Virus record (IMG/VR): IMGVR_UViG_3300025162_000016
Location: 250,001 to 314,000 of that record
Strand: one strand, 5' to 3'
DNA from: a virus
DNA length: 64,000 nt
Part shown: piece after piece, positions 1-64,000 of the stretch
Layout of the letters: every line of letters begins with the position of its first letter
How positions within the stretch are numbered: position 1 is the first letter of the stretch
Notes under the pieces: model-generated
Told to the model about the DNA's origin: nothing
What the model saw: the letters and a program-made list of their open reading frames with translations, nothing else
Database searches by the model: none
Translations under genes and position numbers: made by a program

Positions 1-91
1 AAGTGTATTGATTATCAATAGCAAACTTTTCCCCCCATGTGCTTTTTCCACTAGCAGGTGGACCTATCAAAATTACAGCAACATTTTTCAT
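1..91 (-). CDS. P-loop kinase, N-terminal 30 residues (probable polynucleotide kinase)
   Basis: The frame starts at the ATG at 91 and runs off the window. It opens MKNVAVILIGPPASGKST, a Walker A P-loop (GPPASGKS) preceded by a hydrophobic beta strand, as in phage polynucleotide kinases. It lies 3 bp downstream of an RNA ligase on the same strand, which supports a 5'-end-healing kinase of an RNA-repair pair (inference). Only the N-terminus is visible, so another P-loop NMP kinase cannot be excluded. Confidence 0.6.
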   Translation of the reverse strand, partial: MKNVAVILIGPPASGKSTWGEKFAIDNQYT

Positions 92-94
92 ATT

Positions 95-1183
95 TTATTT
101 TTTAAGAACTTGCCAAAATAGTTTACGTATTTGATCGTTTGATAGTGGTTTGGAATCTAGCAAGGTAAAAACCATTGCACTGCGATTTGTTGGTCCGTAT
201 GCTGCTGTCACTTTTATTGCCTGATCCTTGCGAGCAGATAACGGTTTGAGAGTTTCATCTACATATTTTTGCATACCGGCGGCGATTTGTTGAACTTCTC
301 GCCCAGCATCACAAATGTTGCTGGCAAATCCTCTTACCATATTCCAGCATTCGAAATCGAATTGTGTCTGTAATTGTTTCTCAAATTCTTGATATGTTGG
401 TCGTTTGTAATCTAAAAATAATTCTAAAGTATTTTCAAGGGTCGCACTTTCTTTGAACCGATGAAGTTTAAGATAGACACTGGCTTTAATTTTATGTATT
501 TCTTGAGAATTATTAGAATATAAACAAACTCCTTCTTTATCTGTCCATGTAGATACATTATCTAATAATTCCGGTATGGATGTAAATGAAAAAGATTGAG
601 GACGTTTTAGATTTAGTGCCATTCCCAATTTTTCTAACTCTGATTGGGGCATCAAGGAATAATCATTTTTATTTACTGCTCCTACTAACCAAAACTCCGG
701 CTCCGGTCCATAATCTAAAATAATTTTCAAATTGGGAGTGGTGATTTCACATAAAAGAGTATACTGTGGATTTGCTTTTAGCCATTCTACAACCATAGGA
801 TACTTGGCTAAACAATATTCAAAGTCAGAAGCATTCCCCATGGTTAAATATGAAAGGGTTCCTCTGGTTCGCATGGATAATTGATTATTAATATAATCCA
901 AAATAGCACAACTTCCATCAATTTTCTCAACGAATGTACAATTATTAATAGATAAAGGAACGGGAAAATTTTCGGGATTTTCCCCGAAATTTACGAATTT
1001 AAAAAATCCTCCGGAAAGCAAATTACCATCAAAATCCCAAATACTCGACCGGAAGATTTTGTTTTTCTGTGTAAATTTTGTACCGATATGATTTGGAATT
1101 ATTAATTTAGCGGATATACCACAAAAAATCCCTTCTTTTATGATAAATTCGGAAAAATCATAATCTTCAAAGTTTATTTTCAT
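95..1183 (-). CDS. T4 Rnl1-like ATP-dependent RNA ligase
   Basis: A 362-aa protein with nucleotidyltransferase ligase motifs in order: motif I VEKIDGSCAI (KxDGS, adenylated Lys near residue 89), a motif III-like segment LLCEITTP, motif IV KEGVCLY and motif V HKIKASVYLKLH. Length and motif spacing fit the T4 RNA ligase 1 family, which seals broken tRNA or other RNA ends. It is followed 3 bp later by a P-loop kinase and sits in a minus-strand cluster with a second RNA ligase and a cyclic-phosphate receiver-like protein. The likely role is repair of host anticodon-nuclease damage. Confidence 0.8.
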   Translation of the reverse strand: MKINFEDYDFSEFIIKEGIFCGISAKLIIPNHIGTKFTQKNKIFRSSIWDFDGNLLSGGFFKFVNFGENPENFPVPLSINNCTFVEKIDGSCAILDYINNQLSMRTRGTLSYLTMGNASDFEYCLAKYPMVVEWLKANPQYTLLCEITTPNLKIILDYGPEPEFWLVGAVNKNDYSLMPQSELEKLGMALNLKRPQSFSFTSIPELLDNVSTWTDKEGVCLYSNNSQEIHKIKASVYLKLHRFKESATLENTLELFLDYKRPTYQEFEKQLQTQFDFECWNMVRGFASNICDAGREVQQIAAGMQKYVDETLKPLSARKDQAIKVTAAYGPTNRSAMVFTLLDSKPLSNDQIRKLFWQVLKK

Positions 1184-1300
1184 ATTTTTTCTTCTTACGT
1201 GACATTAGTCTTAGATTTTACTAGGTACTACCACAATAAAGCTATTTTCGTCTGTGTGTTATTCACTTTGTCATGCATTATATCGATCTAATATAAAAAG

Positions 1301-1690
1301 TCAACTCTTATTTTTGAATGCTGCTTGAATTTGTGGAAATCTATCTAAATAATCACAGATGTTCTTTCGTCCTACTGTATTGAACGAATGGACATAAAAA
1401 CCGGGCAAATCCATGTTATTGTCGAGACAATATTCAACCAACCATTTTGCGCAGTCGAGTCCGGTTTTTTCTACGAAGCCCTCGGTTTTGTTTTGATCTT
1501 CGTAACTAAGGTCATGATCATATGCAATTAAAGCTGGTAATCTTCGGAGAGTTATTATTTCTACAAATTCCTTATATGAGCGAACGATTTCCCATTTATA
1601 ATGAGATGGAAAATCTACCCATTCCCCATTATGGATTGCACGTTTAACTGTTGTCGGAATTCTTACATCGTCCAAAAAAAGATTATACAT
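1301..1690 (-). CDS. cyclic-phosphate processing receiver-like domain protein
   Basis: A 129-aa protein beginning MYNLFLDDVRIP, with LIAYDHDLSYED near the middle and YVHSFNTVGRKNI near the end. The LDD.R.P, DHDL and HS.N..G pattern is typical of the receiver-like family (cREC/cPPRD) found in RNA-repair operons and proposed to process 2',3'-cyclic phosphate ends. It lies 6 bp downstream of an RNA ligase and 117 bp before another, so context agrees. Family assignment is by motif; the reaction is inferred. Confidence 0.65.
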   Translation of the reverse strand: MYNLFLDDVRIPTTVKRAIHNGEWVDFPSHYKWEIVRSYKEFVEIITLRRLPALIAYDHDLSYEDQNKTEGFVEKTGLDCAKWLVEYCLDNNMDLPGFYVHSFNTVGRKNICDYLDRFPQIQAAFKNKS

Positions 1691-1696
1691 AATATT

Positions 1697-2581
1697 TTAT
1701 CTGGAACCGATTTGAAAATTTAAATATGTTTTGTAACTCATTGCTGTTTTTTTACCAATTGCTTTATTTACTGCTTCACTAGGGACAAACTCATTTTGTC
1801 CCTCTCTGTTTACGTCTTCAATCATAGCAGAAATTATATCTCGCATACGTTCTATATTATGTCCTGGCAATTTATCGAGGATATGTTGGAGTCTTGTTGC
1901 TGTAACATATTCTTCGGCAATTTTTTCTGCATCTTCCAATACCTGCATTTTAGTTGGATCAACTACGGGGCGAGGAGTTTTTGTTTCACGGAAGTCATCT
2001 CCTTTGTGTTTAGCAACAATACGAGAACCGTTGTTTCGAGTTAATTCGATAATTGGTTTCAATACAACGCCTTCCCGTTTTTGGGGATTGACGAGTCTAT
2101 CTCCAAATTGTCCATATGGAACAATCGCCATTCCTGCCGGACAATTGATATCCGCTCCATCTGGTGCAATCATACTCACCCCATTCCGAATGGCTTGCAC
2201 TGATGGAGCATCCCGCTGTTCATCGAGAGTTTTCAAATCGGTGGAAACTTTAACGTAGTGAACAAAAGCTAAACCAAGGGTTTTTACAAAACTTTCTGCA
2301 TTTGGCACGTCTAACCACATATTGTCAATAATGACATCGAATGCGACAAATTTCATTTCCTTGCCATATGTTTTGCTCATGCCTTGGCATTTTCCACCAT
2401 ATACCTCCCCATAAACAGTAGCTTTACGTCCCGCCCCTATTCCTGCTTCGAGTAATTTGGATTTGATGGCATCTGCGTTAAATAATAATATGAATTTTTC
2501 ATGTTTCTCCCCGCCTGAGAAGAATGATAAATTAGTTCCATCCCAAGATAAGTGTGCGCTTGATCCGTGTATCTTTTCCAA
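1697..2581 (-). CDS. Rnl2-like RNA ligase with no conventional start for its N-terminus
   Basis: A 294-aa frame from a TTG at 2581. Motif I EKIHGSSAHL places the adenylated Lys at residue 3, followed by YGEVYGGKCQG (motif III), REGVVLKP (motif IV) and IVAKHKG (motif V). Rnl2-type ligases normally have about 34 residues before motif I. The same frame stays open upstream to about 2690 and encodes plausible ligase sequence (YRPEAQTIFLFKEVWALEKI) but contains no ATG, GTG or earlier TTG. The N-terminus therefore either starts at a non-standard codon or was displaced when the 90-bp repeat at 2671-2760 was inserted. Confidence 0.7.
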   Translation of the reverse strand: MEKIHGSSAHLSWDGTNLSFFSGGEKHEKFILLFNADAIKSKLLEAGIGAGRKATVYGEVYGGKCQGMSKTYGKEMKFVAFDVIIDNMWLDVPNAESFVKTLGLAFVHYVKVSTDLKTLDEQRDAPSVQAIRNGVSMIAPDGADINCPAGMAIVPYGQFGDRLVNPQKREGVVLKPIIELTRNNGSRIVAKHKGDDFRETKTPRPVVDPTKMQVLEDAEKIAEEYVTATRLQHILDKLPGHNIERMRDIISAMIEDVNREGQNEFVPSEAVNKAIGKKTAMSYKTYLNFQIGSR

Positions 2582-2670
2582 TGCCCAAACTTCTTTAAAT
2601 AAAAAAATTGTTTGTGCTTCTGGGCGATAGAGATTACTTATATGTGCGTATCCGATATATGCCTTTCCAG

Positions 2671-2760
2671 TGGCAGTAGTTTTAGATTTTACTAAGCACT
2701 ACCACTATCTAATGTTATTATAGTTCTACTCAGTGGGTTGCTTTCCCAAAATCTTGTAAT
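2671..2760. repeat. 90-bp direct repeat, copy A
   Basis: Near-identical to 2976-3065. Each copy contains the end of a short ORF (a TRFW/TKFW...PLSR...DSGS tail on the minus strand) and then the motif TTAGTAAAATCTAA. A shorter third copy lies at 1202-1232 upstream of the Rnl1-like gene. On the minus strand each copy precedes a gene of the RNA-repair cluster, so it may be a shared 5' regulatory element or the footprint of segmental duplication. Confidence 0.75.
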
Positions 2761-2919
2761 GTAGTCAACTACAGATTTAGGAAGTTTAATATATTTTTTA
2801 TGAATTGGTTGGATAGCCCACCTTGTAGTTCTATAAATTATTGAACGAAAGAGTTTTGAGTCTTGCGTTTTGAGGATTGAATATTGAGACATTGAGACTT
2901 TAGTTTTGAAACAACTCAT
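2692..2919 (-). CDS. small protein of unknown function
   Basis: A 75-aa basic protein. The frame is open further upstream (an extra ...DIYTKDTDADRQLFNL before the ATG) directly after repeat copy B, just as in the adjacent ligase, so its start is also uncertain. Its C-terminal TRFWESNPLSR...DSGSA is duplicated as a free tail in the 2976-3065 repeat, suggesting partial tandem duplication. No family recognised. Confidence 0.4.
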   Translation of the reverse strand: MSCFKTKVSMSQYSILKTQDSKLFRSIIYRTTRWAIQPIHKKYIKLPKSVVDYITRFWESNPLSRTIITLDSGSA

Positions 2920-2975
2920 TAAATTAAAAAGTTGTCTATCGGCGTCCGTGTCTTTAGTATAGATATCCAGTGTTG

Positions 2976-3065
2976 TGGCAGTGGTCTTAGATTTTACTAA
3001 GTACTACCGCTGTCCAATATTATTATAATTCTACTCAGTGGGCTACCTTCCCAAAATTTTGTAAT
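2976..3065. repeat. 90-bp direct repeat, copy B
   Basis: Second copy of the 2671-2760 element, about 85-90% identical by eye. It lies between the 2692-2919 ORF and the coiled-coil gene at 3070. Confidence 0.75.
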
Positions 3066-3069
3066 TATA

Positions 3070-3531
3070 TTATTCGGGGAGTGATGTAACCGAATTATAT
3101 AAATCTATTTCATCCTGCATCTCGGCTATTTGAGTTTGTATTGTAGATATAAATATATCACATTTTTCTTGATCGATGAAGCTATCCCATTTATAGGTTA
3201 GTTTTTCTTGATTATAGCCGACTGAGGTAATTTCATCCCCGACTCGTTTCGGCAAAGAATTAAGAAATGCGATATGTGATTTCAATTCCGCCATTCGTTC
3301 CAATTTAGAATAAATGCCGATATTGGCGGTGGAAATCTTGCCTTTAATTTCACCTAATTGAATAGATAGTTCTAAAATCTTATCATAGACCGATTTACGC
3401 TCAATGGTTGATACACTATCACTACGTCTAGCATTTTCCCGTTGAAGAATTTGCTGTTGACGAGCAATCTCACCTGCAAGGCGATTTTTTTGTTTCAATG
3501 CCCATGCTAAAGTTTTAGTATTATTTATCAT
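3070..3531 (-). CDS. coiled-coil protein, unknown function
   Basis: A 153-aa, Lys/Glu/Gln-rich, predominantly helical sequence with heptad-like stretches (LAGEIARQQQILQREN; IQTQIAEMQDEIDLYN). No catalytic motif seen. First gene of the minus-strand cluster, divergent from the glycosyltransferase at 3617. Confidence 0.6.
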   Translation of the reverse strand: MINNTKTLAWALKQKNRLAGEIARQQQILQRENARRSDSVSTIERKSVYDKILELSIQLGEIKGKISTANIGIYSKLERMAELKSHIAFLNSLPKRVGDEITSVGYNQEKLTYKWDSFIDQEKCDIFISTIQTQIAEMQDEIDLYNSVTSLPE

Positions 3532-3616
3532 TGCCGCATGATATCATAACTATGGATTTTGTCAAGGAGAAACATTTTAAGTTGGTTGCGGCAATAGTTA
3601 TTGATAGAACAAACAT

Positions 3617-4642
3617 ATGCCGAAAATTTTATTTATTTGCAAGAAACGCCATACAAACTATGGAATTTCTTATGGGTTATTAAATTCATGTCTTTTTGTA
3701 TCTAATGCTCTAAATAAACTAGGCATTAAATCGAAGGCAATATCCGTAGTTGACAATAACTGTATTGATCGAGAAGTATCACATTATCGTCCCACTCATG
3801 TATTTATAGAAGCATTATGGGTGGTGCCGGAAAAATTTAAAGTATTAATACCACTACACCCGACCGTAAAATGGTATGTTCGGTTACATAGTAAAACGCC
3901 TTTTCTAGCCAATGAAGGAATTGCAATGGAATGGCTAATGGGATATGAGGAAATTCGTAAAGAATATGGTAATCTCATGATTTCTCCTAATTCCAAGGAA
4001 TTGTGTCATGATTTAAATATTTCTTGTCATATACCTACTGCTTATACCCCGAATGTGTATTTTCCTCCTGATCTCCCTTCTATTTCAACTGAAGTATTAG
4101 AACAGCATCCTCCCATTCTGAATGTCGGTTGTTTCGGTGCAATTCGCCCCTTTAAAAATCAATTAGTACAAGCTATTGCTGCCATTGCTTTTGCGGAAAA
4201 GATACATAAAACATTACATTTTCATATTAATGCGACTCGGCTTGAGCAGCATGGAGAACAGACTTATCGTAATATTAAACATCTCTTTAAAGGATCGAAA
4301 CATGAATTGGTAGAGCATCCTTGGTGTGATCATGCGGCATTTATATTATTAGTGAAAAAAATGGATATTGGGTTACAGGTATCTTTTTCAGAGACATTTA
4401 ATATTGTCGCCGCCGACTTTGTTTCGGTGAATATCCCGTTAGTTGGTTCATCGGAAATTCAGTGGTTATCATGCGGTTACAAAGCCAATCCGACTAATAC
4501 TGATGATATTATTTTTAGAATGGGATTTGCTTATTATGGGAAAAAAATAGGACTTCAAATTTTTAATAAAATTGGATTGTATTTTCATAACTCCAAGGCA
4601 ATGTCAGCGTGGATGGAATTATTGCAAGTTGGAAATAGTTGA
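3617..4642 (+). CDS. glycosyltransferase (GT-B, GT4-like)
   Basis: A 341-aa protein. The N-terminal half opens PKILFICKKRHTNYGISYG, a Rossmann-like GT-B start. The C-terminal half has NVGCFGAIRPFKNQ (the GxxRPxKN region of nucleotide-sugar glycosyltransferases) and GLQVSFSETFNIVAADFV, matching the acidic donor-sugar motif of GT4 enzymes. It probably adds a sugar to phage DNA, a virion protein or a host surface molecule; the acceptor cannot be inferred. It stands alone on the plus strand. Confidence 0.6.
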   Translation: MPKILFICKKRHTNYGISYGLLNSCLFVSNALNKLGIKSKAISVVDNNCIDREVSHYRPTHVFIEALWVVPEKFKVLIPLHPTVKWYVRLHSKTPFLANEGIAMEWLMGYEEIRKEYGNLMISPNSKELCHDLNISCHIPTAYTPNVYFPPDLPSISTEVLEQHPPILNVGCFGAIRPFKNQLVQAIAAIAFAEKIHKTLHFHINATRLEQHGEQTYRNIKHLFKGSKHELVEHPWCDHAAFILLVKKMDIGLQVSFSETFNIVAADFVSVNIPLVGSSEIQWLSCGYKANPTNTDDIIFRMGFAYYGKKIGLQIFNKIGLYFHNSKAMSAWMELLQVGNS

Positions 4643-4722
4643 TGTCATCGAAAACGTACTTGACTTTTTCTCGATGTGTGATAAGGTGTTTGAAGCTGGT
4701 AATACGCCAGATAAAAACATAT

Positions 4723-4929
4723 ATGAAGAATCGTAATAATAAATCAAATCGTAAGCCACGTAATCGCATTGCCATCTATTATAAGAGTCATGGCCAATTT
4801 ATCGGACCTTATAACGGGATGACGTTTTCACAGAAAGAAATCTCTGGTTTGCGTGAGGATGGTACACTCAATCATGTGAGTAATTATGTCCTTCGCTCTC
4901 CGTTGCAACTTCGTCGCCGGGTAGCATAA
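4723..4929 (+). CDS. small basic protein, unknown function
   Basis: 68 aa from the ATG at 4723. A longer frame opens at 4639, but a TTGACT-N16-TAAGGT promoter lies inside it, so the downstream ATG is preferred. The N-terminus is rich in Arg, Lys and Asn (MKNRNNKSNRKPRNRIAIYY). Followed by a strong terminator. Confidence 0.55.
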   Translation: MKNRNNKSNRKPRNRIAIYYKSHGQFIGPYNGMTFSQKEISGLREDGTLNHVSNYVLRSPLQLRRRVA

Positions 4930-4940
4930 ATAGTTACAAA

Positions 4941-4977
4941 AAATAGCGCACGGAGTCAATAGCTTCGTGCGCTATTT
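4941..4977 (+). terminator. rho-independent-like terminator
   Basis: Perfect 12-bp stem AAATAGCGCACG/CGTGCGCTATTT around a 13-nt loop, just downstream of the 4723 gene and followed by A/T-rich sequence. The flanking AAA/TTT allows action in both directions. Confidence 0.8.
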
Positions 4978-5020
4978 AAATTTAATAAAAATAAAATAAA
5001 ATAAAAATATGTTGTTTTGG

Positions 5021-5215
5021 ATGCGAGTAAAAATTACGGTTAAGGTTTTCGGTATCTCCGGACCTTTTGAAGAAATTAAAGTTCAGTTGGTTAATGCTCA
5101 CTCGGAACATGAGGCTAAAAAGAAATTTGAAGATGCAATTCATAGAAATAAATCTAACATGCAAGCCGAATCTATTCAATTTCAATACCTCGAATTCACC
5201 GGTACCCTTTCTTAA
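5021..5215 (+). CDS. small protein, unknown function
   Basis: 64 aa from the ATG at 5021 (MRVKITVKVFG); an in-frame ATG at 5009 adds four residues. Alternating beta pattern followed by AHSEHEAKKKFEDAI resembles small phage proteins with one beta-sheet and a helix. No family named. Confidence 0.5.
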   Translation: MRVKITVKVFGISGPFEEIKVQLVNAHSEHEAKKKFEDAIHRNKSNMQAESIQFQYLEFTGTLS

Positions 5216-5224
5216 TATTTCCTC

Positions 5225-5252
5225 TTGACTTTTGATTCTATATCGATATAAT
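5225..5252 (+). promoter_or_regulatory. sigma70-type promoter of a leaderless gene
   Basis: TTGACT (5225-5230), 16-nt spacer, TATAAT (5247-5252). The ATG of the next gene is at 5258, only 5 nt after the -10, so transcription should start on the start codon itself. Confidence 0.8.
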
Positions 5253-5257
5253 CCCAT

Positions 5258-5497
5258 ATGATGAATATTAAAACTGAATTTGGCATTGGTGCGAAAGTAT
5301 TTTTCCTTCAAAATAATACTCTTTATTATAAGGAAATTTCGGAGATTAAAATCTCAGTTAGAATTGTGGCGGGAACTGTTATTAGTTACGTATTCCATGG
5401 GTTGGAATATCATGGTTGTGAAGACACCGAAAAATTTGAATCGGAATTGGCTCTTAGTAAGGAAGAATTAATTGCAAAACTAACGGTAAATTATTAA
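5258..5497 (+). CDS. small protein, unknown function
   Basis: 79 aa, start fixed by the promoter immediately upstream. Sequence MMNIKTEFGIGAKVFFLQNN and later YKEISEIKISV suggest a small SH3/KOW-like beta barrel (weak inference). Followed 16 bp later by another small gene. Confidence 0.6.
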   Translation: MMNIKTEFGIGAKVFFLQNNTLYYKEISEIKISVRIVAGTVISYVFHGLEYHGCEDTEKFESELALSKEELIAKLTVNY

Positions 5498-5513
5498 ATT
5501 ATTAAATTAATAT

Positions 5514-5753
5514 ATGGATAAAGTTTGGAAAAGTAAACTGGACGACAAATACGACGTATTTGTTGAGAGCGCCGGAAATGGGTATCAGGGGTTTCTTGTT
5601 ATTATAGCGAACAATAAAGAACTTCTTCGAGAAACCGTGTCTATTGCATATGCTGCGAGATTCGGACCTGATGCTGGAGATGTTTCCCTATGGGAAAATC
5701 GGTGTTGCGAATTGATCGACAAGTTAAATGTTATCCCGGTAATGGAATCCTGA
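5514..5753 (+). CDS. small protein, unknown function
   Basis: 79 aa, acidic; no recognisable motif. Lies between small genes and the DHFR gene in the same orientation with 13-16 bp gaps, so probably co-transcribed. Confidence 0.55.
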   Translation: MDKVWKSKLDDKYDVFVESAGNGYQGFLVIIANNKELLRETVSIAYAARFGPDAGDVSLWENRCCELIDKLNVIPVMES

Positions 5754-5766
5754 TAAAATATAAAAT

Positions 5767-6267
5767 ATGAAAGCTATAGCGGCAATGGATGTTGATCGGA
5801 TAACCGGGTTTCGTAGGAAGTTGCTTTGGACATCAATTCCCGATAATTTGGAATTGTTTAAAGAAATGTCTGTGGGCAATGCTCTAGTCATGGGACAATC
5901 TATGTTTCAATCCGCCAAGATTTTTCCGGATAGATTTATTTATGTATTGACAAATAATGCTGATAAAATTTCTTCTACAAGTCAACTCATTAAATGTCTA
6001 AACGATGACGGATTGCATCATTGCTATATTAGTGGGGAAACTCTGAAAAAGATGATTAAGAATTTTCCTCACCGGACAAATAATTTTTGGCTATGTGGAG
6101 GTATTAAAATATATCAGGAATTTATTCCGTATTGTAATGAACTTTATATGTCACATGTATTAAATCAATATGAGGGGGATACTTATATGCCGTCATTTGA
6201 AGATAATTTTTCGAACTCTGAAATAGTTAAAGAAACTCGGGATTTTTGGGTGGTTCGTTATTGGTAA
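5767..6267 (+). CDS. folA: dihydrofolate reductase
   Basis: 166 aa, the normal DHFR length. Seen: N-terminal MKAIAAMDVDRITGF (substrate-site strand), NALVMGQSMFQS (the VMGRxT-like NADPH loop), and FWLCGGIKIYQEFIPYCNELYMSHV (GGxxxY NADPH-binding motif followed by the conserved Y.TH-like strand). It reduces dihydrofolate to tetrahydrofolate for thymidylate synthesis. A ThyX lies at 40.5 kb. The downstream methyltransferase starts 6 bp after its stop. Confidence 0.85.
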   Translation: MKAIAAMDVDRITGFRRKLLWTSIPDNLELFKEMSVGNALVMGQSMFQSAKIFPDRFIYVLTNNADKISSTSQLIKCLNDDGLHHCYISGETLKKMIKNFPHRTNNFWLCGGIKIYQEFIPYCNELYMSHVLNQYEGDTYMPSFEDNFSNSEIVKETRDFWVVRYW

Positions 6268-6272
6268 AAAAC

Positions 6273-6917
6273 ATGAATAAAAATGATTATCGGGAGCATT
6301 ATCGGGATTTGTTTGCGGGTGCGGTATACCGAGGTGAGACGAACTCAAAGAACACTAGTATAGTTAGCGGTGTAGCTTTGCCTATAAAGAATTTATTTTT
6401 GAAGGGGAAGATATATGGGAAGGTAATTGACTATGGGTGTGGGCAGGTTGATCGTAACGGCAAGTATTTGCGGGAAAACGGGTTGAAGGTATATTCATAT
6501 GATCTTAATTGGGGTACCGAAGTAGATGGTTACAGTGGGATAAGCAATATACGGATTGAAGATCATTTTGATGTTGGGTATACGAGTTATGTTTTGAATG
6601 TGGTAGGTGAGAATGATCAGGAGGATATATTGAAATATATGGATGTTCATTGTGATCATCAGTATAATGTGGTACGGAATATGGATGTATATCCGATGCT
6701 AGTTAAGGCATTAGAGCGAAGGGATAAGACGGTTATGGATTTTTATTTAAACAAGTTTGGAGGTAAGCCGGAAGATATTGGAAATAAGGAAGTGATGATG
6801 GCGTTTGCTAAATTTGGGACTAAGACGAGCAAGGGGTTTCAGAGGATAGTATATTTGGAAGGTATGGGGTATAGATTAATAGAAAAGAGTACTGGGTTTA
6901 AAATATACGAGAAGTAG
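6273..6917 (+). CDS. SAM-dependent methyltransferase-like protein
   Basis: 214 aa from the ATG at 6273 (an in-frame upstream start would overlap DHFR). KVIDYGCGQVDRNGKYL matches the glycine-rich SAM-binding motif I (DxGCG), and VYSYDLN a motif II-like acidic strand end. The catalytic motif is not clear, so target and activity are unknown. Very few C-rich codons compared with its neighbours. Confidence 0.55.
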   Translation: MNKNDYREHYRDLFAGAVYRGETNSKNTSIVSGVALPIKNLFLKGKIYGKVIDYGCGQVDRNGKYLRENGLKVYSYDLNWGTEVDGYSGISNIRIEDHFDVGYTSYVLNVVGENDQEDILKYMDVHCDHQYNVVRNMDVYPMLVKALERRDKTVMDFYLNKFGGKPEDIGNKEVMMAFAKFGTKTSKGFQRIVYLEGMGYRLIEKSTGFKIYEK

Positions 6918-7041
6918 ATATAACGGAGAAGGAAGCGTTGCATATTGCGAAGAGCATAGCTAATTCGACAAAAAAGTAAAAAACGACAACAGTTTAACCT
7001 AACGGGGCAAGAAATCCCCCGATAAAAAAGTGGGAAAAGAA

Positions 7042-7070
7042 TTGACAAATTGCGATAGATGATATAGAAT
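7042..7070 (+). promoter_or_regulatory. promoter of the DNA ligase operon
   Basis: TTGACA (7042-7047), 17-nt spacer, TAGAAT (7065-7070), giving a leader of about 35 nt before the ligase ATG. It lies in the gap 6918-7111, where nothing else is evident. Confidence 0.7.
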
Positions 7071-7111
7071 GTTAGGACTGATAGAAAATCAAAGCCATCG
7101 CATATAACATT

Positions 7112-8329
7112 ATGATTGATAACGATAAAACAAAGCCCGGCAGCACAGTATCCTTCCTCGATCTTTTTTTAACTCAAGCAAAAACAGTGAAACCGTTTCC
7201 TATTCTTTATTCCCGCACTTCAACCGGGGCGATCCAAACATGGCGGGTGGAAACCGATAATAATAAGTATAGATTTGTCACCGGACAAAAGGGAAGTTCT
7301 AATCTTGTAACAAGTGAATGGACCGTATGTGAAGGTAAAAATCTAGGTAAAGCGAATGAGACTACAGGGGAATCTCAGGCTCTTAAAGAAGCTAAAGCTG
7401 CCATGTCAAAGAAGTTTAAAAGTGGAGGATATTGGGAAAACGAAGCAGATATTGATAAAGTTAGATACATTGAACCAATTTTAGCAAAATCATATAAAGA
7501 TTATGCCGATGTTATAGATTTTTCCACGGAGGAATGGGGAGCACAGAACAAGTATAATGGAATATGCTGCCTAATAACTTCGGGCGGTGCTATCTCACGA
7601 AAAGGTGAAAAATTTGTTAGTATTCCTCATATTGTTGAAAGTTTAAAAGAATTTTTTCAACATCATCCATCGGCGGTATTACACGGAGAATTGTTTAATG
7701 ATGATTATCGTCAACAACTAAATGAAATTGCCAAATTATGTCGAAAGACCGTTCATGTCTCTTCCGAGGATTTTGCTCGAAGTAAACAATTAATACGTTA
7801 TTATATTTATGATGGATATTTTCCCGATGACAATTTGGGAGAATCCTCCCCATATAGAAATCGGAAAGCGTTTATTGATTCGGAAATTATAGGGAAATAT
7901 GCGTATTGCGAACATGTTCCTACCATTTCAATTCATAGTGAAGCAGAGTTGGATATTGAGTTTAAAACCCGCCTTAAACGTGGCGATGAAGGTAATATTC
8001 TTAGGAATATGAATATGCCATATGAACACAAACGTAGTCGGAACTTGTTGAAAGTAAAGGAGTTATGTGATTCAGAAGCAATTATTTTAGATATTAAAGA
8101 GGGTAACGGTAATTGGGCCGGGACCGGAAAGATTATTACTCTTAAATGGAATGATAAGGTGTTTGATGCCACATTCAAAGGAACAATGGAAGAGGGTAGA
8201 ATCTTTTTGAGTGAGAAAAATAAATGGATTGGTCGAGAAGTGACATTTCTATATAATGGTTTAACTGGATTAGGAGTTCCTAATTATGCCAGGGTGGAAA
8301 TCAACAATTGTTTAAAGGGAGATCGTTAA
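7112..8329 (+). CDS. ATP-dependent DNA ligase with N-terminal WGR-like region
   Basis: 405 aa. Residues about 25-110 (RTSTGAIQTWRVE...NETTGESQALKEA) form the WGR-like domain found at the start of some phage ligases. The catalytic part follows: motif I AQNKYNGICCL (adenylated Lys in KxNG), motif III VLHGELFND, motif IV DEGNILRNM, motif V LLKVKE, then an OB-fold tail (GTGKIITLKW). It seals nicks in phage DNA. The downstream exonuclease starts immediately after the stop, so they form one operon. Confidence 0.85.
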   Translation: MIDNDKTKPGSTVSFLDLFLTQAKTVKPFPILYSRTSTGAIQTWRVETDNNKYRFVTGQKGSSNLVTSEWTVCEGKNLGKANETTGESQALKEAKAAMSKKFKSGGYWENEADIDKVRYIEPILAKSYKDYADVIDFSTEEWGAQNKYNGICCLITSGGAISRKGEKFVSIPHIVESLKEFFQHHPSAVLHGELFNDDYRQQLNEIAKLCRKTVHVSSEDFARSKQLIRYYIYDGYFPDDNLGESSPYRNRKAFIDSEIIGKYAYCEHVPTISIHSEAELDIEFKTRLKRGDEGNILRNMNMPYEHKRSRNLLKVKELCDSEAIILDIKEGNGNWAGTGKIITLKWNDKVFDATFKGTMEEGRIFLSEKNKWIGREVTFLYNGLTGLGVPNYARVEINNCLKGDR

Positions 8330-8899
8330 TTGAATCGATATATTTGTTTTGATACGGAAACCGGCGGTACAACTCTTGATACCAGCCTGTTTACCGCTTG
8401 TTTTGTTGCATTAGATGAAAATCTTAATGTCGTAGATGAACTTGATTTATTGGTAAAACCTGATAATGATCAATATGTTGTAACAGCTCAAGCTTTAACC
8501 GTTAATCATATTAATATAATTGCCCATGATGGTGTCGCCATTCCATATAAGACAGCAAAGCCAAAATTGTATCAATTCTTACAAAAAAATTCAAATGGCG
8601 GAGCCGAAAAACTTACTCCAATTGGACACGGAATTTATTTTGATATTCTTAGAATTAAACAAGATTTAATTGGCGCTGGAACATGGGATACTTTTGTTAG
8701 CTATAGGACAATAGATACGTCTATCATCTGTCAATTTTTACGAGCGGCTAAATTGTTTCCTGATGACGTTTCTGGATCATTGGGAAGTCTGGTGAGTTAT
8801 TTTAATCTATCTCCACAAGGAGAGTTACACACCGCACGGACTGATACATTACAAACGGTTGCCGTGTTAAAAGAACTACTAAAAATTGTAAAAAAATAA
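8330..8899 (+). CDS. DnaQ-like 3'-5' exonuclease
   Basis: 189 aa from a TTG abutting the ligase stop. Exo I motif YICFDTETGG, a central PIGHGIYFDIL (Exo II-like), and C-terminal ELHTARTDTLQT (Exo III HxAxxD) identify the DEDDh exonuclease family. It is a stand-alone nuclease domain for DNA or RNA trimming or proofreading. Operon with the ligase and the phosphoesterase at 8901. Confidence 0.8.
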   Translation: MNRYICFDTETGGTTLDTSLFTACFVALDENLNVVDELDLLVKPDNDQYVVTAQALTVNHINIIAHDGVAIPYKTAKPKLYQFLQKNSNGGAEKLTPIGHGIYFDILRIKQDLIGAGTWDTFVSYRTIDTSIICQFLRAAKLFPDDVSGSLGSLVSYFNLSPQGELHTARTDTLQTVAVLKELLKIVKK

Positions 8900-8900
8900 T

Positions 8901-9542
8901 ATGATGACGCTTAGGACTACTGACCAGAATGTATTTTTTACTTCTGATTGGCATTGGAATCATGGACAATCATTCGTATGGGAGAAACGGGGATATGCTT
9001 CGGTTCAAACCCATAATGAAGCTTTAATTAAATCCATGAACGATAGTGTTGGTCAGGAGGATATTCTTTTTAATCTGGGTGATTTGGTACTTAATTGTTC
9101 TATAGAACAATTTGAGTCTCTTATTTCTCGTATTATTTGCCAAAATATTTATTTAATGGCGGGAAATCATTCAAACCCGCATTTTAAAAATATTTATAAA
9201 CCAATAGTTCAAAAATTACTTGGGGATAATTATACTCCAGAGAGTGAAGTGTATCCTCTTCGATATAAGAATGTTGTTTATATTAATCATTATATGGAAA
9301 TATCCGTTAATGATCAATTTATTGCGATGTCTCATTATCCAAACCTAATATGGAATCATTCGGGTAAAGGAAGTTGGATGCTTTGCGGGCATAGCCATTC
9401 TAGTTGTCAGATGACAAATAGCAAAAGCAATTACGGAAAAATATTGGATGTTGGATTTGATGAGTTTAAACGTCCATTGACATTTCAAGAAGTGAAAAAA
9501 ATAATGGATATTAAAATTATATCGGCGGTTGATCATCACTAA
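8901..9542 (+). CDS. calcineurin-like metallophosphoesterase
   Basis: 213 aa. Metal-binding motifs in order: FFTSDWHWNHG (DxH), LFNLGDLV (GDxx), LMAGNHSNPH (GNH), AMSHYPN and LCGHSHSS (GHxH). This is the compact phage/bacterial phosphoesterase family, a hydrolase of phosphoesters of unknown substrate. Two bp after the exonuclease in the same operon. Confidence 0.8.
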   Translation: MMTLRTTDQNVFFTSDWHWNHGQSFVWEKRGYASVQTHNEALIKSMNDSVGQEDILFNLGDLVLNCSIEQFESLISRIICQNIYLMAGNHSNPHFKNIYKPIVQKLLGDNYTPESEVYPLRYKNVVYINHYMEISVNDQFIAMSHYPNLIWNHSGKGSWMLCGHSHSSCQMTNSKSNYGKILDVGFDEFKRPLTFQEVKKIMDIKIISAVDHH

Positions 9543-9577
9543 TCCATACTCATTGTTAGCGATAAAATATAAAATAT

Positions 9578-10162
9578 ATGAATAAATATTTAGATGAATA
9601 TCTTTGTAAAAAATACCCGAAAATATTTCAAGATAGAAACGCTCCTATGGCGGAGACGTGTATGTGTTGGGGATTTCCAGGCAACGGGTGGTTTTTTTTA
9701 TTAGACACTTTATGCGAGGGAATTCAGCATCATATTGATAACCCCCCTTATGTCTATAAGAAATCTGTTAAGTTTGGGTTTAAACGGCTTTGGAATGGTA
9801 TGGTAATTAAATTCCGTTTGCCCTATAAATGGACATACGGCGAATTAATGGAACCCTCAGTAATTTCGCAGGTTATAGCTTTACAGGTTAAGGAAAAATT
9901 TTCATCGTTGCGTTTTTATTATAGTGGAGGGGACAAAAAAATTAGAGGAATGGTTACTTTGGCGGAGCATATGTCGGCTCATATTTGTGAAATATGTGGA
10001 AAGATGAATGAGGAAATAGGTAGGAACACTAAAGGATGGTCGGTTACTACGTGCAAAGGGCATTCTAATGGCGCTCGGGATTTCAAATTTAATTATGATG
10101 CCGCAGAGATAACGACGTGGGAAAATGTTCGTGAGGAGATCGCAGGAAAGCCCGCCTCATGA
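9578..10162 (+). CDS. conserved phage-type protein with CxxC site, unknown function
   Basis: 194 aa. Contains KYPKIFQDRNAPMAETCMCWGF near the N-terminus, KEKFSSLRFYYSGGD in the middle and a C-terminal ICEICGK (CxxC, likely zinc). I believe similar proteins occur in other large phages but cannot name a function. Overlaps the next gene by 4 bp. Confidence 0.6.
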   Translation: MNKYLDEYLCKKYPKIFQDRNAPMAETCMCWGFPGNGWFFLLDTLCEGIQHHIDNPPYVYKKSVKFGFKRLWNGMVIKFRLPYKWTYGELMEPSVISQVIALQVKEKFSSLRFYYSGGDKKIRGMVTLAEHMSAHICEICGKMNEEIGRNTKGWSVTTCKGHSNGARDFKFNYDAAEITTWENVREEIAGKPAS

Positions 10163-10602
10163 TAGGCGTGAATAAACCGTTTGATAAAGGTCTTCACACA
10201 AAAAACGATCCGAAATCTCGCCGATTGATTAAAGATTTTTTTGCTGAACGTGGATTGGTTTTAATAGACCATCCAAACAAATATGACATTGACTTAATAT
10301 CGGAAGACGGTATAATTCGAGTGGAAGTTGAACATCGTTTAAATTGGGTAAATGCAGTTTTTCCTTATGCAGAAATAAACGTGCCAGAGAGAAAGGCTAA
10401 ATTCTTTGCGAAAGGAAAAGCTCATTACTGTATTTTATCTAAAGAATATGAATATGTTGGATTTATATCTGCTGAAAAAATTCAGAAGTACATAAAACCT
10501 AGATTTCTAAAAGAATCCAGTAATCGATTTGTAAAAGAAAATGAATTTTTTTATAAAGTCCCAAAAGAAGAATTTGAATTTTATCAAGTAACAGTTGAAT
10601 AA
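10159..10602 (+). CDS. PD-(D/E)XK-like nuclease candidate
   Basis: 147 aa. YDIDLISEDGIIRVEVEHRLNW resembles a restriction-endonuclease-fold core (D...ExE), followed by FPYAEINVPERKAKFF. Substrate unknown. ATGA overlap with the upstream gene implies coupled translation. Its 3' end abuts a solo IS end. Fold assignment is by pattern only. Confidence 0.5.
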   Translation: MIGVNKPFDKGLHTKNDPKSRRLIKDFFAERGLVLIDHPNKYDIDLISEDGIIRVEVEHRLNWVNAVFPYAEINVPERKAKFFAKGKAHYCILSKEYEYVGFISAEKIQKYIKPRFLKESSNRFVKENEFFYKVPKEEFEFYQVTVE

Positions 10603-10722
10603 AACATCGAAAAAGTTAAAATATTTTTGTGGTTGACAAATTGAGGTAATTGGTGTAGGATATTAAGAATGGTCGGAATTCCTCCCCGAGGCTAAAGCCG
10701 TCGGGGTTTCCTTCCTCCAAAA
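10602..10722 (+). mobile_element. solo left end of TnpB1-type element, with outward promoter
   Basis: About 115 bp almost identical to 26816-26935, the upstream end of TnpB element 1, including the CAT that would be the tnpB-proximal start region. No tnpB follows. It contains TTGACA-N17-TAGGAT (-35 at about 10634) and then a hairpin CCCCGAGGCTAAAGCCGTCGGGG-like stem with the CTAAAG core. The promoter reads into the gene at 10725, so the residue supplies that gene's promoter and structured leader. Confidence 0.75.
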
Positions 10723-10724
10723 CA

Positions 10725-10943
10725 ATGAATGAACCTAAAGTAGAATATCAATTAGAGAAAGCGGTCACCGGTAAAGTGGAAAAAAAAGTGCCGGTTGTAT
10801 TAGAAGATAAAGAAGGCAATAAAATTCGAGCCCCATGGGCACCAAAAGCAAATTGTAAACGGTGTCTCGGACGAGGTTATATGGGGATGTCAACTATAAC
10901 AAACGTATTACTTCCTTGTCGTAAATGTTATCCTTGGCAATGA
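10725..10943 (+). CDS. small zinc-ribbon protein
   Basis: 72 aa. C-terminal CKRCLGRGYMG...LPCRKC has two CxxC pairs, the first in a DnaJ-like CxxCxGxG context, so it binds zinc. No further function. Transcribed from the IS-derived promoter. Confidence 0.6.
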   Translation: MNEPKVEYQLEKAVTGKVEKKVPVVLEDKEGNKIRAPWAPKANCKRCLGRGYMGMSTITNVLLPCRKCYPWQ

Positions 10944-10944
10944 T

Positions 10945-11280
10945 ATGACTAATAATGCCAAAGATTATCTTGTTGAAGGTCCACTATATCCTTCGTTCAT
11001 CCATCTGTGGAAAGACGATTTGTCTATGTTATCCGACGTTCCACTTGATTGGAAAGAGCGAGAAGTATTTCGGATTTTTGCATCGAAAATATATGAACGG
11101 TTAACTCAGCCGCAGGTTATTCAGAAATTTGTCAATGACGCATATGAAGATGGATATCAAGAGGGAAAAGAGAATGTGATAGAAGCCGTTATAATAGAGT
11201 TGACAAAACTGGAAACCGGTAAATCCGAGGATGCTGTGGAGATATTGGAGCAAGCGATAAACTCATTGCGAATTATATGA
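10945..11280 (+). CDS. small protein, unknown function
   Basis: 111 aa, acidic and helical, with no recognised motif. Starts 1 bp after the zinc-ribbon gene and overlaps the macro-domain gene by 4 bp (ATGA), so the three are co-transcribed. Confidence 0.55.
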   Translation: MTNNAKDYLVEGPLYPSFIHLWKDDLSMLSDVPLDWKEREVFRIFASKIYERLTQPQVIQKFVNDAYEDGYQEGKENVIEAVIIELTKLETGKSEDAVEILEQAINSLRII

Positions 11281-11792
11281 TATATTTTTTAGAAAACACA
11301 AATTTATTAACATGGTATGAAGAACAAACAAAGCCTTGTGGTATTGGGCATAGTTGCAACTGCTTTCATACATTCGGAAGTGGCATTGCTAAATCTATTA
11401 AAGACGCATATCCACAAGCATATGCCGCAGATTTAACAACTTTGCGGGCATCAAAAGATAAACTTGGAATTTTTTCTTGTGCAACAATTCAGACAGTCCC
11501 TCATAAGATAATTTATAATATCTATGGTCAATTTGATTTTGGGAGAGATAAGCGATATGATTTTGGGAGAGATAAGCGATATACCTCATATGATGCTTTA
11601 TTTGATGGCGTGTCAGCAATGCGAAGTCATGCTATTGAAAATGATATAGAGCTACTTGGATTGCCGCAAAATATCGGGTGTTATCGGGGCGGAGCAAATT
11701 GGAACATCGTGGAAGCGATTTTACGAGAGATTTTTGCGGCAGATAAAGCGTTATCGTTAGTAATATGTCATTATAATCCTTCGCCGATTTAA
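11277..11792 (+). CDS. macro-domain protein (ADP-ribose binding or hydrolysing)
   Basis: 171 aa. GHSCNCFHTFGSGIAKSIKD matches the macro-domain loop NCxGxxGxGIA, and LPQNIGCYRGGANWNIVEAI matches the second loop (IGxGxGG..W..V). Such domains bind ADP-ribose or remove it from targets. A 24-nt in-frame tandem duplication encodes DFGRDKRY twice (around 11534-11581), which lengthens a surface loop. Lies just upstream of the WGR-PARP gene. Confidence 0.75.
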   Translation: MIYFLENTNLLTWYEEQTKPCGIGHSCNCFHTFGSGIAKSIKDAYPQAYAADLTTLRASKDKLGIFSCATIQTVPHKIIYNIYGQFDFGRDKRYDFGRDKRYTSYDALFDGVSAMRSHAIENDIELLGLPQNIGCYRGGANWNIVEAILREIFAADKALSLVICHYNPSPI

Positions 11793-11794
11793 AT

Positions 11795-11989
11795 ATGAAA
11801 AAATTATTTGTAATATTATTCGGGATTATTGTTCTTATAAGTTTTCCCAGTTGTACAACCTATGTTGGTCCCGGTCCGGTTTATTGTCCTACTCCCGTCT
11901 ATTATTCTTCGCCAGTTTATTATCCTCCACCTGTTATTTTTTATGGGCCATATTGGCATTCGGATCATCGCTATTATTACCGGCGTTAA
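11795..11989 (+). CDS. small Tyr/Pro-rich lipoprotein
   Basis: 64 aa. MKKLFVILFGIIVLISFPSC is a lipoprotein signal with the lipobox Cys at residue 20. The mature part is Tyr, Pro and Val rich (repeats of PVYY). It would be membrane anchored and might affect superinfection or the host envelope (inference). Confidence 0.6.
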   Translation: MKKLFVILFGIIVLISFPSCTTYVGPGPVYCPTPVYYSSPVYYPPPVIFYGPYWHSDHRYYYRR

Positions 11990-12007
11990 AGTTTTTAAAA
12001 AAGGGAG

Positions 12008-12035
12008 TTGACTTTTTATACCGAACCGGTATACT
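12008..12035 (+). promoter_or_regulatory. promoter of the PARP gene
   Basis: TTGACT (12008-12013), 16-nt spacer, TATACT (12030-12035). The ATG at 12045 is 9 nt beyond the -10, leaving almost no leader. Confidence 0.75.
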
Positions 12036-12044
12036 CGTTTCAAT

Positions 12045-13316
12045 ATGGCAACTGTAATTAAAGAATTGCGATTAATCAACGTTGGGGTAGATGTGAACAT
12101 GAACCGCTGGTGGACGGGGCGAGTTTATGACAATGGGGACTTTGAAGCCGTGTGGGGACGGGTTGGTAATAGTGGGCAGAGTAAACTTTTCCCCGGTGGC
12201 GGAGAAACTAAACTGGAAGAGATGCGCCGGGACAAAATTAAGAAAGGTTATTCCGAACTGAAAACTGTTGGCGGTCCTGCTTCATCGGTTGTATCTGAAT
12301 CAAAACACATGGGCAATAGTGAACTTCGCCAAATCGCTAAAGCACAACTACTTAAAACCCAAAATCCCGTGCTGGATCGGTTGGTTGATCGGCTTATTCA
12401 AGCGAATGTTCATCGCATTACCACCTCTACTCAAATTCAGTTTAATTCTTCAACTGGATTGTTTAGTACTCCGCTCGGTATCGTTACTCCAGATGGCATT
12501 ACCGAAGCTCGTAATTTGCTGGTAACTTTAAATCATTGTGTTTCTCTCCGTGATTGGGCGTCTTATAAAATGTCGAGTGCGGTGAACCAGTATCTTCGCA
12601 TTGTTCCACAAAATGTGGGTATGAAACTGAGTGTCGAAGCTCTTTTTCCAGACGACGGAGCCATTCAAAAACAATCAAACATATTAGATTCCCTCGAATC
12701 TTCTTATCAAGCATTGCAGTCACAACCCGTCACTACCAATGCCACGGCAAAGTCAGTGGAGCAGGTATTCAAAGTGGATTTTGATGTGCTCAACGATCAG
12801 AAAGAGATTGATAGAATTGTACGGTGGTTTAATACGAGTAATAAGGCAATTCATGGATATTCGAATGTTAGGATCATGACTTTCCTAAAAATCAAAATTC
12901 ATGATAACTGGAACAGTTTTAATGAAAAAACTGGAAACATAAAGGAAATCTGGCATGGTAGCAGCGAAGCTAATTTGTTAAGTATTTTGAAAACGGGCCT
13001 AAAGGTAAGTCCTCCATCCACGACAACTCTCACCGGAAAAATGTTTGGTGAAGGTCACTATGGAGCGTTGGATAGTAGCAAATCCATGCAATATACATTT
13101 GGTAGGTTCAGTGGCCAGCATGGTAGTAGTGGATGGCTTTTTATTGCTGATTTTGCAATGGGGAATACATATTTTATCAATTCCTATGGCGGGAATAAAC
13201 CGGTCGGATACGATTCTATATGGGCAAAAGCGGCGAATACCGGACTGCGATTCGATGAACTGATTGTTCCGAGAGATAATCAAGTACGTCTCAAATATTT
13301 GATAGAAGTAAAATAG
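12045..13316 (+). CDS. WGR-domain poly(ADP-ribose) polymerase-like protein
   Basis: 423 aa. Residues about 5-75 form a WGR domain (NRWWTGRVY...AVWGRVGNSGQ). The C-terminal about 200 residues carry a PARP catalytic core: KEIWHGSSEANL (the HG NAD-binding motif), MFGEGHYGALDSSKSMQYT (the Y region) and FDELIVPRDNQVRLKYLIEV (the Glu of the H-Y-E triad). A helical linker separates them. It would transfer ADP-ribose from NAD to protein or nucleic acid. Its own leaderless promoter and the neighbouring macro domain and ADP-ribosylglycohydrolase suggest an ADP-ribose module. Confidence 0.8.
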   Translation: MATVIKELRLINVGVDVNMNRWWTGRVYDNGDFEAVWGRVGNSGQSKLFPGGGETKLEEMRRDKIKKGYSELKTVGGPASSVVSESKHMGNSELRQIAKAQLLKTQNPVLDRLVDRLIQANVHRITTSTQIQFNSSTGLFSTPLGIVTPDGITEARNLLVTLNHCVSLRDWASYKMSSAVNQYLRIVPQNVGMKLSVEALFPDDGAIQKQSNILDSLESSYQALQSQPVTTNATAKSVEQVFKVDFDVLNDQKEIDRIVRWFNTSNKAIHGYSNVRIMTFLKIKIHDNWNSFNEKTGNIKEIWHGSSEANLLSILKTGLKVSPPSTTTLTGKMFGEGHYGALDSSKSMQYTFGRFSGQHGSSGWLFIADFAMGNTYFINSYGGNKPVGYDSIWAKAANTGLRFDELIVPRDNQVRLKYLIEVK

Positions 13317-13331
13317 TTTATATTATATTAT

Positions 13332-13565
13332 ATGAAAAAAACAATTGGAGTCCTGCTAATTTTAGCAGGGATAGCGTTGGGTTTATATGTCGGATTATAT
13401 CTATGTTTTATTTGTGGAATTATAGATATCATCAAGGAAATTAGATCTTCAGATTTGAATGCCGTCAATGTGGCATGGGATATTGTTCGGATTATGTTTG
13501 CCAGCGTTGCAGGATGGATATGTGCATTCTTGTTCATTACTCCCGGCTACGCAATGGTAAAGTAA
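13332..13565 (+). CDS. small membrane protein, two TM segments
   Basis: 77 aa. TM1 about residues 4-30 (TIGVLLILAGIALGLYVGLY), TM2 about 48-72. No motif. Follows the PARP gene by 15 bp. Confidence 0.6.
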   Translation: MKKTIGVLLILAGIALGLYVGLYLCFICGIIDIIKEIRSSDLNAVNVAWDIVRIMFASVAGWICAFLFITPGYAMVK

Positions 13566-13577
13566 TAAAATATTCCC

Positions 13578-13605
13578 TTGACTTTTTATACCGAACCCGT
13601 ATAAT
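13578..13605 (+). promoter_or_regulatory. promoter upstream of the 13651 gene
   Basis: TTGACT (13578-13583), 16-nt spacer, TATAAT (13600-13605), nearly the same core as the PARP promoter. The leader to the ATG at 13651 is about 40 nt. Confidence 0.75.
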
Positions 13606-13650
13606 GCTGATGTAACGTAGAAAACAATAAAACAATAAAACAATAAATAT

Positions 13651-14280
13651 ATGTGCAATCCAAATACCCTATCGGTGACTTTGCAAACGGCGGTTCTTAT
13701 GCAGATTCAAGAATTCGTGAATAGTGGACAGATGTTCTCCCGCTACGACATTACGTTGGCAATTCGGCGGAAATGTAATGATGGTCTTCTGGAAATTCCA
13801 GCAGTAGAAAATACTAATCCCGGTGCCATTAATCGTTTTCCTATTCATAAGACCGCAGTGGATGATATTTTTGAACAATTATATCAAAACTGTCTTATCA
13901 ATGGACTTCCACCGTTGCGATATGATTTTGATCGAACTAAGGGATATCGATTATTCTCCGTAGATACTACTGCGCAAACAACTATTCCGGTTCCTGTTCC
14001 CATTAGCAATGTAACGCCAATGGATAATAAAGTTGTAAATGTGCCTTCTTTGGACTCAGTATCTTCTTCTACGGCATCTCCCGCTAATACCACGATGGTT
14101 ACTATGAGTGATGGCGAAATTCGTAGGCGAGTGGGTCTATATATGGATCGGTGTAGGAAAATTGGAGCAACTCCTACAATTAAACAGATCCAATCGGCAA
14201 TTAAACGTAAGAATAAAAGCACCGGTCTTTCATATCGGGAAATTACCAATATCACAACTTCCATGGGATATAAAGTTTAA
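13651..14280 (+). CDS. protein of unknown function with Ser/Thr-rich linker
   Basis: 209 aa. Two helical domains flank a low-complexity Pro/Ser/Thr/Val linker (about residues 110-155). N-terminal QIQEFVNSGQMFSRYDITLAI resembles a winged-helix DNA-binding domain (weak). Confidence 0.55.
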   Translation: MCNPNTLSVTLQTAVLMQIQEFVNSGQMFSRYDITLAIRRKCNDGLLEIPAVENTNPGAINRFPIHKTAVDDIFEQLYQNCLINGLPPLRYDFDRTKGYRLFSVDTTAQTTIPVPVPISNVTPMDNKVVNVPSLDSVSSSTASPANTTMVTMSDGEIRRRVGLYMDRCRKIGATPTIKQIQSAIKRKNKSTGLSYREITNITTSMGYKV

Positions 14281-14350
14281 TTTAGTTTTGTTTAATCGAG
14301 CTATTGAGAAGTGGGAGGGGCATTTTGCCGTCCCTTCTCTATTTATATTC

Positions 14351-15034
14351 ATGATTAATGATGGCGTTGTAAATATACCGGCAAAAGAAGAAAAGGCTAT
14401 TAATGCTTTTATAGAAAATATTTCTAATTTCTTTAATAAAAATAAATCTGCTTACATTGACAAGTGGGACATGGCTATTTGTTCTGTGATCAAGCAATAT
14501 GCCAATGAAATATCTCCGAAATATCACTTGGAAAAGATATTCTGGAGGTTTGTGTATGAGGTAGAAAATGTCAACAAGGCGGGATATATTCCGAAGCACA
14601 ATGAAATATTTGTCAATTTAGTATTTTGTGTTAAGAAGCCAAAAGAGAGATTAGGAGGTCAAGCGATTGATTTCAAAGCGGTTACTGTGTATATTTATCA
14701 CGAATGGGTTCATTACAAGCAAGATATTCTTGTTAAGAAGAAACATTCCAAGGGATTGGGTGGATTTTTTGACATGTATAATAAGACTGCTTACCACGAT
14801 ATTAAATGGGAGCAGATGGCATTAGCCCGTCAAGAGATTGAGTGGATAAAGCAGCGGATACGGAAGGTAACGCCGGAAGAAGTGATGAAGTGGTTACGAG
14901 AGTGGGGATTGAAGAGTGATCCTGCGTTAATTAGGCTTAAAAACACGAATCCGATGGCATATAAAAGAATTCTGAAATATGCCGTTATGTTCATTTTGAA
15001 GAAACAAGCTAAAGCTGTTACTAAAACACGATAG
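14351..15034 (+). CDS. putative HExxH metallopeptidase
   Basis: 227 aa from the ATG at 14351 (a longer frame would overlap the upstream gene). VYIYHEWVHYKQD contains HExxH with a following WEQMALARQE as possible third ligand, as in phage SprT-like or minimal zinc peptidases. Substrate unknown. A C-terminal basic helix is present. Overlaps convergently with the 15021 minus-strand gene. Confidence 0.5.
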   Translation: MINDGVVNIPAKEEKAINAFIENISNFFNKNKSAYIDKWDMAICSVIKQYANEISPKYHLEKIFWRFVYEVENVNKAGYIPKHNEIFVNLVFCVKKPKERLGGQAIDFKAVTVYIYHEWVHYKQDILVKKKHSKGLGGFFDMYNKTAYHDIKWEQMALARQEIEWIKQRIRKVTPEEVMKWLREWGLKSDPALIRLKNTNPMAYKRILKYAVMFILKKQAKAVTKTR

Positions 15035-15344
15035 TATATTCATCTCCATTCATTTCGTCATCCGGCCATTTTATTTTAATTCTCTGAACTATTTCAGGGG
15101 GGAAATATTTCATATTTAAAATATTCATCATGTCATTATAAGTAATATCGATATGACGATTTAAAGCTAGATTGGAGGTGAACCAAGTAATACGATAAGG
15201 TAATTCTCCCGGTTTGGCATTGGCAGATGCAATTCCAATAAAAGTAGTAGAATTTCCATTCTTTTTCATTTCAATCGGAAATTTCTTTCCAAACGATGCT
15301 TCCAAGAGGATTTCGAGTAGTATATTTTTCAAAGTTAATTGCAT
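15021..15344 (-). CDS. small protein with capsid-targeting-like N-terminus
   Basis: 107 aa. Starts MQLTLKNILLEILLEASFGKK; the amphipathic leader and LLE/A site resemble the capsid-targeting sequences cleaved by T4-type prohead protease, seen in other genes here. Rest unrecognised. Confidence 0.5.
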   Translation of the reverse strand: MQLTLKNILLEILLEASFGKKFPIEMKKNGNSTTFIGIASANAKPGELPYRITWFTSNLALNRHIDITYNDMMNILNMKYFPPEIVQRIKIKWPDDEMNGDEYTIVF

Positions 15345-15418
15345 TGTATATAAATAGGTTTTTTAGAAAGAAAACCTTGACTTTTTCCTTAAAACTGATA
15401 GATTACACTAAATTGAAT

Positions 15419-15976
15419 ATGGAATATTCTTGTATAACTCGTGACACCGATGCTCTTATTGGAGAGTCATTTTCTGATTATTCTCCTCCTTCGTGGGACG
15501 TGTATTTTTTGCGATTATCATATGAAGTCGCAACAAAATCCCGTGATCCTTCGACGAAATTCGGGGCAGTTGTGGTAAAAGATAAACGTCCTATATTATT
15601 TGGGTATAATGGATTGCCCTCAAATGTGAAAGATTTGCCGGAACGATTGGCAAGACCGGCTAAATATAAATGGACAATTCATTCGGAAGCCAATGCTCTT
15701 ATTTGTGGAGCAAAATTTGGAATATCAACTAATAAAGCGACATTATATATAGCTGGAATGCCATGTGCGGGATGTGCGACTATGATTGTAGCCGCAGGTA
15801 TTAGCAAAGTAGTTATTCATCGCCCCACTGCATTAATTTTTTCATTGGTAAGTCCATATGGAGAAGACGATGTAATTACGACCACCATGTTCGATGAGGC
15901 CGGAATAGAGGTGGTGTTTGTGGAAGAACCGGTTAATAAGATTGCCTATTTGGGTGGAAAGAAATATAATGTATAA
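15419..15976 (+). CDS. dCMP deaminase-like cytidine deaminase
   Basis: 185 aa from the ATG at 15419, which follows TTGACT-N16-TAGATT; a longer frame from 15296 would overlap the promoter. Zinc and catalytic motifs TIHSEANAL (HxE) and MPCAGCATMI (PCxxC) are clear, with DPSTKFGAVVV upstream. It converts dCMP to dUMP for thymidylate supply, fitting the DHFR and ThyX in the same window. Confidence 0.85.
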   Translation: MEYSCITRDTDALIGESFSDYSPPSWDVYFLRLSYEVATKSRDPSTKFGAVVVKDKRPILFGYNGLPSNVKDLPERLARPAKYKWTIHSEANALICGAKFGISTNKATLYIAGMPCAGCATMIVAAGISKVVIHRPTALIFSLVSPYGEDDVITTTMFDEAGIEVVFVEEPVNKIAYLGGKKYNV

Positions 15977-15978
15977 TT

Positions 15979-16089
15979 ATGATTAAATTGTTGGAATTAT
16001 TGTTATTTTTAGGTTTTGTGAGTATGCTTGCATGGGGACTGATGTTTGTAATTGAACGAGAAGTGAACGATCCGGACGATAAAGAATAA
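15979..16089 (+). CDS. 36-aa membrane peptide
   Basis: ATG 15979 to TAA 16087-16089. One hydrophobic segment (LLELLLFLGFVSMLAWGLM) and an acidic C-terminus. It fills the gap between the deaminase and the ADP-ribosylglycohydrolase (2 bp each side). Confidence 0.5.
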   Translation: MIKLLELLLFLGFVSMLAWGLMFVIEREVNDPDDKE

Positions 16090-16090
16090 T

Positions 16091-16939
16091 ATGCTAGGAG
16101 CTATAATTGGTGATATTGCGGGAGCACCCTATGAGGGTGATAAATTAAGTCAAGATAAACGAGACTATCGTCCTTTCTTTTTGAATGGATTAGCTAAATT
16201 TACTGATGATACTAATCTGACAATTGCGGTAGCGGATTCATTATTGACAGGGGTTCCTTTCCATGAAAAATTTTTGGAATGGTATAATAAAAATCCTAAT
16301 CTTGGATATGGATCTTCGTTTAAAGAGTGGGCCGCAACCGGAGGTACCATGCAAAATGATAGTCGTGGTGATGGGGCTGCAATGCGAGTAAGCCCGATTG
16401 CTTTATTTGCATTGAATTTAGAACTATTGGGGGTGGATGGTAAGCCTATTGAGTTGTCTTTTGAGGATAGGTTAGCATGGGCGTATGAACAGGCAGTAGA
16501 GAGTACTAAAATGACTCATAATTGCGATGAATCTCGCAATGGGGCGTTGGCAGTTACTACAGCAGCGATGTTAGCGGCGAAAAAATATACGAAAGCGGAA
16601 ATTAAAGATAACATTGTAAAACTTACTGGTTATGATTTATCTGCCTCGGTAGAAACTGTTAGGGAAACATGGACAAAGCGAGATATTAGATGTGATATTA
16701 CGGTACCTCAGGCATTGATTTGTTTTTTAGAATCTACTAGTTTTGAAGATACTATTCGTTTATCTGTTTATTCCAAAGGAGATGTAGATACCATTGCTGC
16801 CATTGCGGGAGGGATTGCCGAACATTTTTATGGAATAGATAGCATTAATACCGGCATCCTCGTCGAAACTAAATTACGATTACAGCCCGAAATGATTGAT
16901 ATTATAAATAAATGTTATGGAAATACTCTTAAATGGTAA
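16091..16939 (+). CDS. ADP-ribosylglycohydrolase (ARH/DraG family)
   Basis: 282 aa, full family length. MLGAIIGDIAGAPYEG at the N-terminus, LAKFTDDTNLTIAVADS (metal-binding TDDT) and C-terminal YSKGDVDTIAAIAGGIAEHFYG (the second D..DT metal site) define the family. It removes ADP-ribose from proteins or nucleic acid, so it may reverse the phage PARP or host/defence ADP-ribosylation. Followed by a terminator. Confidence 0.85.
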   Translation: MLGAIIGDIAGAPYEGDKLSQDKRDYRPFFLNGLAKFTDDTNLTIAVADSLLTGVPFHEKFLEWYNKNPNLGYGSSFKEWAATGGTMQNDSRGDGAAMRVSPIALFALNLELLGVDGKPIELSFEDRLAWAYEQAVESTKMTHNCDESRNGALAVTTAAMLAAKKYTKAEIKDNIVKLTGYDLSASVETVRETWTKRDIRCDITVPQALICFLESTSFEDTIRLSVYSKGDVDTIAAIAGGIAEHFYGIDSINTGILVETKLRLQPEMIDIINKCYGNTLKW

Positions 16940-16964
16940 TAAGCCGGAATCACGCTGGCTTATT
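16938..16964 (+). terminator. terminator after the ADP-ribosylglycohydrolase
   Basis: Stem AATAAGCC/GGCTTATT with an 11-nt loop overlapping the stop codon; a short T-rich tail follows. Confidence 0.6.
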
Positions 16965-17048
16965 TACCGACGAAAGGTTTGGATTAAAAATACTATTATC
17001 GTTCCGACGATCGGGATTATAACATATTGGTTTTCATCCTGAAAAAAC

Positions 17049-17636
17049 ATGAAAAAACATTCTAATCCTTATGAAGTTTTAGGAGTGCCTCCAACTTCGA
17101 CTGTGGAAGAAGTGTCCGCTGCTTATAAAAAATTAGTTAAAACTCATCATCCAGATCTTCATCAAGATGCCGCTAAGAAAAAAGAGTCAGAGGAAACGAT
17201 GAAGAAAATAAATGTGGCTTACGATGAAATAACTAATCCTAAGCAACATTCTCGGGGAGGTTCTCCGTTTAATGATGACAACCTTAATGAAATGTTCGGC
17301 GATTTGTTTGGGAACAGACAAGGTGGAAGAAATCCATTTCATGATTTTTTTGGAAGAGGCGGTAATACATTTCATTTTTCATCCACTCAAACAATTTGCT
17401 GTGAATTGCCTCTCTCTATAACCAAGGCGGTTTTAGGCGGGGAAGTTGAATATGAGTCTCCGGTAGGTAAACTTAAATTTAATTTACCGCCTGCAACCCA
17501 GCCGGGGTTTGTATTCAACCTTCAAGTAAATAAAGATAGTAATTCTACAATAATTCTACAAATTCACGTTAAGGTTATTATTCCTTCTAATTTAACGGAT
17601 GAACAGAAGAAAAAATTAGAGGAATTAGGAATTTAA
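17049..17636 (+). CDS. DnaJ-like co-chaperone, short form
   Basis: 195 aa. J domain at residues about 5-70 with the HPD tripeptide (KTHHPDLHQ), then a Gly/Phe-rich linker (GGRNPFHDFFGRGG), and one short C-terminal substrate-binding domain. The zinc-finger domain of full DnaJ is absent. It would recruit host DnaK, for example for virion assembly or replication. In an operon with Pth2 and Nudix. Confidence 0.8.
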   Translation: MKKHSNPYEVLGVPPTSTVEEVSAAYKKLVKTHHPDLHQDAAKKKESEETMKKINVAYDEITNPKQHSRGGSPFNDDNLNEMFGDLFGNRQGGRNPFHDFFGRGGNTFHFSSTQTICCELPLSITKAVLGGEVEYESPVGKLKFNLPPATQPGFVFNLQVNKDSNSTIILQIHVKVIIPSNLTDEQKKKLEELGI

Positions 17637-17639
17637 TTT

Positions 17640-18044
17640 GTGGATAGAATAAAACAAATTATTATCATTCGACGGGATTTAAAAAATGTTGATGGGCAAA
17701 AAGTTAGAAGTGGAAAAATTATTGCGCAAGCGTGTCATGCGAGCATTGCGTTTTTAACTAATTTTATTAGAAAAAATCCCGAATCAAACATCGGCCAAAA
17801 ACTATCGTCTGTACAAAAAGAATGGATTGATGGTTCATTTTTTAAAATTTGTTTAGCAGTGGATAGCGAAAAAGAATTGCTTGACATTTTAGAAAAATCT
17901 CGTAATATTGGATTAGATGCTCATTTGATCACGGATAAGGGACACACTGAATTTGGTGGAATATCAACTAATACTTGTTTAGCATTGGGTCCGGATTATA
18001 GTAGCCGACTTGATCCTATTACCGGGCATTTAAAATTGTTTTAA
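17640..18044 (+). CDS. peptidyl-tRNA hydrolase, Pth2 type
   Basis: 134 aa from a GTG three bases after the dnaJ stop. KQIIIIRRDLK...RSGKIIAQACHAS matches the Pth2 N-terminal strand and K..AQ.xHA motif, and ITDKGHTEFGGISTNTCLALGP the conserved TD.G.T....T..A.GP region. It releases peptides from stalled peptidyl-tRNA. Pth2 is mostly archaeal and eukaryotic but also known in large phages. Confidence 0.8.
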   Translation: MDRIKQIIIIRRDLKNVDGQKVRSGKIIAQACHASIAFLTNFIRKNPESNIGQKLSSVQKEWIDGSFFKICLAVDSEKELLDILEKSRNIGLDAHLITDKGHTEFGGISTNTCLALGPDYSSRLDPITGHLKLF

Positions 18045-18048
18045 AATT

Positions 18049-18483
18049 ATGAAAAAATATACTGGTCCAAAAGTTCTACCTACCGTAGATATTGCTGCAA
18101 TCAATTTGGAAGACGATATGCTTGTACTAGTTCGTAGACCGAATGAACCCTTGTGGCGGTTTCCCGGTGGATTTGCTGACGTCAATTGTGAATCCTATGA
18201 GAATGATGCTCTACGGGAACTTAAAGAGGAAACAAATATTTATGGTAATAATATAGAATATATTGGATCTACTTGTATAGATGACCCTCGCTACAAAAAA
18301 AGCAAAGATAAAATTAAAACAATGTTCTTTGCTGTTACTAAATGGAACGGGGAATTCAATGCGGCAGATGACTTAAAAGGAGGCGAAATCAAACTTCTGG
18401 ATGCTCATACTGTTACACCGGAAATGCTTATGCCCGAGCATAGAGTGCTGTTGACTATGTTATTGAATTGGTTACAATGGTGA
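18049..18483 (+). CDS. Nudix hydrolase
   Basis: 144 aa. The Nudix box starts at GGFADVNCES and ends RELKEETNIYG, giving GX5EX7REUXEE. Preceded by RRPNEPLWRFPGGF. It hydrolyses a nucleoside diphosphate derivative; ADP-ribose or NAD-type substrates are plausible because NAD-salvage genes follow. Confidence 0.8.
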   Translation: MKKYTGPKVLPTVDIAAINLEDDMLVLVRRPNEPLWRFPGGFADVNCESYENDALRELKEETNIYGNNIEYIGSTCIDDPRYKKSKDKIKTMFFAVTKWNGEFNAADDLKGGEIKLLDAHTVTPEMLMPEHRVLLTMLLNWLQW

Positions 18484-18621
18484 TTAAATTATCAAAGTAG
18501 ATTATCGACTTAAAGTGCCAACGGGCGATATTCTTATTGTAAATGGAGATAAATGAAAACCTGAAATGCTATTCTTTCGGGAACACTGCCATTAGTTAAT
18601 TACGAAAAAATATAAAATAAA

Positions 18622-19398
18622 ATGAAAAATACTCACCTATTTGTTATTGATCCTCAGAATGATTTCACTGAAGAGAACGGAGCATTATATGTTCCCGGTG
18701 CCAATCCGGATATGACTAGATTGTCTTCATTTATTAGGAAAAATTTAAATAGATTCGGAGAAATTCATTGTTCCCTTGACAGTCATCAAAGTGTTCATAT
18801 CGCTCATCCTATTTTTTGGTTGAATTTAAAAAATGAACATCCTGCACCATTTACAATCATTACACGAGAAGATGTTCAAAGTGGAACATGGAAGCCTTTT
18901 CATAGTGATTTACAAGAATATGTTCAACGATACATGGACGTTGTGCAAATCATAACAATTTGGCCTCCTCATTGTATAATTGGAAGTTGGGGACATATGA
19001 TTTCATCTCTCGTTTCAAACGCTTTTATCGAATGGGAAATCACTCAACTAAGTAAAGTTAATTATATAATGAAAGGGATGAATTATCTTACCGAACAATA
19101 TAGTGCGGTTAAAGCCGTCGTTGAAAATTCCGAAGATATATCTACTCATCTAAATACCCAATTAATTGAAATTCTCTCAACTGCTGATGAGATTTTAATT
19201 GCGGGAGAAGCATTAAGTCATTGTGTTAATTATACGGTTGTGGACATTGCTGATAATATCGGGGAAGAGAATATTAAAAAACTTGTATTATTAACCGATG
19301 TTTCGTCAAACGTGTTGGGATGTGAGAAAATGGGACAGGAGTTTGTTGAAAAGATGGTGACTCGTGGAATGCGTCTTTCAAATACAATTGAATGGTAG
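18622..19398 (+). CDS. pncA: nicotinamidase (isochorismatase family)
   Basis: 258 aa. FVIDPQNDFTEENGAL holds the catalytic Asp, CSLDSHQSVH the metal-binding DxHxxxH, IWPPHCIIGSWGH the typical WPxHC.xG region, and AGEALSHCVNYTVVDI the Cys nucleophile. It converts nicotinamide to nicotinate, the first step of Preiss-Handler NAD salvage. The next two steps visible in this window (PncB and NadE) lie downstream. The gap 18484-18621 holds no evident feature. Confidence 0.8.
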   Translation: MKNTHLFVIDPQNDFTEENGALYVPGANPDMTRLSSFIRKNLNRFGEIHCSLDSHQSVHIAHPIFWLNLKNEHPAPFTIITREDVQSGTWKPFHSDLQEYVQRYMDVVQIITIWPPHCIIGSWGHMISSLVSNAFIEWEITQLSKVNYIMKGMNYLTEQYSAVKAVVENSEDISTHLNTQLIEILSTADEILIAGEALSHCVNYTVVDIADNIGEENIKKLVLLTDVSSNVLGCEKMGQEFVEKMVTRGMRLSNTIEW

Positions 19399-19417
19399 AT
19401 AATATGCGTTTCTAAAA

Positions 19418-19666
19418 ATGAAATTATGTCCGATAAAATTGCGGGGATTACATGTTTCCAAATCTTTAGTAGAAAAAAAAGCAATTCCTTTAAATATAAG
19501 TTTTTTACAGTGGATGTTGTACCGAGAGCCATCTAAAGAAGCCGCAGTGTGGCGATTCCCTCAAACGAGATTAAAAACTCTAGATATACAAACGATGCCT
19601 TGTTTGATTAATTGGAAATTGCCACGAAAGTCATTAATGATGAGATTGTCAAGAAGTGTACTATGA
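19418..19666 (+). CDS. uncertain small ORF
   Basis: 82 aa, basic, no motif. It overlaps the next start by 4 bp (ATGA), which favours a real gene. However, other frames in the same stretch also look partly coding, so a frameshifted gene is possible. Confidence 0.3.
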   Translation: MKLCPIKLRGLHVSKSLVEKKAIPLNISFLQWMLYREPSKEAAVWRFPQTRLKTLDIQTMPCLINWKLPRKSLMMRLSRSVL

Positions 19667-19866
19667 AAGTTATAAAAAAGGGAAAAATTTCTAAGCCAAA
19701 ATATGAATATATTGCGGAATGTTCAAATTGTGGATATACCGCATTGTGTTCGGGAGCAGAAGTAACTTTTGTTGAAGATAGAGGACAAGATTATCCAACC
19801 GTCATGTGTCCTACATTGGGATGTCAACACGTTATATGGTGTCATGCACATCCAAGAACAAAGTGA
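19663..19866 (+). CDS. small zinc-binding protein
   Basis: 67 aa from the ATG at 19663. AECSNCGYTALC and VMCPTLGCQHVIWCHAH provide CxxC and C/H ligands. Start chosen by the ATGA overlap upstream; the GTGA overlap downstream shows it is one of a coupled series. Confidence 0.55.
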   Translation: MKVIKKGKISKPKYEYIAECSNCGYTALCSGAEVTFVEDRGQDYPTVMCPTLGCQHVIWCHAHPRTK

Positions 19867-20138
19867 GAAGTCTGTGTTGTTTTGATTGTGGAGGTGAACC
19901 GTGGGGACACGGCGAAGATTTCTATGTTAGAAATTCATTGTGGTTGTTAGTGATTCCTAGTAGAAAACGTACGGGAATAATTTGTTTAGATTGTTTTGAA
20001 AAACGATTAGGAAGACGGCTTATCAGAAAAGATTTTCAAATATGGTTTAGGGAGAATCGCTGGTTTGGCGACAACCGGCGTAAAATAAACCATCCTATTT
20101 CATTGAAATTGTCTCAGAGAATCAAAAAACGGGCTTGA
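19863..20138 (+). CDS. small zinc-binding protein, basic C-terminus
   Basis: 91 aa from the GTG at 19863, overlapping the previous stop (GTGA). LCCFDCGG and GIICLDCFEKR form two CxxC pairs; the C-terminus is Arg/Lys rich. Possibly nucleic-acid binding. Confidence 0.5.
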   Translation: MRSLCCFDCGGEPWGHGEDFYVRNSLWLLVIPSRKRTGIICLDCFEKRLGRRLIRKDFQIWFRENRWFGDNRRKINHPISLKLSQRIKKRA

Positions 20139-20162
20139 CTTTTCGCCCAAAATCATTATCAT
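20135..20162 (+). promoter_or_regulatory. promoter of the pncB-nadE unit
   Basis: TTGACT (20135-20140), 16-nt spacer, TATCAT (20157-20162). The ATG at 20161 lies inside this -10, so translation should begin at the in-frame ATG at 20170, 7 nt after the -10. Confidence 0.65.
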
Positions 20163-20169
20163 GCCAATA

Positions 20170-21339
20170 ATGAAATTTGATGAACCAATTATAACCTCAA
20201 TACTGGATACCGATTGTTATAAGTTTTTTATGGGACAACTAGTGTTCCATGATTTACCAGTAGCGATGGTTGAGTATTCATTCATAAATCGTGGCGATAC
20301 TTCATTTCCCAAAGAGTTTGACAAAGTATTGAATTGGCAGATAGAGCAGATGGCAACGTTGAAATTAACGGATGATGAAGCTAATTTTCTTAATACTATT
20401 CCCGGCATTCGTCCTACCTATGTGGAATGGTTTAAAAATTACCGATATGATCCCGGCGAGGTTGTTGTTCAACAAAATGAAGGTAAACTTTCTATTTCTA
20501 TAAAGGGATCGTGGTATCGAACCATTTTTTGGGAAATTCCATTGATGGCATTAGTTTCGGAACTCTTCTTCAAAATGACCGGTCAGACGCCGGATATTGA
20601 AACTGATTCACGTCTTACTAAAAAAACTGAAAATCTTTCAAACGCTAGATGTCAATGGTCTGATTTTGGAACCCGGCGACGGTTTTCGTATGACACCCAA
20701 GATTGTGTAGTAAACCACATGAAATTTTTCAAGGGTTTCATTGGCACCAGCAATGTTCATTTAGCTATGAAACATGAAATCCGACCGATTGGTACGTCTG
20801 CTCATGAAATGGTAATGGGATTATCGGCTCTCTATGGTTCTAAAATGGCAAATAAAATGTGGATGAAACATTGGAGTGATCATTTCGGTGGACTTAATGG
20901 TATTGCCCTCACAGATACTTTCACTACCGAAGTGTTCCTTCGGGATTGGGATAATTATTTCGCTCGCTTATTTGATGGGGTCCGGCAGGATAGTGGCGAT
21001 CCATTTGCGTGGGGTAAAAAAATGTTGACTCATTATACCAAACTCGGGATAGATGCGACGTCGAAAAAATTCGTGTTCAGTGATGGATTGAACGATGAAG
21101 TGTTTATTCGATTAACAAAACATTTCAGAGGATGGGCTCAGGTTATCGGAGGCATAGGAACTTTTCTCACGAATGACTGTGGAAAACATATAACTCCACT
21201 GAATATGGTAATTAAAATGACCACTGCTGATTTCGGATATGGTCCGGTGGATGTGGTTAAACTTTCAGATGTTATGAATAAACATACGGGTAAGTTAGAC
21301 GCCATAGAATTAACAAAGAAAGAATTGAAAGCACTGTAA
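20170..21339 (+). CDS. pncB: nicotinate phosphoribosyltransferase
   Basis: 389 aa. LDTDCYKFFMGQLVF, VEYSFINRGD, SDFGTRRRFSYDTQ, GTSNVHLAMKHEIRPIGTSAHEMVM and DGVRQDSGDPFAWGKKM are the conserved NAPRTase blocks, including the His phosphorylated in the mechanism (GTSAHE). It makes nicotinate mononucleotide from nicotinate and PRPP. Followed 6 bp later by NAD synthetase. The NaMN adenylyltransferase (NadD) step is not present in the window. Confidence 0.9.
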   Translation: MKFDEPIITSILDTDCYKFFMGQLVFHDLPVAMVEYSFINRGDTSFPKEFDKVLNWQIEQMATLKLTDDEANFLNTIPGIRPTYVEWFKNYRYDPGEVVVQQNEGKLSISIKGSWYRTIFWEIPLMALVSELFFKMTGQTPDIETDSRLTKKTENLSNARCQWSDFGTRRRFSYDTQDCVVNHMKFFKGFIGTSNVHLAMKHEIRPIGTSAHEMVMGLSALYGSKMANKMWMKHWSDHFGGLNGIALTDTFTTEVFLRDWDNYFARLFDGVRQDSGDPFAWGKKMLTHYTKLGIDATSKKFVFSDGLNDEVFIRLTKHFRGWAQVIGGIGTFLTNDCGKHITPLNMVIKMTTADFGYGPVDVVKLSDVMNKHTGKLDAIELTKKELKAL

Positions 21340-21345
21340 AAAAAT

Positions 21346-22134
21346 ATGAAAAATTTAGCAGTTGAGATATCTATTTGGTTAGAAAAATACGCAATTAAAA
21401 ATAATCGTGCGGCATGGGTAGTTGGGGTATCTGGGGGAGTAGATAGTGCTCTTGTATCTACCTTATGTGCGTTAACGGGAATGCCGACGCATTGTGTAAT
21501 AATGCCTTGTCAATCTAGACCCGATAGTATGGAGCTTGCAAGAAGCCATGTAGATTGGCTTACAAAAAAATATGGTGAAGAGGTTGTTACATATCATAAG
21601 TTTGATTTAACCAATACCTTTGAACAATTTGCAACTGCATGTGCTGGTAAGTATGATAATGATTTAGCATACGCTAACACTAAAAGCCGTCTTCGTATGA
21701 TTGTTCTTTATCAGATTGCTACCTGTTGTGATGGATTAGTAGTTGGAACCGGCAATAAAGTAGAAGATTTTGGGATCGGATTCTTTACAAAATATGGAGA
21801 TGGGGGGGTTGACATTAGTCCAATTGCTGATATAATGAAAAGTGAAGTTCGTCAAATGTGTCGTGCATTAAAAGTTCTACCTGAACTATGCGAAGCAATT
21901 CCTACCGATGGATTGTGGGCAGATAATAGAACAGACGAAATTGCAATTGGCGCAAGTTATGATGAATTAGAATGGGCGATGACATTTTCGGAGAGAGGGG
22001 GCGGTTCGGATATTGTGAGAGAACGGTTAACAGAGCGACAAAAAGAAGTTTTAAAAATTTATGATAAGTGGCATAATGCGGGAGCCCACAAAATGGTTCC
22101 TATTCCCACTTTTAAACGGATACTGAAATATTAA
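21346..22134 (+). CDS. nadE: ammonia-dependent NAD synthetase
   Basis: 262 aa, the length of the NH3-dependent form without a glutaminase domain. AWVVGVSGGVDSALVS is the ATP-pyrophosphatase P-loop (SGGVDS), VVGTGNKVEDFGIGFFTKYGDG the conserved GTxNxxE..G...YGDG motif, and AIPTDGLWADNRTDE the PT.GLW..QTDE-like region. It converts nicotinate adenine dinucleotide to NAD. Directly coupled to pncB. Confidence 0.9.
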   Translation: MKNLAVEISIWLEKYAIKNNRAAWVVGVSGGVDSALVSTLCALTGMPTHCVIMPCQSRPDSMELARSHVDWLTKKYGEEVVTYHKFDLTNTFEQFATACAGKYDNDLAYANTKSRLRMIVLYQIATCCDGLVVGTGNKVEDFGIGFFTKYGDGGVDISPIADIMKSEVRQMCRALKVLPELCEAIPTDGLWADNRTDEIAIGASYDELEWAMTFSERGGGSDIVRERLTERQKEVLKIYDKWHNAGAHKMVPIPTFKRILKY

Positions 22135-22145
22135 AAAAAAATAAC

Positions 22146-22298
22146 ATGAAATATACTAGAGTAATAACATTTGAATTCGATGATATCGAAGATGCGGAAG
22201 CTTTTACCGATTTTTTACGAGATGCTAGCGACGAGAATAATATGCAAATTGTGAAAATTGAAAACCCAAGTGAGAAACTTGTTGACAAAAAGAAATAA
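22146..22298 (+). CDS. 50-aa protein, unknown function
   Basis: ATG 22146 to TAA 22296-22298. Acidic (FEFDDIEDAEAFTDFLRD). Lies 11 bp after nadE and 2 bp before the next gene. Confidence 0.5.
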   Translation: MKYTRVITFEFDDIEDAEAFTDFLRDASDENNMQIVKIENPSEKLVDKKK

Positions 22299-22300
22299 AT

Positions 22301-22585
22301 ATGCTATTTTCAGGTGAAATAATTGGCGCAGATTCTTCTAATAAAGAACTCACCGTTCGCTGTGATGATGATATTAATGGAATCATTATTGGGGAACGAG
22401 TGATTATTGAAGAGCTACTTGACCGCCGTGTAATAAACCGAAAACGATTATATGAATTATACATGTATCAAATAAACGAAATATCTGAAAAGTGCGATTG
22501 GAAGAGCGTTTTCAGTCCCAAAGAAATTGTAGATATAATTTGTAATATCGTAGAAAATCATCCGGAATTATTTGATCGTGCATAA
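22301..22585 (+). CDS. small acidic protein, unknown function
   Basis: 94 aa, no recognised motif; N-terminal beta-rich part and C-terminal helices. Overlaps the following gene by about 8-14 bp. Confidence 0.55.
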   Translation: MLFSGEIIGADSSNKELTVRCDDDINGIIIGERVIIEELLDRRVINRKRLYELYMYQINEISEKCDWKSVFSPKEIVDIICNIVENHPELFDRA

Positions 22586-23234
22586 TGAGGTAATTTTCGG
22601 AATTTGTGGTACCGCTGGAAGGAAACAAGATGCAGAACGTCTTTCTCGCAATCACTTTGATGCTATGTGTGAATGCGTTCGAGTATTACTTAAACAATTC
22701 AACGAGGGTGGATATGATGTGACAACACTTGCGGCGGGGGGTGCGGCGTTTGCTGACCACTCCGCCGTTACTTTATATTTAAATAAAGAAGTTCCGAAAC
22801 TTAAACTTTTTTTCCCCTGTCAATTTCTTGGGGTTGATGAGGGATTTGATACTACTCCTTCAAGTGATAATGAGCGAGCCAAAGGATATTCCACCGGAGA
22901 TATCGCTAATAGACTTCATGCTCGTTTCTCACGTAAGTTGGGAGTTAATTCTTTGAGTGAACTATCCATCGCAATTCAACAAGGGGCAGAGGTTCACGTT
23001 GCTAAAGGATTTTGGGCAAGAAATGCTTTAGTAGCTCAATCGGATATACTTCTAGCAATGACGTTTGGGGATCGTGAATGGGTTAAGCCCGGCAGTGGAA
23101 CTGCTCACTGTGTAATGACTTATTTAAACAGAGTAAAGAAACATGGTTTCTTTGATAAAAGCTTCCACTATAATTTACAAGACGGGGAAATTTACATGGG
23201 GTGTAAAGCAAAAACTGATCCGAGTAGCCCATAG
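22572..23234 (+). CDS. SLOG-like nucleotide-binding protein
   Basis: 220 aa from a TTG at 22572 (a GTG at 22578 is an alternative). FGICGTAGRKQDAERLS, TLAAGGAAFADHSAVTLYL and SDILLAMTFGDREWVKPGSGTAHCV have the G-rich loop and spacing of Rossmann-like SLOG domains (YpsA/DprA/LOG superfamily), which bind nucleotides or NAD/ADP-ribose-related ligands. Its place after the NAD-salvage genes makes a nucleotide-sensing or processing role attractive. Assignment by pattern only. Confidence 0.5.
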   Translation: MIVHNEVIFGICGTAGRKQDAERLSRNHFDAMCECVRVLLKQFNEGGYDVTTLAAGGAAFADHSAVTLYLNKEVPKLKLFFPCQFLGVDEGFDTTPSSDNERAKGYSTGDIANRLHARFSRKLGVNSLSELSIAIQQGAEVHVAKGFWARNALVAQSDILLAMTFGDREWVKPGSGTAHCVMTYLNRVKKHGFFDKSFHYNLQDGEIYMGCKAKTDPSSP

Positions 23235-23238
23235 AAAG

Positions 23239-23346
23239 TTACTCGTATCGACTCAATATTAATGCGAATATAACGGAAATGGGAAGAATAATAAATAAAA
23301 CAAATATTTGTTCTATCGCCCATAATAATTTTGCTATTGATTTCAT
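23239..23346 (-). CDS. 35-aa membrane peptide
   Basis: Starts at an ATG that overlaps the previous gene's TGA (ATGA) and ends at 23239. One TM helix (IFVLFIILPISVIFALIL). Confidence 0.5.
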   Translation of the reverse strand: MKSIAKLLWAIEQIFVLFIILPISVIFALILSRYE

Positions 23347-23540
23347 TGGTTTTTTCTTTTTTCAACAAAGTATTTAATTGTACCCGCCGTGAATCCTACT
23401 GCCATGATAATAGTTACAATTTGGTTCGATGGCGGATCATGATAAATCGCATGACAACCTTTCACCAAACAATAAATAGAAAACACAAACAAAACTGTTG
23501 ATAGTATTTGTTCGCCGGTGTCCTGTAAAAATTTGCCCAT
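23343..23540 (-). CDS. small membrane protein
   Basis: 65 aa with two hydrophobic segments (ILSTVLFVFSIYCLV; IVTIIMAVGFTAGTI). Coupled to the 23239 peptide. Confidence 0.55.
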   Translation of the reverse strand: MGKFLQDTGEQILSTVLFVFSIYCLVKGCHAIYHDPPSNQIVTIIMAVGFTAGTIKYFVEKRKNQ

Positions 23541-23626
23541 GTTGATTGTATTATATCGGTTATCATGAAAATGTCAACACAAAAAAAAAGGTTGACTTTT
23601 TTGAAAAAAACGATAAGATGCTAACG

Positions 23627-23878
23627 ATGAACAATGTAGTTTGCATTTTTAATAATGATTATATTAGCATCTTGCTTGGTAATCGACAAATTGGAACGGT
23701 TCAAGAAGTCAATGGAGAGCCCACCATGTTTCTTGGAACCAATTGGAAAGATTCGGTAATGATGTTAACATTTACCGATGTTGAAATCATTCAGGATAAT
23801 TGGGCAGCATTTAAAGAATGTGAAAATAATATTCTTGAAAAAATTAAACAAACCGAATTGGATTTTGTAAATAAATGA
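23627..23878 (+). CDS. small protein, unknown function
   Basis: 83 aa from the ATG at 23627, 7 nt after the -10 of TTGACT-N16-TAAGAT (23592-23619); upstream in-frame starts precede the promoter. Beta-rich (VCIFNNDYISILLGNRQIGTV). Overlaps the next gene by ATGA. Confidence 0.55.
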   Translation: MNNVVCIFNNDYISILLGNRQIGTVQEVNGEPTMFLGTNWKDSVMMLTFTDVEIIQDNWAAFKECENNILEKIKQTELDFVNK

Positions 23879-24054
23879 CCGCAAAATGGAAAGTTAAGTG
23901 TTTGTGTTGCAACAAAATAGATACGTTTGAAGATGCCAAAAGTATTACTTACGCCAGATGGCGTATCATAGGATGGGATGTTGGAACTGCCGAGCCCAAA
24001 GTATCGTGCCCCGCTTGTGACTATTTTCCGGTGGAACAAAAAAAGAAGAAATAA
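23875..24054 (+). CDS. small zinc-ribbon protein
   Basis: 59 aa, ATG 23875 overlapping the previous stop. KCLCCNKIDTF and VSCPACDYFP form a four-Cys ribbon. The stretch 24055-24282 holds a frame without a usable start (ending 24201) and is otherwise blank. Confidence 0.55.
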   Translation: MTAKWKVKCLCCNKIDTFEDAKSITYARWRIIGWDVGTAEPKVSCPACDYFPVEQKKKK

Positions 24055-24282
24055 TCCATATATATAGCGGTTGTTGAGAATCGGATTGGATGTCAGAAAG
24101 TTCGAGATAAATATCCGGGAAAGAAAATCCTTTTTGGAACTATAGGACGTGTAGGAGAATACGGTAGAACACCACAAATGATACGTGAATCATTAACATA
24201 ATTTGACAACAGAACACAACATAATCAACGGCGACTGTGTAAGTGAACTTAAAAAAATTCTTACTAACACCCAATATAACAT

Positions 24283-24645
24283 ATGACATTAAACGAAGCA
24301 CATGAACGGTTAGAGGCGCAGGATGTATCAATTGATACTGTCGCCATCTCAATTGAATGGCTATTAAAGGAATGTAAAACTAAAGACATTAAGCCGTTTA
24401 CTAAATTGGGGAATGAAATGATACAACGATTTTTTTCAATTTATCGAGATTGGCAAAAAATCCGAAAAGAGACAATTAAATTGGCAGAAAAGATTCATGC
24501 TGCTGACTTTAAAGATTATTCGGAAGGATTAGTTTATGCCGCTGCGGCTGATTTGTTGGTGCAAAAATGCCAAGTAGGACTGTTTGAGCAAATTGTATGT
24601 GTCGCTGAAACCGGAGAATTGCCGGAAAACGATGTTCCCTTTTAA
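24283..24645 (+). CDS. small helical protein, unknown function
   Basis: 120 aa, mostly helical (IRKETIKLAEKIHAADFKDY), acidic C-terminus. No recognised family. Confidence 0.55.
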   Translation: MTLNEAHERLEAQDVSIDTVAISIEWLLKECKTKDIKPFTKLGNEMIQRFFSIYRDWQKIRKETIKLAEKIHAADFKDYSEGLVYAAAADLLVQKCQVGLFEQIVCVAETGELPENDVPF

Positions 24646-24651
24646 TTTTAT

Positions 24652-25056
24652 ATGAAATATAAAGAGTTATCTTCCCGACATAAAACTGCTATTATCAATC
24701 AAATTAAATTGATGCTGGCGGCTCACCGGAACTATGTATGGAACCGCTGGAGTAATTATGATGATGCCAATCCAATTGATCCCGTAATACATTCGGTGAT
24801 TTGTAATGAAGGATATTATGGAGAGGCATTTGGGATTATGCGAGGATTGCGGGAAGTTGGATATGGTTATTTTGGAACGACCGACAAAAGTGCGGTAGAA
24901 GAAGATAAAAGTTATACTCCAGAACATAACTTGAGATGGTGGTTTCATACATTACAACGGGAATATTTGGTTGAAGAAGGATTTTTTAACTATACCTGTT
25001 CTGCCAAAAAATGTTCCGAATTGCTTGATAAATACCGTTCACTCGTTTCGGACTAA
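24652..25056 (+). CDS. small protein, unknown function
   Basis: 134 aa, Tyr and Trp rich (HRNYVWNRWSNYDDANP; LRWWFHTLQREYLVEE). Similar small helical proteins are common in large phages; no function assigned. Confidence 0.55.
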   Translation: MKYKELSSRHKTAIINQIKLMLAAHRNYVWNRWSNYDDANPIDPVIHSVICNEGYYGEAFGIMRGLREVGYGYFGTTDKSAVEEDKSYTPEHNLRWWFHTLQREYLVEEGFFNYTCSAKKCSELLDKYRSLVSD

Positions 25057-25057
25057 C

Positions 25058-25285
25058 ATGTCAAATAAAACCATTAAAATTATTACAAATATTCTGAAAT
25101 CTCTGAAAGCAATGCGAGAAGAAGATGTGCCTGTTTATTGGTGTCTGTTGGTGTTCGGAGGAATTTCGTTTGGAGTTATTATTACGGTTCTACTAAAAGA
25201 AATAGGCGTTTATTCATTAATGGTGGTGTTATTCATATTATGGGTAAATTTGTTTATTGATCGATGGTTAGATAAAAATAATTAA
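25058..25285 (+). CDS. small membrane protein
   Basis: 75 aa from the ATG at 25058, 1 bp after the previous stop. TM segments at about residues 27-45 (YWCLLVFGGISFGVIITVL) and 50-68. Confidence 0.55.
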   Translation: MSNKTIKIITNILKSLKAMREEDVPVYWCLLVFGGISFGVIITVLLKEIGVYSLMVVLFILWVNLFIDRWLDKNN

Positions 25286-25290
25286 AATAT

Positions 25291-25647
25291 ATGCAATCTG
25301 AAAAAGGTGATAGCTATTGGACTCTTAAAAGTGAAATACTTACTCTAGAAGATTTTGAACTTCCGGATGGCAGATATATTGGTGCTACTATTGAGTTTAG
25401 TGGCATTTGGGAAGATGACGCATTTGATTATGAATATGGTAGTATCTGTGGCACTCATCGTGAAGATCCCTATTTTACCATAGAGAAGTGGTGGGTGACA
25501 GGTGTTTGGGATATGGCAACAAAAACCGCTATTCCAATGGATGATGTCATTCAAATCGCAATAGATAAAGAAATGGATATTATTGCCAATTCAGTTGCGA
25601 CTGAAGTCGAATTTCCCGAGCCGGATTGTCAACAACCCCTACCCTAA
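25291..25647 (+). CDS. protein truncated or extended by an IS end
   Basis: 118 aa, acidic, no recognised domain. The last residues ...DCQQPLP and the TAA are supplied by the right end of TnpB element 1, whose hairpin CCCCTACCCTAAAGGG contains the stop. The native C-terminus has therefore been replaced. Confidence 0.55.
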   Translation: MQSEKGDSYWTLKSEILTLEDFELPDGRYIGATIEFSGIWEDDAFDYEYGSICGTHREDPYFTIEKWWVTGVWDMATKTAIPMDDVIQIAIDKEMDIIANSVATEVEFPEPDCQQPLP

Positions 25648-26936
25648 AGGGATAGGGGCTTGCCAGAGTTATGTCCGACAATTGGTGAGTTGACGTTCAC
25701 CTGTCCATCAAGTGCTTCACAGCACGAGTTGGAGTGTTTGCTTCCTCTTAATTTAATATTATTTGCAGCATTCAAGTCCGCATCTAATATAATTCCATCC
25801 GAAGCATAATACCTACAGCCCTTCCTCTTACCACTCTCAATTCCTCTATGGTCATTTTGACTGGTGAAGTAAGGCTTAACCATTTCCACTCTCTTCCCGA
25901 GAGATTGTGCTTTGTAGGTCAGTATGGTTTTTAACAAATAATAAGGTACTTGAGATTGTCTATTATTAAATTTCTTTCCCCTATTCTTTGATTTGATTTT
26001 CGATAAATCCTCAATAACAATCGTATTAGCATCATTTTTTAATAATGTATTAACGATATGATGTATGTAATTTTTACTAAAATTATGTTCTTTTCGTTTA
26101 AGTGTGTTTAATTTTTTCCTTGCCGAGTGAGAATGATTTTGTTTAGATTGAAGTTTTCGCTTGCTCCATCTTATTTTTCGCTTGTAAGTATTAAACTCAT
26201 TCCCCTTTATAATATCTCCTTCACTGGTTGCTACTAATCGTTTGATTCCCAAATCAAAACCAATAGATTTTTGATTATCAATAAACGAAGTTTCATCATT
26301 GAATACGACCGATAAATAGATATCATTGTTTTTAACAAAGAGAGATGGGTCTTGGAGTTTGTATTTAGCATACATTTCATTCAATTTATCATATGGAATA
26401 AAACTACAAACAATTCTTTTTGTATGAGTAGTGAGCTTGATTTTATCGTTACCAACCCATTTATATATTCTTTTATCTAAATTGATGGATAATTTATCGG
26501 TTTGTGGGGCTTCTTCTAACTGATGTTTATTTTTTCGGATAGCTTGATATTTTGATACAACATCTTGTTCTGCTTTGATAATAAATTGAGAAGGAATGGT
26601 TGGAATTGCTTCTTTAATTTTATAATAGCATCTATCATGGAGACCTTTAAGACCTTGGCATACATCCATTTCAAATCTAATTTTGGAGATTAGATTAAAT
26701 GCCTGTTTCTTCAGTTCTAAAGAATCAAGAAGAAGTTGTTTATCTTCTTTACTTTCAAATTGAAGTTTAATATTATAGGTCTTCACAATAAATAAATAGT
26801 GTTGTGAAACCGAAAACATCGAAAAATTAAAATATTTTTGTGGTTGACAAATTGAGGTGGTTGGTGTAGGATATTAAGAATGGTCGGAATTCCTCCCCGA
26901 GGCTAAAGCCGTCGGGGTTTCCTTCCTCCAAAAAAA
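25629..26936 (-). mobile_element. IS605/IS1341-like TnpB element 1
   Basis: Bounded by hairpins with a CTAAAG core: right end at about 25633-25657 (CCCCTACCCTAAAGGG...) and left end at about 26898-26921 (CCCCGAGGCTAAAGCC...). It carries only tnpB, no tnpA. The left end contains TTGACA-N17-TAGGAT pointing outward into the gene at 26998. Its left 115 bp are duplicated as the solo end at 10602. Confidence 0.75.
25644..26786 (-). CDS. tnpB: TnpB RNA-guided nuclease (OrfB family), no zinc finger
   Basis: 380 aa from a GTG at 26786 (VKTYNIKLQF aligns with the start of element 2's TnpB). RuvC residues: SIGFDLGIKRL (Asp), TIVIEDLSKIK (Glu), IILDADLNAANNI (Asp). The four-Cys ribbon normally between the Glu and last Asp is missing; GCRYYASDG stands in its place. 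Known TnpBs cut DNA using an RNA from the element's right end, which here would read out past 25644. Confidence 0.8.
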   Translation of the reverse strand: MKTYNIKLQFESKEDKQLLLDSLELKKQAFNLISKIRFEMDVCQGLKGLHDRCYYKIKEAIPTIPSQFIIKAEQDVVSKYQAIRKNKHQLEEAPQTDKLSINLDKRIYKWVGNDKIKLTTHTKRIVCSFIPYDKLNEMYAKYKLQDPSLFVKNNDIYLSVVFNDETSFIDNQKSIGFDLGIKRLVATSEGDIIKGNEFNTYKRKIRWSKRKLQSKQNHSHSARKKLNTLKRKEHNFSKNYIHHIVNTLLKNDANTIVIEDLSKIKSKNRGKKFNNRQSQVPYYLLKTILTYKAQSLGKRVEMVKPYFTSQNDHRGIESGKRKGCRYYASDGIILDADLNAANNIKLRGSKHSNSCCEALDGQVNVNSPIVGHNSGKPLSL

Positions 26937-26997
26937 TATGAAATCTCCCGATTTTGGTTGGTCGTTGATATTTATACGACGGAGGAATCCGGCGATG

Positions 26998-27309
26998 ACT
27001 ACAATAATAAATATTAATAATGGACATATATATGATGTTTATATCGGACGTGCGGGGTTTGGAAAAGATGGATATTTTTGCAATCCATTTACGCACGACA
27101 AAAGCGCAGTCAAAGCAATGTTTTTATTACCAACCCGAGAAGAATCAATTAAAGAATATACGAATTATTTTTTAGATCGAATTCAACATGATGCGGAATT
27201 TAAACGTCGAGTAATGGAATTAAAAGACAAAACGCTGGGATGTTTTTGCAAACCATTTGCATGTCACGGAGATATTATAGCAAAATGGCTTAATAGTTTA
27301 CCGAATTAG
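26998..27309 (+). CDS. DUF4326 protein
   Basis: 103 aa if started at the ATG at 26998; an in-frame ATG at 26938 would add 20 residues right behind the IS-borne promoter. YIGRAGFGKDGYFCNPF and LGCFCKPFACHGDIIAKWL are the diagnostic blocks of DUF4326. Activity unknown; it has been linked to nucleotide-related SLOG-type systems (recollection, not checked). Confidence 0.7.
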   Translation, partial: TTIININNGHIYDVYIGRAGFGKDGYFCNPFTHDKSAVKAMFLLPTREESIKEYTNYFLDRIQHDAEFKRRVMELKDKTLGCFCKPFACHGDIIAKWLNSLPN

Positions 27310-27333
27310 ACGTTAGTTTGTGATTAATGTTAT

Positions 27334-27365
27334 AGCCTCTCACCGATATAGTGAGAGGCTTTTTT
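27334..27365 (+). terminator. rho-independent terminator
   Basis: AGCCTCTCAC/GTGAGAGGCT 10-bp stem, 7-nt loop, then TTTTTTAT. Confidence 0.9.
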
Positions 27366-27442
27366 ATGCGGGATATGGGGGTTTTTCCTACCGTATAACT
27401 ACTGACGCTTTATTAGATAAGGTTGATATATGTATTATCACA

Positions 27443-27928
27443 ATGAAAACTTTCACTTACATTTTATTTTTGTGTATGGCATTGTCTTGTTTCGGACAAT
27501 CCAATACATTCCTTTATAATATCGATCAGATAGTGCCCGATAAAGGACAATCGGTATCTGTGACATTTTCTCCCGGTGCTCAATTTAATACCAATCCATT
27601 TCAAGCTACTTTATCGTATTCATTATCAAAAGGGCCTATTAGTTCTATTGCGGCGGTATTGCAACATGGACCGGTTCATTATGATTTGATTTCAGTCGGA
27701 GATGTTGTAACGGGAACAACTTTTACATCTGAGCCTATTGTTGATTTTCTAGGTAGTAAATATAATAATTGGACCCTTATTGTAACGGATGGTAGTCATG
27801 ACAATGCTACAATGTTTCTTAATTCAATTAGATTAACGATACCAGAAGCTCCAAGTGGGGCATTATTGTTGCTGGGAATATTCTTTTTATTTGTTCTTAT
27901 GATGTATCAAAGAACGAAATATGAATGA
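27443..27928 (+). CDS. secreted protein with PEP-CTERM-like sorting signal
   Basis: 161 aa from the ATG at 27443. Signal peptide MKTFTYILFLCMALSCFG, a beta-rich middle with sequence like a proprotein-convertase P domain (NWTLIVTDGSHDNAT...IRLTI), and a C-terminal IPEAPSGALLLLGIFFLFVL followed by MMYQRTKYE. That is the PEP motif, TM helix and basic tail of exosortase substrates. A phage carrying it implies a host with exosortase. Overlaps the next frame by 4 bp. Confidence 0.65.
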   Translation: MKTFTYILFLCMALSCFGQSNTFLYNIDQIVPDKGQSVSVTFSPGAQFNTNPFQATLSYSLSKGPISSIAAVLQHGPVHYDLISVGDVVTGTTFTSEPIVDFLGSKYNNWTLIVTDGSHDNATMFLNSIRLTIPEAPSGALLLLGIFFLFVLMMYQRTKYE

Positions 27929-28005
27929 GAACCAAATATTCATTCAGTAGAAGTGGTATTTTTTTAGGAGCCCACCATGTTAAATCATCTTATACTACTA
28001 TTAAG

Positions 28006-28128
28006 ATGATGGTTATTTATTTTTTCGTAATATTATTTATAATTCTCATTGGAGTTAGTGTGGGTAGTATTAATAGTTCAAAGACTCCTCGTATGAAAAA
28101 TATATTCAAATCGATTGTTGAGAATTGA
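28006..28128 (+). CDS. 40-aa membrane protein
   Basis: MMVIYFFVILFIILIGVSVG is a single TM helix; start chosen at the paired ATGs 28006/28009, although the frame is open from 27925. Confidence 0.45.
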   Translation: MMVIYFFVILFIILIGVSVGSINSSKTPRMKNIFKSIVEN

Positions 28129-28162
28129 CATTTTTCAAAAAATCGGTAGCTTCCCGCCTACA

Positions 28163-29490
28163 GTCAACAACCCCTAGGCTAAAGCCATGGGGGCTTGAAA
28201 GACACCGAGCTTTCTCAGTGATTTATATTCATTCGGCGAATTGACTGTCGCCTGCCCATAAGTCAAACGGTTAGTTTGTGATATGGGATGTTTGGATAAT
28301 TTAGCAATGTTAATCGCTGCATTTATATCCGCATCGTATATCATTCCATTAACTTTAGAGTAAAATCTACAACCTCTTCTCTCACCTTCAACCTTGCCTG
28401 TTACGGAATCGGTTTTAGATGTGTTGTAAGGGCAAACGAGCAGAACAGTTTTACCTTGATTCTGTGCCTTATAGGTTATTACTCTACGAAGTTCAAATAA
28501 TGGAACTTGTGATATACTTCTTTTGTTTTGGTATTTATTTTTCTTTACTTTTATGGATTTGAGATTTTCTAAGCAAATTATGTCTGCTTCGGTATTGAGA
28601 ACGGAATTAGCAATTAGATGGGTCTGGTTTTTGTTTTGATTATGTTCTTTTCGTCTTAAAGAATATCTTAATTTTCTGCGGGCAGATTTTGTCCCCTTAG
28701 ATTTGAGGATGTCTTTTTGGTGTCTTAATCTTCGTTTACGTTCATTGAATTTTTTATCTATAATTAATTTTCCTTCGCTTGTTGCGGCAGACCTACGAAT
28801 ACCTAGATCGACTCCAATTGCCAATCTGGGTTTCAATTGAGGTTGTTTATTTTCAAATGACAAACAAATATAGATGTTTCCCATGTCCTCATAAATCAGA
28901 GGGTCTTGATAGGAATATTTATTAAGTAATTCTTTAAGTCGTGGATAAACCGTGAATTCAAATGTTTGTCTTTTATTTGCGGTTGTTATACGAATTGAAG
29001 ATTTATTTGGTATTGAATAAAGTCTTTTATCCAACCGCATTGATAATTTCTTTTTTTCAATCGGAGATTTTATTTTATGTTTATTTGATTTAACGGAACG
29101 ATACGACGAAATACATTCATTTAGAGAACGAATGATTACTTGTGATGTTATTTCGGGGTATTGTTTTCTAATATTATGATATACTTTGGAGTGTAATATT
29201 TTTGGAACAATTTTAGATTCGGAAAACTGTTCTTTAGAAGCAAAATTAAATACAAGTTTTTGATGTTCAAGCAACTTTTTAAGTTCGCTTGTATCACCGA
29301 TTAGTTTTGTATTATAAGTAATCATTTGTTACAACAATATATATCACACGATAAACGAAAACATCAAAAAAAGTTAAAATATGTGATTTATTTTATGGTT
29401 GACAAACTGAGGTGGTTGGTGTAGGATATTAAGAATGGTCGGAATTCCTCCTCTACCCTAAAGGGATAGAGGCTTCCTTCCTCCAAGAAA
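28163..29490 (-). mobile_element. IS605/IS1341-like TnpB element 2
   Basis: Right end hairpin CCCCTAGGCTAAAGCC at about 28170-28194 and left end hairpin with CCCTAAAGGG at about 29449-29473, flanking a lone tnpB. The left end again carries an outward TTGACA-N17-TAGGAT promoter (about 29399-29427). Sister of element 1 with diverged TnpB but closely similar ends. Confidence 0.75.
28174..29325 (-). CDS. tnpB: TnpB RNA-guided nuclease, no zinc finger
   Basis: 383 aa. RuvC residues in AIGVDLGIRRS, ADIICLENLKSIK and GMIYDADINAAINIAK. As in element 1, the Cys4 ribbon is absent (GERRGCRFYSKVNG). The N-terminal half is Lys/Arg rich as in other TnpBs. Intact, so probably functional. Confidence 0.8.
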   Translation of the reverse strand: MITYNTKLIGDTSELKKLLEHQKLVFNFASKEQFSESKIVPKILHSKVYHNIRKQYPEITSQVIIRSLNECISSYRSVKSNKHKIKSPIEKKKLSMRLDKRLYSIPNKSSIRITTANKRQTFEFTVYPRLKELLNKYSYQDPLIYEDMGNIYICLSFENKQPQLKPRLAIGVDLGIRRSAATSEGKLIIDKKFNERKRRLRHQKDILKSKGTKSARRKLRYSLRRKEHNQNKNQTHLIANSVLNTEADIICLENLKSIKVKKNKYQNKRSISQVPLFELRRVITYKAQNQGKTVLLVCPYNTSKTDSVTGKVEGERRGCRFYSKVNGMIYDADINAAINIAKLSKHPISQTNRLTYGQATVNSPNEYKSLRKLGVFQAPMALA

Positions 29491-29554
29491 GTGAACAAAA
29501 AAATTTGGAAATATAGTTGACTTTTTATAAATCTTCGGATAGAATATATCCAGC

Positions 29555-29854
29555 ATGAAATCAAAAACACTTCATCCTTACAAACCAAATTATTGCTCGC
29601 ATCCCGGTGAAACCCTTCTCGAAACTATAAACCAATATGGGCTTACCATATCTGAGTTTTCCAAACTGGTGGATGTTCCCCCGCTGAAAATTACTAACAT
29701 AGTTAATTGGCAAGCTCCGATCACCTTGACAATTGCCGAGAAGTTGGAAAACACCCTCCATATCTCATCCGATTTTTGGATGGCGATGCAAGAGAATTAT
29801 GATCGGTTTCAAAGGAATAGGTTGACAAAGACTATGCAATCTGATAGCATATAG
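29555..29854 (+). CDS. HigA-like XRE antitoxin/regulator
   Basis: 99 aa. HPGETLLETINQYGLTISEFSKLVDVP is the HPGE...L xenologous HigA/VapI helix-turn-helix, continuing ITLTIAEKLENTLHISSDFWMAMQENYD, the usual family end. Preceded by TTGACT-N17-TAGAAT ending 9 nt before the ATG. No HigB toxin beside it, so it is an orphan regulator or anti-toxin decoy. Confidence 0.75.
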   Translation: MKSKTLHPYKPNYCSHPGETLLETINQYGLTISEFSKLVDVPPLKITNIVNWQAPITLTIAEKLENTLHISSDFWMAMQENYDRFQRNRLTKTMQSDSI

Positions 29855-29856
29855 GA

Positions 29857-29892
29857 AGTAAAATGCCGGAACAGACCAGCCACTACATCACC
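29857..29892 (+). repeat. solitary CRISPR-repeat-like element 1 (degenerate)
   Basis: Matches the 3' two-thirds of the array repeat (GGAACAGACCAG core, ...TCACC end) in the crRNA-sense orientation; the 5' end has diverged. A promoter TTGACA-N17-TAGCAT (29822-29850) would start transcription at its first base. The ATG of the next gene follows at 29903. Confidence 0.65.
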
Positions 29893-29902
29893 AACATATC
29901 AC

Positions 29903-30241
29903 ATGACTGATCAAGAAATAAACGTTGCAATTGCAACTGTGTGTGGAGAAGAATATCATGAACCTACCGGAGAAGAAATTAAATCTGGTAGTTATTATCA
30001 ATATCAGCCAAACTACACCGGCGACTTAAATGCGATTCATTCTGCATGGTCGCAATTATCCATCGCAAAACAGGTTCTGGCCTGTAGCGAGCTTGAACGC
30101 CTGTGCTATGGCCCTTGCGATACAAAATTGAGGGTCGTCAATGCAAGTGCTCGTCTGAAATCGGAAGCCTTTTTGCGGGCAGAAGGAAAATGGAAGACTA
30201 GTTCAAAAATGACACCCGCTCAGAAAGCTAGCCGAAAGTAA
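29903..30241 (+). CDS. small protein, unknown function
   Basis: 112 aa, no recognised motif; contains YQPNYTGDLNAIHSAWSQL and a basic C-terminus. Its mRNA would carry the repeat-like element at its 5' end. Confidence 0.55.
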   Translation: MTDQEINVAIATVCGEEYHEPTGEEIKSGSYYQYQPNYTGDLNAIHSAWSQLSIAKQVLACSELERLCYGPCDTKLRVVNASARLKSEAFLRAEGKWKTSSKMTPAQKASRK

Positions 30242-30311
30242 AATCTGAGACTGTGACAGCGAAAGCGACAGGGGCGTGGAAATCGCCTGGGTGTCACCAT
30301 TTTTTAAAATT

Positions 30312-30515
30312 ATGAAATTAAATGACCTACCACCATTAGATCAAGCAGAAATCATTGCAAACAGAATTGCCAATATGGATGCTCTACGGGAACACGCCTT
30401 GAAGAGTCGCAATCCAATTGAGTTGATGACGATTGAATTGGATGCACAGGCCAGACTTATGGGACTCAATATGGATTATTGTGAGGAATTAGATGATGAT
30501 GAATATGATCAATAA
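30312..30515 (+). CDS. small acidic protein
   Basis: 67 aa from the ATG at 30312; highly acidic C-terminus (CEELDDDEYDQ). No family. Confidence 0.5.
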   Translation: MKLNDLPPLDQAEIIANRIANMDALREHALKSRNPIELMTIELDAQARLMGLNMDYCEELDDDEYDQ

Positions 30516-30517
30516 TA

Positions 30518-30724
30518 ATGACTAAATCACAACTACAAAAACACTTGGGGACCAAGCTAACATTTGAATTAGAAACATTCAGGATGTTATTTACGGACCT
30601 AGATGATAACCAACGTTTGGAATTAATCAAATCCCTTATTTGGACTTCGATTGACGCTCACGCTATGCATAAACGAGTTGTTAACGCAATTTTAAATCCT
30701 TCTTTTGAGAAAACACTTGATTAA
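30518..30724 (+). CDS. small protein, unknown function
   Basis: 68 aa beginning MTKSQLQKHLGTKLTFELE. A fragment of this N-terminus is duplicated in the 31880 ORF. Confidence 0.5.
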   Translation: MTKSQLQKHLGTKLTFELETFRMLFTDLDDNQRLELIKSLIWTSIDAHAMHKRVVNAILNPSFEKTLD

Positions 30725-30771
30725 CTCGGGAGCCAGCAAACCCCTGCCCTAAACATTTTATCTTGGCGGGA

Positions 30772-30813
30772 GCAGAAAACCCATCTGCTTTAGCGGGTGG
30801 GTAGTTCATCAAT
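30772..30813. mobile_element. solo end of a TnpB3-type element
   Basis: The reverse complement closely matches the right end of TnpB element 3 (45776-45815), including GATGAACTACCCACCC and the CTAAAG-core hairpin. No transposase gene is attached, so it is a relic. Confidence 0.6.
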
Positions 30814-30987
30814 ATGAAAATTAGGCACATATATACAGTTATTAGAGAATACGAGATTGGTGCTGATGATCTCAAAGAAGAAATTGACTTTTTCAATGGT
30901 TCTATTATCGATGCATCGGGAGAATTTCTATATTCTGGAACTAGTGGGAAAGAAACAATCACAGTAAAAATGGAAATTGGAGATTAA
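30814..30987 (+). CDS. 57-aa protein, unknown function
   Basis: ATG 30814 to TAA 30985-30987 (MKIRHIYTVIREYEIGADD...). No motif. Confidence 0.45.
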   Translation: MKIRHIYTVIREYEIGADDLKEEIDFFNGSIIDASGEFLYSGTSGKETITVKMEIGD

Positions 30988-31011
30988 CATCAAAATACAG
31001 TTAAACAAAAT

Positions 31012-31431
31012 ATGACAAAATATAAAAAAATAATATGGGGTTTTGAACCTACTGATGATGTAACTTGTCTGGAACTTCCACAGAGGATTGCTTTTACTTT
31101 CGGTTATAATTGGGAAACGTCTACCATATATTCGAGAATGATTCCAATGGTTATAACTGATAAGAATTTTCGAGTTGGATTTGATCCCAACAGAAAATTA
31201 ATGAATCTGGTTAAGGATTATAAATCCTCGGAATATTTGGTAGTATGGACAGGTGAATTTTTGATTAAAATGTTAAATAATCCTCCGTTGAATCCAATAG
31301 TAATCGAATCTACTGACGGTAAACTATCGGTTCACATTGAATCGGATAATGTGGTTTTTGTGGATAGCGATAAGTCGATTCAAGTTAGTGTTCCAAAGAA
31401 ATTAGTACGGCAGACGGCGGGATTGTGTTAG
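31012..31431 (+). CDS. unknown protein, paralogue of the 32129 gene
   Basis: 139 aa. Y..KIIWGFEPTDD...QRIAFTFGYNWE...FDPN and W......NPP align with the product of 32129-32680, so the two are duplicates. C-terminus lies in a 43-bp tandem duplication. No known family. Confidence 0.6.
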   Translation: MTKYKKIIWGFEPTDDVTCLELPQRIAFTFGYNWETSTIYSRMIPMVITDKNFRVGFDPNRKLMNLVKDYKSSEYLVVWTGEFLIKMLNNPPLNPIVIESTDGKLSVHIESDNVVFVDSDKSIQVSVPKKLVRQTAGLC

Positions 31432-31469
31432 TGTTCCAAAGAAATTAGTATGGCAGACGGCGGGATTGT
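31384..31469. repeat. 43-bp tandem duplication
   Basis: Two adjacent 43-bp units starting GTTAGTGTTCCAAAGAAATT at 31384 and 31427, differing at one base. The second unit changes the 3' end of the 31012 gene. Confidence 0.85.
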
Positions 31470-31493
31470 TATTAAAATAGAATAAAGACTCCA

Positions 31494-31519
31494 TCGAACG
31501 AAAGATGGGGCTTCTTTTT
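31494..31519 (+). terminator. rho-independent terminator
   Basis: Stem AGACTCCATC/GATGGGGCTT with an 8-nt loop, followed by CTTTTTG. Confidence 0.8.
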
Positions 31520-31545
31520 GTATATAGTTGGATATTTATATCTAT

Positions 31546-31887
31546 ATGATTAAACTTAAAGATATAATATTAGAATTTTTTGATAGATATTGGACATTGG
31601 AAATGGCTAAACCAATAGCCGATAAACTTGGGGCAAAAATAGTTGGTTCTGTTGCTAAATATGGAAAATCAAATCATGATTTAGATCTTAGAGTCGAACA
31701 TAATGACATTTTATCTATAACAAAAATTTTAAATATTTTGGGTTTTGAATCATATGGAAGTGAAGTAGTTTCACCAGAAGAAGCAAAAAAATCCAAAAAT
31801 ATATATGGAAAAGGTTGGCAAAGAGCATATAATTTTATAAATAAAGATGATAAAATAATTCAAATTTGGATGGATCAAAATGATTAA
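31546..31887 (+). CDS. minimal nucleotidyltransferase-like protein with MIKLKDI leader
   Basis: 113 aa from the ATG at 31546. VGSVAKYGKSNHDLDLRVEHND fits the GS....DxDL core of the pol-beta nucleotidyltransferase superfamily. The N-terminus MIKLKDIILEFF matches the leader on the ADP-ribosyltransferase-like and HExxH proteins at 44-45.8 kb, so it may be packaged in the capsid. Confidence 0.5.
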   Translation: MIKLKDIILEFFDRYWTLEMAKPIADKLGAKIVGSVAKYGKSNHDLDLRVEHNDILSITKILNILGFESYGSEVVSPEEAKKSKNIYGKGWQRAYNFINKDDKIIQIWMDQND

Positions 31888-31987
31888 ATTAAAAGATATA
31901 ATAGATATGACCAAATTACAACTACGAAAACACTTGGGGACCAAGCTAACATTTGACAATGTGGAACTTGCGAAATATGGCGTTTGA
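31880..31987 (+). CDS. 35-aa chimeric ORF
   Basis: MIKLKDIIDMTKLQLRKHLG continues to a TGA at 31985. The first nine residues match the leader motif and the rest matches the start of the 30518 gene. Probably a recombination product. Confidence 0.35.
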   Translation: MIKLKDIIDMTKLQLRKHLGTKLTFDNVELAKYGV

Positions 31988-32074
31988 TGTTGACAAATCA
32001 GGGATAATAGAATACATTACCGCTCGCAAATTGATACACGGTTTTTTGATAATACGATAGTTACAATGGATACA
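31961..32074 (+). promoter_or_regulatory. duplicate CRISPR leader
   Basis: About 110 bp matching, at roughly 85%, the leader of the main array read on its transcribed (minus) strand (48345-48460). It includes TTGACA (31990-31995), 17-nt spacer, TACATT (32013-32018), the CCGCTCGCAA box and AATTGATACAC. It leads directly into one CRISPR repeat at 32075. Confidence 0.85.
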
Positions 32075-32110
32075 GGTGAAGTGCTGGAACAGATCAGATA
32101 CTATATCACC
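32075..32110 (+). repeat. solitary CRISPR repeat 2, with its own leader
   Basis: 36 nt, two mismatches to the array repeat (C to T and T to A in the centre), both ends GGTGA/TCACC intact. No second repeat follows, so a transcript would be leader-repeat plus the 5' part of the 32129 gene. Confidence 0.85.
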
Positions 32111-32128
32111 ACCACCCAGAATAAAAAT

Positions 32129-32680
32129 ATGAAAAATATGAAAAATATGAAAAACTACAGGAAAATAGTATGGTCATTCAATCCTTCGATTGACAGCGAA
32201 GTCATTCAGAGGATTGCATTTAGTTTCGGATACGATTGGGAGGACAATGACAGTTATGATGCTCTGACTAAGATAATTTTTTCTGAGGAGAGGATGATGT
32301 TTGATCCTAACACAAAGAAAATCTCGGCGGTTCATTGTAAATATGATTGCACACACACACGTTGGACGTCTAGTCTGCCCCATTTCATGGAATCCCTCAA
32401 AGACCCTCCTGAAATTATTCCAACTGTCTCTTCACCGGCACCGGATACAAAATCGAATCTAAACTTTCCGGTGGTCAGCTTTATGTATCACGACAAGATT
32501 CGTCGGGTTCGGGTTACTAAAATGTATGATAACCACCTGGAAGGGTTTGAAACCTCCTGTGGCGGGAAACCCTACCTAATAGAATCCTACAAGAAATATC
32601 GGATTGATGAGATGGAATCCGATGTTGTCTTGATAAGTTTCGTGCAAGATATTCCCAAAACTATAGATTACGAACCATGA
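32129..32680 (+). CDS. unknown protein, paralogue of the 31012 gene
   Basis: 183 aa from the first of three in-frame ATGs (32129, 32138, 32147; MKNMKNMKNYRKIVW). A longer frame from 32066 would run through the CRISPR repeat and is rejected. Shares YRKIVWSFNPS...QRIAFSFGYDWE with the 31012 protein and adds a C-terminal beta-rich domain. Confidence 0.6.
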   Translation: MKNMKNMKNYRKIVWSFNPSIDSEVIQRIAFSFGYDWEDNDSYDALTKIIFSEERMMFDPNTKKISAVHCKYDCTHTRWTSSLPHFMESLKDPPEIIPTVSSPAPDTKSNLNFPVVSFMYHDKIRRVRVTKMYDNHLEGFETSCGGKPYLIESYKKYRIDEMESDVVLISFVQDIPKTIDYEP

Positions 32681-32790
32681 CTAAAGATGAGTTGCAAGAA
32701 ATCCTAATGCAGTGCTGGCATAGGGAAACATCGGTGGATGACGCATTGGACGCCATCTGTGGAGAAACGATGGTCGAGGAAACGCTGTGA
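32677..32790 (+). CDS. 37-aa protein, truncated paralogue of the 33344 gene
   Basis: MTKDELQEILMQCWHRETSV overlaps the previous stop (ATGA). It matches residues 10-50 of the 33344 protein and ends early at VEETL, so it is a shortened duplicate. Confidence 0.5.
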   Translation: MTKDELQEILMQCWHRETSVDDALDAICGETMVEETL

Positions 32791-32811
32791 CTGAATGCAG
32801 ACGAATTGCGT

Positions 32812-32847
32812 GGTGAAGTGCTGGAACAGACCAGCTACTATATCACC
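32812..32847 (+). repeat. solitary CRISPR repeat 3
   Basis: 36 nt with a single mismatch to the array repeat, GGTGA/TCACC ends intact, crRNA-sense on the plus strand. Intergenic; no second repeat nearby. Confidence 0.85.
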
Positions 32848-32965
32848 TTGTATGGTATGAATGATTGCTGGAACCCGGTTGACCTAGCGGCTGAATATGA
32901 TGCTCTCATAGTTCAACCGGAAAACGATTGACAAATTAATATAATTCTGATAGTCTTTACCCACA

Positions 32966-33298
32966 ATGAAAAACGAACAATTGAAGTGGTTTCCATATTA
33001 CCAGAATAACAGCGGGGGCACGCTCCTAATTGACAACGAGGTTGCCGAGACAGTATATGTCCAAGCTCATTCCGCCAATGAGGCGAATAAAATTGCTGAA
33101 TCACATGGTATCTATTTCGACGGTTGCACCGAGGGAACAGATTGTTCCTGCTGTGGAGATCGTTGGAGTCGAACTATTGACCGATGCGGAACGGATGTTC
33201 CCTGCCACTATGGGAAGCCGATTTCGTCGTGGGACGTGCCTGACAACGGAGTTGATAAGACTCGCCGTTATCGACGGTTTCATCGGTTCGGTCTGTGA
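32966..33298 (+). CDS. small Cys-rich protein, unknown function
   Basis: 110 aa. GCTEGTDCSCCGDRW and RCGTDVPCHYG could bind zinc. N-terminal part AETVYVQAHSANEANKIAES resembles small phage proteins that carry a zinc-knuckle insert. First of the cassette genes. Confidence 0.55.
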   Translation: MKNEQLKWFPYYQNNSGGTLLIDNEVAETVYVQAHSANEANKIAESHGIYFDGCTEGTDCSCCGDRWSRTIDRCGTDVPCHYGKPISSWDVPDNGVDKTRRYRRFHRFGL

Positions 33299-33343
33299 AT
33301 CGGGCTTGACTTATTATAATAATTCTGATAGTCTTTACCCAAG

Positions 33344-33637
33344 ATGAAAAACACACAAAGCAATGACGTGATGACTAAAGACGAGATGCAAAAACTCCTA
33401 ATGCAGTGCTGGCATAGGGAAATATCGGTGGAAGAAGCTATGGCATCATTTATCTGGGTAGAACCGCTGGTCGAGGAAACGCTGGGAACGAATGTCGAGG
33501 TTAATGATGAGTGTCTTGAGGCTTTGCAGCCGGTAGATAAAAAAACAGATGATTTTTATTACACTGGAATCCCTGACATAGATATGCGGCGGGTGATTCA
33601 AATGGAAGCCAATAGAATATATTCAGATCGAAGTTGA
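33344..33637 (+). CDS. small acidic protein, unknown function
   Basis: 97 aa, contains MTKDEMQKLLMQCWHREISV, shared with the 32677 peptide. No known family. Confidence 0.55.
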   Translation: MKNTQSNDVMTKDEMQKLLMQCWHREISVEEAMASFIWVEPLVEETLGTNVEVNDECLEALQPVDKKTDDFYYTGIPDIDMRRVIQMEANRIYSDRS

Positions 33638-33671
33638 CATTGTATAATAATTCTGATAGTCTTTACCCAAG

Positions 33672-33872
33672 ATGAGCACAGACTATATAAACAGATCAGA
33701 ATTTGACGGATTAACGGATTGGCAGAAGCGGTTGTTGATGCGTTGGGGCCGGCGATATGGAGCAGGTTATCCTCCCGGCAGGCCGTTGGCCTTGGCTTCC
33801 ATGAAATTCAACAAGCGATATAGTTATGATCGAATTGACCAGAGGTTTATAAACTGGCTTTACACTTACTAA
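33672..33872 (+). CDS. 66-aa basic protein
   Basis: Arg/Tyr/Trp rich (LTDWQKRLLMRWGRRYGAGY). Start set by the cassette promoter. No family. Confidence 0.5.
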   Translation: MSTDYINRSEFDGLTDWQKRLLMRWGRRYGAGYPPGRPLALASMKFNKRYSYDRIDQRFINWLYTY

Positions 33873-33927
33873 AATAATTCAGATCGAAGTTGACATTTTA
33901 GAATAACTCTGATAGTCTTTACCCGAG

Positions 33928-34155
33928 ATGAAAAACGAAGAACTTGTATTATTGCTTAAGGCTGCATTTGCGGCGGGGTTCCGTTACGGGCACGACGCCG
34001 GGGCGGATGCAGAATGGGGCCATGGATGTTCAATAAGTAACAAGCCACAAACGCCGGATAAGGCGTGGTCGGAGGATGTCCAATGGAGGATCGACACCGA
34101 TAGTAGTTATCACCTGGATGTTGAAAACCGAGAGCATTGGAACAACGTTCCATAG
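33928..34155 (+). CDS. 75-aa protein, unknown function
   Basis: N-terminal helix MKNEELVLLLKAAFAAGFRYGHD. The composition is much more GC-rich than surrounding genes, hinting at recent acquisition. Confidence 0.5.
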   Translation: MKNEELVLLLKAAFAAGFRYGHDAGADAEWGHGCSISNKPQTPDKAWSEDVQWRIDTDSSYHLDVENREHWNNVP

Positions 34156-34203
34156 ATAGCAGACAATGGTTGACTTATTATAGAACCGTGGATTATTATT
34201 TAT

Positions 34204-34509
34204 ATGAAAACATTTTTATCATACGAAGAAATCCAAATTGGCACTTGGTGGGAAATTGCCCAAGGTGGCGAATATGGTTATTGCGTTATTGGAAAAAATG
34301 ATCAAACTATATCCAAGATGAATAACGAAACATTTGAAACTTTCGATTGTGGAGACAAAGTAGATGTTCGCTGGCGACATGATTCTGATTTCAATGATGA
34401 CTTTACCGGGCGAGTTGTGGAGTTTAGAGGTAAGTATATCATCGTTGAAGATCAAGCCGGTGACTGTTGGAGTTGTGATCCCGGGCAGATTAGTTTGAAT
34501 ACGGATTAG
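34204..34509 (+). CDS. small beta-barrel-like protein
   Basis: 101 aa. GDKVDVRWRHDSDFND followed by GRVVEFRGKYIIVED suggests an SH3/KOW-type barrel. Acidic. No named family. Confidence 0.5.
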   Translation: MKTFLSYEEIQIGTWWEIAQGGEYGYCVIGKNDQTISKMNNETFETFDCGDKVDVRWRHDSDFNDDFTGRVVEFRGKYIIVEDQAGDCWSCDPGQISLNTD

Positions 34510-34581
34510 TGATTGGTAAACAATAAATAAATTCAGATCGAAGTTGACATTTTAGAATAACTCTGATACTCTTTACCCAAG

Positions 34582-34821
34582 ATGAAAAACGAAAACGAAA
34601 ACGAAATAACGAACGAAAACTTAATCCTAAATTGTCTTCTCCGTGAGCCGATGCGGGTGCATACGACGCTTGCTAAAAAGTGGCTACACCAGAATCAAAC
34701 AATCATCATGGGCGGCGTGGTTCGTTATTTGGCTATCCGCCCCCTGGGATTAGGTATCTTCGAAATAAAAGTCGCACCCGTTACCGTTCGATCAACCGAA
34801 ATGACAAACAATGAAGATTAA
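34582..34821 (+). CDS. 79-aa protein, unknown function
   Basis: Starts MKNENENEITNENLILNCLL; cassette promoter immediately upstream. Overlaps the next ATG by 11 bp. Confidence 0.5.
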   Translation: MKNENENEITNENLILNCLLREPMRVHTTLAKKWLHQNQTIIMGGVVRYLAIRPLGLGIFEIKVAPVTVRSTEMTNNED

Positions 34822-34978
34822 AGATTTGATGATTAACGATTTGATCAAAAACTACACCGAGTTGCTAAACGTCCTAATAGCGGAGCCAATGACGCCGGAG
34901 GACACACAGCAAGCATACATCCTCAAGAAGGTAGTTGAGGATTTGAAAATGGTAAAAAACTATAAAAATAAAAATTGA
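34811..34978 (+). CDS. 55-aa helical peptide
   Basis: MKIKDLMINDLIKNYTELLN...; helical and amphipathic. Ends 4 bp before the next gene. Confidence 0.45.
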   Translation: MKIKDLMINDLIKNYTELLNVLIAEPMTPEDTQQAYILKKVVEDLKMVKNYKNKN

Positions 34979-34982
34979 GGCC

Positions 34983-35141
34983 ATGAAAAAAGACATGTCA
35001 TCAAAGGCACAGAACCAACGCCTACTTCGGCGGTTGGCGTATGCTTATAGCACACCGACACGCCGGATTCGATTCGAGCGGGAAGTGAAAAAAGCGAACG
35101 AGCGGTGGAATGTGGCATACCCGGCTCGAACGAAAGTTTAG
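34983..35141 (+). CDS. 52-aa basic peptide
   Basis: ATG 34983 to TAG 35139-35141; Arg/Ala/Lys rich (NQRLLRRLAYAYSTPTRRIR). Possibly nucleic-acid binding. Confidence 0.45.
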   Translation: MKKDMSSKAQNQRLLRRLAYAYSTPTRRIRFEREVKKANERWNVAYPARTKV

Positions 35142-35206
35142 GTTGGGCTTGACTTATTATAATAACTCTGATACTCTTAGGGAGTTAAATATAAAACACT
35201 AAAAAG

Positions 35207-35410
35207 ATGAAAACACGTATATTTAAAGATCGAGATGGAGTCAGTAGAATAGATATGGGGCTTTCAAAGCCACGACGGTTTGTTTATATATTACATTGTT
35301 GTGCCGCCGATCAGAGACGTGCAAAACGGCAGGGTCAAGGACGAATTAACGCCTTAGTATATTTTGTGGTCAGTGCCATAAAACAAACATGGGCATGTTG
35401 GGGACGGTAA
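35207..35410 (+). CDS. 67-aa basic protein
   Basis: Behind a cassette promoter with a longer leader. No motif beyond basic composition. Confidence 0.45.
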   Translation: MKTRIFKDRDGVSRIDMGLSKPRRFVYILHCCAADQRRAKRQGQGRINALVYFVVSAIKQTWACWGR

Positions 35411-35413
35411 AAT

Positions 35414-35719
35414 ATGCGTTTTAAACCCCCCATTAAAATAGTTCTTCCCATACTGGCATGTGGAGCGGTGATTGCATCTGTAATATTTATGACGGGGCGG
35501 GAAATAGTTAAAGTTTTTCCAAAACTACCGTCACCGGGTGATCTATATACAGATTTTCACTCCAGTCCGTGGAAATGGCGAAATACTAATACAATTTTAG
35601 AAATAAAATCCGGCTGGGTTCGATACGTTGACTTGAACGGCAAAACAAACGAAGCTTCTGTTTCAAGGTTTCGTAGCGTCTATTCCTACGTTGGAACTGT
35701 GCCAAAGAATCACAAATGA
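35414..35719 (+). CDS. membrane-anchored small protein
   Basis: 101 aa; TM helix at about 8-27 (IVLPILACGAVIASVIFMTG) and a soluble C-terminal beta region. 3 bp after the previous gene. Confidence 0.55.
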   Translation: MRFKPPIKIVLPILACGAVIASVIFMTGREIVKVFPKLPSPGDLYTDFHSSPWKWRNTNTILEIKSGWVRYVDLNGKTNEASVSRFRSVYSYVGTVPKNHK

Positions 35720-35756
35720 GTGTTGACAATTAGAAAAATATCGGTATAATGTTCCT

Positions 35757-36101
35757 ATGAATGAAATATACGAATATGTGAGAACACAAAAGGGCAGTAG
35801 TGTGTTTGTTAATAGTCACGGACAAAAACGTCGCCGTGGTGGAGAGCCAATTGGCGTCGTTCTAGCAACGGTATTAACAAATAGTGATTGTCCAAAAATC
35901 GTTTTTGGTTGGAGTAAAGCTAACCAAAAAAGCGGTGACATTTTTGATAAAGCAAAGGGAATTAATATCGCTCGCACTAGAGCTATTTATGGATTGCCTA
36001 AGAATATCAAAATTCCTGCCGAAGTCGCAAAAGCCCAAGCATGGCTGGCAACTCGGGCAGTTAAATACTTTAAAGGCGCAATTGTTGGGGAAACATGTTG
36101 A
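35757..36101 (+). CDS. small basic protein, unknown function
   Basis: 114 aa. Behind TTGACA-N16-TATAAT (about 35723-35750), ending 6 nt before the ATG. Contains KIVFGWSKANQKSGDIFDKAKG. No family. Confidence 0.55.
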   Translation: MNEIYEYVRTQKGSSVFVNSHGQKRRRGGEPIGVVLATVLTNSDCPKIVFGWSKANQKSGDIFDKAKGINIARTRAIYGLPKNIKIPAEVAKAQAWLATRAVKYFKGAIVGETC

Positions 36102-36125
36102 CAATTAGAAAAATATCGGTATACT
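36098..36125 (+). promoter_or_regulatory. tRNA operon promoter
   Basis: TTGACA (36098-36103), 16-nt spacer, TATACT (36120-36125); transcription would begin a few bases before tRNA-Lys. It overlaps the end of the upstream gene and is almost identical to the promoter at 35723. Confidence 0.75.
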
Positions 36126-36136
36126 TATAAAGTAAT

Positions 36137-36212
36137 GCTTCGGTAGCTCAGTTGGAAGAGCAATCGGCTTTTAATCGATTGGTCGTGAGTTCGAGTCTCA
36201 TCCGGAGCACCA
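36137..36212 (+). tRNA. tRNA-Lys(UUU)
   Basis: Cloverleaf folds by hand: acceptor GCTTCGG/CCGGAGC, D-stem GCTC/GAGC, anticodon loop CTTTTAA (anticodon TTT), T-loop TTCGAGT, CCA encoded. Confidence 0.9.
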
Positions 36213-36217
36213 ATTTT

Positions 36218-36305
36218 GCCGGTGTGGCGTAATGGCAGCCGCACAAGACTTAAAATCTTGGGACTATAAAAAGTTGTGCGGGTTCAAGTCCCGCCACCGG
36301 CACCA
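36218..36305 (+). tRNA. tRNA-Leu(UAA)
   Basis: Acceptor GCCGGTG/CACCGGC, anticodon stem CAAGA/TCTTG with loop CTTAAAA (TAA), long type II variable arm, T-loop TTCAAGT, CCA encoded. Confidence 0.9.
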
Positions 36306-36312
36306 ATTCATT

Positions 36313-36390
36313 GCTCCCGTAACTCAGTTGGATTAGAGTAGTGTTTTTCTAAAACACGAGTCGCAGGTTCAAGTCCTGCCGGGAGTACCA
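36313..36390 (+). tRNA. tRNA-Arg(UCU)
   Basis: Acceptor GCTCCCG/CGGGAGT, anticodon stem GTGTT/AACAC with loop TTTCTAA (TCT), T-loop TTCAAGT, CCA encoded. Confidence 0.9.
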
Positions 36391-36394
36391 ATTT

Positions 36395-36468
36395 GGCCCG
36401 TTCGTTTATCAGCTAGGACATAGGATTTTCAATCCTAAAAAGAGAGGGCGGCACTCTCACGGGCTACA
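36395..36468 (+). tRNA. tRNA-Glu(UUC)-like, atypical T-loop
   Basis: Acceptor GGCCCGT/ACGGGCT, anticodon stem TAGGA/TCCTA with loop TTTTCAA (TTC). The T-stem GAGAG/CTCTC encloses GGCGGCA instead of a TTC-type loop, and the 3' end reads ACA rather than CCA. It may be degenerate or non-canonical. Confidence 0.6.
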
Positions 36469-36485
36469 AATTTTGTTCTTTGATC

Positions 36486-36634
36486 GAGTAATGGTCCTCG
36501 GAAACAATCTGAAATATGGTTGAAAAGGTTCCGTAGGATAAGTGTGATAGCGGTGTAGCGTTAGAAGGACTAACTAACCTTTCGCTCGCAATGCGGTTCA
36601 CACTAAAACGGGGGAGTAACCTATACCATTACTC
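36486..36634 (+). ncRNA. structured RNA of unknown type
   Basis: Closing helix GAGTAATGGT (36486-36495) with ACCATTACTC (36625-36634), an inner helix AGTGTGA (36541-36547) with TCACACT (36598-36604), and small hairpins such as GTTAG/CTAAC. It lies right after four tRNAs with no ORF. Could be a phage sRNA or an intron-like RNA; family not recognised. Confidence 0.5.
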
Positions 36635-36667
36635 TATTTGATTTTACAGTATGGGCGGCGTCTGATA
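36631..36667. repeat. 37-bp direct repeat flanking an insertion, left copy
   Basis: ACTCTATTTG through CGTCTGATA, identical to 38006-38042. The two copies bracket a 1.34-kb segment holding a Cys-rich gene and the HNH-carrying element. Confidence 0.9.
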
Positions 36668-36759
36668 AATTTATAATTTTATGGCCGTAACTCAAAATAT
36701 TTTTCATTTATTTCAGGAATCTTGTTGACATTGACCAAGAATTCCTGTATATTATATCC

Positions 36760-36933
36760 ATGATGAAAAACGAAAACACCGGTTATGATATAACGGTTGG
36801 TGATTCGGGTATATGTCCAAATTGTGGGCTTTATTTTGATGCTCCGCAGATAAACGATGAGGGTGAAGATGGTATATGTCCACATTGTGGGCTTTATCTC
36901 AATTATGCTGATGATCCGCAGGAGGACAATTGA
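36760..36933 (+). CDS. 57-aa double zinc-knuckle protein
   Basis: ATG 36760, 6 nt after TTGACA-N17-TATATT. Two repeats of ICP(N/H)CGLY separated by about 25 residues; probably binds one zinc. Acidic elsewhere. Confidence 0.6.
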   Translation: MMKNENTGYDITVGDSGICPNCGLYFDAPQINDEGEDGICPHCGLYLNYADDPQEDN

Positions 36934-36943
36934 TGATCCGCAG

Positions 36944-38005
36944 TCATAAATTCACTTTCTTGGAGCAAGGAAGCCCCTATCCCTTTAGGGTAGGGGGGGA
37001 GGAATTGTGACCAATCTAAAATAATTGAAAATAATTTAATGTTTCGTAAATCTTCCCCATAAACAAAATTTGTTGTGTTTTTGAAATAACCACACATATG
37101 TATTACATATGAAATACAACGAAGAGAAAGCCCAATGGTATAGAATATGTCCATTCTGTAAAAATGAAATATATCATAAATCAAAAAGTAGTTGCCAAGT
37201 ATGTGAACGAAGAAGCAGGTCTTGCCTTCAATGTCTTCCAAAGTTAGTCAAATGCACTGTATGCGGTAAACAAGGTCATACGAAGAGATTTCACGATGTT
37301 ATACCTACAGAAAAAGTATGTTCTTTATGTAAACACAATTTACCGATAGAAAATTTCTATTATAGAAATAAAAAAAGAAAAAATGGTAAGTTGAATTATA
37401 GTCCCTATTGTAAAACGTGTGAACAAAAAAAATACAATGAAAGATTCAATAGTTCTCCCGAAAAAAGAGCAATCATATTATGGAACTCGACAAAAATTAG
37501 ATGTAAAAAAGAAAATGTTCCATTTTCAATAAGTGTTGAAGACATCATCAATCAATATAAACTCCAAAATGGAAAATGTTTTTATAGTGAACAACTTATG
37601 TCTCCCATTGCTAAATCACCAACAAAGATGAGTATTGATAGAATTGATTCTTCTAAAGGATATACAAACGAAAACATCGTATTATGCACTTGGAGAATAA
37701 ATGCAATGAAAAATAATGATTCTCAAGAAAGTTTCATTTCTATGTGTAATCAAATAAGTAGATTTTCAAATGATAGGAAATTTTAATATGGTTGGCAAAC
37801 GTGTAAAAGGAACGTGTAGGTATGTAGGAGTAGATAACAAGATATTAGATGCCGATATAAATGCTGCAAATAATATAAGAAACCGTTATCTTCAACTTCC
37901 CTCCAGTATGTGTAAAAACTTAATGGAAGGGCAGGCTATAGTCAAAGAGCCTTATGCTGGAAACTTGTCTGGCAAGCCCCAACCCTTTAGGGTTGTGGGT
38001 AATTG
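36944..38005 (+). mobile_element. IS605-type shell carrying an HNH endonuclease
   Basis: Left end: inverted copy of the TnpB1/2 left-end hairpin (CCCTTTAGGG core, 36958-37000) with the GGAATTGTGACC flank. Right end: AAGCCCCAACCCTTTAGGG at 37974-37998 just after a TnpB C-terminal relic. Between them is an HNH protein instead of a full tnpB. Confidence 0.65.
37109..37786 (+). CDS. HNH endonuclease with zinc ribbons
   Basis: 225 aa. N-terminal zinc ribbons (CPFCKNE, CQVCERRSRSC, CTVCGKQGH, CSLCKHN, CKTCEQKK) then an HNH-type core NGKCFYSEQLMSP...SIDRIDSSKGYTNENIVL and CTWRINAMKN, as in phage homing endonucleases. It probably drives movement of the segment that holds it. Confidence 0.75.
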   Translation: MKYNEEKAQWYRICPFCKNEIYHKSKSSCQVCERRSRSCLQCLPKLVKCTVCGKQGHTKRFHDVIPTEKVCSLCKHNLPIENFYYRNKKRKNGKLNYSPYCKTCEQKKYNERFNSSPEKRAIILWNSTKIRCKKENVPFSISVEDIINQYKLQNGKCFYSEQLMSPIAKSPTKMSIDRIDSSKGYTNENIVLCTWRINAMKNNDSQESFISMCNQISRFSNDRKF

Positions 38006-38006
38006 A
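37788..38006 (+). pseudogene. TnpB C-terminal relic
   Basis: Encodes KGTCRYVGVDNKILDADINA and the following AANNI, i.e. the last RuvC motif and tail of a TnpB like elements 1 and 2; the first two RuvC motifs are missing. It overlaps the HNH gene end. Confidence 0.75.
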
Positions 38007-38042
38007 CTCTATTTGATTTTACAGTATGGGCGGCGTCTGATA
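38006..38042. repeat. 37-bp direct repeat, right copy
   Basis: Second copy of 36631-36667. It continues into a GGGCGG...CCGCCCACCA segment (38027-38098) that looks like a decayed tRNA. Confidence 0.9.
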
Positions 38043-38107
38043 GCTCTACAACGGGTTGCTCCGTTGAACACTAAATAATGACGAGAATTCCCGCCCACCA
38101 ATTTTAT

Positions 38108-38184
38108 AGCAATGTAGCTCAATTTGATAGAGCGTGTCTTTTATAAAGGCTTGGTTGTGGGTTTGAGTCCCACCATTGCTACCA
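38108..38184 (+). tRNA. tRNA-Ile(UAU)
   Basis: Acceptor AGCAATG/CATTGCT, D-stem GCTC/GAGC, anticodon loop TTTATAA (TAT), T-stem GTGGG/CCCAC with loop TTTGAGT, CCA encoded. Reads AUA codons, consistent with AT-rich phage genes. Confidence 0.85.
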
Positions 38185-38293
38185 TTTTCCATCGTTTGCT
38201 TATTCCGCCTCTTAACACCAGTCAAGTTTTTGTATATCAAATTCAATATTAAATTTGTTGACAAGTAATCAACTATCTGATAGATTATCCCTA

Positions 38294-38503
38294 ATGGAAA
38301 CCGAAGAAACTGAGAATCACAATGTATATGAGTTAGGAGTTGTTTCTGGAAAGCGAGACAATAAGATTTGCTTCAATTATGATCCAACTCGCTGGACTAC
38401 TTATAATAGATTAGAGCAGGAACAGGATTTAATTAGATTAGCATTGTTTGTAGAAGGGTATACCGAAGGATATGGAGTCCAACTGCTTGGTAAACTTGAT
38501 TAA
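38294..38503 (+). CDS. 69-aa acidic protein
   Basis: Start at 38294, 7 nt after TTGACA-N17-TAGATT; the frame open from 38255 precedes the promoter. No motif. Confidence 0.55.
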   Translation: METEETENHNVYELGVVSGKRDNKICFNYDPTRWTTYNRLEQEQDLIRLALFVEGYTEGYGVQLLGKLD

Positions 38504-38505
38504 TT

Positions 38506-38607
38506 ATGATGTATTCTGAAATTTCGGTTGAGGTTTTAATTTTCTTTAATTTATTGGCATTTTTAATTGGATATAATTTCGGGAGAAATGGTAATTTTAA
38601 ACTATGA
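38506..38607 (+). CDS. 33-aa membrane peptide
   Basis: One TM helix (VLIFFNLLAFLIGYNFG). Its stop overlaps the next ATG. Confidence 0.4.
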   Translation: MMYSEISVEVLIFFNLLAFLIGYNFGRNGNFKL

Positions 38608-38681
38608 TGTTCATAATTTCCATAATTATTACATTCCTAATAGGATATATTTCCGGAAGAATTGACGAATCCCTCCCATGA
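38604..38681 (+). CDS. 25-aa membrane peptide
   Basis: MMFIISIIITFLIGYISGRI; similar to the preceding peptide (LIGY..GR), so a tandem pair. ATGA overlaps on both sides. Confidence 0.4.
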   Translation: MMFIISIIITFLIGYISGRIDESLP

Positions 38682-38860
38682 AAATAAAAAATGAGTGTTG
38701 GTTTTGTAGTAAGCATATCACCCCGTCCAAAACATGGACTATTCAGTTGAAAAGTCAGTTTAGAACAATTGGATTATATTGTTCGGAGAAATGTGCTAAA
38801 TATGATTCTTGGGGTCCGCTATATAAATATAGCACGCCGGTAAGACTGACAAAAGCTTGA
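38678..38860 (+). CDS. small zinc-finger protein
   Basis: 60 aa. ECWFCSKHI and LYCSEKCAKYD give a treble-clef-like Cys4 site (MYM/TRASH type). ATGA overlap with the upstream peptide. Confidence 0.6.
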   Translation: MKIKNECWFCSKHITPSKTWTIQLKSQFRTIGLYCSEKCAKYDSWGPLYKYSTPVRLTKA

Positions 38861-38891
38861 CTTGTTATAATAACTCTGACACAATATTATT

Positions 38892-39089
38892 GTGATTAAA
38901 ACTACAATAACCGTTCCCGCCGTGGAAATCTCCCGTGAGGAACGAGAAGACATGTTGGCAAGGTGGATAAAGTACGGAGTTTTACCGCCAGATGTTTTAG
39001 ATTGGAATATCGACGCTAACCCAGAAACAATGCGGTTTGTGGGTGACTTTTGTCAGCGAGTGGTAGTTGAATCAAAAATTAAAAAATGA
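38892..39089 (+). CDS. 65-aa protein, unknown function
   Basis: GTG start. Helical ISREEREDMLARWIKYGVLP. Overlaps the next ATG (ATGA). Confidence 0.5.
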   Translation: MIKTTITVPAVEISREEREDMLARWIKYGVLPPDVLDWNIDANPETMRFVGDFCQRVVVESKIKK

Positions 39090-39223
39090 AACGTAAACAT
39101 ACATCGTGGTGTTGCTGTGCCAGTTGCGAAAAGAAATGGAAAACAATCTGTAGGCTTTGTGGCAAACCATTCCCTAAGCACCCCAATGGACGAATGAAGC
39201 CGTGTAATTGCCCAATAAAATAA
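39086..39223 (+). CDS. 45-aa zinc-ribbon peptide
   Basis: ATG 39086 to TAA 39221-39223. CCCASCEKKW and CRLCGKPF provide CxxC pairs; basic. Confidence 0.5.
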   Translation: MKRKHTSWCCCASCEKKWKTICRLCGKPFPKHPNGRMKPCNCPIK

Positions 39224-39255
39224 ACAATTCCGGCTTTGTCGTATATTTATACAGT

Positions 39256-40134
39256 ATGCGTAAAAGTCAATTTCGAAAATTAATTAAAGAAATCGTAAAA
39301 CAAATTTTTGAAGATCCAGATAGTCTGGAAACCAAAAATGGATTTGTCTCTTATGATGTAAATGATGGCGTAGAGGCGGTTGTTCTATTCGGAACCCTCG
39401 ACAGTATAAATAGTTATATGGTTTATTTCCCATCGAAAAAAACCGTTCTTTGTTCAGACCCTAAAATAAATGCATTATTGGCAGATGCCATAGCTAAAGG
39501 AGCAAGTAATCAAATATCTGGCGGCAGAGCTTGTGCTCATATGGAGATGAGAAAAGTTATAATGAATGCTCTTAAAGCAAGTCCGATCAATTGGGAAGAA
39601 TATACTAGTGCGAGGTTATTTAAAATATATAATCAGTGCGTGTTTAGTTTCTGGGATGCTACACCAACCTTAAGAAGCATAATGCCTATTATCTTTCAAT
39701 TTCTAAAAGATTTTAAATATAATCCCGCCGAAGTTCTATATCAACCTTGTGGTTATGGAGATACTCAATTACAACCATATAAGGAATTCCAAGACGGTGC
39801 GCCACCGGTTAACCGGGGATTATTGAATGAAAATATATATCCGAGACTGTTTTGGCTAAATCCGAGCGGGGAATTTATTAAAGTAGGAATGTATCAGCAT
39901 GATCCATGGGCGACCGCATATTTAACTAAAATAAATAAAATGCCAGATGATGGGGATATATTGGGTAAAATGGCAGAGCTTGGATGGTATCGGACATCAC
40001 ATGTGACTTCTTTCGGTAGAGAAGTAGTTGAATATGATTTTCCGAGAACGAGACCACCGAGCCCCAAACAAATTATGGCGCTTGAGGATTATGCTCAGGA
40101 AAACAAAGCGGAGTTATCCCCCAGAGCATTCTAA
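39256..40134 (+). CDS. unknown protein with virion-type N-terminal leader
   Basis: 292 aa from the ATG at 39256. Starts MRKSQFRKLIKEIVKQIFED, the short amphipathic leader common on T4-like head-associated proteins. The remainder (DDGDILGKMAELGWYRTS...) is unrecognised. The in-frame extension to 39208 overlaps the upstream gene and is rejected. Confidence 0.5.
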   Translation: MRKSQFRKLIKEIVKQIFEDPDSLETKNGFVSYDVNDGVEAVVLFGTLDSINSYMVYFPSKKTVLCSDPKINALLADAIAKGASNQISGGRACAHMEMRKVIMNALKASPINWEEYTSARLFKIYNQCVFSFWDATPTLRSIMPIIFQFLKDFKYNPAEVLYQPCGYGDTQLQPYKEFQDGAPPVNRGLLNENIYPRLFWLNPSGEFIKVGMYQHDPWATAYLTKINKMPDDGDILGKMAELGWYRTSHVTSFGREVVEYDFPRTRPPSPKQIMALEDYAQENKAELSPRAF

Positions 40135-40488
40135 ACAGACAGGAGTAGCTGTCCCCGGTGCATCTTCTCCTAATATTCTTATCCAGTATCTTGCTTCGAA
40201 TTTTCTTACATTCCATTCATCGCCAATAATGTAGATTCGATCCCAAACCACACTATGAAGTTTTTTAATTTTACTGAAGAGTAATTCCGATTTCAATAGT
40301 TTTCTAAATACAATATCTAAATCTTTCTCGATTTTATTTAGGCTATAATTAGGTTGATCTCTTACGTCTATTTTAATTGGCACGCAGCTTAATACGTGCT
40401 CACGACAGTTAATATCGGTATCTGTATAGACCATTCCCATCTTCTCAATAGCTTTACGTCCTTTAATTTCAAAGTGAATAGAATTCAT
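40114..40488 (-). CDS. protein of unknown function
   Basis: 124 aa. Contains KIDVRDQPNYSLNKIEKDLD and an acidic/basic mix; no domain recognised. Overlaps the end of the convergent 39256 gene by 21 bp. Confidence 0.5.
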   Translation of the reverse strand: MNSIHFEIKGRKAIEKMGMVYTDTDINCREHVLSCVPIKIDVRDQPNYSLNKIEKDLDIVFRKLLKSELLFSKIKKLHSVVWDRIYIIGDEWNVRKFEARYWIRILGEDAPGTATPVCLECSGG

Positions 40489-40493
40489 ATTAT

Positions 40494-41165
40494 TTATAAT
40501 TCAAATGCGGATATTGTATATTGAAATGGATTTTTGTCAATATTTTTTACAAGCCGCAACATTTCTGCCGCAATTTCTTTTATCTCTTTTTGAGCCGATG
40601 GTTTATTACGAAGTTCTAAAAAGTGATAGAATGACCTCCAATTGAACATTACATCCGCTTGTATTTGTGAATTGTATGTCTTAAAAAATCTCGCCGACTC
40701 TTTGGCTCGTTTCCGTCCCAAAATAGGTTCTAATTCAGACAAGCATTGGTGATATAGCTTATTACCTAATTGAGTATAGGATTCTAATGATTTCGCCCAA
40801 TCATAATTTTTAAATGTCCCGGCAAACTCAGATTCTCCCATATCTACTTTGATACCAACCCAATCATTTGGAATAAGATACTTGTCTTCTTTTATTTCTT
40901 TATATCTAGCCGACTCCCCATTGATGGATACTCCCACCCGATGTTTAAGTAGGTGAATATGACTGGCGATATCAGTATCTACGAGAAAATGCAGAGATGA
41001 TTTTTCAAATGGGGTATGATGGTTATTCTTTGCGAGGGTCTTTAACAATTCGGGAATGCGGTTTCTTTTCTCTTCGGTCAAATCTCTACTTGTAGATGTC
41101 CATGCAGATAACGCATGGATTTCATCGTCCCCATAGTGCCCAATAAGTTCTACTGTATTATTCAT
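40494..41165 (-). CDS. thyX: flavin-dependent thymidylate synthase
   Basis: 223 aa from the ATG at 41165. KHRVGVSINGESARYKE matches the ThyX signature RHRxxSxNExSxRY (first Arg replaced by Lys), HTPFEKSSLHFLVD the upstream conserved block and DVMFNWRSFYHFLELR the C-terminal FAD/dUMP region. It makes dTMP from dUMP with methylene-tetrahydrofolate and FAD. Together with dCMP deaminase and DHFR the phage has its own dTMP route. Confidence 0.9.
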   Translation of the reverse strand: MNNTVELIGHYGDDEIHALSAWTSTSRDLTEEKRNRIPELLKTLAKNNHHTPFEKSSLHFLVDTDIASHIHLLKHRVGVSINGESARYKEIKEDKYLIPNDWVGIKVDMGESEFAGTFKNYDWAKSLESYTQLGNKLYHQCLSELEPILGRKRAKESARFFKTYNSQIQADVMFNWRSFYHFLELRNKPSAQKEIKEIAAEMLRLVKNIDKNPFQYTISAFEL

Positions 41166-41170
41166 GTTTT

Positions 41171-41608
41171 TTAACTTCTCCAACCTGAAGGCGGTGATTT
41201 AATTTGATACAGCACATTTTCAATTGCTCGAACCTTTTCCAATTCATCTGCGGTAGGCTTACCTCCGATGGGACTCACCATTAGAATATTATCTAGTTCG
41301 TGCAGTTCTATTTGTCTCACGAAATATGGAGTTTCTACGAAATATTTGTTTAGACATTCTACTTTTTCCATAGCAGAACCGTTACGAAGGAATATATCTC
41401 CAATCTCTTTTTTATATTGTCTTTCAATTGACCGTTGTTGATCGATGATAACATGTTTTTCTTTTAATGACTTATATTTATCATATAGATCACACCAAAA
41501 TGTTTCATCATCTGATTGTTCCGTATAATCCATCAAAGTTAGAATAAGTTGTGCAACCCATTCTTTCTTTTCTTCTTGAGTGTAGTCTGCTAGATATTCA
41601 ATGTCCAT
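41171..41608 (-). CDS. acidic helical protein, unknown function
   Basis: 145 aa from the ATG at 41608 (MDIEYLADYTQEEKKEW). Start overlaps the upstream gene's stop by 11 bp. No family. Confidence 0.5.
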   Translation of the reverse strand: MDIEYLADYTQEEKKEWVAQLILTLMDYTEQSDDETFWCDLYDKYKSLKEKHVIIDQQRSIERQYKKEIGDIFLRNGSAMEKVECLNKYFVETPYFVRQIELHELDNILMVSPIGGKPTADELEKVRAIENVLYQIKSPPSGWRS

Positions 41609-41978
41609 ATTTAACTTCTCCAACCAAAAGAATCCGGTTAACAACATCATCGGTGTAAAGAGCAACAAATTCAGCCTCTCCATCGATCTTATTATAGGAC
41701 TCATTCATTAATCTTTCGAGCAATTTTTTATGACCATCCACCCATTTCTTACAATCATCATATAGCCAATCAACCAATGGGAATTTATCGGGAGGAACAC
41801 GATCATATACACGTCTGACAATAGGAATCATCATGCCGCATAAATGCTCTGAATTTTTCTCTTTTATTAACCGAGTTGCAACGGTATCCAAATAACCAGC
41901 AAGTTTATCACAGGTAGTCTCATTTATCAAACCATCAAGCAATCCCGTTACTCTCCATTTTTCTGTTAGTTTATTCAT
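41598..41978 (-). CDS. protein of unknown function
   Basis: 126 aa from the ATG at 41978 (MNKLTEKWRVTGLLDG). The segment encoding PDKFPLVDWLY is repeated as a broken copy at 42037-42078 beside an IS relic. Confidence 0.5.
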   Translation of the reverse strand: MNKLTEKWRVTGLLDGLINETTCDKLAGYLDTVATRLIKEKNSEHLCGMMIPIVRRVYDRVPPDKFPLVDWLYDDCKKWVDGHKKLLERLMNESYNKIDGEAEFVALYTDDVVNRILLVGEVKYGH

Positions 41979-42036
41979 AATTTTATTATAAAACGTGGAT
42001 ATCATTTCTTTAAGTAAATTTCCGTGATCACCAAAC

Positions 42037-42115
42037 CATATAACCAATCCACCAATGGGAATTTATCGGGGCCGTTCAAGCCCCTATCCCTTTAGGGTAG
42101 GGGTTGTTGACCTTC
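42037..42115 (-). mobile_element. solo IS right end plus duplicated gene fragment
   Basis: 42079-42110 is an inverted copy of the TnpB1 right end (CCCCTATCCCTTTAGGG...). 42037-42078 repeats part of the 41598 gene (PDKFPLVDWLY) out of context. Together they mark an old insertion and deletion. Confidence 0.65.
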
Positions 42116-42204
42116 CACATGTACTACACAATAATATACACAAAATTCCTGATTTGTATCAGTTATAGTTACTACATCACCCACCTTAAACGTATTTTCA
42201 ATCA
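42092..42204 (-). CDS. small KOW-like protein truncated by an IS end
   Basis: Probable GTG start at about 42204, right after the 42207 gene. NTFKVGDVVTITDTNQEFCV is KOW/SH3-like. It ends ...VEGQQPLP with the stop inside the IS right end, as in the 25291 gene. Longer starts up to 42292 overlap the upstream gene. Confidence 0.4.
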
Positions 42205-42206
42205 CA

Positions 42207-42452
42207 TTAATCTTTTTCTGTTTTTCGTGTGAGATAATCGAATAAGATATCGGTGTATCCTTTATCCCAACATTCTTCGTTGTCAGAGTCATAATGAATT
42301 AGTCTGAGTTTACAGTTATAATGCAAACTAAACCATTGATGGATATCCTCATTTTTATCACTCAAAAGATGTGCGGTAGTTAGAGGATTATTAATAAAAC
42401 AATCACACATCTCTTTATGCTCGTCGCAAACAGCTTTATACCACGTTTTCAT
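42207..42452 (-). CDS. 81-aa acidic protein
   Basis: MKTWYKAVCDEHKEMCDCFI...; Cys and His near the N-terminus, no clear family. Confidence 0.5.
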   Translation of the reverse strand: MKTWYKAVCDEHKEMCDCFINNPLTTAHLLSDKNEDIHQWFSLHYNCKLRLIHYDSDNEECWDKGYTDILFDYLTRKTEKD

Positions 42453-42465
42453 ATTTTTATATTTA

Positions 42466-43065
42466 TTAATTCATTTGTTTGAGGTATAAATTATAATGAT
42501 ATTTTGATAAACCTCGGGCAAATGGTACAAATTGAGGATCGCAATCGGGCGTTTTATCTACTCTGGCATAAGAAACTGAACACACGTATTCCATTGTGTC
42601 TTTAATTTCATCAACTATTTTTTCAACTGACCACGCACTACCATCTAGTCTAACGCCACCCCGAACCTTGCCAATCACCGGGTTAACATAAGATGGGTTA
42701 TCCGAATGAATTATTGGTAAACATTGTAATCTATACGTTTTTACGATAAATACTGTAAAGTTTCCACCGCCACGAACAATTGCTTCTTTGTTTAAAACAT
42801 CCGAATATCCCGAGCCACAAGCTTTAGATTCATGTTCGTGAGCAAAATAACCATTTTTATCCACGAACGTCATACAGTAATCAGATGCCCGTATTCCATA
42901 AGGCTTTAACCACGCAATAGGTATGATTTCATAAAACTCACCCCGTGTATAGATATGTTCTGCTTTGTCTGACAATAATATGGGAGGTGAAGATATTGCA
43001 GATACGATCATAGGAGCACCAACTGCCCCTATGACTCCCGATTTAATAAAGTTTCTTCTATTCAC
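42466..43065 (-). CDS. Tat-exported protein, unknown function
   Basis: 199 aa. MNRRNFIKSGVIGAVGAPMI is a Tat signal (RRxFxK, hydrophobic region, then SAISS). The mature part has CGSGYSDVLNKEAIVRGGGN and no known catalytic motif. An exported folded protein encoded by a phage is unusual; it could modify the periplasm. Confidence 0.6.
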   Translation of the reverse strand: MNRRNFIKSGVIGAVGAPMIVSAISSPPILLSDKAEHIYTRGEFYEIIPIAWLKPYGIRASDYCMTFVDKNGYFAHEHESKACGSGYSDVLNKEAIVRGGGNFTVFIVKTYRLQCLPIIHSDNPSYVNPVIGKVRGGVRLDGSAWSVEKIVDEIKDTMEYVCSVSYARVDKTPDCDPQFVPFARGLSKYHYNLYLKQMN

Positions 43066-43070
43066 GCCGA

Positions 43071-43424
43071 CTAGATGCTTTCAGTTTCCAATCTATTCAG
43101 TTCATTTTCAATTTCATTCACTTCAAGATTGAGGTCATTCAACCGTGTATGTAATAGTTCAATTTTAAACTTATTAATCTTCTCTTGTTCAATTCCTTCA
43201 ATTCGATGTAAAATTGCCCCAATTTCATCATCTCCACTGGCATTAACAATGTCGCAAGCCCAATCTTCTACACCGTCTTCTTCTTTACCCTCTAGACAGG
43301 GAAATAGGATTAATAGTTCGGCTTCAATTTGGGCGGTAAGCGAATTTATTTGAGTGTCGCTGATGAATCTCAATTTTGATGCCGCACTCATAATGATATT
43401 TTTAGATGTATTAATATTCTTCAT
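43071..43424 (-). CDS. coiled-coil protein
   Basis: 117 aa; C-terminal heptads LLHTRLNDLNLEVNEIENEL. No motif. 5 bp from the Tat gene. Confidence 0.55.
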   Translation of the reverse strand: MKNINTSKNIIMSAASKLRFISDTQINSLTAQIEAELLILFPCLEGKEEDGVEDWACDIVNASGDDEIGAILHRIEGIEQEKINKFKIELLHTRLNDLNLEVNEIENELNRLETESI

Positions 43425-43455
43425 ATATTTTAATTTTTTCTACTGTTGTTGATTT

Positions 43456-43860
43456 CTACAAATCGTAAAACTGTCTCAGAATTTCTTTATCCTGTTCACT
43501 AAGATGTTCTGGTATAAGCAGATTGACGCCAGCCGGATTTTTTGTATGTATTCTATCATCTCCACCTGTCCATCCTAATATCGGATTAGTTACCGGTGTT
43601 TTTTGTCGGCGACTGTTCGCATACTCAGCTAATTCTTCATCGCTCTCCCTTCGATCTCGCTCCCTTAATCTCTCATTTAATTCTAGTAATTCTTTCCCTA
43701 TTTGTTCGCCGGTATTACTGCTCGGTTGAATTTTCTCTGAATGTAATGGTGATTCTTCTTTTAATAATAGAAGTTTTTTTATTTCTATCAAATTAATCAC
43801 AATGGCTATCCCTATAAGAATTCCAACTACCGTCAATGCTATTCCCCAAACCAAATTCAT
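43456..43860 (-). CDS. membrane-anchored coiled-coil protein
   Basis: 134 aa; TM helix at 5-26 (WGIALTVVGILIGIAIVINL), then a charged coiled coil (ELLELNERLRERDRRESDEE). Layout resembles a spanin or anchor, unproven. Confidence 0.5.
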   Translation of the reverse strand: MNLVWGIALTVVGILIGIAIVINLIEIKKLLLLKEESPLHSEKIQPSSNTGEQIGKELLELNERLRERDRRESDEELAEYANSRRQKTPVTNPILGWTGGDDRIHTKNPAGVNLLIPEHLSEQDKEILRQFYDL

Positions 43861-43863
43861 ATT

Positions 43864-44244
43864 TTATACTAACATTATCCCTTCTCCTCCCAATAATTCT
43901 TTTAAATTAATCTTCTTTGATTTCGATGTCTTAGATGACATTACATCTCTCCCACATCTTTTTTTTACATTCTCCTTTAATATTTGCATTTTTTTATCCA
44001 TCCCATTTAATTCCCTCACCGATTCATTCAACCTCGCATATAACTCTTCCATCTCTCCTCTTACTCTTTCCCGCTCATCCCATGGTAATTCATCTACTAT
44101 TTCCGATGGGTATTTCTTCAAGAATTTATCAACTTGTTTGTCCTGCCAAATAACTGTCTTTTTAAGTATTTCAGAAGCATTTAATAACTTCAAGGCTTCC
44201 TCATATAAATCTACCGGCAATTTATTCTTTTTGTGACTTTTCAT
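43864..44244 (-). CDS. charged helical protein
   Basis: 126 aa, Lys/Glu rich coiled-coil-like (EELYARLNESVRELNGMDKK). 3 bp before the 43456 gene. Confidence 0.5.
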   Translation of the reverse strand: MKSHKKNKLPVDLYEEALKLLNASEILKKTVIWQDKQVDKFLKKYPSEIVDELPWDERERVRGEMEELYARLNESVRELNGMDKKMQILKENVKKRCGRDVMSSKTSKSKKINLKELLGGEGIMLV

Positions 44245-44317
44245 AATAATATCATATCACAATTAACTTGAATAGCAAGTTATTATAGCCGGAACTATGA
44301 TTTATATATATATGATA

Positions 44318-45022
44318 TTAACGCCGAGGTTTACGCCGAGGTTTACGTTTTGGAACATATCCAAACTCATGTACACTATCTCCACTACTATATAACTCTT
44401 TCGCCGTAACCGTAAGACTTAATATTTTATAATTACCGTTGACGTGATTCTTCCCATGCTCAATAGCATAATCTAAATTCAACGTAACCCAATCGCCGGG
44501 ATTTATTTTTAATTTATTCTTTTTATGCTTCTCTACTATTATTTTTATATCGTTGTTTAATTTATCAAGATATTCCTGTTTATTATATTTCATTTTTCTA
44601 AACACATCATTTTCCTTTGAATCTTTCATTGGTGGAAATCCATATTCAATAAAATATTTCCTTAACTTATTATAATATCTGATTTTATCTTCGATTTCTG
44701 AATGGATATTTGGCACTGCTCTATATATCTTCACCTCTGCATTCGGTTTATTTCGATAGAATTGCATCATACTAACACTATTCTTATCTCTATCATCGCC
44801 GCCGTTATCTCCATAACATCTGGCGGCATTTTTCGAATAAATGCCAAATTCGTCATCAGGATATATTTTAGTCAAATCATACAGTGGCGCACTACTCGTT
44901 TTGCCCGGTGCGGTATGTGGGCCTCTATAATCCTCCTGTTCCTTTATCATTTCATCCGGCTTCTCTGTTAGTGGTTTAGACTGATTGCTCATCTCCATCA
45001 ATATATCTTTTAACTTAATCAT
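44318..45022 (-). CDS. ADP-ribosyltransferase-like protein with capsid-targeting leader
   Basis: 234 aa. N-terminus MIKLKDILMEMSNQ is a leader shared by other genes here. VKIYRAVPN (Arg strand), NPGDWVTLNLDYAIEHGKNH (Ser/Thr region) and SVHEFGYVP (Glu) are in the order of R-S/T-E ADP-ribosyltransferases. The C-terminus is a direct repeat of KRKPRR-type basic residues. By analogy with T4 Alt, it could be packaged and injected to ADP-ribosylate host targets. ATGA overlap with the HExxH gene. Confidence 0.5.
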   Translation of the reverse strand: MIKLKDILMEMSNQSKPLTEKPDEMIKEQEDYRGPHTAPGKTSSAPLYDLTKIYPDDEFGIYSKNAARCYGDNGGDDRDKNSVSMMQFYRNKPNAEVKIYRAVPNIHSEIEDKIRYYNKLRKYFIEYGFPPMKDSKENDVFRKMKYNKQEYLDKLNNDIKIIVEKHKKNKLKINPGDWVTLNLDYAIEHGKNHVNGNYKILSLTVTAKELYSSGDSVHEFGYVPKRKPRRKPRR

Positions 45023-45768
45023 ATTTTATTCCAATAATTCGCTAGTTTAGATAACATTTTATTTTTCAATTTTGGATTCTTATTAAACACTCCTCTTTCA
45101 TACCGGCTAAATATTTTGGAATGTCTGATCGACTCACTAAAAGATATATCCGGATATTTTAACTTAATATGCTTCAATTCATTATTTAATTGCGATACGT
45201 AAGCATGTATCTCTGATTTCTGAGTTAAATAGTTATTATACCATTCTTGTTCATTCTCATTTCGGGCATTTCCTTTAGAAGAAATTTGATATAATTTTTG
45301 AATAAATTTAACTAAATGTACCGCCTCATGATGAGCTAACTCCTCAATATAATCCCGGTGTATTAAAATATTATTTACGGAATATACCGGATTAATTTGT
45401 AAATAAATCTCAATTGGATTACGATACAAATCAACGACGGCTCCATTTATTATAATATCTTCTCTTTTATTTTCCAATGCTAATAAAACATCAACTCTTT
45501 GTTCTTTTTCAATATTTAAATCAACCTCATGTTCTTTAATAATAAAAGAACTTCCATCGTCAATCTGTTTTTTAAAATATGTTTTATCTCCCGATAGAAT
45601 ATCCTCAATGCTATTATCTTTGTCCTTTACTTCTTCTAATAATTCTAGCCAGCAATTGAATATTTTATTGGAAATATATTGATGAAGCCGGTGATCACTA
45701 TAACCAGAATTAGATTCGGTTAATATTAACCACACCCCCTCACTCAATATATCTTTTAACTTAATCAT
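45019..45768 (-). CDS. HExxH metallopeptidase-like protein with capsid-targeting leader
   Basis: 249 aa from the ATG at 45768 (MIKLKDILSEGVW); the longer frame to 45837 enters the TnpB element. ELAHHEAVHLVKFIQK holds HExxH; a downstream E (SEIHAYVSQL) may be the third ligand. LSE/G fits the cleavage consensus of T4-type prohead protease. Translationally coupled to the ADP-ribosyltransferase-like gene. Confidence 0.55.
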   Translation of the reverse strand: MIKLKDILSEGVWLILTESNSGYSDHRLHQYISNKIFNCWLELLEEVKDKDNSIEDILSGDKTYFKKQIDDGSSFIIKEHEVDLNIEKEQRVDVLLALENKREDIIINGAVVDLYRNPIEIYLQINPVYSVNNILIHRDYIEELAHHEAVHLVKFIQKLYQISSKGNARNENEQEWYNNYLTQKSEIHAYVSQLNNELKHIKLKYPDISFSESIRHSKIFSRYERGVFNKNPKLKNKMLSKLANYWNKI

Positions 45769-45775
45769 ATTAAGA

Positions 45776-47116
45776 TGAACTACCCACCCTCTAAAGAGAG
45801 TGGGTTTCCGTTCCAACCAATTGCCCATTGTTTCCAATAGGTCTTACATCAGGACAAACGGCTAACCCAGTCGTTCCGACTGTTAAATTTAATCCTTGTT
45901 TTAGGATATTCAGAGATGCATTTAAATCTCTATCGTGTTTGTAGTTACATTTTGGACAATTCCACTCTCTATCTTTAAGTGTTAAATCATCTTTAATATA
46001 TCCACAGTTACTACAAGTTTTACTGGATGGGAAGTATCTATCAATTTTAATGACTTTTCTTCCATACCATTCACTTTTATAACATATCTGTCTTACTAAT
46101 TCTGACCAAGAACAATCTCCAATGGATTTAGCATATCTATGATCTCCCATCATATTTTTTACGGACAAATCTTCAAGTATAAGAGTTTGGTTTTCGCTCA
46201 CTAACTTGTGAGATATTTGATGTAAATGATTACTACGAATATTGGCAATTTTAACGTGGAGTTTTCCGAGTTTTAACCTTGCTTTAATTCTCCCGATGGA
46301 TTTTTTCCCAGTCCTACTAACTGATTTCTGTCTAATTCTAACTAATTTTTCTAATTGTTTGAGCGGTTTTATGTTTTTAAATCTAATTCCGTCTGAGCAT
46401 ACTACTAAGGATTTAATTCCCAAATCAATCCCAACAGCATTATTTAATTCTGATTTGATTTCAATGTTTTTAGTAACACCAATACACGCAAAATATTGTC
46501 CTGCTACATTACGACTAATAGTAGCATTTTCAATTGATCCTTCAATTTTACGATGTTGATCGATTTTTATTCCTTCTTTAAATTTGGGAAAATATATTCT
46601 TCCATCTTCTACAGAGACAAATTGTGGTAATCTAAATGATTGTTTACTTCTTCTATTTTTAAATCTTGGATATTTGGATTTTTTCTTAAAGAAACGATTA
46701 AAAGCAGTTTCTAGATGTTTTAAAGAATGTTGGAGTGATTGAGAATTACACTCATTTAACCATTCGGTTTCCGTGTTTGATTTGAGTTTTGTTAACTCTG
46801 CTGACATTTCATTATAATTTAATGATTTTTTAGCAAGTTGTTTTTCTTTTGCATTTAAGTAAAACTTAGTTCGTTTATCTAAAAATAGATTATACACATA
46901 ACGAATACTTCCGAAATGTTTAGACAATAATATCTCTTGTTCCTTTGTAGGATAGATTCTAAATTTATATGTATATTGTCTATTCATTTATACGAAATTT
47001 TGTTTCTCGTATAATACATATCGTTCATTTTCTCAAAACATCAAAATAATTTAAAATATTTTATTGGTCGCCATTCATCCCAAGGTCTAAAGACACTTGG
47101 GTTTTCTGGCGACACA
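45776..47116 (-). mobile_element. IS605/IS1341-like TnpB element 3
   Basis: Right-end hairpin CCCACCCTCTAAAGAGAG... at 45784-45808 and left-end hairpin CCCAAGGTCTAAAGACAC... at about 47079-47101, both with the CTAAAG core used by the other elements. Only tnpB inside. A solo copy of its right end is at 30772. Confidence 0.7.
45791..46987 (-). CDS. tnpB: TnpB RNA-guided nuclease with Cys4 ribbon
   Basis: 398 aa. N-terminal TYKFRIYPTKEQEILLSKHF (OrfB helix-turn-helix), RuvC residues in AVGIDLGIKSL, QTLILEDLSVKNM and HDRDLNASLNIL, and a complete ribbon TCSNCGY...WNCPKCNY. This is the canonical form, unlike elements 1 and 2. The last codons form the right-end hairpin. Confidence 0.9.
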   Translation of the reverse strand: MNRQYTYKFRIYPTKEQEILLSKHFGSIRYVYNLFLDKRTKFYLNAKEKQLAKKSLNYNEMSAELTKLKSNTETEWLNECNSQSLQHSLKHLETAFNRFFKKKSKYPRFKNRRSKQSFRLPQFVSVEDGRIYFPKFKEGIKIDQHRKIEGSIENATISRNVAGQYFACIGVTKNIEIKSELNNAVGIDLGIKSLVVCSDGIRFKNIKPLKQLEKLVRIRQKSVSRTGKKSIGRIKARLKLGKLHVKIANIRSNHLHQISHKLVSENQTLILEDLSVKNMMGDHRYAKSIGDCSWSELVRQICYKSEWYGRKVIKIDRYFPSSKTCSNCGYIKDDLTLKDREWNCPKCNYKHDRDLNASLNILKQGLNLTVGTTGLAVCPDVRPIGNNGQLVGTETHSL

Positions 47117-47168
47117 GAGATAAAATAATTTATTGACTTTTATCGCACTCTGTGATACATATATAAAT

Positions 47169-47369
47169 ATGACTATTTCAATTAAAACCGCATCTCGTAA
47201 AGATATTCAGCAGTTCCAACGATGGGTTAAGTTACAACCTTGGTCTGAAATATCTTTTCTCCACGAAACTTACCTCCGAGATGATTGCCGTGAAGAAAAA
47301 TTGAAAATTCTCTTCGCCAAATTCTCCGCTCTACCACTAAATCAACGGTTTCCAGCGGGTGATAGGTGA
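47169..47369 (+). CDS. 66-aa protein, unknown function
   Basis: Start 47169 follows TTGACT-N17-TACATA with 7 nt between. Contains KTASRKDIQQFQRWVKLQPW. Its last codons enter the terminal CRISPR repeat (47365), so its 3' end was shaped by the array. Confidence 0.5.
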   Translation: MTISIKTASRKDIQQFQRWVKLQPWSEISFLHETYLRDDCREEKLKILFAKFSALPLNQRFPAGDR

Positions 47370-48344
47370 TATAGTGACTGGTCTGTTCCAGCACTTCACC
47401 GGCGAAGCACCTGCTCGGCAAGGACCGCTACCACGAGGTGGTGATATAGTAACTGGTCTGTTCCAGCACTTCACCATTACCGATGTTTCTTTATAGCATA
47501 TACATATAACGGCGGTGATATAGTAACTGGTCTGTTCCAGCACTTCACCTAGGCGACTGAGTTAGGGGCTTTTCCTATATAGCGGTGGTGATATAGTAAC
47601 TGGTCTGTTCCAGCACTTCACCTGAATATGCATTGCCTCTGGTGCAACAATTCGGATAGGTGATATAGTAACTGGTCTGTTCCAGCACTTCACCCAGATA
47701 GAAGATGATAAACCGGATTCTCTACTGATGGTGATATAGTAACTGGTCTGTTCCAGCACTTCACCTTGAAAGGATACCATAGGAAGGATATGTATTACTC
47801 ATGGTGATATAGTAACTGGTCTGTTCCAGCACTTCACCTAGAGTTTGCTTTTGATGAAAGCCAATATGCTGCGGGTGATATAGTAACTGGTCTGTTCCAG
47901 CACTTCACCTCTTTTTTTATTGCTCTATGAGCAGAGACTTGGCTCTGGTGATATAGTAACTGGTCTGTTCCAGCACTTCACCTCTTTTTTTATTGCTCTA
48001 TGAGCAGAGACTTGGCTCTGGTGATATAGTAACTGGTCTGTTCCAGCACTTCACCGTAGAGTTCAGCACTTGGAATATCCATTACTATGATAGGTGATAT
48101 AGTAACTGGTCTGTTCCAGCACTTCACCCATATTTTCCAGTTGGTTCGGGCAAATCAATCGTGGGTGATATAGTAACTGGTCTGTTCCAGCACTTCACCT
48201 TCTTTACTCCATTCCCAGAAGGCTAATGCGAGCGGTGGTGATATAGTAACTGGTCTGTTCCAGCACTTCACCAAATGCAAGTTATCACTATATTTCGCCA
48301 ACTCGAACGGTGATATAGTAACTGGTCTGTTCCAGCACTTCACC
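47365..48344 (-). CRISPR. CRISPR array: 14 repeats, 13 spacers
   Basis: 36-bp repeats start at 47365, 47440, 47514, 47587, 47659, 47730, 47803, 47874, 47947, 48020, 48093, 48164, 48237 and 48309. Spacers are 35-39 bp. In the transcribed (minus) sense the repeat begins GGTGAAGTGCTGG, has a CTGG/CCAG hairpin around AACAGA and ends TATATCACC, with 5-bp terminal inverted repeats GGTGA/TCACC. The leader-distal repeat (47365) has one change. Spacers 47910-47946 and 47983-48019 are identical. Orientation is set by the leader promoter at 48401-48429. Confidence 0.98.
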
Positions 48345-48442
48345 TGTATCCCTCGTAAGTAACGTATTATCAAAGAACTGTGTATCAATTTGCGAGCGGC
48401 AGTGTATTCTATTATCCCCGGTTTGTCAACATCAAATATCAT
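48345..48442 (-). promoter_or_regulatory. CRISPR leader with promoter
   Basis: On the minus strand: TTGACA (48429-48424), 17-nt spacer, TACACT (48406-48401), then CCGCTCGCAA at the expected start site and about 50 nt of leader to the first repeat. The same leader is duplicated at 31961-32074. Confidence 0.85.
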
Positions 48443-48477
48443 ATTTCGTAAGTTCCATATTATCAGCGAGTTACAAG

Positions 48478-48522
48478 TTGCGAGCGGCTACGGCATATTT
48501 GACGCCACCTAACCGCTCGCAA
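48478..48522 (-). terminator. inverted repeat between cas3-like gene and leader
   Basis: 10-bp arms TTGCGAGCGG (48478-48487) and CCGCTCGCAA (48513-48522) right after the cas3-like stop. The same decamer occurs in the leader at 48390-48399 and in the duplicate leader, so it may be an operator as well as a terminator stem. Confidence 0.5.
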
Positions 48523-48523
48523 A

Positions 48524-50800
48524 TTAACATAAAAGTCCCAGCTCAATATCATAATTAATATGATAGTTATTCAATGCCCACATTGTAATTGGGTCATCGG
48601 CATCGTCCCGAATTTTCTCTAGCGGTTCAATAATTCCGGCATTAAGTAATCGTTGGTGTACATTTCCAAATACCGTTACCGAATTTCTGCTAATATCCGC
48701 ATATCCGAGGGTAATATCTTTAGATTTAATTCTTTCAATGACAGTCGGATCGATTACAACTGTAAATTTTTGAGTTTTTATCAATCGCATTAAATTACCT
48801 ACGGTGCGGAGATTTCCCTTGGAAAAGTTATCTTCAATCCGAGAAATCATATTCCAATTGCTAGTTGTTAACGTGTCTCTCGCTGCCGATGTTCCCATTG
48901 CCGGAATCCATTCATTTTTTTCTAATTTACGAAATACATTAATCGCTCTTTGTGTCGTAGGATTAATAGTTATTGTTCCCTTTCGGATTAATGATTCAGA
49001 AAAACAAAAAACATATACTTTTCCGATTTTAAATTCATTATTCCTATTACATCTTCCGGTGCATTGTTGAAGTGAATCTAAACTGGTTTCTTCTCGATAA
49101 CACCGCTCAAATGATATATCAATACCACATTCTACCATTGAGGTGGCAATTAATATGACCGGTAATTCATCTTTTATTTTTTGTTTTATTAATTCCAATC
49201 TTTTTTCTCTAAACTCCGGTGTCACTCGACTACTCAAATGATAGACATTCCCATTTCCGCTATTCAATAATTTAAATAAAACCTTCGCATTATTAGTGGT
49301 ATTACATACTATTAAAGTAGAATGTTTGTTTTTATATCCATTAGTTATATGCCGACATAATTTACCTAATCCAATAGCTCCCAGATGCGATTTTTTAACC
49401 CGTGTATTTTCTCTCGCCTGAAAATGCTTCCATTCCGTATGTGTAAGCATATTATCCACTACTATATTTTTATGATATAAATCCCAAAAATCAATGGGAG
49501 TCCCGGAACTAAAAATAACGTGAACATTATAATTGTTTACTAATTTTTCTAATAAAAATAACGCATGTGACCATAATTCATATGGCATCGCTTGATGATA
49601 CTCATCAAGAACAATGACCGAATCCGTAAAATGAATGAGTTTCCCTATCGCTGCGGGATGATAAGTAGTCAATGCCTCGAAAAATTGCACGCAAGTAGTA
49701 TACGTTAATGGACCATCTAATCTATTATTATATTTTCGCAACCGCCAATCTGTAAACTGAACCATAGAATGATGCTCGTTAATAACCCCTACCTGATACT
49801 CTCCCGGTAACAAAAGAGATTCTTTTGCTTTACCAACAAGTTGATTGATAACATTAATATATGGGGCCACAATAAATATTCGTTCACACCCATATTTTTT
49901 TGCCATTTTCAATGCCTTTTTATGATTAGCATTGGTTTTACCCGAACCTACCGTACCATCGTTTTTTATCCAAGATGAGATAGATTCCCTATCCGCCGAC
50001 GCATAAAGAAGCTTCCGATCTTTAATTCTTTTACCGGGATTTATTTTACTTAATCCATCATTATATTTATCAAAATTTTCAATACGCTCATCCTCTCGAA
50101 GTTTATATGGCTCAGGTAGCACATATCCATCATTACGAAATTGATTGGTGTCGGCGTGATCAGCAGACACCATGCAGGAAAAACACTCTGATATATCATG
50201 CCAATCAACATTTTTAATATTAATGTTATACCCAACATCCGGCATTGAATCCGTAATAATTATATCTTCTTTATGTAGTTGTTCCCATATAATAAGATTA
50301 GCATCTACATAATCTCTTATACGATAATCCCGCCATTTTTCTTTAAGATGTATTTTGGTCGGCGATAACATTTGTGACGGATTAACAAGAGTAATTTTAG
50401 TTAATTCTTCCCAATCTATATAACCAATATGATGAGCCAATATCAGCCACGCTGCTAAAAGATAATATAATTCATTGGTTCGTTCATATTCCTTAATACA
50501 ATGCGATACTCCTGCATCAACATGGTTAAGCATTGACGTATCGCTTTCGCTTGATTGTGAAAGAATTGCTTGACATTCCGGCATCAATTTTCCCAAATCA
50601 TGCCATTCTGTAGCAGTTTCAAGTATTTTCCGATAGAAATTTACCATTTTTCTATTCTTATAATGACGAAATCTACGATCAAACTCCCGCAAGGCGTTAT
50701 TACGTACCGCATGAATGTGATCCCGATATAATTGCGGAGCAACTGTACGGTTCGATGCGTTCACCTGATAACCGGAATGGGCAAAATTTTCTGTCAGCAT
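48524..50800 (-). CDS. cas3: Cas3-like HD nuclease-helicase
   Basis: 758 aa. HD domain in residues about 25-220: H30, H67-D68 (ATEWHDLGKL), H93 (NHVDAGV), H123-H124 (LAHHIGY), D215. SF2 helicase follows: Walker A 285-289 (VGSGKT), DEYH 399-402 (VIVLDEYHQAM), motif III-like SSGTP 431-435, TSMVECGID at 553-561 and motif VI QQCTGRCNR 578-586. Order HD then helicase and the DExH form match Cas3 of type I systems, where Cas3 degrades DNA after Cascade recruitment. No Cascade gene is here; the only effector is the divergent Cas12-like gene. A weak leaderless promoter (TTGACT-N16-TTAAGC) precedes it. Confidence 0.85.
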   Translation of the reverse strand: MLTENFAHSGYQVNASNRTVAPQLYRDHIHAVRNNALREFDRRFRHYKNRKMVNFYRKILETATEWHDLGKLMPECQAILSQSSESDTSMLNHVDAGVSHCIKEYERTNELYYLLAAWLILAHHIGYIDWEELTKITLVNPSQMLSPTKIHLKEKWRDYRIRDYVDANLIIWEQLHKEDIIITDSMPDVGYNINIKNVDWHDISECFSCMVSADHADTNQFRNDGYVLPEPYKLREDERIENFDKYNDGLSKINPGKRIKDRKLLYASADRESISSWIKNDGTVGSGKTNANHKKALKMAKKYGCERIFIVAPYINVINQLVGKAKESLLLPGEYQVGVINEHHSMVQFTDWRLRKYNNRLDGPLTYTTCVQFFEALTTYHPAAIGKLIHFTDSVIVLDEYHQAMPYELWSHALFLLEKLVNNYNVHVIFSSGTPIDFWDLYHKNIVVDNMLTHTEWKHFQARENTRVKKSHLGAIGLGKLCRHITNGYKNKHSTLIVCNTTNNAKVLFKLLNSGNGNVYHLSSRVTPEFREKRLELIKQKIKDELPVILIATSMVECGIDISFERCYREETSLDSLQQCTGRCNRNNEFKIGKVYVFCFSESLIRKGTITINPTTQRAINVFRKLEKNEWIPAMGTSAARDTLTTSNWNMISRIEDNFSKGNLRTVGNLMRLIKTQKFTVVIDPTVIERIKSKDITLGYADISRNSVTVFGNVHQRLLNAGIIEPLEKIRDDADDPITMWALNNYHINYDIELGLLC

Positions 50801-50881
50801 TTTTTAGCTTAACTTTTTTCCTCCGCAAAGTCAATATTTTATTCGGTTTTTTGGATCAATCGATTTTCCCTAAAATAAATC

Positions 50882-50910
50882 TTGCTTTTTTTCGACAATA
50901 GTGTTAGGTT
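50882..50910 (+). promoter_or_regulatory. promoter of the Cas12-like gene
   Basis: TTGCTT (50882-50887), 17-nt spacer, TAGGTT (50905-50910), then 6 nt to the ATG at 50917. The 116-bp intergenic region holds divergent promoters for both cas genes. Confidence 0.6.
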
Positions 50911-50916
50911 AACACC

Positions 50917-53900
50917 ATGACAAAAGAAAAAATCAAAAAAACCAAAAAGGCAAAAGTAGAAAAAGACTCCGTAACACGGGCGGGTATTTTGCGGATATTG
51001 TTGAATCCAGATCAACATCAAGAACTCGATACTCTCATCTCTGACCACCAAGAGGCTGCTAGAGAAATTCAGACTGCGACATATAAATTATCTGGACTAA
51101 AGCTATATGACAAAACCAACAACATGGTGGTCGATGGTAGCAAAGCAACCCCCGAAGAACAAGAGGCTTATTATAAAATAATTAATTGGGAAGGTCAGCC
51201 AATTTCAATTTCCAATCCAATGGTGCGGGCTACATTTAAAAGTATAGCGAAAGTCAAAGAAGATATTCGTCGAAAACAGGAAGAGTATGCTAAGCTTGAA
51301 GAAGCGGATTTGACAAAAATGTCAACCGGTGATGTAAAAAAACATAAAAATGAACTTAGAAAAGCAGCAAACAGAATTAAACATTCTGAAGAGATTCTTC
51401 AGTTTGCCAAATGGCGACTTGCCGACATTTTTCCGCTCCCTCTATCGCACAACTCTCAGTTACATCTTAAAAATAACTATCACCAAAATGTATTCAGTGG
51501 ATTCCATGCACGAGTTAAAGGATGGAACGCATGTGATATTGCGGCTCAAGCAAATTATGCTGAGATAGATAACCGATTAACGGAGTTGTCTTCGGAATTA
51601 TCCGGTGATTATGGGAGCGAAGTTATAACCGATTTGATGGGCTTGTTACAATACACTAAAGAACTAGGAGAAGGATACACGGATACTTCTTATTTGAATT
51701 ATAAATTTTTATCGTTTTTTAAGGAATGCTGGCGACCCAATGCAATTGCTAATAACACCGGATTGCTAGAAGGATTTTGGCTGGCAAATAATAAACACAC
51801 CAATAAAAAAAATCAAGTTGCTTATTCTTTCAATCCAAAAATTAGTGAAGAATTGTTCCGACGAAGAAGTTTATGGGAATCTGATAAATGCCTTTTGTCT
51901 GATCCAAGATTTGAAAAATATGTTGAATTATTTGATAAACATGGTCGTTATCGTAAAGGAGCTTCCCTTACTTTAATTTCAAAAGAATCTCCCATTCCAA
52001 TCGGTTTCTCAATGGATCGCAATGCGGCTAAATTAGTCCGTATAGATAATGATACCGCCAATCGTCAATTAACCATTACTATCGAACTTCCCAATAAAGA
52101 AGAACGTTCTTATGTAGCTGCGTATGGACGTAAACATGAAACTAAATGTTATTATAATGGGCTTACAACAAGATTACCTCGTAGTGAGAAGGAGTTGCTT
52201 GCATTAGCCAAAGCAGAAAATCGTGAACTCACGGACAAAGAAATACATGAGGCATCACTTGAAAAGTGTTATATTTTTGAATATGCCCGAGCCGGTAAAA
52301 TACCGGTGTTTGCTGTCGTAAAAACATTATATTTTCGACGCAACCCGTCTAATGGTGAATATTATGTTATTCTTCCAACTAATATTTTTGTTGAATATCA
52401 CGCCAATAATGAATTCAATTCCAAGGAATTATTCAAAATTAGATCGGAGCTCCAAAAGGCATGGGATGAAGTTCGCACGCCTAAACGTAATGTTCAAAGC
52501 TGTGTTTTGGATAAAGACCTAAGTAAACGTTTTGCCGGTAGAACTTTGAAATATGCGGGAATAGACCTTGGATATAGTAATCCATATACGGTTAGTTATT
52601 ATAACGTGGTGGGAACAGAAGAAGGTATTCAAATCAAAGAAACGGGAAATGAAATTGTTTCTACGGTTTTTAATGAACAGTATATTCAACTCAAAGGGAA
52701 TATATACCAACTTATAAATATCATTCGTGCCTCCCGTCGATACTTACAAGAGAGCGGTGAATTAAAGCTAAGTAAAGATGATATTAAAAGTTTTGATCAA
52801 CTCATGGAGTTACTCCCATCCGAACAACGAATTACTATCGATCAATTCATTAAAGATATTAAAAAAGCAAAACAAGAGGGAAAGTTAATACGAGACATTA
52901 AAGGAAAACTCCCGGTTGAAGGGAAAAAGAAAGAATATTGGGTTATCAGTAATTTAATGTATGTTATTACTCAAACAATGAATGGTATTCGGGGAAATAG
53001 AGATTCTAATAATCATCTCACCGAGAAGAAAAATTGGTTGTCGGCTCCCCCATTAATTGAATTGATTGATGCTTATTATAATCTTAAAAAAACATTCAAT
53101 GATTCCGGTGATGGAATTAAAATGCTTCCTAAAGATCATGTATATGCCGAAGGAGAAAAACAACGGTGTACTCTAAGAGAAGAAAACTTCTGTAAAGGTA
53201 TTTTAGAGTGGCGGGATAATGTTAAAGATTATTTCATTAAAAAATTATTCTCCCAAATCGCTCACCGCTGTTACGAATTAGGAATCGGTATCGTAGCAAT
53301 GGAGAATCTTGATATAATGGGATCATCTAAAAATACTAAACAAAGTAATCGTATGTTTAATATCTGGCCCAGAGGACAAATGAAAAAATCTGCCGAAGAT
53401 GCGTTTAGTTATATGGGTATATTAATCCAATATGTCGATGAAAATGGAACCAGTCGCCATGATGCCGATTCCGGTATTTATGGTTGTCGTGATGGTGCAA
53501 ATCTATGGCTACCTAATAAAAAATTGCACGCCGATGTAAACGCCTCTCGAATGATCGCTCTACGAGGACTTACTCATCATACTAATCTGTATTGTAGAAG
53601 TTTAACCGAAATAGAAAATGGAAAGTACGTTAATACATATGAATTGTTCGATACCACAAAAAATGACCAAAGTGGAGCGGCAAAACGACTCCGTGGAGCA
53701 GAAACTCTTCTACATGGTTATTCCGCTACCGTATACCAAATCCATACCACAAACACCGGTGCCGGTGTTGCCTTACTACCTGACTTAACTGCAACCGATG
53801 TCATTAAAAATAAAAAAATCACCGCCACAAAAGAAAATACAGCCAAATATTATAAATTAGATAATACTAATACCTACTACCCATGGAGTGTATGTGAAAA

Positions 53901-53928
53901 ACTTCACAAAAATTGGAAACTATCATAA
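50917..53928 (+). CDS. Cas12-like RuvC effector (type V, subtype unassigned)
   Basis: 1003 aa. Residues 1-20 are Lys rich. A long helical N-terminal half follows, then the split RuvC: motif I KYAGIDLGYSNP (D550), motif II GIVAMENLDIMG (E796), motif III LHADVNASRMIALRG (D873). The conserved R/D near GCRDGAN (about 857-862) is present, but the Cys4 ribbon usual between motifs II and III is reduced to one Cys (C857). A 130-residue C-terminal extension follows motif III. Size fits Cas12 rather than TnpB. It lies beside the array and divergent from the Cas3-like gene. I cannot place it in a named Cas12 subtype by eye. Confidence 0.85.
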   Translation: MTKEKIKKTKKAKVEKDSVTRAGILRILLNPDQHQELDTLISDHQEAAREIQTATYKLSGLKLYDKTNNMVVDGSKATPEEQEAYYKIINWEGQPISISNPMVRATFKSIAKVKEDIRRKQEEYAKLEEADLTKMSTGDVKKHKNELRKAANRIKHSEEILQFAKWRLADIFPLPLSHNSQLHLKNNYHQNVFSGFHARVKGWNACDIAAQANYAEIDNRLTELSSELSGDYGSEVITDLMGLLQYTKELGEGYTDTSYLNYKFLSFFKECWRPNAIANNTGLLEGFWLANNKHTNKKNQVAYSFNPKISEELFRRRSLWESDKCLLSDPRFEKYVELFDKHGRYRKGASLTLISKESPIPIGFSMDRNAAKLVRIDNDTANRQLTITIELPNKEERSYVAAYGRKHETKCYYNGLTTRLPRSEKELLALAKAENRELTDKEIHEASLEKCYIFEYARAGKIPVFAVVKTLYFRRNPSNGEYYVILPTNIFVEYHANNEFNSKELFKIRSELQKAWDEVRTPKRNVQSCVLDKDLSKRFAGRTLKYAGIDLGYSNPYTVSYYNVVGTEEGIQIKETGNEIVSTVFNEQYIQLKGNIYQLINIIRASRRYLQESGELKLSKDDIKSFDQLMELLPSEQRITIDQFIKDIKKAKQEGKLIRDIKGKLPVEGKKKEYWVISNLMYVITQTMNGIRGNRDSNNHLTEKKNWLSAPPLIELIDAYYNLKKTFNDSGDGIKMLPKDHVYAEGEKQRCTLREENFCKGILEWRDNVKDYFIKKLFSQIAHRCYELGIGIVAMENLDIMGSSKNTKQSNRMFNIWPRGQMKKSAEDAFSYMGILIQYVDENGTSRHDADSGIYGCRDGANLWLPNKKLHADVNASRMIALRGLTHHTNLYCRSLTEIENGKYVNTYELFDTTKNDQSGAAKRLRGAETLLHGYSATVYQIHTTNTGAGVALLPDLTATDVIKNKKITATKENTAKYYKLDNTNTYYPWSVCEKLHKNWKLS

Positions 53929-53929
53929 T

Positions 53930-53965
53930 CGCCAAATGTTGTAACATATCAGTTATTATATCACC
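53930..53965 (+). repeat. degenerate CRISPR-repeat-like element 4
   Basis: ATATCAGTTATTATATCACC at its 3' end matches the repeat tail; the 5' half has decayed. Starts 2 bp after the Cas12-like stop. Confidence 0.5.
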
Positions 53966-54153
53966 GGCGAACTGTGAACTCTCGCAGAAACAAAAGAAAT
54001 GCTTTCTGCTTGACTTTTTCAAAAATATCGGTATCATACCAATATGAATGAATCATTGGTATGTGGACGGTTAACCGCCCATAAAAAACCTTGTCAAAAT
54101 TAACCCGTTTTTTATATTATATATATATAAAAACATATCTACGTATTCTTAAA

Positions 54154-54189
54154 GGTGAAGTGCTGGAACAGACCAGTTACTATATCACC
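54154..54189 (+). repeat. solitary CRISPR repeat 5 (perfect match)
   Basis: 36 nt identical to the array repeat in crRNA sense on the plus strand. The preceding stretch ACATATCTACGTATTCTTAA is duplicated before the copy at 54355. No adjacent second repeat. Confidence 0.9.
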
Positions 54190-54354
54190 GATATAATATC
54201 GGTAACATACCAATATGAATACAAAAACAGATATGAAACAATATGATACCGAAACCCTGTCCCCTCTCATCTATATAGTAAAAAAAATATCCTTACCTAC
54301 ATAAAGATATATCTACATATTCAAAATATAAAAACATATCTACGTATTCTTAAA

Positions 54355-54390
54355 GGTGAAGTGCTGGAACATATCAGTTACTATACCACC
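54355..54390 (+). repeat. solitary CRISPR repeat 6
   Basis: Differs from the array repeat by changes that weaken the central hairpin (ACAGACC to ACATATC) and one near the end. Same upstream sequence as the 54154 copy, so a tandem duplication about 200 bp apart. Confidence 0.8.
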
Positions 54391-54756
54391 CTATATCCCC
54401 CCCCTCCCCCCCCATATCACCAAAAAATAAAATATACCCTTATTCCTTTTTATATTCTATACCCTTCCCCCATCGCTATATGCTATTTTATAAAAACTAA
54501 ATATCTACAATATTAGTAGATTATAGGGTGTATATACGTATATACACGCCTTTTTTATACTATATTAATGTATTTCACCAATAATTTACAAAAATATATC
54601 CATAAATACGTATAAAGAATTATGGCGATAATAGTTTATAAAGCTTATAACGGCAGTGGTTTATATAACATAATATATTGCCGATATATCCTATATTAAT
54701 GATTTTATAAATAATTATAAAAGGATAGGCTGGCGACAAAAAGTTTCATTTAAAAC

Positions 54757-54998
54757 GGGTATTTCACCAATTTATTTTTATAAAAATAAATATTAACTCT
54801 AAGAATGGTATTTCACCAATTTATTTTATAAAAATAATTATTAATTCTAAAAATGGTATTTCACCAATTTATTTTTATAAAATAAATATTAACTCTAAGA
54901 ATGGGTATTTCACCAATTTATTTTTATAAAATAAATATTAACTCTAAGAATGGGTATTTCACCAATTTATTTTTATAAAATAATTAATAACTCTAAGG
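54757..54998 (+). repeat. five tandem 48-bp repeats
   Basis: Copies start at about 54757, 54807, 54855, 54903 and 54952. Each reads GGTATTTCACCAATTTATTT, an A/T stretch, then AACTCTAAGAATG or similar. The half-site AACTCTAA is half of the nearby palindrome, so one protein may bind both. Confidence 0.9.
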
Positions 54999-55115
54999 TT
55001 AGAGTTATTTTTTTTTTTAATAAATCTAAGGTTAGAATTAATCGGTGAAAATACCACTTGACGGGATAACTCTAAGGTTAGAGTTAATGAGAGGAATAAA
55101 TCTAAGGTTAGAGTT
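54989..55115. promoter_or_regulatory. cluster of four 18-bp palindromes
   Basis: AACTCTAAGGTTAGAGTT or one-mismatch variants at 54989-55006, 55022-55039, 55068-55085 and 55098-55115. More copies at about 57004, 59969, 61221, 62164 and 63603. Perfect 8-bp arms with a 2-bp centre are typical of a dimeric repressor or initiator site. Confidence 0.85.
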
Positions 55116-55250
55116 GATCGGGATATGGGTATAGTTGTACGTACTGGGAGGGAGAGAGGGAGGGAGGGGAGAGAGCGGGATATTTGGATTGGAAAGATTG
55201 CGGAAAGAATAGCTTGCTTTTTTACGAGGGAGTAGTAAGATGTAAGGAAT

Positions 55251-55436
55251 ATGATAACTAAATATAAATGTCCTCTATGTGATGGGTCAATGACGGCGAT
55301 ACCGGATAAGAAGGGTGTTATGGTGAAGTGCTATAATGAACCTTGTGATCCACAATGTAAGGAGAATGTCTTTGGACATGGGAAGAATGAAAAAGATGCT
55401 TGGGAAACGGCGTGTGAGAAATATCCGAAGAAATAA
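55251..55436 (+). CDS. 61-aa zinc-ribbon protein (Lar-like)
   Basis: YKCPLCDGSM and MVKCYNEPCDPQC form a ribbon; the tail KNEKDAWETACEKYPKK resembles the Lar/restriction-alleviation type small zinc proteins (A...W....). Function of that family is anti-restriction; here inferred only. Confidence 0.55.
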   Translation: MITKYKCPLCDGSMTAIPDKKGVMVKCYNEPCDPQCKENVFGHGKNEKDAWETACEKYPKK

Positions 55437-55532
55437 AACAATCTGGTTGACAAAAACAAATAAATCGGTATAGTTTGAAGTGTAATAGATAAACACGGTA
55501 AACAAAAAGCAGAATCGAAAGAAACAAAAATT

Positions 55533-56561
55533 ATGGCGCATCGCATCTTTGAGTATGACAGGCAGCAGGGTAAGGAGCAAGCATGGCACGGTAAGACGGT
55601 AATCACGCCGGATTTGACATTGGACAACAATTGGTTGCGGGAATGGGATTTGGTTCCTCGCAAGATTGCGGATTTGGAAAATAACGAAGAATTGCCTTGG
55701 GTGTATCTGCGTTGTTCGGATAATTCGGTTATTCGTGTTGGCCAGCCATATAATCCGGCGACTTTTCAGCCGGTGAACAATGCGGATTTCTTGGATATGA
55801 TTAAGGCCAGCATATCGGGCACACCGCATACGGTGAGTTCAGTAGGTTCCTTGCGCAATCGGGGCCGGGTATTTGTGAGCATTGAATTGATGGGAATGGA
55901 GAAATTCAAGGCGGCGGGCCGGGATTTTGGTGCATTCCTGAATTTCGGTAATGGACATGATAAGTCTTCGGTACTTTGGGTCAATACCAGCAACATTTGT
56001 ACGGTTTGCGACAATACGTTTTCGTGCAATCTGGTATCTGTAGAAAATAAGGTGACTAAGACGGATGATGATAACGTCCGAATCAGCCAGCGGCATACTA
56101 AGAATGTTAAATTGCGGTTGCCGGACATTGCTTCAATGGTAGATAAGGCTATTAGGGTACAGGCGGAATTCAAGCTGGAAATGGACAAGCTAGCTGCAAT
56201 AGCCGTAAGCCGAAACGGAGTTACCCAGCTCTTTGCTGGGTTCATTGGGCGCAATGTATCGGATAAAGCCAAGGGGTTATCAACTAGGGCGGTCAACACG
56301 GTTGCCAAGTTGGATGATTTGTTTGTCAATGGGCGGGGAAACAGGGGTGAAACGTTGGCCGATGCGTTTTCAGCTACCACGGACTTTTACACTCACTTTT
56401 CTTCTGGCGGTGAAAATGTGATGCGACAAATGGTATCGAGCGATTATGGGTCTGGTCAAGCCAACAAAGCAGAATTCTGGAATCTGGTTAGGAATGGGGA
56501 ATTGCGGGAAACAACCAGAGCACGGGGCGAAGAATTGTTAGTGAATACTGCTAAAGATTAG
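55533..56561 (+). CDS. DUF932 (phage/plasmid-like TIGR03299) protein
   Basis: 342 aa. MAHRIFEYDRQQGKEQAWHG, LRCSDNSVIRVGQPYNP, LNFGNGHDKSSVLWVNTSNI and CDNTFSCNL follow the conserved blocks of DUF932, common in phages and plasmids with unknown role. Much less AT-rich than its neighbours. Promoter TTGACA-N16-TATAGT at about 55447; terminator after it. Confidence 0.75.
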   Translation: MAHRIFEYDRQQGKEQAWHGKTVITPDLTLDNNWLREWDLVPRKIADLENNEELPWVYLRCSDNSVIRVGQPYNPATFQPVNNADFLDMIKASISGTPHTVSSVGSLRNRGRVFVSIELMGMEKFKAAGRDFGAFLNFGNGHDKSSVLWVNTSNICTVCDNTFSCNLVSVENKVTKTDDDNVRISQRHTKNVKLRLPDIASMVDKAIRVQAEFKLEMDKLAAIAVSRNGVTQLFAGFIGRNVSDKAKGLSTRAVNTVAKLDDLFVNGRGNRGETLADAFSATTDFYTHFSSGGENVMRQMVSSDYGSGQANKAEFWNLVRNGELRETTRARGEELLVNTAKD

Positions 56562-56573
56562 GGGTGAGGAATC

Positions 56574-56607
56574 AGGGAGGGAGCCTAAAAACCCCCTCTC
56601 TTTTTTA
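56574..56607 (+). terminator. rho-independent terminator
   Basis: GGGAGGG/CCCCCTC stem followed by TCTTTTTT. Confidence 0.75.
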
Positions 56608-56644
56608 ATTTGACAAAAACAAATAAATCGGTATAATTCTGATA

Positions 56645-56908
56645 ATGAGAAATAAAACATTATATGCAGTGATACATCGTCACGAGTATGGAGCCGGATT
56701 TTATCTTGTTCGGTGTGCTCATGTTCCTAAGAAAGAAGAAGTTATTCAACATCTTGATATTGATATTGCTGATACGTTGGACGAAGAAGAAATAATTATC
56801 GAAGAAATTATTTCAAAAGAAGCGGTAGAAATCCCTGAACCGGATGGCACTGAGGGACAAGACCGAAAGAGCTATACCGATACACAAGACCGTAAAAATT
56901 ATTACTGA
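56645..56908 (+). CDS. 87-aa acidic protein
   Basis: Preceded by TTGACA-N16-TATAAT with 7 nt to the ATG. Glu/Asp/Ile rich; C-terminus repeats TDTQDRK-like residues. No family. Confidence 0.55.
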   Translation: MRNKTLYAVIHRHEYGAGFYLVRCAHVPKKEEVIQHLDIDIADTLDEEEIIIEEIISKEAVEIPEPDGTEGQDRKSYTDTQDRKNYY

Positions 56909-56949
56909 TTTCGCTTGACTTTTTTTGGTCAATCGGTATAGTGTTATCT

Positions 56950-56986
56950 GCTCTCTCTCGGTATAGTGCCGGGAGGGGCATTTTTT
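56950..56986 (+). terminator. terminator hairpin
   Basis: TGCTCTCTCTCGG pairs with CCGGGAGGGGCA, followed by TTTTTTATTT. It directly follows a TTGACT promoter, so it may act as an attenuator. Confidence 0.65.
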
Positions 56987-57082
56987 ATTTATTCACCGGC
57001 AACAATTCTAAGGTTAGAGTTGATCAACTGTGGGGGGGGGATATGATTTCGTTTGACTTTTGCATGTTCTGGAATATGCAAT

Positions 57083-57118
57083 AGTGAAGTGCTGGAACAG
57101 ACCAGACACTATATCACT
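57083..57118 (+). repeat. promoter-linked CRISPR-repeat-like element 7
   Basis: AGTGAAGTGCTGGAACAGAC at the 5' end and TATATCACT at the 3' end: the outer pair G-C of the array repeat has become A-T at both ends, keeping the terminal inverted repeat. TTGACT with a TATGCA-type -10 lies just upstream (from about 57055). Confidence 0.8.
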
Positions 57119-57171
57119 AAAAAATGAAACTTTGTAGTTGATAATTTTGAATAAACCGGTATAATTTATTT

Positions 57172-57207
57172 AGTGAAGTGCTGGAACAGACCAGACACAA
57201 TAAGACG
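57172..57207 (+). repeat. promoter-linked CRISPR-repeat-like element 8
   Basis: Same 5' half as element 7, decayed 3' end. TTGATA-N16-TATAAT ends 7 nt before it, so the transcript would begin with the repeat. Confidence 0.75.
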
Positions 57208-57294
57208 TAAGACGAAACAAGTAATCATTGACAAAATAAAAAATATCGGTATAGTTAGTAAAGTTAAGCGATTAAACAAATAAAACAATAAAAA

Positions 57295-57747
57295 ATGAAA
57301 AAACAAAATACGGAAGTAGTTGTTGTGACGGAAACGGAAACGGTAACGGCGACAGAAGTTAAGCGTGGGCGTGGGCGGCCCAGGTTTGAAATTAAGAAGC
57401 CGGAGACAAATACGTGGACAATGAATGATGTTAAGGCATTGAACCCTGATGTTTGTGCATTGAGTTTATATCAGCATAAGAATAGGTGGATTGCGGAAAA
57501 TTGGTGTGTGGATAGTGGGGAGCGAATTCCTACGGGCGGGGTGGGAAAGCCATTGACTGTGTTTATTGCGGTTGCGGCATTGCAACGGTCTAAGGCGGCA
57601 AAGAAGGCTGCAAAGACTCGTAAGATGAACAGCAAGCTTCCGGTGGCCCCTCCGGTGGATATGGTTGCGGTTCCGGTGACTGATACGGTTGCGGTGACTG
57701 ATGCGGTTCCGGTGACTGATGCGGTGGAGAATCTGGTGACGGTATAA
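57295..57747 (+). CDS. AT-hook-like DNA-binding protein with repetitive tail
   Basis: 150 aa. KRGRGRPRFEIKKP is an AT-hook (GRP core). The C-terminus repeats VAVTD/VPVTDAV units from an 18-nt DNA repeat. Likely binds AT-rich phage DNA. Confidence 0.55.
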   Translation: MKKQNTEVVVVTETETVTATEVKRGRGRPRFEIKKPETNTWTMNDVKALNPDVCALSLYQHKNRWIAENWCVDSGERIPTGGVGKPLTVFIAVAALQRSKAAKKAAKTRKMNSKLPVAPPVDMVAVPVTDTVAVTDAVPVTDAVENLVTV

Positions 57748-57832
57748 TGGTTTACAATAAAGACGGCGAGAAAAGTAAAATATTCTTTCCGTCTTTTCTT
57801 GACTTTTTATATTATATTCATACACTATACCC

Positions 57833-58642
57833 ATGAATAAAACAAAATTAAGTTTCACTCACGGCAATGCAAAGTTATCAAAAGACACTGCAATTCTTTC
57901 CCTTCCGGCAGGATATACATGTCCTTTTGCGAACGAGTGCCGGTCTTGTTCGGATAAAGTTACCGGCAAGATTAAAGATGGTCCACATACGCAATTCCGT
58001 TGTTATGCCACAACGGCAGAGTGTTTATTTCCTAACATACGGAGAAGTCGGTGGAATAATTTTGAGCTTATTAAAAACGCTAAAACAACAATCGGTATGG
58101 CAAATTTGATTGAACAATCTTTGGAAGGGAAGAAAAAAATCAAATTGGTTAGATTTCATCAAAGCGGCGATTTCTTTTCGCAAGCATATTTCGATGCTTG
58201 GCTTATGGTTGCTCAAAATCATTCTAATCTAATTTTCTATGGTTATACTAAGGCATTGCCTTATTGGGTAAAGCGATTAGAGGCAATTCCTGCTAATTTT
58301 AGGATTGTAGCCTCAAGGGGTGGGACGCATGACAATTTGATTGAAATGTTTGGGTTGCGGTCGGTGCGGGTTGTGTTATCTGAGCGAGAGGCACGCCGGA
58401 AATGGAAGCTTCAAATTGACCATGATGATTCGCATGTCTGGAATTATGACAAGGACTTTGCCATTGTCATACATGGCATCCAACCGGCGGGAACAAAGGC
58501 TAGTAAAGCATGGCAGAAAATTAAAACGCATGGCAAAGGTGGATATAAAGCCAAATATTTTGGTGACAAGAAAGTTAAAAAGCAGAATAGTGCAGAAGGC
58601 TGGAAAGTTAAACGAGTTTTTGCCGATAAAATAGCGGCATAA
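57833..58642 (+). CDS. gp88-like phage protein
   Basis: 269 aa, leaderless promoter TTGACT-N16-TACACT 6 nt before the ATG. SLPAGYTCPFANECRSC, VRFHQSGDFFSQAYFDAWL, IFYGYTKALPYWV and RIVASRGGTHD are the blocks of the gene-product-88 family of actinophages and others. Cys-rich N-terminus could hold a metal or Fe-S centre. Function unknown. Confidence 0.65.
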   Translation: MNKTKLSFTHGNAKLSKDTAILSLPAGYTCPFANECRSCSDKVTGKIKDGPHTQFRCYATTAECLFPNIRRSRWNNFELIKNAKTTIGMANLIEQSLEGKKKIKLVRFHQSGDFFSQAYFDAWLMVAQNHSNLIFYGYTKALPYWVKRLEAIPANFRIVASRGGTHDNLIEMFGLRSVRVVLSEREARRKWKLQIDHDDSHVWNYDKDFAIVIHGIQPAGTKASKAWQKIKTHGKGGYKAKYFGDKKVKKQNSAEGWKVKRVFADKIAA

Positions 58643-58651
58643 AAAACACTA

Positions 58652-58687
58652 AATACCGTTGACTTTAATCAAGTTAACGGTATTCTT
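58652..58687 (+). terminator. terminator hairpin
   Basis: AATACCGTT.../AACGGTATT stem with TTGACTT/CAAGTTAA extension, followed by CTTTTATTT. Confidence 0.75.
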
Positions 58688-58693
58688 TTATTT

Positions 58694-58882
58694 ATGAGAA
58701 CAATACTTGGTCCCGGTGCAAAGTGCCGGGGATATGTTAAAGAGACTGCTAATGGTAAGGAATTGCTTTCTTCTGGCGGTACCTTACTGGGATACTATAA
58801 TGAAGATACTGATCAAACACTTGAGCCAGGGGGAAACTTGTATTCCTATGGTGATTGTCTTATCGAATTGCTTGAAGATTAA
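58694..58882 (+). CDS. 62-aa protein, unknown function
   Basis: MRTILGPGAKCRGYVKETAN...; Gly rich, beta-like. No family. Confidence 0.45.
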   Translation: MRTILGPGAKCRGYVKETANGKELLSSGGTLLGYYNEDTDQTLEPGGNLYSYGDCLIELLED

Positions 58883-58892
58883 TGTTAACACT

Positions 58893-59210
58893 ATGAACAT
58901 GAATAATAGAGTTACCCTACAGCGAACAATATTTACTAATTGGAACACCCAAAATCAGACTTACGGATACCGTGCGTATGATGATCAAGGGCAAACGTAC
59001 GGGAATTGTTTTTCTCTTTTGCAAATGAATTTGCCGGATGATCAATTCTTTAGATTGGTTTATTCGCAGTGTGATGAAATGGTGGCGGCAATGGTAGATT
59101 CCTGTTATGAGAATGCGCTTGGAATTGAAATTGATGGGGACGATAAATCGTATGAATGGGTGAAAGAAACACTTGCAAAAGAGACAGAAATCAGTAATAT
59201 GACGGTATAA
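58893..59210 (+). CDS. small acidic protein, unknown function
   Basis: 105 aa from the ATG at 58893; an upstream extension runs through the 58694 gene in another frame. Contains TYGYRAYDDQGQTYGNCF. No family. Confidence 0.55.
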   Translation: MNMNNRVTLQRTIFTNWNTQNQTYGYRAYDDQGQTYGNCFSLLQMNLPDDQFFRLVYSQCDEMVAAMVDSCYENALGIEIDGDDKSYEWVKETLAKETEISNMTV

Positions 59211-59223
59211 GAATAATAAAAAC

Positions 59224-59529
59224 ATGAAAATTACATTGAATCAAGCATATCGGTTATTGGAAGATTGTTCGGCGGTTATTTGGGCGGATTATTTTCTTAC
59301 ATTCCCAGCATTGCAAGATGAGGATAATGAGCCAAAAATGTTTTTGTCCTTAGACTCTACGGATGAACACGGGAAAGTGTTTCTGGTGGAATTCTATCGA
59401 CAAGATAATCAAGAAGTTAAAGCGATTGGGAATTCTTTATTTCTCACGGATACAACGGGTGAAGAAATTCAACTAACATTATTGCATGCAATGAACACGG
59501 AAATTTATTTGGATGGAAAACCGGATTAA
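59224..59529 (+). CDS. small protein, unknown function
   Basis: 101 aa, acidic, beta-rich (HGKVFLVEFYRQDNQEVKAI). Followed by a GTTTCCCG/CGGGGAAC terminator at about 59540-59570. Confidence 0.55.
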   Translation: MKITLNQAYRLLEDCSAVIWADYFLTFPALQDEDNEPKMFLSLDSTDEHGKVFLVEFYRQDNQEVKAIGNSLFLTDTTGEEIQLTLLHAMNTEIYLDGKPD

Positions 59530-59609
59530 TTAAATCTATTAGTTTCCCGTCTATAACAGGGCGGGGAACTAAGTCTTGACAAAACAGAAATGTAGTATAT
59601 TATCCTAAT

Positions 59610-59822
59610 ATGATTATTAACAAAATTACCTATGGGTTTGTAGTTCAACAATGGGATACAGAAAAAAAACAATGGGTTGGACAAGACTTTGTTGCCGGGG
59701 ACGTGGTTGAATTTGAAGATGAAACGGGGGATATGATTGATGATGCGGAAATGGAAGAAATCGAGAGCAAGCCAGCATTATCATTTAAAATGGTTCAACC
59801 AGAAAACGAAGCAAAGGCTTGA
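59610..59822 (+). CDS. 70-aa acidic protein
   Basis: TTGACA-N16-TATTAT ends 6 nt before the ATG. Beta then acidic helix (DDAEMEEIESKPALSF). No family. Confidence 0.55.
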   Translation: MIINKITYGFVVQQWDTEKKQWVGQDFVAGDVVEFEDETGDMIDDAEMEEIESKPALSFKMVQPENEAKA

Positions 59823-59894
59823 CAATTCCAACTAAAGCAGTATAATTTAAGTCGGTGGTTGCATGTTCTGGAATATGTGCTATATATGATAGAC

Positions 59895-59930
59895 AGTGAA
59901 GTGCTGGAACAGACCAGTTACTATATCACT
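59895..59930 (+). repeat. promoter-linked CRISPR-repeat-like element 9
   Basis: Matches the array repeat except the outer G-C pair is A-T at both ends (AGTGA/TCACT). Preceded by TTGCATGTTCTGGAATATG and a TATATAT -10, the same upstream block as elements 7 and 10. Confidence 0.85.
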
Positions 59931-60031
59931 TTATGTTGTTATCTTTTTTAAATTTATCCCTTGTGAATAAATCTAAGGTTAGAGTTAAAATAACTTGCAT
60001 GTTTCGGGGATAAGTGCTATATATGATAGAC

Positions 60032-60067
60032 AGTGAAGTGCTGGAACAGACCAGTCACTAAAACACT
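60032..60067 (+). repeat. promoter-linked CRISPR-repeat-like element 10
   Basis: AGTGA start, TCACTAAAACACT end. Preceded by TTGCATGTTTCGGGGATAAG and TATATATGATAGAC as in element 9. Confidence 0.8.
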
Positions 60068-60092
60068 GGGAATATGTGCTACTGTATGCGAT

Positions 60093-60119
60093 AATGAAGT
60101 GCTGGAACAAACCGACATT
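60093..60119 (+). repeat. degenerate CRISPR-repeat-like element 11
   Basis: AATGAAGTGCTGGAACAAAC then decayed. Preceded by GGAATATGTGCTACTGTATG, so the third unit of a tandem promoter-repeat series. Confidence 0.65.
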
Positions 60120-60162
60120 GAAAATAGTTGACTTTTGATGGTGTATCGGTATAATGAGCAAG

Positions 60163-60804
60163 ATGAAACAAATTGAAGTTGAATTCAAAACTAATGCCAA
60201 TGGCACCGGGATGCAATTTTTCCGGCAAATTAAAAAAGGTTTTACCCCTAAAGGTAAAGCTGTATACATATATGAACGTATTCATGCGATTGGAGATAAA
60301 GAAGGGGAAACATTTGGATTTGAAGTTATTGCGCCTTCGATAAAGAAGGCAGGAACGTATTCGTTACCTGGTGGCAAATCAATTACGTATGCTGAGGATT
60401 TTGAGGAATATCCTGGGGCGTCTAAGTTTGGAATATCAGCCTGGTCGTATCCCGCTTATCAAGCTGGCGGGGCACGATGGAAATTTGAACAGCTTACAAA
60501 AGAACTAATAGAAATTGAAGAAATCGAAGAAACTAATAATATGATTGAAAACGATAATGTAGATACAAATGAAGTGCCGTCTAATGTTACTAAGTCGAGG
60601 GGACGGCCCAAGAATGATCGTCCGTTGCTAAGTATTCCGTCGGGGGAGTTTAGTACAACGGAGCTATGTAAACTAAACAATACTGATTATTCTGTGGCGG
60701 CAGTGTTTTTGAGGGACTGTGAAGCGGCTGGGACGGTAAAGCGAACCCGTACCGAGAGGCGTAATGCTAAGGGGAAGGAAACTCAATTGTTTCAAGTTGT
60801 GTAA
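60163..60804 (+). CDS. putative DNA-binding protein with GRP motif
   Basis: 213 aa from the ATG at 60163; the ATG at 60154 lies inside the TATAAT (60150-60155). KSRGRPKNDRP is an AT-hook-like core; residues after it (FSTTELCKLNNTDYSVAAVF) look like a winged helix. N-terminal 120 residues unrecognised. Confidence 0.55.
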   Translation: MKQIEVEFKTNANGTGMQFFRQIKKGFTPKGKAVYIYERIHAIGDKEGETFGFEVIAPSIKKAGTYSLPGGKSITYAEDFEEYPGASKFGISAWSYPAYQAGGARWKFEQLTKELIEIEEIEETNNMIENDNVDTNEVPSNVTKSRGRPKNDRPLLSIPSGEFSTTELCKLNNTDYSVAAVFLRDCEAAGTVKRTRTERRNAKGKETQLFQVV

Positions 60805-60806
60805 AT

Positions 60807-61130
60807 ATGAAATCGAATAAGCCTATCCCTGAAACATATACGAACCGTGTAGCTCAATTTAACAAGACTGAGCAACGATTGCCTAATGTTCCTGTTAAAG
60901 GCAAGGAGCCGGGTTCTACGCTCACGGATACGACCAAAGAAAACCCTTATATGATTGCTCGTCTTAAAGTTCTTAATGACTATAAAGAGGGTAGGCGTAT
61001 TGAAGTGTTGGCAATGGAAAGAGATAATAGAATTGATCACCGGCATTATGAGGAATTCGTTACCGATGTTCTTAGGGTAGCCGGGGATATTCCTTCTCTG
61101 GCTATCCGAAATCGAATCAAAGGAATCTAA
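60807..61130 (+). CDS. small protein, unknown function
   Basis: 107 aa, basic and helical; 2 bp after the GRP-motif gene so co-transcribed. No family. Confidence 0.5.
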   Translation: MKSNKPIPETYTNRVAQFNKTEQRLPNVPVKGKEPGSTLTDTTKENPYMIARLKVLNDYKEGRRIEVLAMERDNRIDHRHYEEFVTDVLRVAGDIPSLAIRNRIKGI

Positions 61131-61149
61131 TCTAATCTAATCTAATCTA

Positions 61150-61179
61150 CAAATCCCCTGTCAAGTGACGGGGGATTTT
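61150..61179 (+). terminator. rho-independent terminator
   Basis: AAATCCCCTGTC/GACGGGGGATTT stem, 4-nt loop, T-run. Confidence 0.9.
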
Positions 61180-61189
61180 TTATATATTT

Positions 61190-61225
61190 AGTGAATTACT
61201 GGAACAGACCAGTCACTATCAACTC
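61190..61225 (+). repeat. CRISPR-repeat-like element 12
   Basis: AGTGAATTACTGGAACAGAC at the 5' end and CAGTCACTATCAACT at the 3' end; overlaps an AACTCTAA-type palindrome at 61221. Confidence 0.7.
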
Positions 61226-61267
61226 TAAGATTAGAATTAAAACGAATTGCATTTTTTTGAAATTTCT

Positions 61268-61303
61268 AGTGAATTACTGGAACAGACCAGTCACTAAAAC
61301 ACT
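61268..61303 (+). repeat. CRISPR-repeat-like element 13
   Basis: Same variant as element 12 (GTGAATTACTGG) with a TCACTAAAACACT tail like element 10. A CCGGAGAAGG/CCTTCTCCGG hairpin (61305-61343) follows immediately. Confidence 0.75.
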
Positions 61304-61304
61304 A

Positions 61305-61343
61305 CCGGAGAAGGAGTAATAATTTTTTATCACCCTTCTCCGG
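61305..61343. terminator. strong hairpin, possible bidirectional terminator
   Basis: CCGGAGAAGG pairs with CCTTCTCCGG around an AT-rich loop containing a T-run; lies between a plus repeat element and a minus-strand gene. Confidence 0.6.
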
Positions 61344-61352
61344 CATATATGT

Positions 61353-61388
61353 AGTGACGTGCTGGGATATATCAGTCACTAAAACACT
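61353..61388 (+). repeat. CRISPR-repeat-like element 14
   Basis: AGTGACGTGCTGGGATATAT at the 5' end, CAGTCACTAAAACACT at the 3' end. Overlaps the 3' end of the 61372 minus-strand gene. Confidence 0.7.
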
Positions 61389-61644
61389 CAGACTGTACGG
61401 TAAAGGTATCAGCACTTTCCCAACTAAAATGATCTACGATTGCTTTACCGGCAGCATCATCTTGATCAAATGCCAATTTGGGTTCAAAATCCGCTTGTTC
61501 CGCTTTATTCATAGCAAATTTATAATGATACCCATTATCGTAATCATCTTCGGTACAGATTAATTTACAAAAGTAAAAGTCTGGTTCTCCATTACTGTTA
61601 ATCCCGGCTACCATCATCTTTAAGTCAAGCATAAAGTCAAGCAT
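61372..61644 (-). CDS. small acidic protein, unknown function
   Basis: 90 aa; DFMLDLKMMVAGINSNGEPD...; no family. Its stop region overlaps repeat element 14. Confidence 0.5.
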   Translation of the reverse strand: MLDFMLDLKMMVAGINSNGEPDFYFCKLICTEDDYDNGYHYKFAMNKAEQADFEPKLAFDQDDAAGKAIVDHFSWESADTFTVQSECFSD

Positions 61645-61734
61645 ATTTTTGTTTTTAATCGGTTAATTGTTTTTTTACTGTGATATGATTATACGGATTT
61701 ACGGATAGGAGTCAACTAATAAATGTATATATTT

Positions 61735-61778
61735 AGTGACGTGCTGGAACAGACCAGTCTCTATATCTCTATATCACT
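61735..61778 (+). repeat. CRISPR-repeat-like element 15 with 8-nt expansion
   Basis: AGTGACGTGCTGGAACAGAC then CAGTCTCTATATCTCTATATCACT; ends AGTGA/TCACT preserved, with CTATATCT duplicated. Confidence 0.7.
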
Positions 61779-61789
61779 AAATTACTAAA

Positions 61790-61975
61790 TTATTCTTCTT
61801 CTAATTTTTCTAGGCGATATTGGCGCAAAGCTTCATTGGTTTGCATTTCGTCTATAATATCGCATTCTTGGGGTTGAAATAATCCCATTATACCGACATT
61901 TTCGGCATCTATTGATCCGATGATTTCACCGAATTCATTAACTTCTACGTTTTTATTCTTTCTCGGTCTGCCCAT
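61790..61975 (-). CDS. 61-aa protein with AT-hook-like start
   Basis: MGRPRKNKNVEVNEFGEIIG: GRPRK core at the N-terminus and an acidic C-terminus. Candidate ligand for the AT-rich repeats nearby. Confidence 0.5.
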   Translation of the reverse strand: MGRPRKNKNVEVNEFGEIIGSIDAENVGIMGLFQPQECDIIDEMQTNEALRQYRLEKLEEE

Positions 61976-62289
61976 AATTTTGTTTTTGGTTTAATTGTTT
62001 TTCAACTATGATTTCACCAATTTATTGATTTCGGGATGAAAGTCAACAATTTTCTTCAATTATTTTTCAGATTTCACCGATTTCACCGAATCTATTTTTT
62101 CCTATTTCACCGGCGATTTTCATTATACCGATTTTTTCAGAAAGTCAAGCTCCGGTTTTTATTAAATCTAAGGTTAGAATTGATCCCGTGGGGTGACTTC
62201 TAGTATGCCATAATGGCAGGAACCCGCTTTGCCGTGAAATAGTTTTGATATTTCGTTGACTTTTTTTATGGTATCGGTATGATGGCGAC

Positions 62290-62616
62290 ATGATTAAAAA
62301 CAATAAAAACCTTATCACGGTGGCCTTCAATCCAACTTGTTCGGTTGGACAAGATGGTGATTGGGCCGAGGGCAATAGCAAATTGGCGGCGATAGAACAG
62401 GCTTACGAAAACATATCGGGGACTCATGATTCAACCGAATCGCTTGCTAAGCTAAGCTATGAAATTGTTAATCTTTGGGAATTACCGGATGTAAGTTATA
62501 ATGCCTTTTCCCGTTTGCATGCACAATGGCGTCTTGCTCGTCATAATGGATGGACGAGCGATGAGGCCGATAAAATAATGATGGAAGAACTCGTTCGCCG
62601 GGAAGAAGAGGGTTGA
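62290..62616 (+). CDS. small protein, unknown function
   Basis: 108 aa. TTGACT-N16-TATGAT ends 6 nt before the ATG. Helical with Trp and acidic residues. No family. Confidence 0.55.
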   Translation: MIKNNKNLITVAFNPTCSVGQDGDWAEGNSKLAAIEQAYENISGTHDSTESLAKLSYEIVNLWELPDVSYNAFSRLHAQWRLARHNGWTSDEADKIMMEELVRREEEG

Positions 62617-62647
62617 CTTTGTTAAAACAATTCATATACTTTGAAAT

Positions 62648-62917
62648 ATGAAATTATTCACTGATATTGATGTTACGCCACACGGGGCAATTGTGGGTGC
62701 CGGTTCACTTTCGGTTAATCGATCGGAATTGATTACGGACATGCTACCTTGGCAAGAACGGTGTTTACAGGAAACCGCTACTGGCTACGGTGCTAAATTG
62801 ACTACAAGTCTTAAAATTAATTTTAATGGCAAGCTGTTTAGGATTTATAGCACTTGCTATGGCAATGCCGGTTCATGTTGGTTCATTGCAAAGAAACGAA
62901 AAATATTTGTGTATTAA
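62648..62917 (+). CDS. small protein, unknown function
   Basis: 89 aa; TTGACT-N16-TATACT ends 7 nt before the ATG. C-terminus CYGNAGSCWFIAKKRK. The same promoter block recurs before the next gene. Confidence 0.55.
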   Translation: MKLFTDIDVTPHGAIVGAGSLSVNRSELITDMLPWQERCLQETATGYGAKLTTSLKINFNGKLFRIYSTCYGNAGSCWFIAKKRKIFVY

Positions 62918-62954
62918 TGTTGACTTTGTTAAAACAGTTCATATACTTTGAAAT

Positions 62955-63128
62955 ATGAAATTCAACGTTAAGTACCGATCCAGCACTTCTTTTTTAGCAC
63001 CAAAGGTTTACCGTGTTATAGTTGAAGCTGCCGACATGGAAACTTGTAAGACAGCAATAAATTCATGGAGAGTGCGTGAACTTCGACTTGGTAATAAATT
63101 TACAATAATTTCCATCACGGAGACTTGA
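62955..63128 (+). CDS. 57-aa basic protein
   Basis: ATG 62955 to TGA 63126-63128; promoter identical in core to that of the 62648 gene. MKFNVKYRSSTSFLAPKVYR... with YRVIVEAADMETCKTAI resembles the small domain in the 5021 protein. Confidence 0.5.
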   Translation: MKFNVKYRSSTSFLAPKVYRVIVEAADMETCKTAINSWRVRELRLGNKFTIISITET

Positions 63129-63231
63129 CTTTGTTAAAACAATTCAAGCTGATTATCTTTCGGAAGTTAAATATTACCGTTGACATTCATTAAAAATCCG
63201 GTATGATTATAGATAGTTCTAATAAAACAAT

Positions 63232-63483
63232 ATGAAATATAGATTCACAATGCCGACACAAGCACAATGTGATGCGTTATGTATTAAACGAGATGGATTG
63301 TATGGTCGTACTCAAATGTGGTTATTGGGAGCAGCAACGGCAGTATCTTGGGTAACTAAGATCAATTTGATGTTGTCTTTTCCGGGAAATTCATTTATCA
63401 TGGAAACCAGTAGCGAAATCGTGGTAGATGGTATTACCGAACGATTAGAATCTTATGGGTTCATTCGGGAAGAAATGAAATAA
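63232..63483 (+). CDS. 83-aa protein, unknown function
   Basis: Promoter TTGACA-N16-TATGAT at about 63181, with a normal leader. No motif. Confidence 0.5.
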   Translation: MKYRFTMPTQAQCDALCIKRDGLYGRTQMWLLGAATAVSWVTKINLMLSFPGNSFIMETSSEIVVDGITERLESYGFIREEMK

Positions 63484-63736
63484 GAATTTGATTTCACCAA
63501 TTTCCCAGTCGATTTCACCAATCGACTGGGAGACAGTTTTCTCCTTTTTTTCACCGCTCATTCAATATTCCGGTATTTCTCAAAAAAACAAGCAATTTTA
63601 TTAACTCTAACCTTAGAGTTGATCGGCAAGTGTGGGAGAGACTGTGAGACTGTGAGAGTGGGAGAGAAATTGCCGGTGGCTAAAATAGAGTAAAATAAGT
63701 CTTGCAATACCGGGAATAATCCGTAGAATGTTGACA

Positions 63737-64000
63737 ATGAAACGAATAACAATCAATCTTATACGTGCCGATGGCGAAGTCTTTTGGAAGGGTCAAACCG
63801 AATTCGGGAGCGTTGTCTTGTGTAAGTCCCCTATTGACAACATATTTCCTATTGCGTTGAATCTTAATTCATTGCAAATGGTTATATCTTCAAATGAACA
63901 GCCGGGGTTTTCTTTGATAAAACTATGTCAATCGGGTGGTTATTGGGCCTGGAACCTATCCGGTATGGAACAACAACCGACTCTCTTAAACGGTCGCCTC
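63737..64000 (+). CDS. unknown protein, C-terminus beyond window
   Basis: ATG 63737, open to the window end (88 codons, MKRITINLIRADGEVFWKGQ...). No family recognised. 63484-63736 holds ATTTCACC motifs, a palindrome at 63603 and a purine tract. Confidence 0.5.
   Translation, partial: MKRITINLIRADGEVFWKGQTEFGSVVLCKSPIDNIFPIALNLNSLQMVISSNEQPGFSLIKLCQSGGYWAWNLSGMEQQPTLLNGRL

Follow-up and report, generated by a model that had tools for sequence, protein, structure and literature searches.

A jumbo-phage gene block places deamidated NAD salvage enzymes beside a PARP2-like protein and putative ADP-ribosylation reversers

Introduction

Why would a phage carry, side by side, genes predicted to spend NAD and genes predicted to rebuild it? 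This question is raised by the 64,000-nucleotide stretch of DNA analyzed here (the window; positions 250,001 to 314,000 of IMG/VR record IMGVR_UViG_3300025162_000016), which is part of a 368,758-bp jumbo-phage record and contains a 12-kb block with eight named genes and mostly same-strand organization. The phage enzymes of NAD synthesis named in a 2022 viral NAD survey are NadV, NadM, and NadR (PMC9503650), and a 2021 jumbo-phage survey likewise names these three (PMC7824862). In a targeted search of the open-access literature, no phage Preiss–Handler cassette with a PARP was described. A sequence-only reading of the window had proposed that such a combination would be a distinct strategy.

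Results

Gene content of the block

All eight genes named in the sequence-only reading (macro, PARP, ARH, Nudix, PncA, PncB, NadE, and SLOG) were recovered as open frames on the + strand within 12 kb, at the coordinates given there (Table 1). Judged from their sequences, the block genes are real and look intact. Macro, PARP, ARH, PncB, and NadE have one match each in the whole record, every one inside the block; by our own estimate, which ignores the general clustering of phage genes by function, five single-copy genes would fall within 12 of 369 kb by chance with a probability of order 1e-5 to 1e-6. Promoter-like sites were as numerous as expected from shuffled sequence and are thus uninformative. 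Single-protein scans of IMG/VR returned a sole match, the identical contig IMGVR_UViG_3300009502_000028, which carries the block at 100% identity and may represent the same virus population as the window record. Other IMG/VR relatives of the block genes were recovered with alignment queries, and no DNA-level relative of the window was found among named phages.

Table 1. Position and main supporting evidence of genes in the block.
Feature	Position	Strand	Length (aa)	Evidence
Macro-domain protein	11277..11792	+	171	phrog_335 E=5e-36; DarG profile E=7e-5
WGR + regulatory-domain + PARP catalytic protein, PARP2-like	12045..13316	+	423	H-Y-E triad intact
Unknown protein	13651..14280	+	209	after PARP in 365-kb relative too (27% identity)
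dCMP/cytidine-deaminase-like protein	15296..15976	+		PF00383 E=6e-18
ADP-ribosylglycohydrolase (ARH/DraG superfamily)	16091..16939	+	282	PF03747 E=1e-33
Stand-alone Nudix protein, without adenylyltransferase half	18049..18483	+	144	PF00293 E=2.5e-12
Nicotinamidase (PncA/Pnc1-like)	18622..19398	+	258	alignment to yeast Pnc1
Nicotinate phosphoribosyltransferase (PncB)	20161..21339	+	392	TIGR01514 equivalog 389.8 bits vs cut-off 269.55
NAD synthetase (NadE), ammonia-dependent type	21346..22134	+	262	TIGR00552 160.7 bits vs cut-off 63.65
SLOG (YpsA/LOG-like) protein	22572..23234	+	220	model match to YpsA

Three of the four enzymes of deamidated NAD salvage

Three of the four enzymes for rebuilding NAD from the leftover vitamin are encoded in the block, which confirms that Preiss–Handler salvage enzymes lie alongside a PARP in the window. 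The nicotinamidase scored under curated cut-offs, weakly in Pfam and far below the cut-off of NF008623 (E=2e-9); its alignment to yeast Pnc1 showed that the metal and catalytic motifs (DxQNDF, DxHxxxxH, WPxHC, K, and C) are retained. The solved structures closest to PncB were all NAPRTases, and its GTxAHE histidine is retained. We rejected the alternative that PncB acts on nicotinamide (NadV), since TIGR01514 scored above cut-off and the match to phrog_448 (phage nicotinamide phosphoribosyl transferase) was far weaker. PncB is the sole NAPRTase-family gene of the record, in which no NadV of the NARP2/KVP40 type was found.

The nadE gene starts 6 bp after pncB, and its product retains the SGGxDS, GTxNxxE, FFTKYGDGG, TDE, and C-terminal HK motifs. 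The closest solved NadE by E-value was 3fiu, which we take to be the Francisella enzyme. As Francisella NadE acts as an NMN synthetase (PMC3376133), NaMN might also be amidated ahead of adenylation. Cyanophage relatives of the window NadE (48%) are located in sugar-nucleotide clusters and no NAPRTase match was found in S-SSM7, so this NadE family may have other amide-forming roles. No PRPP synthetase match (Pribosyltran_N) was found in the record, and PRPP would therefore need a host source; the Prs-like ADP-ribose phosphorylating enzyme of NARP1, Adps, presumably carries Pribosyltran_N.

The remaining enzyme, NaMN adenylyltransferase, had been described as missing, and our searches agree within their scope. 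Across the record, which is possibly incomplete, PF01467 detected no NaMN adenylyltransferase; its sole HIGH-family nucleotidyltransferase match was rejected as NadD, being HldE-like and located in a nucleotide-sugar cluster. Because the NadM-like protein of the 365-kb relative likewise escaped PF01467, profiles for the phage NadM N terminus and for NadD were then run over ~159 kb of the record (less than half, in stretches around the window), where nothing scored below E 0.05 and the best NadD-profile match was the ThyX gene. In 365-kb and 462-kb phages with the same neighbors, the counterpart of the window Nudix gene encodes a NadM-like protein of ~300 aa that joins an adenylyltransferase to a Nudix domain. 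The protein of the window matches the C-terminal half of these NadM-like proteins (42% identity to the version in the 365-kb phage, L054:2502-3392) and begins at the Nudix half, with the PTH2 gene ending 4 bp upstream; no NadM N-terminal adenylyltransferase domain was found. Since the window retains only this half of NadM, host NadD probably supplies the adenylyltransferase step.

ADP-ribosylation genes and their neighbors

The catalytic domain of the PARP protein matched PF00644 (E=2e-23); its WGR domain (21.3 bits vs a cut-off of 22) and PARP regulatory domain scored slightly under the Pfam cut-offs. Its best solved relative is PARP2, and the residues H304, Y339, and E405 are invariant in an alignment of four phage PARPs. 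By this triad it is a candidate ARTD of the H-Y-E type, with predicted poly- or mono-ADP-ribosyl transfer. The ARH retains the metal motifs TDDT and GDxDT.

The macro protein had no Pfam match. Its model, of modest quality, gave TARG1 and DarG as top matches, and the protein matched 5e3b ('Macrodomain protein') with E=5e-4. Its gene contains a perfect in-frame 24-bp tandem duplication (11534-11582, detected by TRF). TARG1-type macro hydrolases use a Lys84/Asp125 catalytic dyad (PMC9411070); in the macro protein, Gly occupies the Asp125 position, and the Lys84 position has no confident alignment. Because the TARG1 aspartate is absent, a function of the macro domain as reverser is uncertain. Thus, the PARP does sit together with putative reversers, as had been proposed, with the macro protein as the doubtful member.

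The SLOG-like protein had no profile match. Its model (pLDDT 69) gave nothing at E<=0.001 with Foldseek alone; a second alignment gave YpsA as the best match (Z 11.5 over 157 residues), followed by LOG, DprA, and Moco-carrier. The assignment is based on this modeled fold, any NAD- or nucleotide-processing activity being putative. Two further phage lineages (L055 and L056) have SLOG homologues close to pncB. The deaminase-like gene has a counterpart of 44% identity near the salvage genes of the 365-kb relative; its membership of the module is uncertain.

Recurrence of the genes in other phages

Among the fetched loci of 73 PncB lineages (80% identity), PncA was found within ~10 kb in 47, and NadE likewise in 47; all 63 PncB–NadE pairs in the fetched loci were co-directional. 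Judging from these loci, the deamidated route (PncA-PncB-NadE, with or without NadD/NadM) appears to be a cassette that phages commonly carry. A PARP lies near PncB in just 5 of the 73 lineages, so that its link is much weaker than that among the three salvage genes.

The nearest relative found, IMGVR_UViG_3300038424_000251 (365 kb), carries NadM-like, PncA (51%), PncB (58%), and PARP (45%) genes within ~13 kb. It differs from the window in its full-length NadM-like protein, its changed gene order, and a glutamine-dependent NadE ~6 kb before the cluster. The huge phages LR756500 (462 kb) and LR756511 (595 kb) both have PARP, ARH, macro, PncA, PncB, and NadE, but over roughly 60-100 kb rather than 12 kb. 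LR756500 has a NadM-like fusion, with PARP, NadM-like, PncB, and ARH genes within ~20 kb, and LR756511 has a PRPP synthetase. In Bacillus phage G, the complete deamidated (Preiss–Handler) route is annotated in one 6-kb stretch (gp275 isochorismatase, gp277 NAPRT, gp281 NaMN adenylyltransferase, and gp283 NAD synthetase); Nudix and KptA genes lie nearby, and an ARH is encoded elsewhere in the genome. Unlike the window, phage G encodes a NadD (TIGR00482 142 bits, above cut-off), and its PARP-type match is weak, below cut-off, and distant. A Preiss–Handler set is also annotated in Sinorhizobium phage Phosso, and in the genome of Xanthomonas phage XacN1 a PARP occurs together with a NAPRTase-family enzyme and a HIGH+Nudix frame. 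The idea of a strategy distinct to one phage is not supported: the same logic is seen in phage G, Phosso, LR756500, LR756511, and the 365-kb relative.

Discussion

We consider it probable that the block forms a module for NAD turnover carried by the phage, in which nicotinamide recycling feeds, and is possibly coupled to, reversible ADP-ribosylation. The predicted flux would begin when the phage PARP or host NADases spend NAD and release nicotinamide, which the phage nicotinamidase would deamidate. PncB would then form NaMN from nicotinate and PRPP, the essential NadD of the host would convert NaMN to NaAD, and phage NadE would amidate NaAD to NAD. Meanwhile, the PARP2-like WGR-PARP would ADP-ribosylate protein or nucleic-acid targets, from which ARH, and perhaps the macro protein too, would take the tags off; the Nudix protein would probably break down free ADP-ribose or related dinucleotides. 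Removal of nicotinamide would also ease product inhibition of the PARP, and a counter-defense role of the block is plausible.

The salvage genes could instead simply increase the NAD that the phage can use to replicate its DNA and make nucleotides, without any particular connection to PARP or immunity. In favor of such plain metabolic supply, DHFR, an ATP-dependent-type ligase, and the dCMP-deaminase-like gene are present in the wider stretch, with ThyX further on, and PARP is absent from the vicinity of most phage PncA-PncB-NadE loci. However, distant huge phages again combine PARP and ARH with PncB, and the ATP-type domain of the window DNA ligase means that this ligase does not need NAD. 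We regard metabolic supply alone as unlikely.

Less likely still, the PARP might be an effector against DNA or proteins of the host or of rival phages, with ARH and macro conferring immunity and the salvage genes being mere neighbors. WGR domains bind DNA breaks, as established for PARP1-3, and the PARP gene of one clade has a TARG1-like macro gene immediately next to it, resembling a toxin–antitoxin layout. As a general rule, this adjacency was rejected; it was seen in 2 of 24 clusters (60% identity), namely one large PARP clade and the window. Against an effector role, the 365-kb relative keeps its PARP 3.4 kb from PncB, and its fetched locus yielded neither ARH nor macro. That independently acquired genes came to cluster by accident in a gene-rich jumbo phage is very improbable: gene order varies among relatives and the unrelated DnaJ and PTH2 genes are interspersed in the block, but single-copy families are confined to 12 of 369 kb, and other phages show the grouping again with proteins 30-58% identical, a repeated linkage that already disfavors chance.

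A more elaborate form of the turnover module can be offered tentatively, although we consider it rather unlikely: a nearly closed cycle of NAD and ADP-ribose centered on a PARP that senses DNA breaks, in which PncA would clear inhibitory nicotinamide, PncB and NadE with captured host NadD would restore NAD, ARH and macro would recycle the tags, and NadM reduced to its Nudix half would clear or sense ADP-ribose. Such a cycle would add to NARP1 and NARP2 a third way for phages to rebuild NAD, linked to ADP-ribosylation carried out by the phage itself.

If active, the module predicts resistance to NAD-depleting defenses that release nicotinamide, dependence of phages like this one on host NadD, and a connection between salvage and ADP-ribosylation in phages that can be tested. 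As several variants of the kit are present in other giant phages, it represents an under-described phage strategy rather than a unique one. It resembles the salvage of the Vibrio phage KVP40 type (NadV with NadM or NadR) and the cited NAD-rebuilding pathways NARP1 and NARP2 in that phage NAD rebuilding has been proposed or reported to act against NAD depletion (PMC9503650, PMC11984713). NARP1 uses ADP-ribose (PMC12774641), unlike the window route. NadV and NadM follow the amidated nicotinamide route, whereas in the window nicotinamide would be deamidated first and the amide restored by NadE.

Enzymes encoded by the block

The window spans bases 250,001-314,000 of a virus record 368,758 bp long. 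Nearly all substantial ORFs between window positions 11,277 and 23,234 are on the + strand. Profile searches returned family matches for PARP, ADP-ribosylglycohydrolase (ARH), Nudix, nicotinate phosphoribosyltransferase (PncB; 120 bits over the NAPRTase equivalog cut-off) and NAD synthetase (NadE). The nicotinamidase (PncA) has a weak Pfam score and was recognized by residue alignment to yeast Pnc1, with metal and catalytic motifs kept. The named enzymes of the sequence-only reading are all present, and its macro and SLOG-like assignments were supported too. The macro protein, without a Pfam match, matched the phrog_335 (E = 5e-36) and DarG (E = 7e-5) profiles, and its model, of only moderate quality (pLDDT 62), matched TARG1 and DarG. 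The SLOG-like protein had no match in profile searches and was assigned via its model only (pLDDT 69), which matched B. subtilis YpsA best (Z 11.5, 157 residues aligned), with LOG, DprA and Moco-carrier folds next in rank. A 308-aa ORF of the block, which probably starts inside the listed frame, carries an HEWVH (HExxH) zinc-peptidase-like motif without a family match.

The PARP H-Y-E triad is intact (H304, Y339, E405) and invariant in an alignment of four phage PARPs; PARP2 is the best solved relative, matching across the WGR, regulatory and catalytic regions. ARH retains the TDDT and GDxDT metal motifs, and NadE contains SGGxDS, GTxNxxE, FFTKYGDGG, TDE and a C-terminal HK, most of which align in E. 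coli NadE too. Retention of catalytic residues, on which the sequence-only reading depended, was thus borne out by alignment for PARP, ARH, NadE and nicotinamidase, but not for the macro protein, which has Gly at the position of TARG1 Asp125. TARG1 requires a Lys84/Asp125 dyad (PMC9411070). The macro protein is, from its sequence, a doubtful member of the intact enzyme set. It also aligns (E = 5e-4) to 5e3b, a macrodomain protein of known structure that we take to be Streptomyces SCO6735. SCO6735 lacks the TARG1 dyad and uses a glutamine (PMC9411070). A glutamine of the window protein aligns in this region, which offers a lead to an SCO6735-type residue if 5e3b is that protein. A 24-bp stretch of the macro gene is perfectly duplicated in tandem and in frame, giving an 8-residue repeat, which points to a recent change.

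In a large phage PARP clade (54 linked sequences), the PARP gene often has a macro gene immediately beside it, with gaps of about -18 to +11 bp among those listed (phage loci L176:9471-9962, L148, L198, L202 and others). The L176 macro protein, the one tested, aligns to human TARG1 (C6orf130; E = 5e-26), and the layout of such pairs resembles toxin-antitoxin modules.

Other features of the window

Nine kb before the block, two RNA-ligase-like genes flank a gene for a cREC (cyclic-phosphate processing receiver); the three make up an RNA-repair unit, possibly with shared ADP-ribose chemistry. Two copies of a repeat (85-97% identical) adjoin TnpB gene starts and one stands alone just before the block; the repeat is possibly an IS605 end or guide-RNA remnant.

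Coordinates of features inside and outside the block (window positions)
Feature	Position	Strand
cREC gene between two RNA-ligase-like genes	98-2581	-
~100-126 bp repeat copies	10601-10726, 26813-26937, 29391-29490	
24-bp tandem duplication in macro gene	11,534-11,582	
308-aa ORF	14108-15034	
TnpB/IS605 OrfB-like, Cas12f1-like domain	25644-26819	-
TnpB/IS605 OrfB-like, Cas12f1-like domain	28174-29325	-
TnpB/IS605 OrfB-like, Cas12f1-like domain	45791-46987	-

The apparently missing adenylyltransferase

The counterparts of the window Nudix in the nearest relative found (L054, 365 kb) and in huge phage LR756500 (L008) are ~300 aa long. Their C-terminal halves are Nudix, and their N-terminal halves resemble NMN adenylyltransferases, at E = 2e-7 and 1.5e-8 but with scores well short of the curated cut-offs. 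The window protein corresponds to the C-terminal half only (42% identity to that of L054), and a PTH2 gene ends 4 bp upstream; loss of the adenylyltransferase half would therefore be the simplest history.

PF01467 found one nucleotidyltransferase in the record (200,508-200,849), rejected as the NaMN adenylyltransferase for its HldE-like character and sugar-cluster setting. Since PF01467 had missed the N-terminal half in L054, the search was repeated with phage NadM N-terminus and NadD profiles on ~159 kb (the window, 83 kb of flanks and 12 kb at the sugar cluster), giving nothing convincing. No candidate for this step, which the sequence-only reading had noted as missing from the block, emerged over that scope or from the PF01467 search that covered the remainder of the record. 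No PRPP synthetase was found in the record.

The nucleotide-sugar cluster around the HldE-like transferase (source record G000:C1 197000-207000, L002) holds transketolase-like halves, an epimerase, a GHMP kinase, an aminotransferase and glycosyltransferases, all named by eye. Elsewhere in the L054 record (IMGVR_UViG_3300038424_000251, 156-159 kb; L214/L223), a two-domain, glutamine-dependent-looking NAD synthetase is followed after 1.3 kb by a CoaD-like adenylyltransferase, just under the curated cut-off.

Frequency and proposed role of the cassette

PncB-like genes are frequent in IMG/VR, where 195 stretches were confirmed and 80 kept. Further fetched records brought the loci with a PncB to 96, in 73 lineages at 80% identity; this sample is biased to query relatives and includes a few redundant fetches. 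Within fetched flanks of up to 10 kb each side of PncB, PncA and NadE each occurred in 47/73 lineages (both in 36/73), NadD-like genes in 22/73 and NadM/Nudix-like genes, a count taking in Nudix-only matches, in 9/73; PARP occurred in only 5/73 and ARH in 3/73. All 63 PncB-NadE pairs share a strand (63/63). One 394-kb phage (L226) has a compact salvage cassette of directly adjoining genes: NadE, a nucleotidyltransferase extended by a C-terminal region, and a nicotinamidase-like gene, named by eye except for NadE and a PF01467 match.

Established pathway knowledge and this strong linkage point to a core route that would convert nicotinamide to NAD by PncA-PncB-(NadD)-NadE. Coupling to PARP is inferred less firmly: the L054 relative keeps PARP grouped with nicotinamidase and PncB despite reordered genes, but few PncB loci overall have a PARP nearby. 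PARPs are known to be inhibited by their product nicotinamide, so its removal by the nicotinamidase would also help the PARP to stay active. By E-value, the closest NadE of known structure is 3fiu, presumably Francisella NadE. As that enzyme acts as an NMN synthetase (PMC3376133), amidation may come before or after adenylation. A relative of the window NadE in Synechococcus phage S-SSM7 (L015) lies within a nucleotide-sugar/glycosyltransferase cluster, and that genome gave no NAPRTase match, which hints at another role for this relative. A counter-defence role for the block would fit known phage NAD rebuilding (PMC9503650, PMC11984713).

Comparison with known phages

Published surveys cover phage PARPs, macro domains, ARH, SLOG and Nudix proteins (PMC9503650, PMC7824862, PMC4245714). 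The one from 2022 names NadV, NadM and NadR as salvage enzymes, and its text contains neither the term nicotinamidase nor NAD synthetase (PMC9503650). No description of a deamidated cassette with PARP was found in the open-access literature. We regard the block as a variant of phage NAD salvage with a predicted, testable function. Bacillus phage G and Sinorhizobium phage Phosso have annotated salvage sets that include an adenylyltransferase, and XacN1 and CM1 each combine PARP, a NAPRTase-family gene and a HIGH+Nudix frame. In L054, PARP, nicotinamidase and PncB occur together as in the window (45-58% identity), with changed gene order. The sequence-only proposal of a distinct strategy was not supported for this phage alone: the core is widespread, and huge phages LR756500 and LR756511 both carry PARP, ARH, macro, PncA, PncB and NadE, as the window does.

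Follow-up and report, generated by a model that had tools for sequence, protein, structure and literature searches.

An orphan CRISPR leader and repeat ahead of a gene in a T4-like giant phage suggest a second role for CRISPR repeats, as control hairpins on phage mRNAs

A truncated copy of a phage's own CRISPR leader, ending in a single CRISPR repeat, lies directly ahead of a gene in the window analyzed here, which comprises 64,000 nt (positions 250001-314000) of the 368,758-bp (~369-kb) virus record IMGVR_UViG_3300025162_000016. The anatomy of this orphan cassette is firm. Together with further solitary repeats dispersed in the record, it suggests, at the level of sequence, that CRISPR repeats may double as control hairpins on phage mRNAs. 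The full mechanism which we favour, namely a captured promoter-plus-hairpin cassette that places a crRNA repeat in a 5' UTR, where the phage's own Cas12 would act on it, is put forward tentatively and with somewhat less than even confidence.

Results

The phage, its arrays and its effector

The T4-type major head protein (PHROG 138), portal protein and UvsX-like recombinase encoded in the record mark it as a T4-like giant phage; the ends of the record overlap, an ORF at 741 being found again at 362397. Four arrays in the record have one 36-nt repeat in common. That of the window (47365-48344, minus strand) has 13 spacers set between 14 copies of this repeat, and its full leader of 196 bp (48345-48540) occupies, together with the first repeat, positions 48309-48540 (-). 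The leaders of the other three arrays are 92-96% identical to it across the 196 bp. A Cas3-like helicase (48524-50800, minus strand; PADLOC Cas3c, E 1.2e-88) adjoins this leader, such that a Cas3c-like helicase stands beside a type V array; Pfam and PADLOC recognised no Cascade genes nearby. Spacers 5 and 6 of the window's array are identical, and the array at 333 kb includes a two-spacer block that is duplicated with its repeats (L020 19100-19213 and 19616-19729, one base different). The spacers of all four arrays gave no convincing match to the phage's own genome or to the relatives examined, and those of two arrays had zero matches when searched against phage records. Thus, no PAM could be derived, and there is no sign that the sequence behind a solitary repeat is a guide.

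The type V effector of this phage is a Cas12 of divergent sequence, encoded at 50917-53928 (+) and 1003 aa long. The RuvC D-E-D motifs expected of such an effector (GIDLG, MEN and DVNA) were read from its sequence, and residues 745-905 match Cas12-2/CasJ19/Cas12X (E 3.3e-7), the similarity to characterised effectors being confined to the C-terminal part. The protein had no Pfam match and no other relative in phage records or IMG/VR, and may possibly represent a new type V subtype. A Cas1 search of the phage record was empty; the same search was positive in 9 of 14 control genomes.

Anatomy of the orphan cassette

The stretch 31954-32110 (+) aligns with 48465-48309 (-) over 157 bp, ungapped and at 88.5% identity (E 4e-54). 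It comprises 121 bp of leader (columns 76-196 of 196) and one 36-nt repeat. The leader part, 31954-32074 (+), is 86.8% identical to 48345-48465 (-) and, in an alignment of six leaders, retains the promoter, the transcription-start box and the leader-repeat junction, while the paired upstream boxes are gone. Its sigma-70-like promoter, TTGACA-N17-TACATT (31990-32018, +), matches the consensus at 10 of 12 positions, and the TTGACA (31990-31995) is invariant in the six leaders. The third leader box, CCGCTCGCAA (32020-32029, +), is as far from the repeat as its counterparts in the array leaders are; all 14 copies of this 10-mer in the 369-kb record belong to CRISPR leaders. On the left, a 57-bp duplicate of 30511-30567 (31900-31956, +; 89% identity) ends at the leader junction, as read from the sequence: the duplicate stops at 31956 and leader homology begins at 31954, the TGA belonging to both.

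The solitary repeat (32075-32110, +) matches the array repeat at 34 of 36 positions, the mismatches being C20T and T24A, and keeps its hairpin. No second repeat lies within 100 bp, the next one being 737 bp off at 32812. The stretch is therefore neither a CRISPR array, in the sense of at least two repeats around a unique spacer, nor a complete leader, since the paired boxes at -178 to -133 are missing and the third box is kept.

The gene behind the repeat (32147-32680, +) codes for 177 aa and has a paralogue at 31012-31431 (+), which has neither leader nor repeat upstream. The two products are 31% identical (tblastn E about 1e-11), and their start codons fall in the same alignment column; 32147 is thus the likely start, which would place the repeat in the 5' UTR, its end 36 nt before the start codon. 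The longest frame, which begins at ATG 32066, gives 204 aa and runs through the repeat, is the alternative to this start, and the paralogue favours 32147 as the likely one. No terminator-like site was found between the orphan promoter or repeat and the gene. The downstream protein had no match in Pfam, PHROGs or PADLOC, and neither the leader nor Cas12 nor the 204-aa protein had a counterpart in searches of known-phage DNA and proteins. With mean pLDDT values of 35 for Cas12 and 33 for the downstream protein, the AlphaFold models are unusable. An Rfam scan of the whole window and of 31000-34000 recovered tRNAs and no other RNA family.

These findings bear out much of a first-pass annotation of the window, which had described a leader duplicated on the opposite strand with its promoter and box (the identity exceeds the 70% limit set for it), TTGACA at 31990, for which TACATT is present 17 bp downstream, a single repeat with two mismatches and a paralogous gene directly downstream. 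The duplication of "about 110 bp" is real, and its leader part is slightly longer than stated. A crRNA-like 5' end on the mRNA of the gene, as had been proposed, is supported as the product to be expected from a promoter, repeat and gene in line.

The repeat hairpin

The array repeat is predicted to fold into a 13-pair hairpin (-13.0 kcal/mol, z -2.9), and the copy at 32075 folds at -10.0 kcal/mol (z -2.2). Its change C20T converts a G-C pair to G-U and T24A lies in a bulge, so that the hairpin is still foldable. In the solitary copies of the form AGTGA..TCACT (6 distinct copies), the closing pair is A-U in place of G-C, both partners having changed, and the observed number of double changes in the repeat was reached in 6 of 500 shuffles. 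Covariation in the repeat ends thus lends modest support to the predicted hairpin; shared descent could also yield paired changes.

A second orphan and other solitary repeats

An additional, independent orphan, again a truncated leader with one repeat, is located at 229787-229920 of the record (229.8 kb). It starts at a different leader position, has a 34-bp deletion adjoining the repeat and, in the six-leader alignment, has TACACT changed to the better TATACT. Both orphans have kept the promoter, have lost the paired boxes and contain zero spacers. Altogether, about 19 solitary repeats are present in the record, i.e., the two orphans and 17 others, and all 19 are on the plus strand. The first-pass annotation was thus right in recognising an orphan leader, and had overlooked, in counting a second leader and one array, the four arrays, the second orphan and the solitary repeats.

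The 17 others have 26-36 matching bases and lie at record positions 12987, 279857, 282812, 303930, 304154, 304355, 307083-311735 (eight copies), 314770, 330454 and 350540. Beyond the orphans, 14 match at 29 of 36 positions or better, compared to a best of 25/36 for shuffled repeats in the same DNA. Only 2 of the 19 lie wholly within ATG-initiated ORFs of at least 120 aa, which make up 73% of the record, and one of these two is the 32075 copy, inside by the longest-frame rule only.

Within the window, all on the plus strand, a degenerate copy (29857-29892, 29/36) is found 10 nt upstream of an ORF and a nearly perfect one (35/36) at 32812-32847. Three copies occupy the 3' flank of cas12: a degenerate repeat (53930-53965, 27/36) 1 nt past the stop codon, a perfect one (54154-54189, 36/36) and one of 33/36 (54355-54390), the latter two having an upstream module in common. 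There is no terminator-like site between them; cas12 would therefore share any repeat-based control, and autoregulation through these 3' copies is possible on this arrangement. The remaining eight are AGTGA variants. Those at 57083-57118 (AGTGA..TCACT) and 60032-60067 lie upstream of the genes at 57295 and 60154, respectively, and the latter has an upstream module in common with the AGTGA..TCACT copy at 59895-59930. The others are found at 57172-57207 (degenerate, 29/36), 61190-61225 (27/36), 61268-61303 (29/36), 61353-61388 (26/36) and 61735-61770 (30/36). Some AGTGA copies are found at the 3' end of a gene or on the strand antisense to one. The possibility that the AGTGA clusters are decayed arrays was rejected: their intervals, of 25-101 nt, contain promoters and a terminator, whereas the array spacers measure 34-41 nt (one of 50).

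The copied unit

When the 60 bp on each side of every solitary and first repeat were compared, upstream flanks were found to be common in four families: the leader (229885, 282075 and the arrays), 330454/350540, 304154/304355 and 309895/310032. No pair of solitary repeats was alike in its downstream flanks over the same 60 bp. The copied unit is thus an upstream module plus repeat, ending at the repeat 3' end. Truncated genes are present at the junctions at 31956 of the window and 330489 of the record.

Other repeated elements were observed in this genome. A dispersed promoter element whose copies end in GGTAACTAT occurs at L020 16204-16490, L021 16446-16575, L007 6806-7104, L018 17043-17370 (-) and L022 7526-7874 (-), and at two of these five places a CRISPR repeat follows it immediately. 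The repeat at 330454 is followed by a gene remnant consisting of the C-terminal part only, a longer version of which exists in the relative phage G004. TnpB right ends are at most a candidate source of the module before 330454 and 350540, as it also appears elsewhere without an adjoining TnpB end. Between 32908 and 35178 of the window, a 45-70-bp cassette of promoter plus start codon (TTGAC..CTGATAGTCTTTACCCAAGATG) is repeated five to six times before small genes.

The three-box leader

Full leaders carry TTGCGAGCGG-N25-CCGCTCGCAA at -178 to -133 and a third box, CGCTCGCAA, from -54. The three boxes recur in 12 leaders, from phages as well as bacteria, ahead of arrays with unrelated repeats; across these, the paired boxes start at about -178 to -236, and the third box, exact or nearly exact, at -52 to -54. 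Four of the leaders belong to the present phage (window 48345-48540(-), L007 9613-9808(-), and L020 17377-17572 and 18868-19063(+)), and the others are at L108 9271-9448, L151 8332-8524, L154 10756-10991, L155 950-1140, L165 1815-1990, L170 5750-5953, L171 2868-3071 and L172 5433-5621. Carriers include the relative phage G004, G034 (beside a type I-C-like Cas7) and G035 (Cas12f/u-like), and the bacterial examples come from Azospirillum, Roseomonas, Pirellulaceae and Myxococcota, the Myxococcota locus encoding the type I-G integrase Cas4g/Cas1g. The motif looks like an integrase recognition site, and a literature search found no paper describing it. Since no Cas1 was found in the phage, its arrays may imitate the leaders of host integrases.

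Distribution of the repeat

Among 33 records of relatives (major capsid protein, MCP, identity 59-83%), neither the repeat nor this Cas12 was found. One relative, G004, has two CRISPR arrays (68803-69270 and 112502-112681; L108 and L110) with two other 36-nt repeats, one of them under a three-box leader, and zero solitary copies. Arrays without solitary copies indicate that repeat dispersal is not general; it is a feature of the present genome, the sole one of its kind found. The repeat is absent from about 85,000 GTDB representative genomes, and its matches in IMG/VR are confined to contigs of one sample.

Discussion

In the reading that we favour, the promoter half of the phage's leader and the first repeat would have been joined before a phage gene by illegitimate recombination. 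The leader promoter would then make an mRNA with a CRISPR repeat in its 5' UTR, 36 nt before the start codon. The phage's own Cas12, whose processing of pre-crRNA is itself putative here, would bind the repeat hairpin and possibly cut it as in pre-crRNA, in which case the mRNA level of the gene would track the level of the effector. From this arrangement we infer that Cas12 may act on the orphan mRNA. The same control might extend to further genes whose leaders contain a solitary repeat, and to cas12. The AGTGA copies at 3' ends or antisense do not fit a pure 5' UTR role. In a broader version, which we regard as rather unlikely, the repeat hairpin would have been distributed over the 5' leaders and 3' tails of numerous phage mRNAs, including that of cas12, and the nuclease, besides cutting invaders, would set the timing or the limits of expression of the phage's own genes.

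The capture of a promoter alone, with the repeat as a passenger whose hairpin would at most stabilise the mRNA, as may also be the case for the stem-loops of promoter cassettes in T4-like phages, and with Cas12 uninvolved, is quite conceivable, though we lean against it. The promoter is kept in both orphans and is improved from TACACT to TATACT in the one at 229.8 kb, the region contains further duplicated promoter cassettes, and PeSL cassettes are cited in PMC4503421 as shuffling the genes of T4-like phages. A passenger would not explain, however, why 14 further solitary repeats persist at 29/36 or better, nor why the repeat terminates upstream modules of four kinds or more. In a further view, repeats served as homology for shuffling, and the solitary copies would be relics of past crossovers with no function today. 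Genes cut short at the junctions 31956 of the window and 330489 of the record would fit such events, and the repeat end forms the border in every family with common flanks. Crossover at repeats nevertheless predicts pairs with common downstream and unlike upstream flanks, none of which were seen, and the strand and intergenic biases would be left unexplained; we therefore consider this origin improbable.

The first-pass annotation had also suggested a decoy or a one-repeat mini-array open to extension, and neither proposal was supported. A decoy, or RNA anti-CRISPR (Racr/SRU), would be a small repeat RNA that ties up Cas proteins, whether those of the host or of a rival phage or the effector of this phage itself, and a solitary repeat right behind a promoter is the usual anatomy of SRUs (PMC10651486). 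The repeat, however, matches the phage's own four arrays, was not met in the GTDB genomes and is known in IMG/VR from the one sample. In addition, a repeat that is followed directly by a gene, with no intervening terminator, would not most obviously yield a small non-coding RNA. We thus assign this explanation little probability. A mini-array that can still acquire spacers, or a former array that has lost all of them, would account for the leader-repeat junction and third box being in register at 32075, and the leader type is that of bacterial Cas4/Cas1 systems, such that host integrases might act on phage arrays. Both orphans nonetheless lack the paired boxes of the 12 leaders, the one at 229.8 kb is also without the junction sequence, neither has gained a spacer, and no Cas1 match exists in the phage record. 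These losses make an extendable array very improbable.

The captured promoter-plus-hairpin cassette resembles several known systems in part. Lone viral CRISPR repeats are mostly interpreted as decoys that counter the immunity of the host. The present ones occur in a phage that has four arrays and a Cas12 of its own to match them, and one or more of them belong to a promoter-plus-hairpin unit before a gene. The RNA anti-CRISPRs (SRUs/Racr) are lone repeats behind promoters, away from cas genes (PMC10651486). The orphan is likewise a single, solitary repeat on a viral genome, right after a promoter. In contrast, Cas12 and four arrays with the same repeat are present in this phage, a gene follows the repeat, the promoter comes from the phage's own leader, and the copies are many. 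Virus-borne mini-CRISPR arrays hold spacers, mostly against related viruses (PMC6858448); they too consist of very few repeats on a virus, whereas the orphans have zero spacers. In engineered yeast, Cas12a variants and CasPhi2 degrade mRNAs with a pre-crRNA fragment in the 5' or 3' UTR (PMC9943656). The likeness lies in a CRISPR repeat in an mRNA UTR, open to a type V effector; that system is synthetic, whereas the present arrangement is natural and the action of the effector on it is putative. To our knowledge, control of its carrier's mRNAs by a CRISPR effector via repeat hairpins has so far been engineered only. If Cas12 acts on the repeats, this phage would offer a natural case. Even without such action, a CRISPR leader would have been recruited as an ordinary promoter, with repeats spreading as regulatory modules.

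Promoter stem-loop units known as PeSLs are reportedly scattered in T4-like genomes, at junctions of shuffled small genes. The present cassette has a host-type (early) promoter with an adjacent stem-loop, and it likewise occurs in several copies at shuffled-gene junctions, as seen in the two leader copies, the four module families and the truncated neighbours. It differs in that the promoter and stem-loop are a CRISPR leader and repeat, with the loop downstream of the promoter.

What the first reader, a model, noticed from the sequence alone, without database searches (positions are those of the whole stretch)
47365..53928. CRISPR locus pairing a Cas12-like effector with a Cas3-like HD-helicase
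Seen: a 14-repeat array with leader, a protein with all HD and SF2 helicase motifs of Cas3, and a divergent 1003-aa RuvC protein with the D-E-D triad. No Cascade (cas5, 7, 8, 11), cas6, cas1, cas2 or cas4 in the window. Known: Cas3 belongs to type I and is recruited by Cascade; type V effectors act alone. I know of no described subtype with both. Inference: the RuvC protein may nick or bind, and the HD-helicase may then degrade the target.
Basis: partly seen in the sequence, partly recalled or inferred. Interest (0 to 1): 0.95.

Follow-up and report, generated by a model that had tools for sequence, protein, structure and literature searches.

The report
Phage CRISPR pairing Cas12 with Cas3
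A giant bacterial virus carries a CRISPR system in which a single-protein DNA cutter (Cas12) sits back-to-back with the DNA-shredding motor Cas3, a part normally used only by a different class of CRISPR; the same pair occurs in a second virus, so the two proteins probably work together.

Summary
Window 47365-48344 is a 14-repeat CRISPR array, 48524-50800(-) a Cas3 with every HD and SF2 catalytic residue, and 50917-53928(+) a 1003-aa Cas12-type RuvC protein with an intact D550-E796-D873 triad. The genome is a complete circular 361.7-kb tailed-phage genome. It has no match to Cas5, Cas7 or Cas1 profiles, and three further arrays share the repeat and leader.

Decisive new evidence: a second phage contig (L128) has homologues of both genes in the same divergent layout (Cas12 22% over 822 aa, E 9e-26; Cas3 33%, E 5e-103) and no Cas5/Cas7/Cas8 homologue in 60 kb. 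The two Cas12-partner Cas3s group together (92/80), beside type I-C Cas3s that sit next to Cascade genes. So Cas3 was most likely taken from a type I-C system and kept as a Cas12 partner.

The idea is not wholly new: Altae-Tran et al. 2023 (PMC10910872) reported a putative Cas12m-Cas3 (I-C-like) "Class-1-2 hybrid". Ours differs: an unclassified larger Cas12 with a catalytic triad, nearest to Cas12X/CasJ19, in phages. Most likely mechanism: Cas12-crRNA makes the R-loop, possibly a nick, and Cas3 loads and shreds the target. That functional step is inferred. New variant of a known kind.

The parts
47365..48344 (-). CRISPR array, 14 repeats of 36 nt (RNA sense GGTGAAGTGCTGGAACAGACCAGTTACTATATCACC), 13 spacers of 35-39 nt (12 different)
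   Evidence: repeat folds with a 4-bp loop stem plus outer stems, -13 kcal/mol, z -2.9
48345..48464 (-). array leader with promoter-like TTGACA-17-TACACT, shared by the four arrays of this genome and partly by two single-repeat loci
48524..50800 (-). cas3, 758 aa, HD nuclease + SF2 helicase + C-terminal domain, type I-C lineage
50801..50916 (.). 116-bp divergent intergenic region between cas3 and cas12 (135 bp in L128)
50917..53928 (+). cas12-type effector, 1003 aa, RuvC triad D550-E796-D873
54154..54189 (+). single CRISPR repeat, 100% identical to array repeat, 3' of cas12
54355..54390 (+). single CRISPR repeat with 3 mismatches; shares its ~29-nt upstream sequence with the copy at 54154

Best explanation
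A phage-borne class 1/class 2 hybrid CRISPR-Cas system. The 1003-aa Cas12 binds crRNA from the arrays and opens an R-loop in target DNA, possibly nicking or cutting it with its RuvC. The I-C-derived Cas3 then loads on the exposed or nicked strand in place of Cascade-recruited Cas3, and unwinds and degrades the target processively. Shown: the parts, intact catalytic residues, absence of Cas5/Cas7/Cas1 matches, a repeat unlike I-C repeats, and conservation of the pair and its divergent layout in two diverged phages. Inferred: crRNA use by Cas12, physical or functional coupling, order of events, and target (probably competing mobile DNA or host DNA).
For: Complete circular genome without Cas5, Cas7 or Cas1 matches. 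Pair conserved with the same divergent layout in L128, with no Cas5/Cas7/Cas8 homologue in its 59.8 kb. The two partner Cas3s form a clade (92/80), sister to Cascade-linked I-C Cas3s. HD and helicase residues kept on a long branch: 31 of 38 positions that are at least 90% conserved in the bacterial HD domains are retained. RuvC triad kept in both Cas12s. Repeat lacks the I-C ATTGAAAC end, so the array is not a leftover I-C array. Precedent: Cas12m with I-C-like Cas3, whose Cas12 co-purifies with a cognate crRNA. GC3 of both genes matches the genome, so neither looks newly arrived.
Against: No experiment and no transcript data. Only two loci. The L128 contig ends 115 bp after cas12, so no array could be seen there. 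An intact RuvC could suffice for interference without Cas3. No spacer target was found. The Cas12-Cas3 interface could not be modelled: the Cas12 model failed, pLDDT 35. The clade support is moderate and the window Cas3 branch is long.
Confidence: 0.52

Rival explanations
1. Cas12 alone is the RNA-guided nuclease. Cas3 is an accessory that acts later and without specific recruitment, degrading cut or nicked DNA (host chromosome or rival phage), for example to finish the kill or recycle nucleotides.
For: RuvC triad intact, unlike the Cas12m case in which Cas3 would supply the missing cleavage.
Against: Does not by itself explain why a Cas3 of a CRISPR lineage was kept next to Cas12 in two diverged phages.
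Confidence: 0.2
2. The Cas3 works with, or interferes with, a Cascade supplied by the host (type I-C), while Cas12 uses the array independently.
For: Cas3 is of the I-C lineage, whose bacterial and phage relatives mostly sit beside cas5-cas8-cas7.
Against: Repeats of I-C relatives differ from the phage repeat. The pair is conserved as cas12-cas3, with no cas5/cas7/cas8 homologue around either copy. C-terminal region strongly diverged (19% identity to the clade versus 31% within it).
Confidence: 0.12
3. Cas12 is used as an RNA-guided binder or silencer (as Cas12m or Cas12c) and Cas3 helicase activity displaces it or supplies cleavage only occasionally.
For: Some Cas12 subtypes interfere without cleavage (PMC12669027).
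Against: All three RuvC acidic residues are conserved in both homologues.
Confidence: 0.08
4. Chance neighbours in a mobile-element-rich phage genome, with no functional link.
For: The genome holds 15 near-full-length TnpB-like genes and homing endonucleases, so gene traffic is heavy.
Against: Same pair and divergent orientation in a second phage at 22-33% identity, and monophyly of the partner Cas3s.
Confidence: 0.08

Closest known systems
[quoted passage not shown] 2023, PMC10910872)
   Same: A Cas12 associated with a type I-C-like Cas3; proposed that Cas3 supplies target degradation after Cas12 binding
   Different: There the effector is Cas12m, not known to cleave DNA. Here it is a 1003-aa protein with an intact RuvC triad, nearest to Cas12X/CasJ19, in a huge phage. 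Their sequences are in supplements that were not available, so direct homology was not tested
Cas12X / CasJ19 / Cas12X2 (PDB 8zqb, 8wru, 8zqc, 9ix6)
   Same: Closest solved sequences: E 3e-7 (single sequence), 4e-18 (two-member profile); RuvC-II/III region aligned
   Different: Only about 160-170 residues align with confidence; no information found on any Cas3 partner
Type I-C CRISPR-Cas (bacterial, and huge-phage I-C loci such as L129)
   Same: Cas3 lineage and fold
   Different: Cas5, Cas8c and Cas7 absent; repeat not of the ATTGAAAC kind; effector replaced by Cas12
Huge-phage type I-C variant plus CasPhi (Al-Shayeb 2020, PMC7162821)
   Same: Phage genomes that hold both a type I-C variant and a type V effector, without acquisition genes
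   Different: There the I-C variant keeps Cas5 and has another helicase instead of Cas3; here only Cas3 is present, and the Cas12 gave no CasPhi-labelled match at E<=1 among solved structures

Membership tests
Class 2 type V (Cas12) | single large effector with RuvC D-E-D | tested here: met
   D550, E796, D873; conserved in the L128 homologue
Class 2 type V (Cas12) | sequence kinship with known Cas12 | tested here: met
   Cas12X/CasJ19 4e-18; with the A3 profile, Cas12h 2e-11 and Cas12f 3e-9
Class 2 type V (Cas12) | linked CRISPR array | tested here: met
   array at 47365-48344, leader adjoining cas3, about 2.6 kb from the cas12 start; not visible for L128 (contig end)
Class 2 type V (Cas12) | binds crRNA and cleaves or binds DNA target | not testable with these tools
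   needs biochemistry
Type I-C | Cas3 HD-helicase | tested here: met
   PADLOC Cas3c 1.2e-88, I-C Cas3 folds top two
Type I-C | Cascade: Cas5c, Cas8c, Cas7c | tested here: not met
   Cas5 and Cas7 profiles give no match in the complete genome; no Cas8 among the families shown in the PADLOC scans, whose lists are cut at 25
Type I-C | repeat with ATTGAAAC 3' end | tested here: not met
Cas12m-Cas3 hybrid (V-M with Cas3) | effector is Cas12m (compact, non-canonical RuvC, no cleavage) | tested here: not met
   1003 aa, intact triad; no Cas12m-labelled hit at E<=1 in PDB
Cas12m-Cas3 hybrid (V-M with Cas3) | I-C-like Cas3 adjoining Cas12 | tested here: met
CasPhi / Cas12j (V-J) | sequence kinship with Cas12j effectors | tested here: inconclusive
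   matches a PDB entry labelled Cas12j19/CasJ19 but no other Cas12j-labelled chain at E<=1
Adaptation-competent CRISPR | cas1 | tested here: not met
   PF01867 no match

The most novel reading that the evidence does not exclude
A phage lineage has evolved a hybrid interference module in which a nuclease-competent Cas12 of an undescribed subtype hands its R-loop (or nick) directly to a Cas3 captured from type I-C, so that one protein replaces the whole Cascade while processive shredding is kept.
Probability: 0.4. Interest if true: 0.88.

Novelty: new variant of a known kind. Interest (0 to 1): 0.74.

Why it matters
It would show that the class 1/class 2 boundary in CRISPR is crossed naturally and that Cas3 can be recruited by a single-protein effector. 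It offers a compact pair (about 5.3 kb) for testing Cascade-free, RNA-guided processive DNA degradation, and raises the question of what huge phages shred with it. Because the pair occurs in two diverged phages with intact catalytic sites, the question can be tested directly.

Tried and rejected
Spacer targets: none in the own genome beyond chance-level matches, none in the phages collection, two spacer seeds absent elsewhere in IMG/VR. Close Cas12 relatives: none in phages; only TnpB-level hits in plasmids; none in IMG/VR or genome contigs by direct scan; a WN.CD motif scan gave unrelated frames. L128 was found only through Cas3. Cas12 AF2 without homologues failed. tracrRNA: no Rfam match in 46900-56000; the solo repeats at 54154 and 54355 are in repeat sense on the cas12 strand, not obvious anti-repeats. 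Covariation of repeat copies: two compensatory pairs (1-36 GC to AU, 3-34 UA to CG) but not above shuffles (40/500), so only suggestive. Crossing of solo-repeat tails with the genome gave no convincing regulatory targets. Cas12-Cas3 among the 80 closest bacterial Cas3 loci: no homologue of this Cas12; nearly all loci with enough flank show type I-C cas5/cas8/cas7 genes. IMGVR_UViG_3300009502_000028 is the same phage (identical over the Cas loci), not independent support. BFVD fold search gave only generic helicases.

Full report
What is there. The window is bases 250001-314000 of a virus record of 368,758 bp. The record's first 7,102 bases recur exactly at its end, so it is a circular, complete genome of 361,656 bp. 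It is a tailed phage: major head protein, portal, large terminase, UvsX-like recombinase and DnaB-like helicase were found by PHROGs. At 47365-48344 lies an array of 14 repeats of 36 nt with spacers of 35-39 nt. The 26-nt core of the repeat is never expected by chance. The terminal degenerate repeat and the leader place transcription on the - strand, reading away from cas3.

Cas3. The 758-aa protein at 48524-50800(-) passes the Cas3 helicase model TIGR01587, hits the Cas3 HD model (3.7e-8, under its curated cut-off), and scores best against PADLOC Cas3c (1.2e-88). Its HD residues (H28, H67, D68, H93, H123, H124, D214), Walker A, DExx motif and motif VI are invariant across it and 29 relatives. 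The AF2 model (pLDDT 85, pTM 0.88) has type I-C Cas3 structures 8zns and 8g9u as its two best matches.

Cas12. The 1003-aa protein at 50917-53928(+) is far from every profile tried: only TnpB-domain hits near the cut-off, nothing in Pfam or PHROGs, and only a marginal PADLOC Cas12f hit (0.019). Among solved structures, the nearest are Cas12X/CasJ19 (3e-7 alone; 4e-18 with a two-member profile), then Cas12X2. With a three-member profile, Cas12h and Cas12f also follow. The RuvC triad is D550-E796-D873.

Is the pair real? (a) No Cascade: profiles for Cas5, Cas7 and Cas1 find nothing in the complete genome at E<=10, while they do ring in control genomes. PADLOC scans of 207 other ORFs of 150-1400 aa showed no Cas5, 6, 7 or 8 family among the families listed, but those lists are truncated at 25. 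A Cas1_IIIb hit there goes with a reverse transcriptase and is not backed by PF01867. (b) A scan of IMG/VR with a Cas3 alignment found 18 loci. One, L128 (59.8-kb contig, sample 3300014838), has a Cas3 33% identical over 737 aa. Directly divergent from it, 135 bp away, is a 936-aa homologue of the Cas12 (22% over 822 aa, E 9e-26) with the RuvC residues kept. It has no homologue of Cas5, Cas7 or Cas8 in its 59.8 kb by phmmer. The contig ends 115 bp after cas12, so its array, if any, is not visible. (c) In a maximum-likelihood tree the two Cas12-partner Cas3s group (92/80). Their sister group (99/97) holds Cas3s of two phage I-C loci with cas5-cas8-cas7 (L129 from a 527-kb phage record, and L130) and of bacterial I-C loci with the order cas5-cas8-cas7-cas3. 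The window branch is long (2.1), so the exact position is unsure. (d) I-C relatives carry repeats ending ATTGAAAC, and the L129 region also has a GTTTCAA-type repeat. The phage repeat does not, so the array did not come with Cas3.

Mechanism. Shown: parts, catalytic residues, conserved pairing, loss of Cascade. Inferred: Cas12 is guided by these crRNAs, makes the R-loop, and Cas3 uses it to degrade DNA. I prefer this because Cas3 belongs to a lineage that acts on R-loops, because the pair has been kept over deep divergence with both active sites intact, and because a similar pairing (Cas12m with a I-C-like Cas3) was proposed independently and its Cas12 shown to carry crRNA (PMC10910872). Whether RuvC nicks to create a loading site, cuts fully, or is used only for crRNA processing cannot be told.

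Novelty. The effector here is not Cas12m by size, triad or sequence search, and it lives in phages. I could not compare with their sequences, nor read Al-Shayeb 2022, so 'new variant' is provisional.

Wider context. The same repeat forms three more arrays in the genome (G000 9141-9612, 331573-332059, 333064-333910) with the same leader, and about 17 solo copies, all on the + strand. Two solo copies still carry the leader but have no second repeat. Solo repeat units in phages are known as RNA anti-CRISPRs (PMC11656645), but those match host repeats; here they match the phage's own. Their function is open.

Noticed in passing
G000 9141-9612(-), 331573-332059(+), 333064-333910(+): Three more CRISPR arrays (7, 7 and 12 repeats) with the same repeat and ~120-nt leader; the 333k array holds an internal duplication of spacers, and the window array holds one duplicated spacer.
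   Followed up: partly
window 29857, 32075, 32812, 54154, 54355, 57083, 57172, 59895, 60032, 61190, 61268, 61735; G000 12987, 229885, 314770, 330454, 350540: About 17 solitary CRISPR repeats, all on the + strand, often in pairs with a degenerate second copy. Several begin with A and end with T (terminal G-C pair replaced by A-T). Some lie just after promoter-like sequences, 11-130 nt before a gene, possibly in 5' UTRs.
   Followed up: partly
G000 229885 and 282075: Array leader followed by a single repeat and no spacer: remnants or empty arrays.
   Followed up: no
whole genome G000, e.g. window 45791-46987, G000 7596-8672, 328866-330041: Fifteen near-full-length TnpB-like genes in one 362-kb phage (plus one 78-aa fragment), two of them within 0.5 kb of a CRISPR array.
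   Followed up: partly
window 54751-55000: Five ~49-bp AT-rich tandem units (GGTATTTCACCAATTTATTTTTATAAAA...) 3' of cas12, followed by several TCTAAGGTTAGA palindromes at 54988-55121; function unknown.
   Followed up: no
L129 (IMGVR_UViG_3300005613_000001, 527,112 bp) 5232-12205; L130: Phage records with a compact type I-C set cas5-cas8-cas7-(gap)-cas3, the closest Cascade-bearing phage relatives of this Cas3; L129 with a GTTTCAACCC-type array nearby.
   Followed up: partly
L035 (MT837094), L036 (MT836695): GenBank 'Bacteriophage sp.' records that carry type I-C cas operons; probably bacterial scaffolds mislabelled as phage.
   Followed up: partly
L128 / G001: The second phage shares further genes with G000 (62% and 56% identity to the genes at window 57833 and 55533), so Cas12 and Cas3 evolve faster than other shared genes.
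   Followed up: partly
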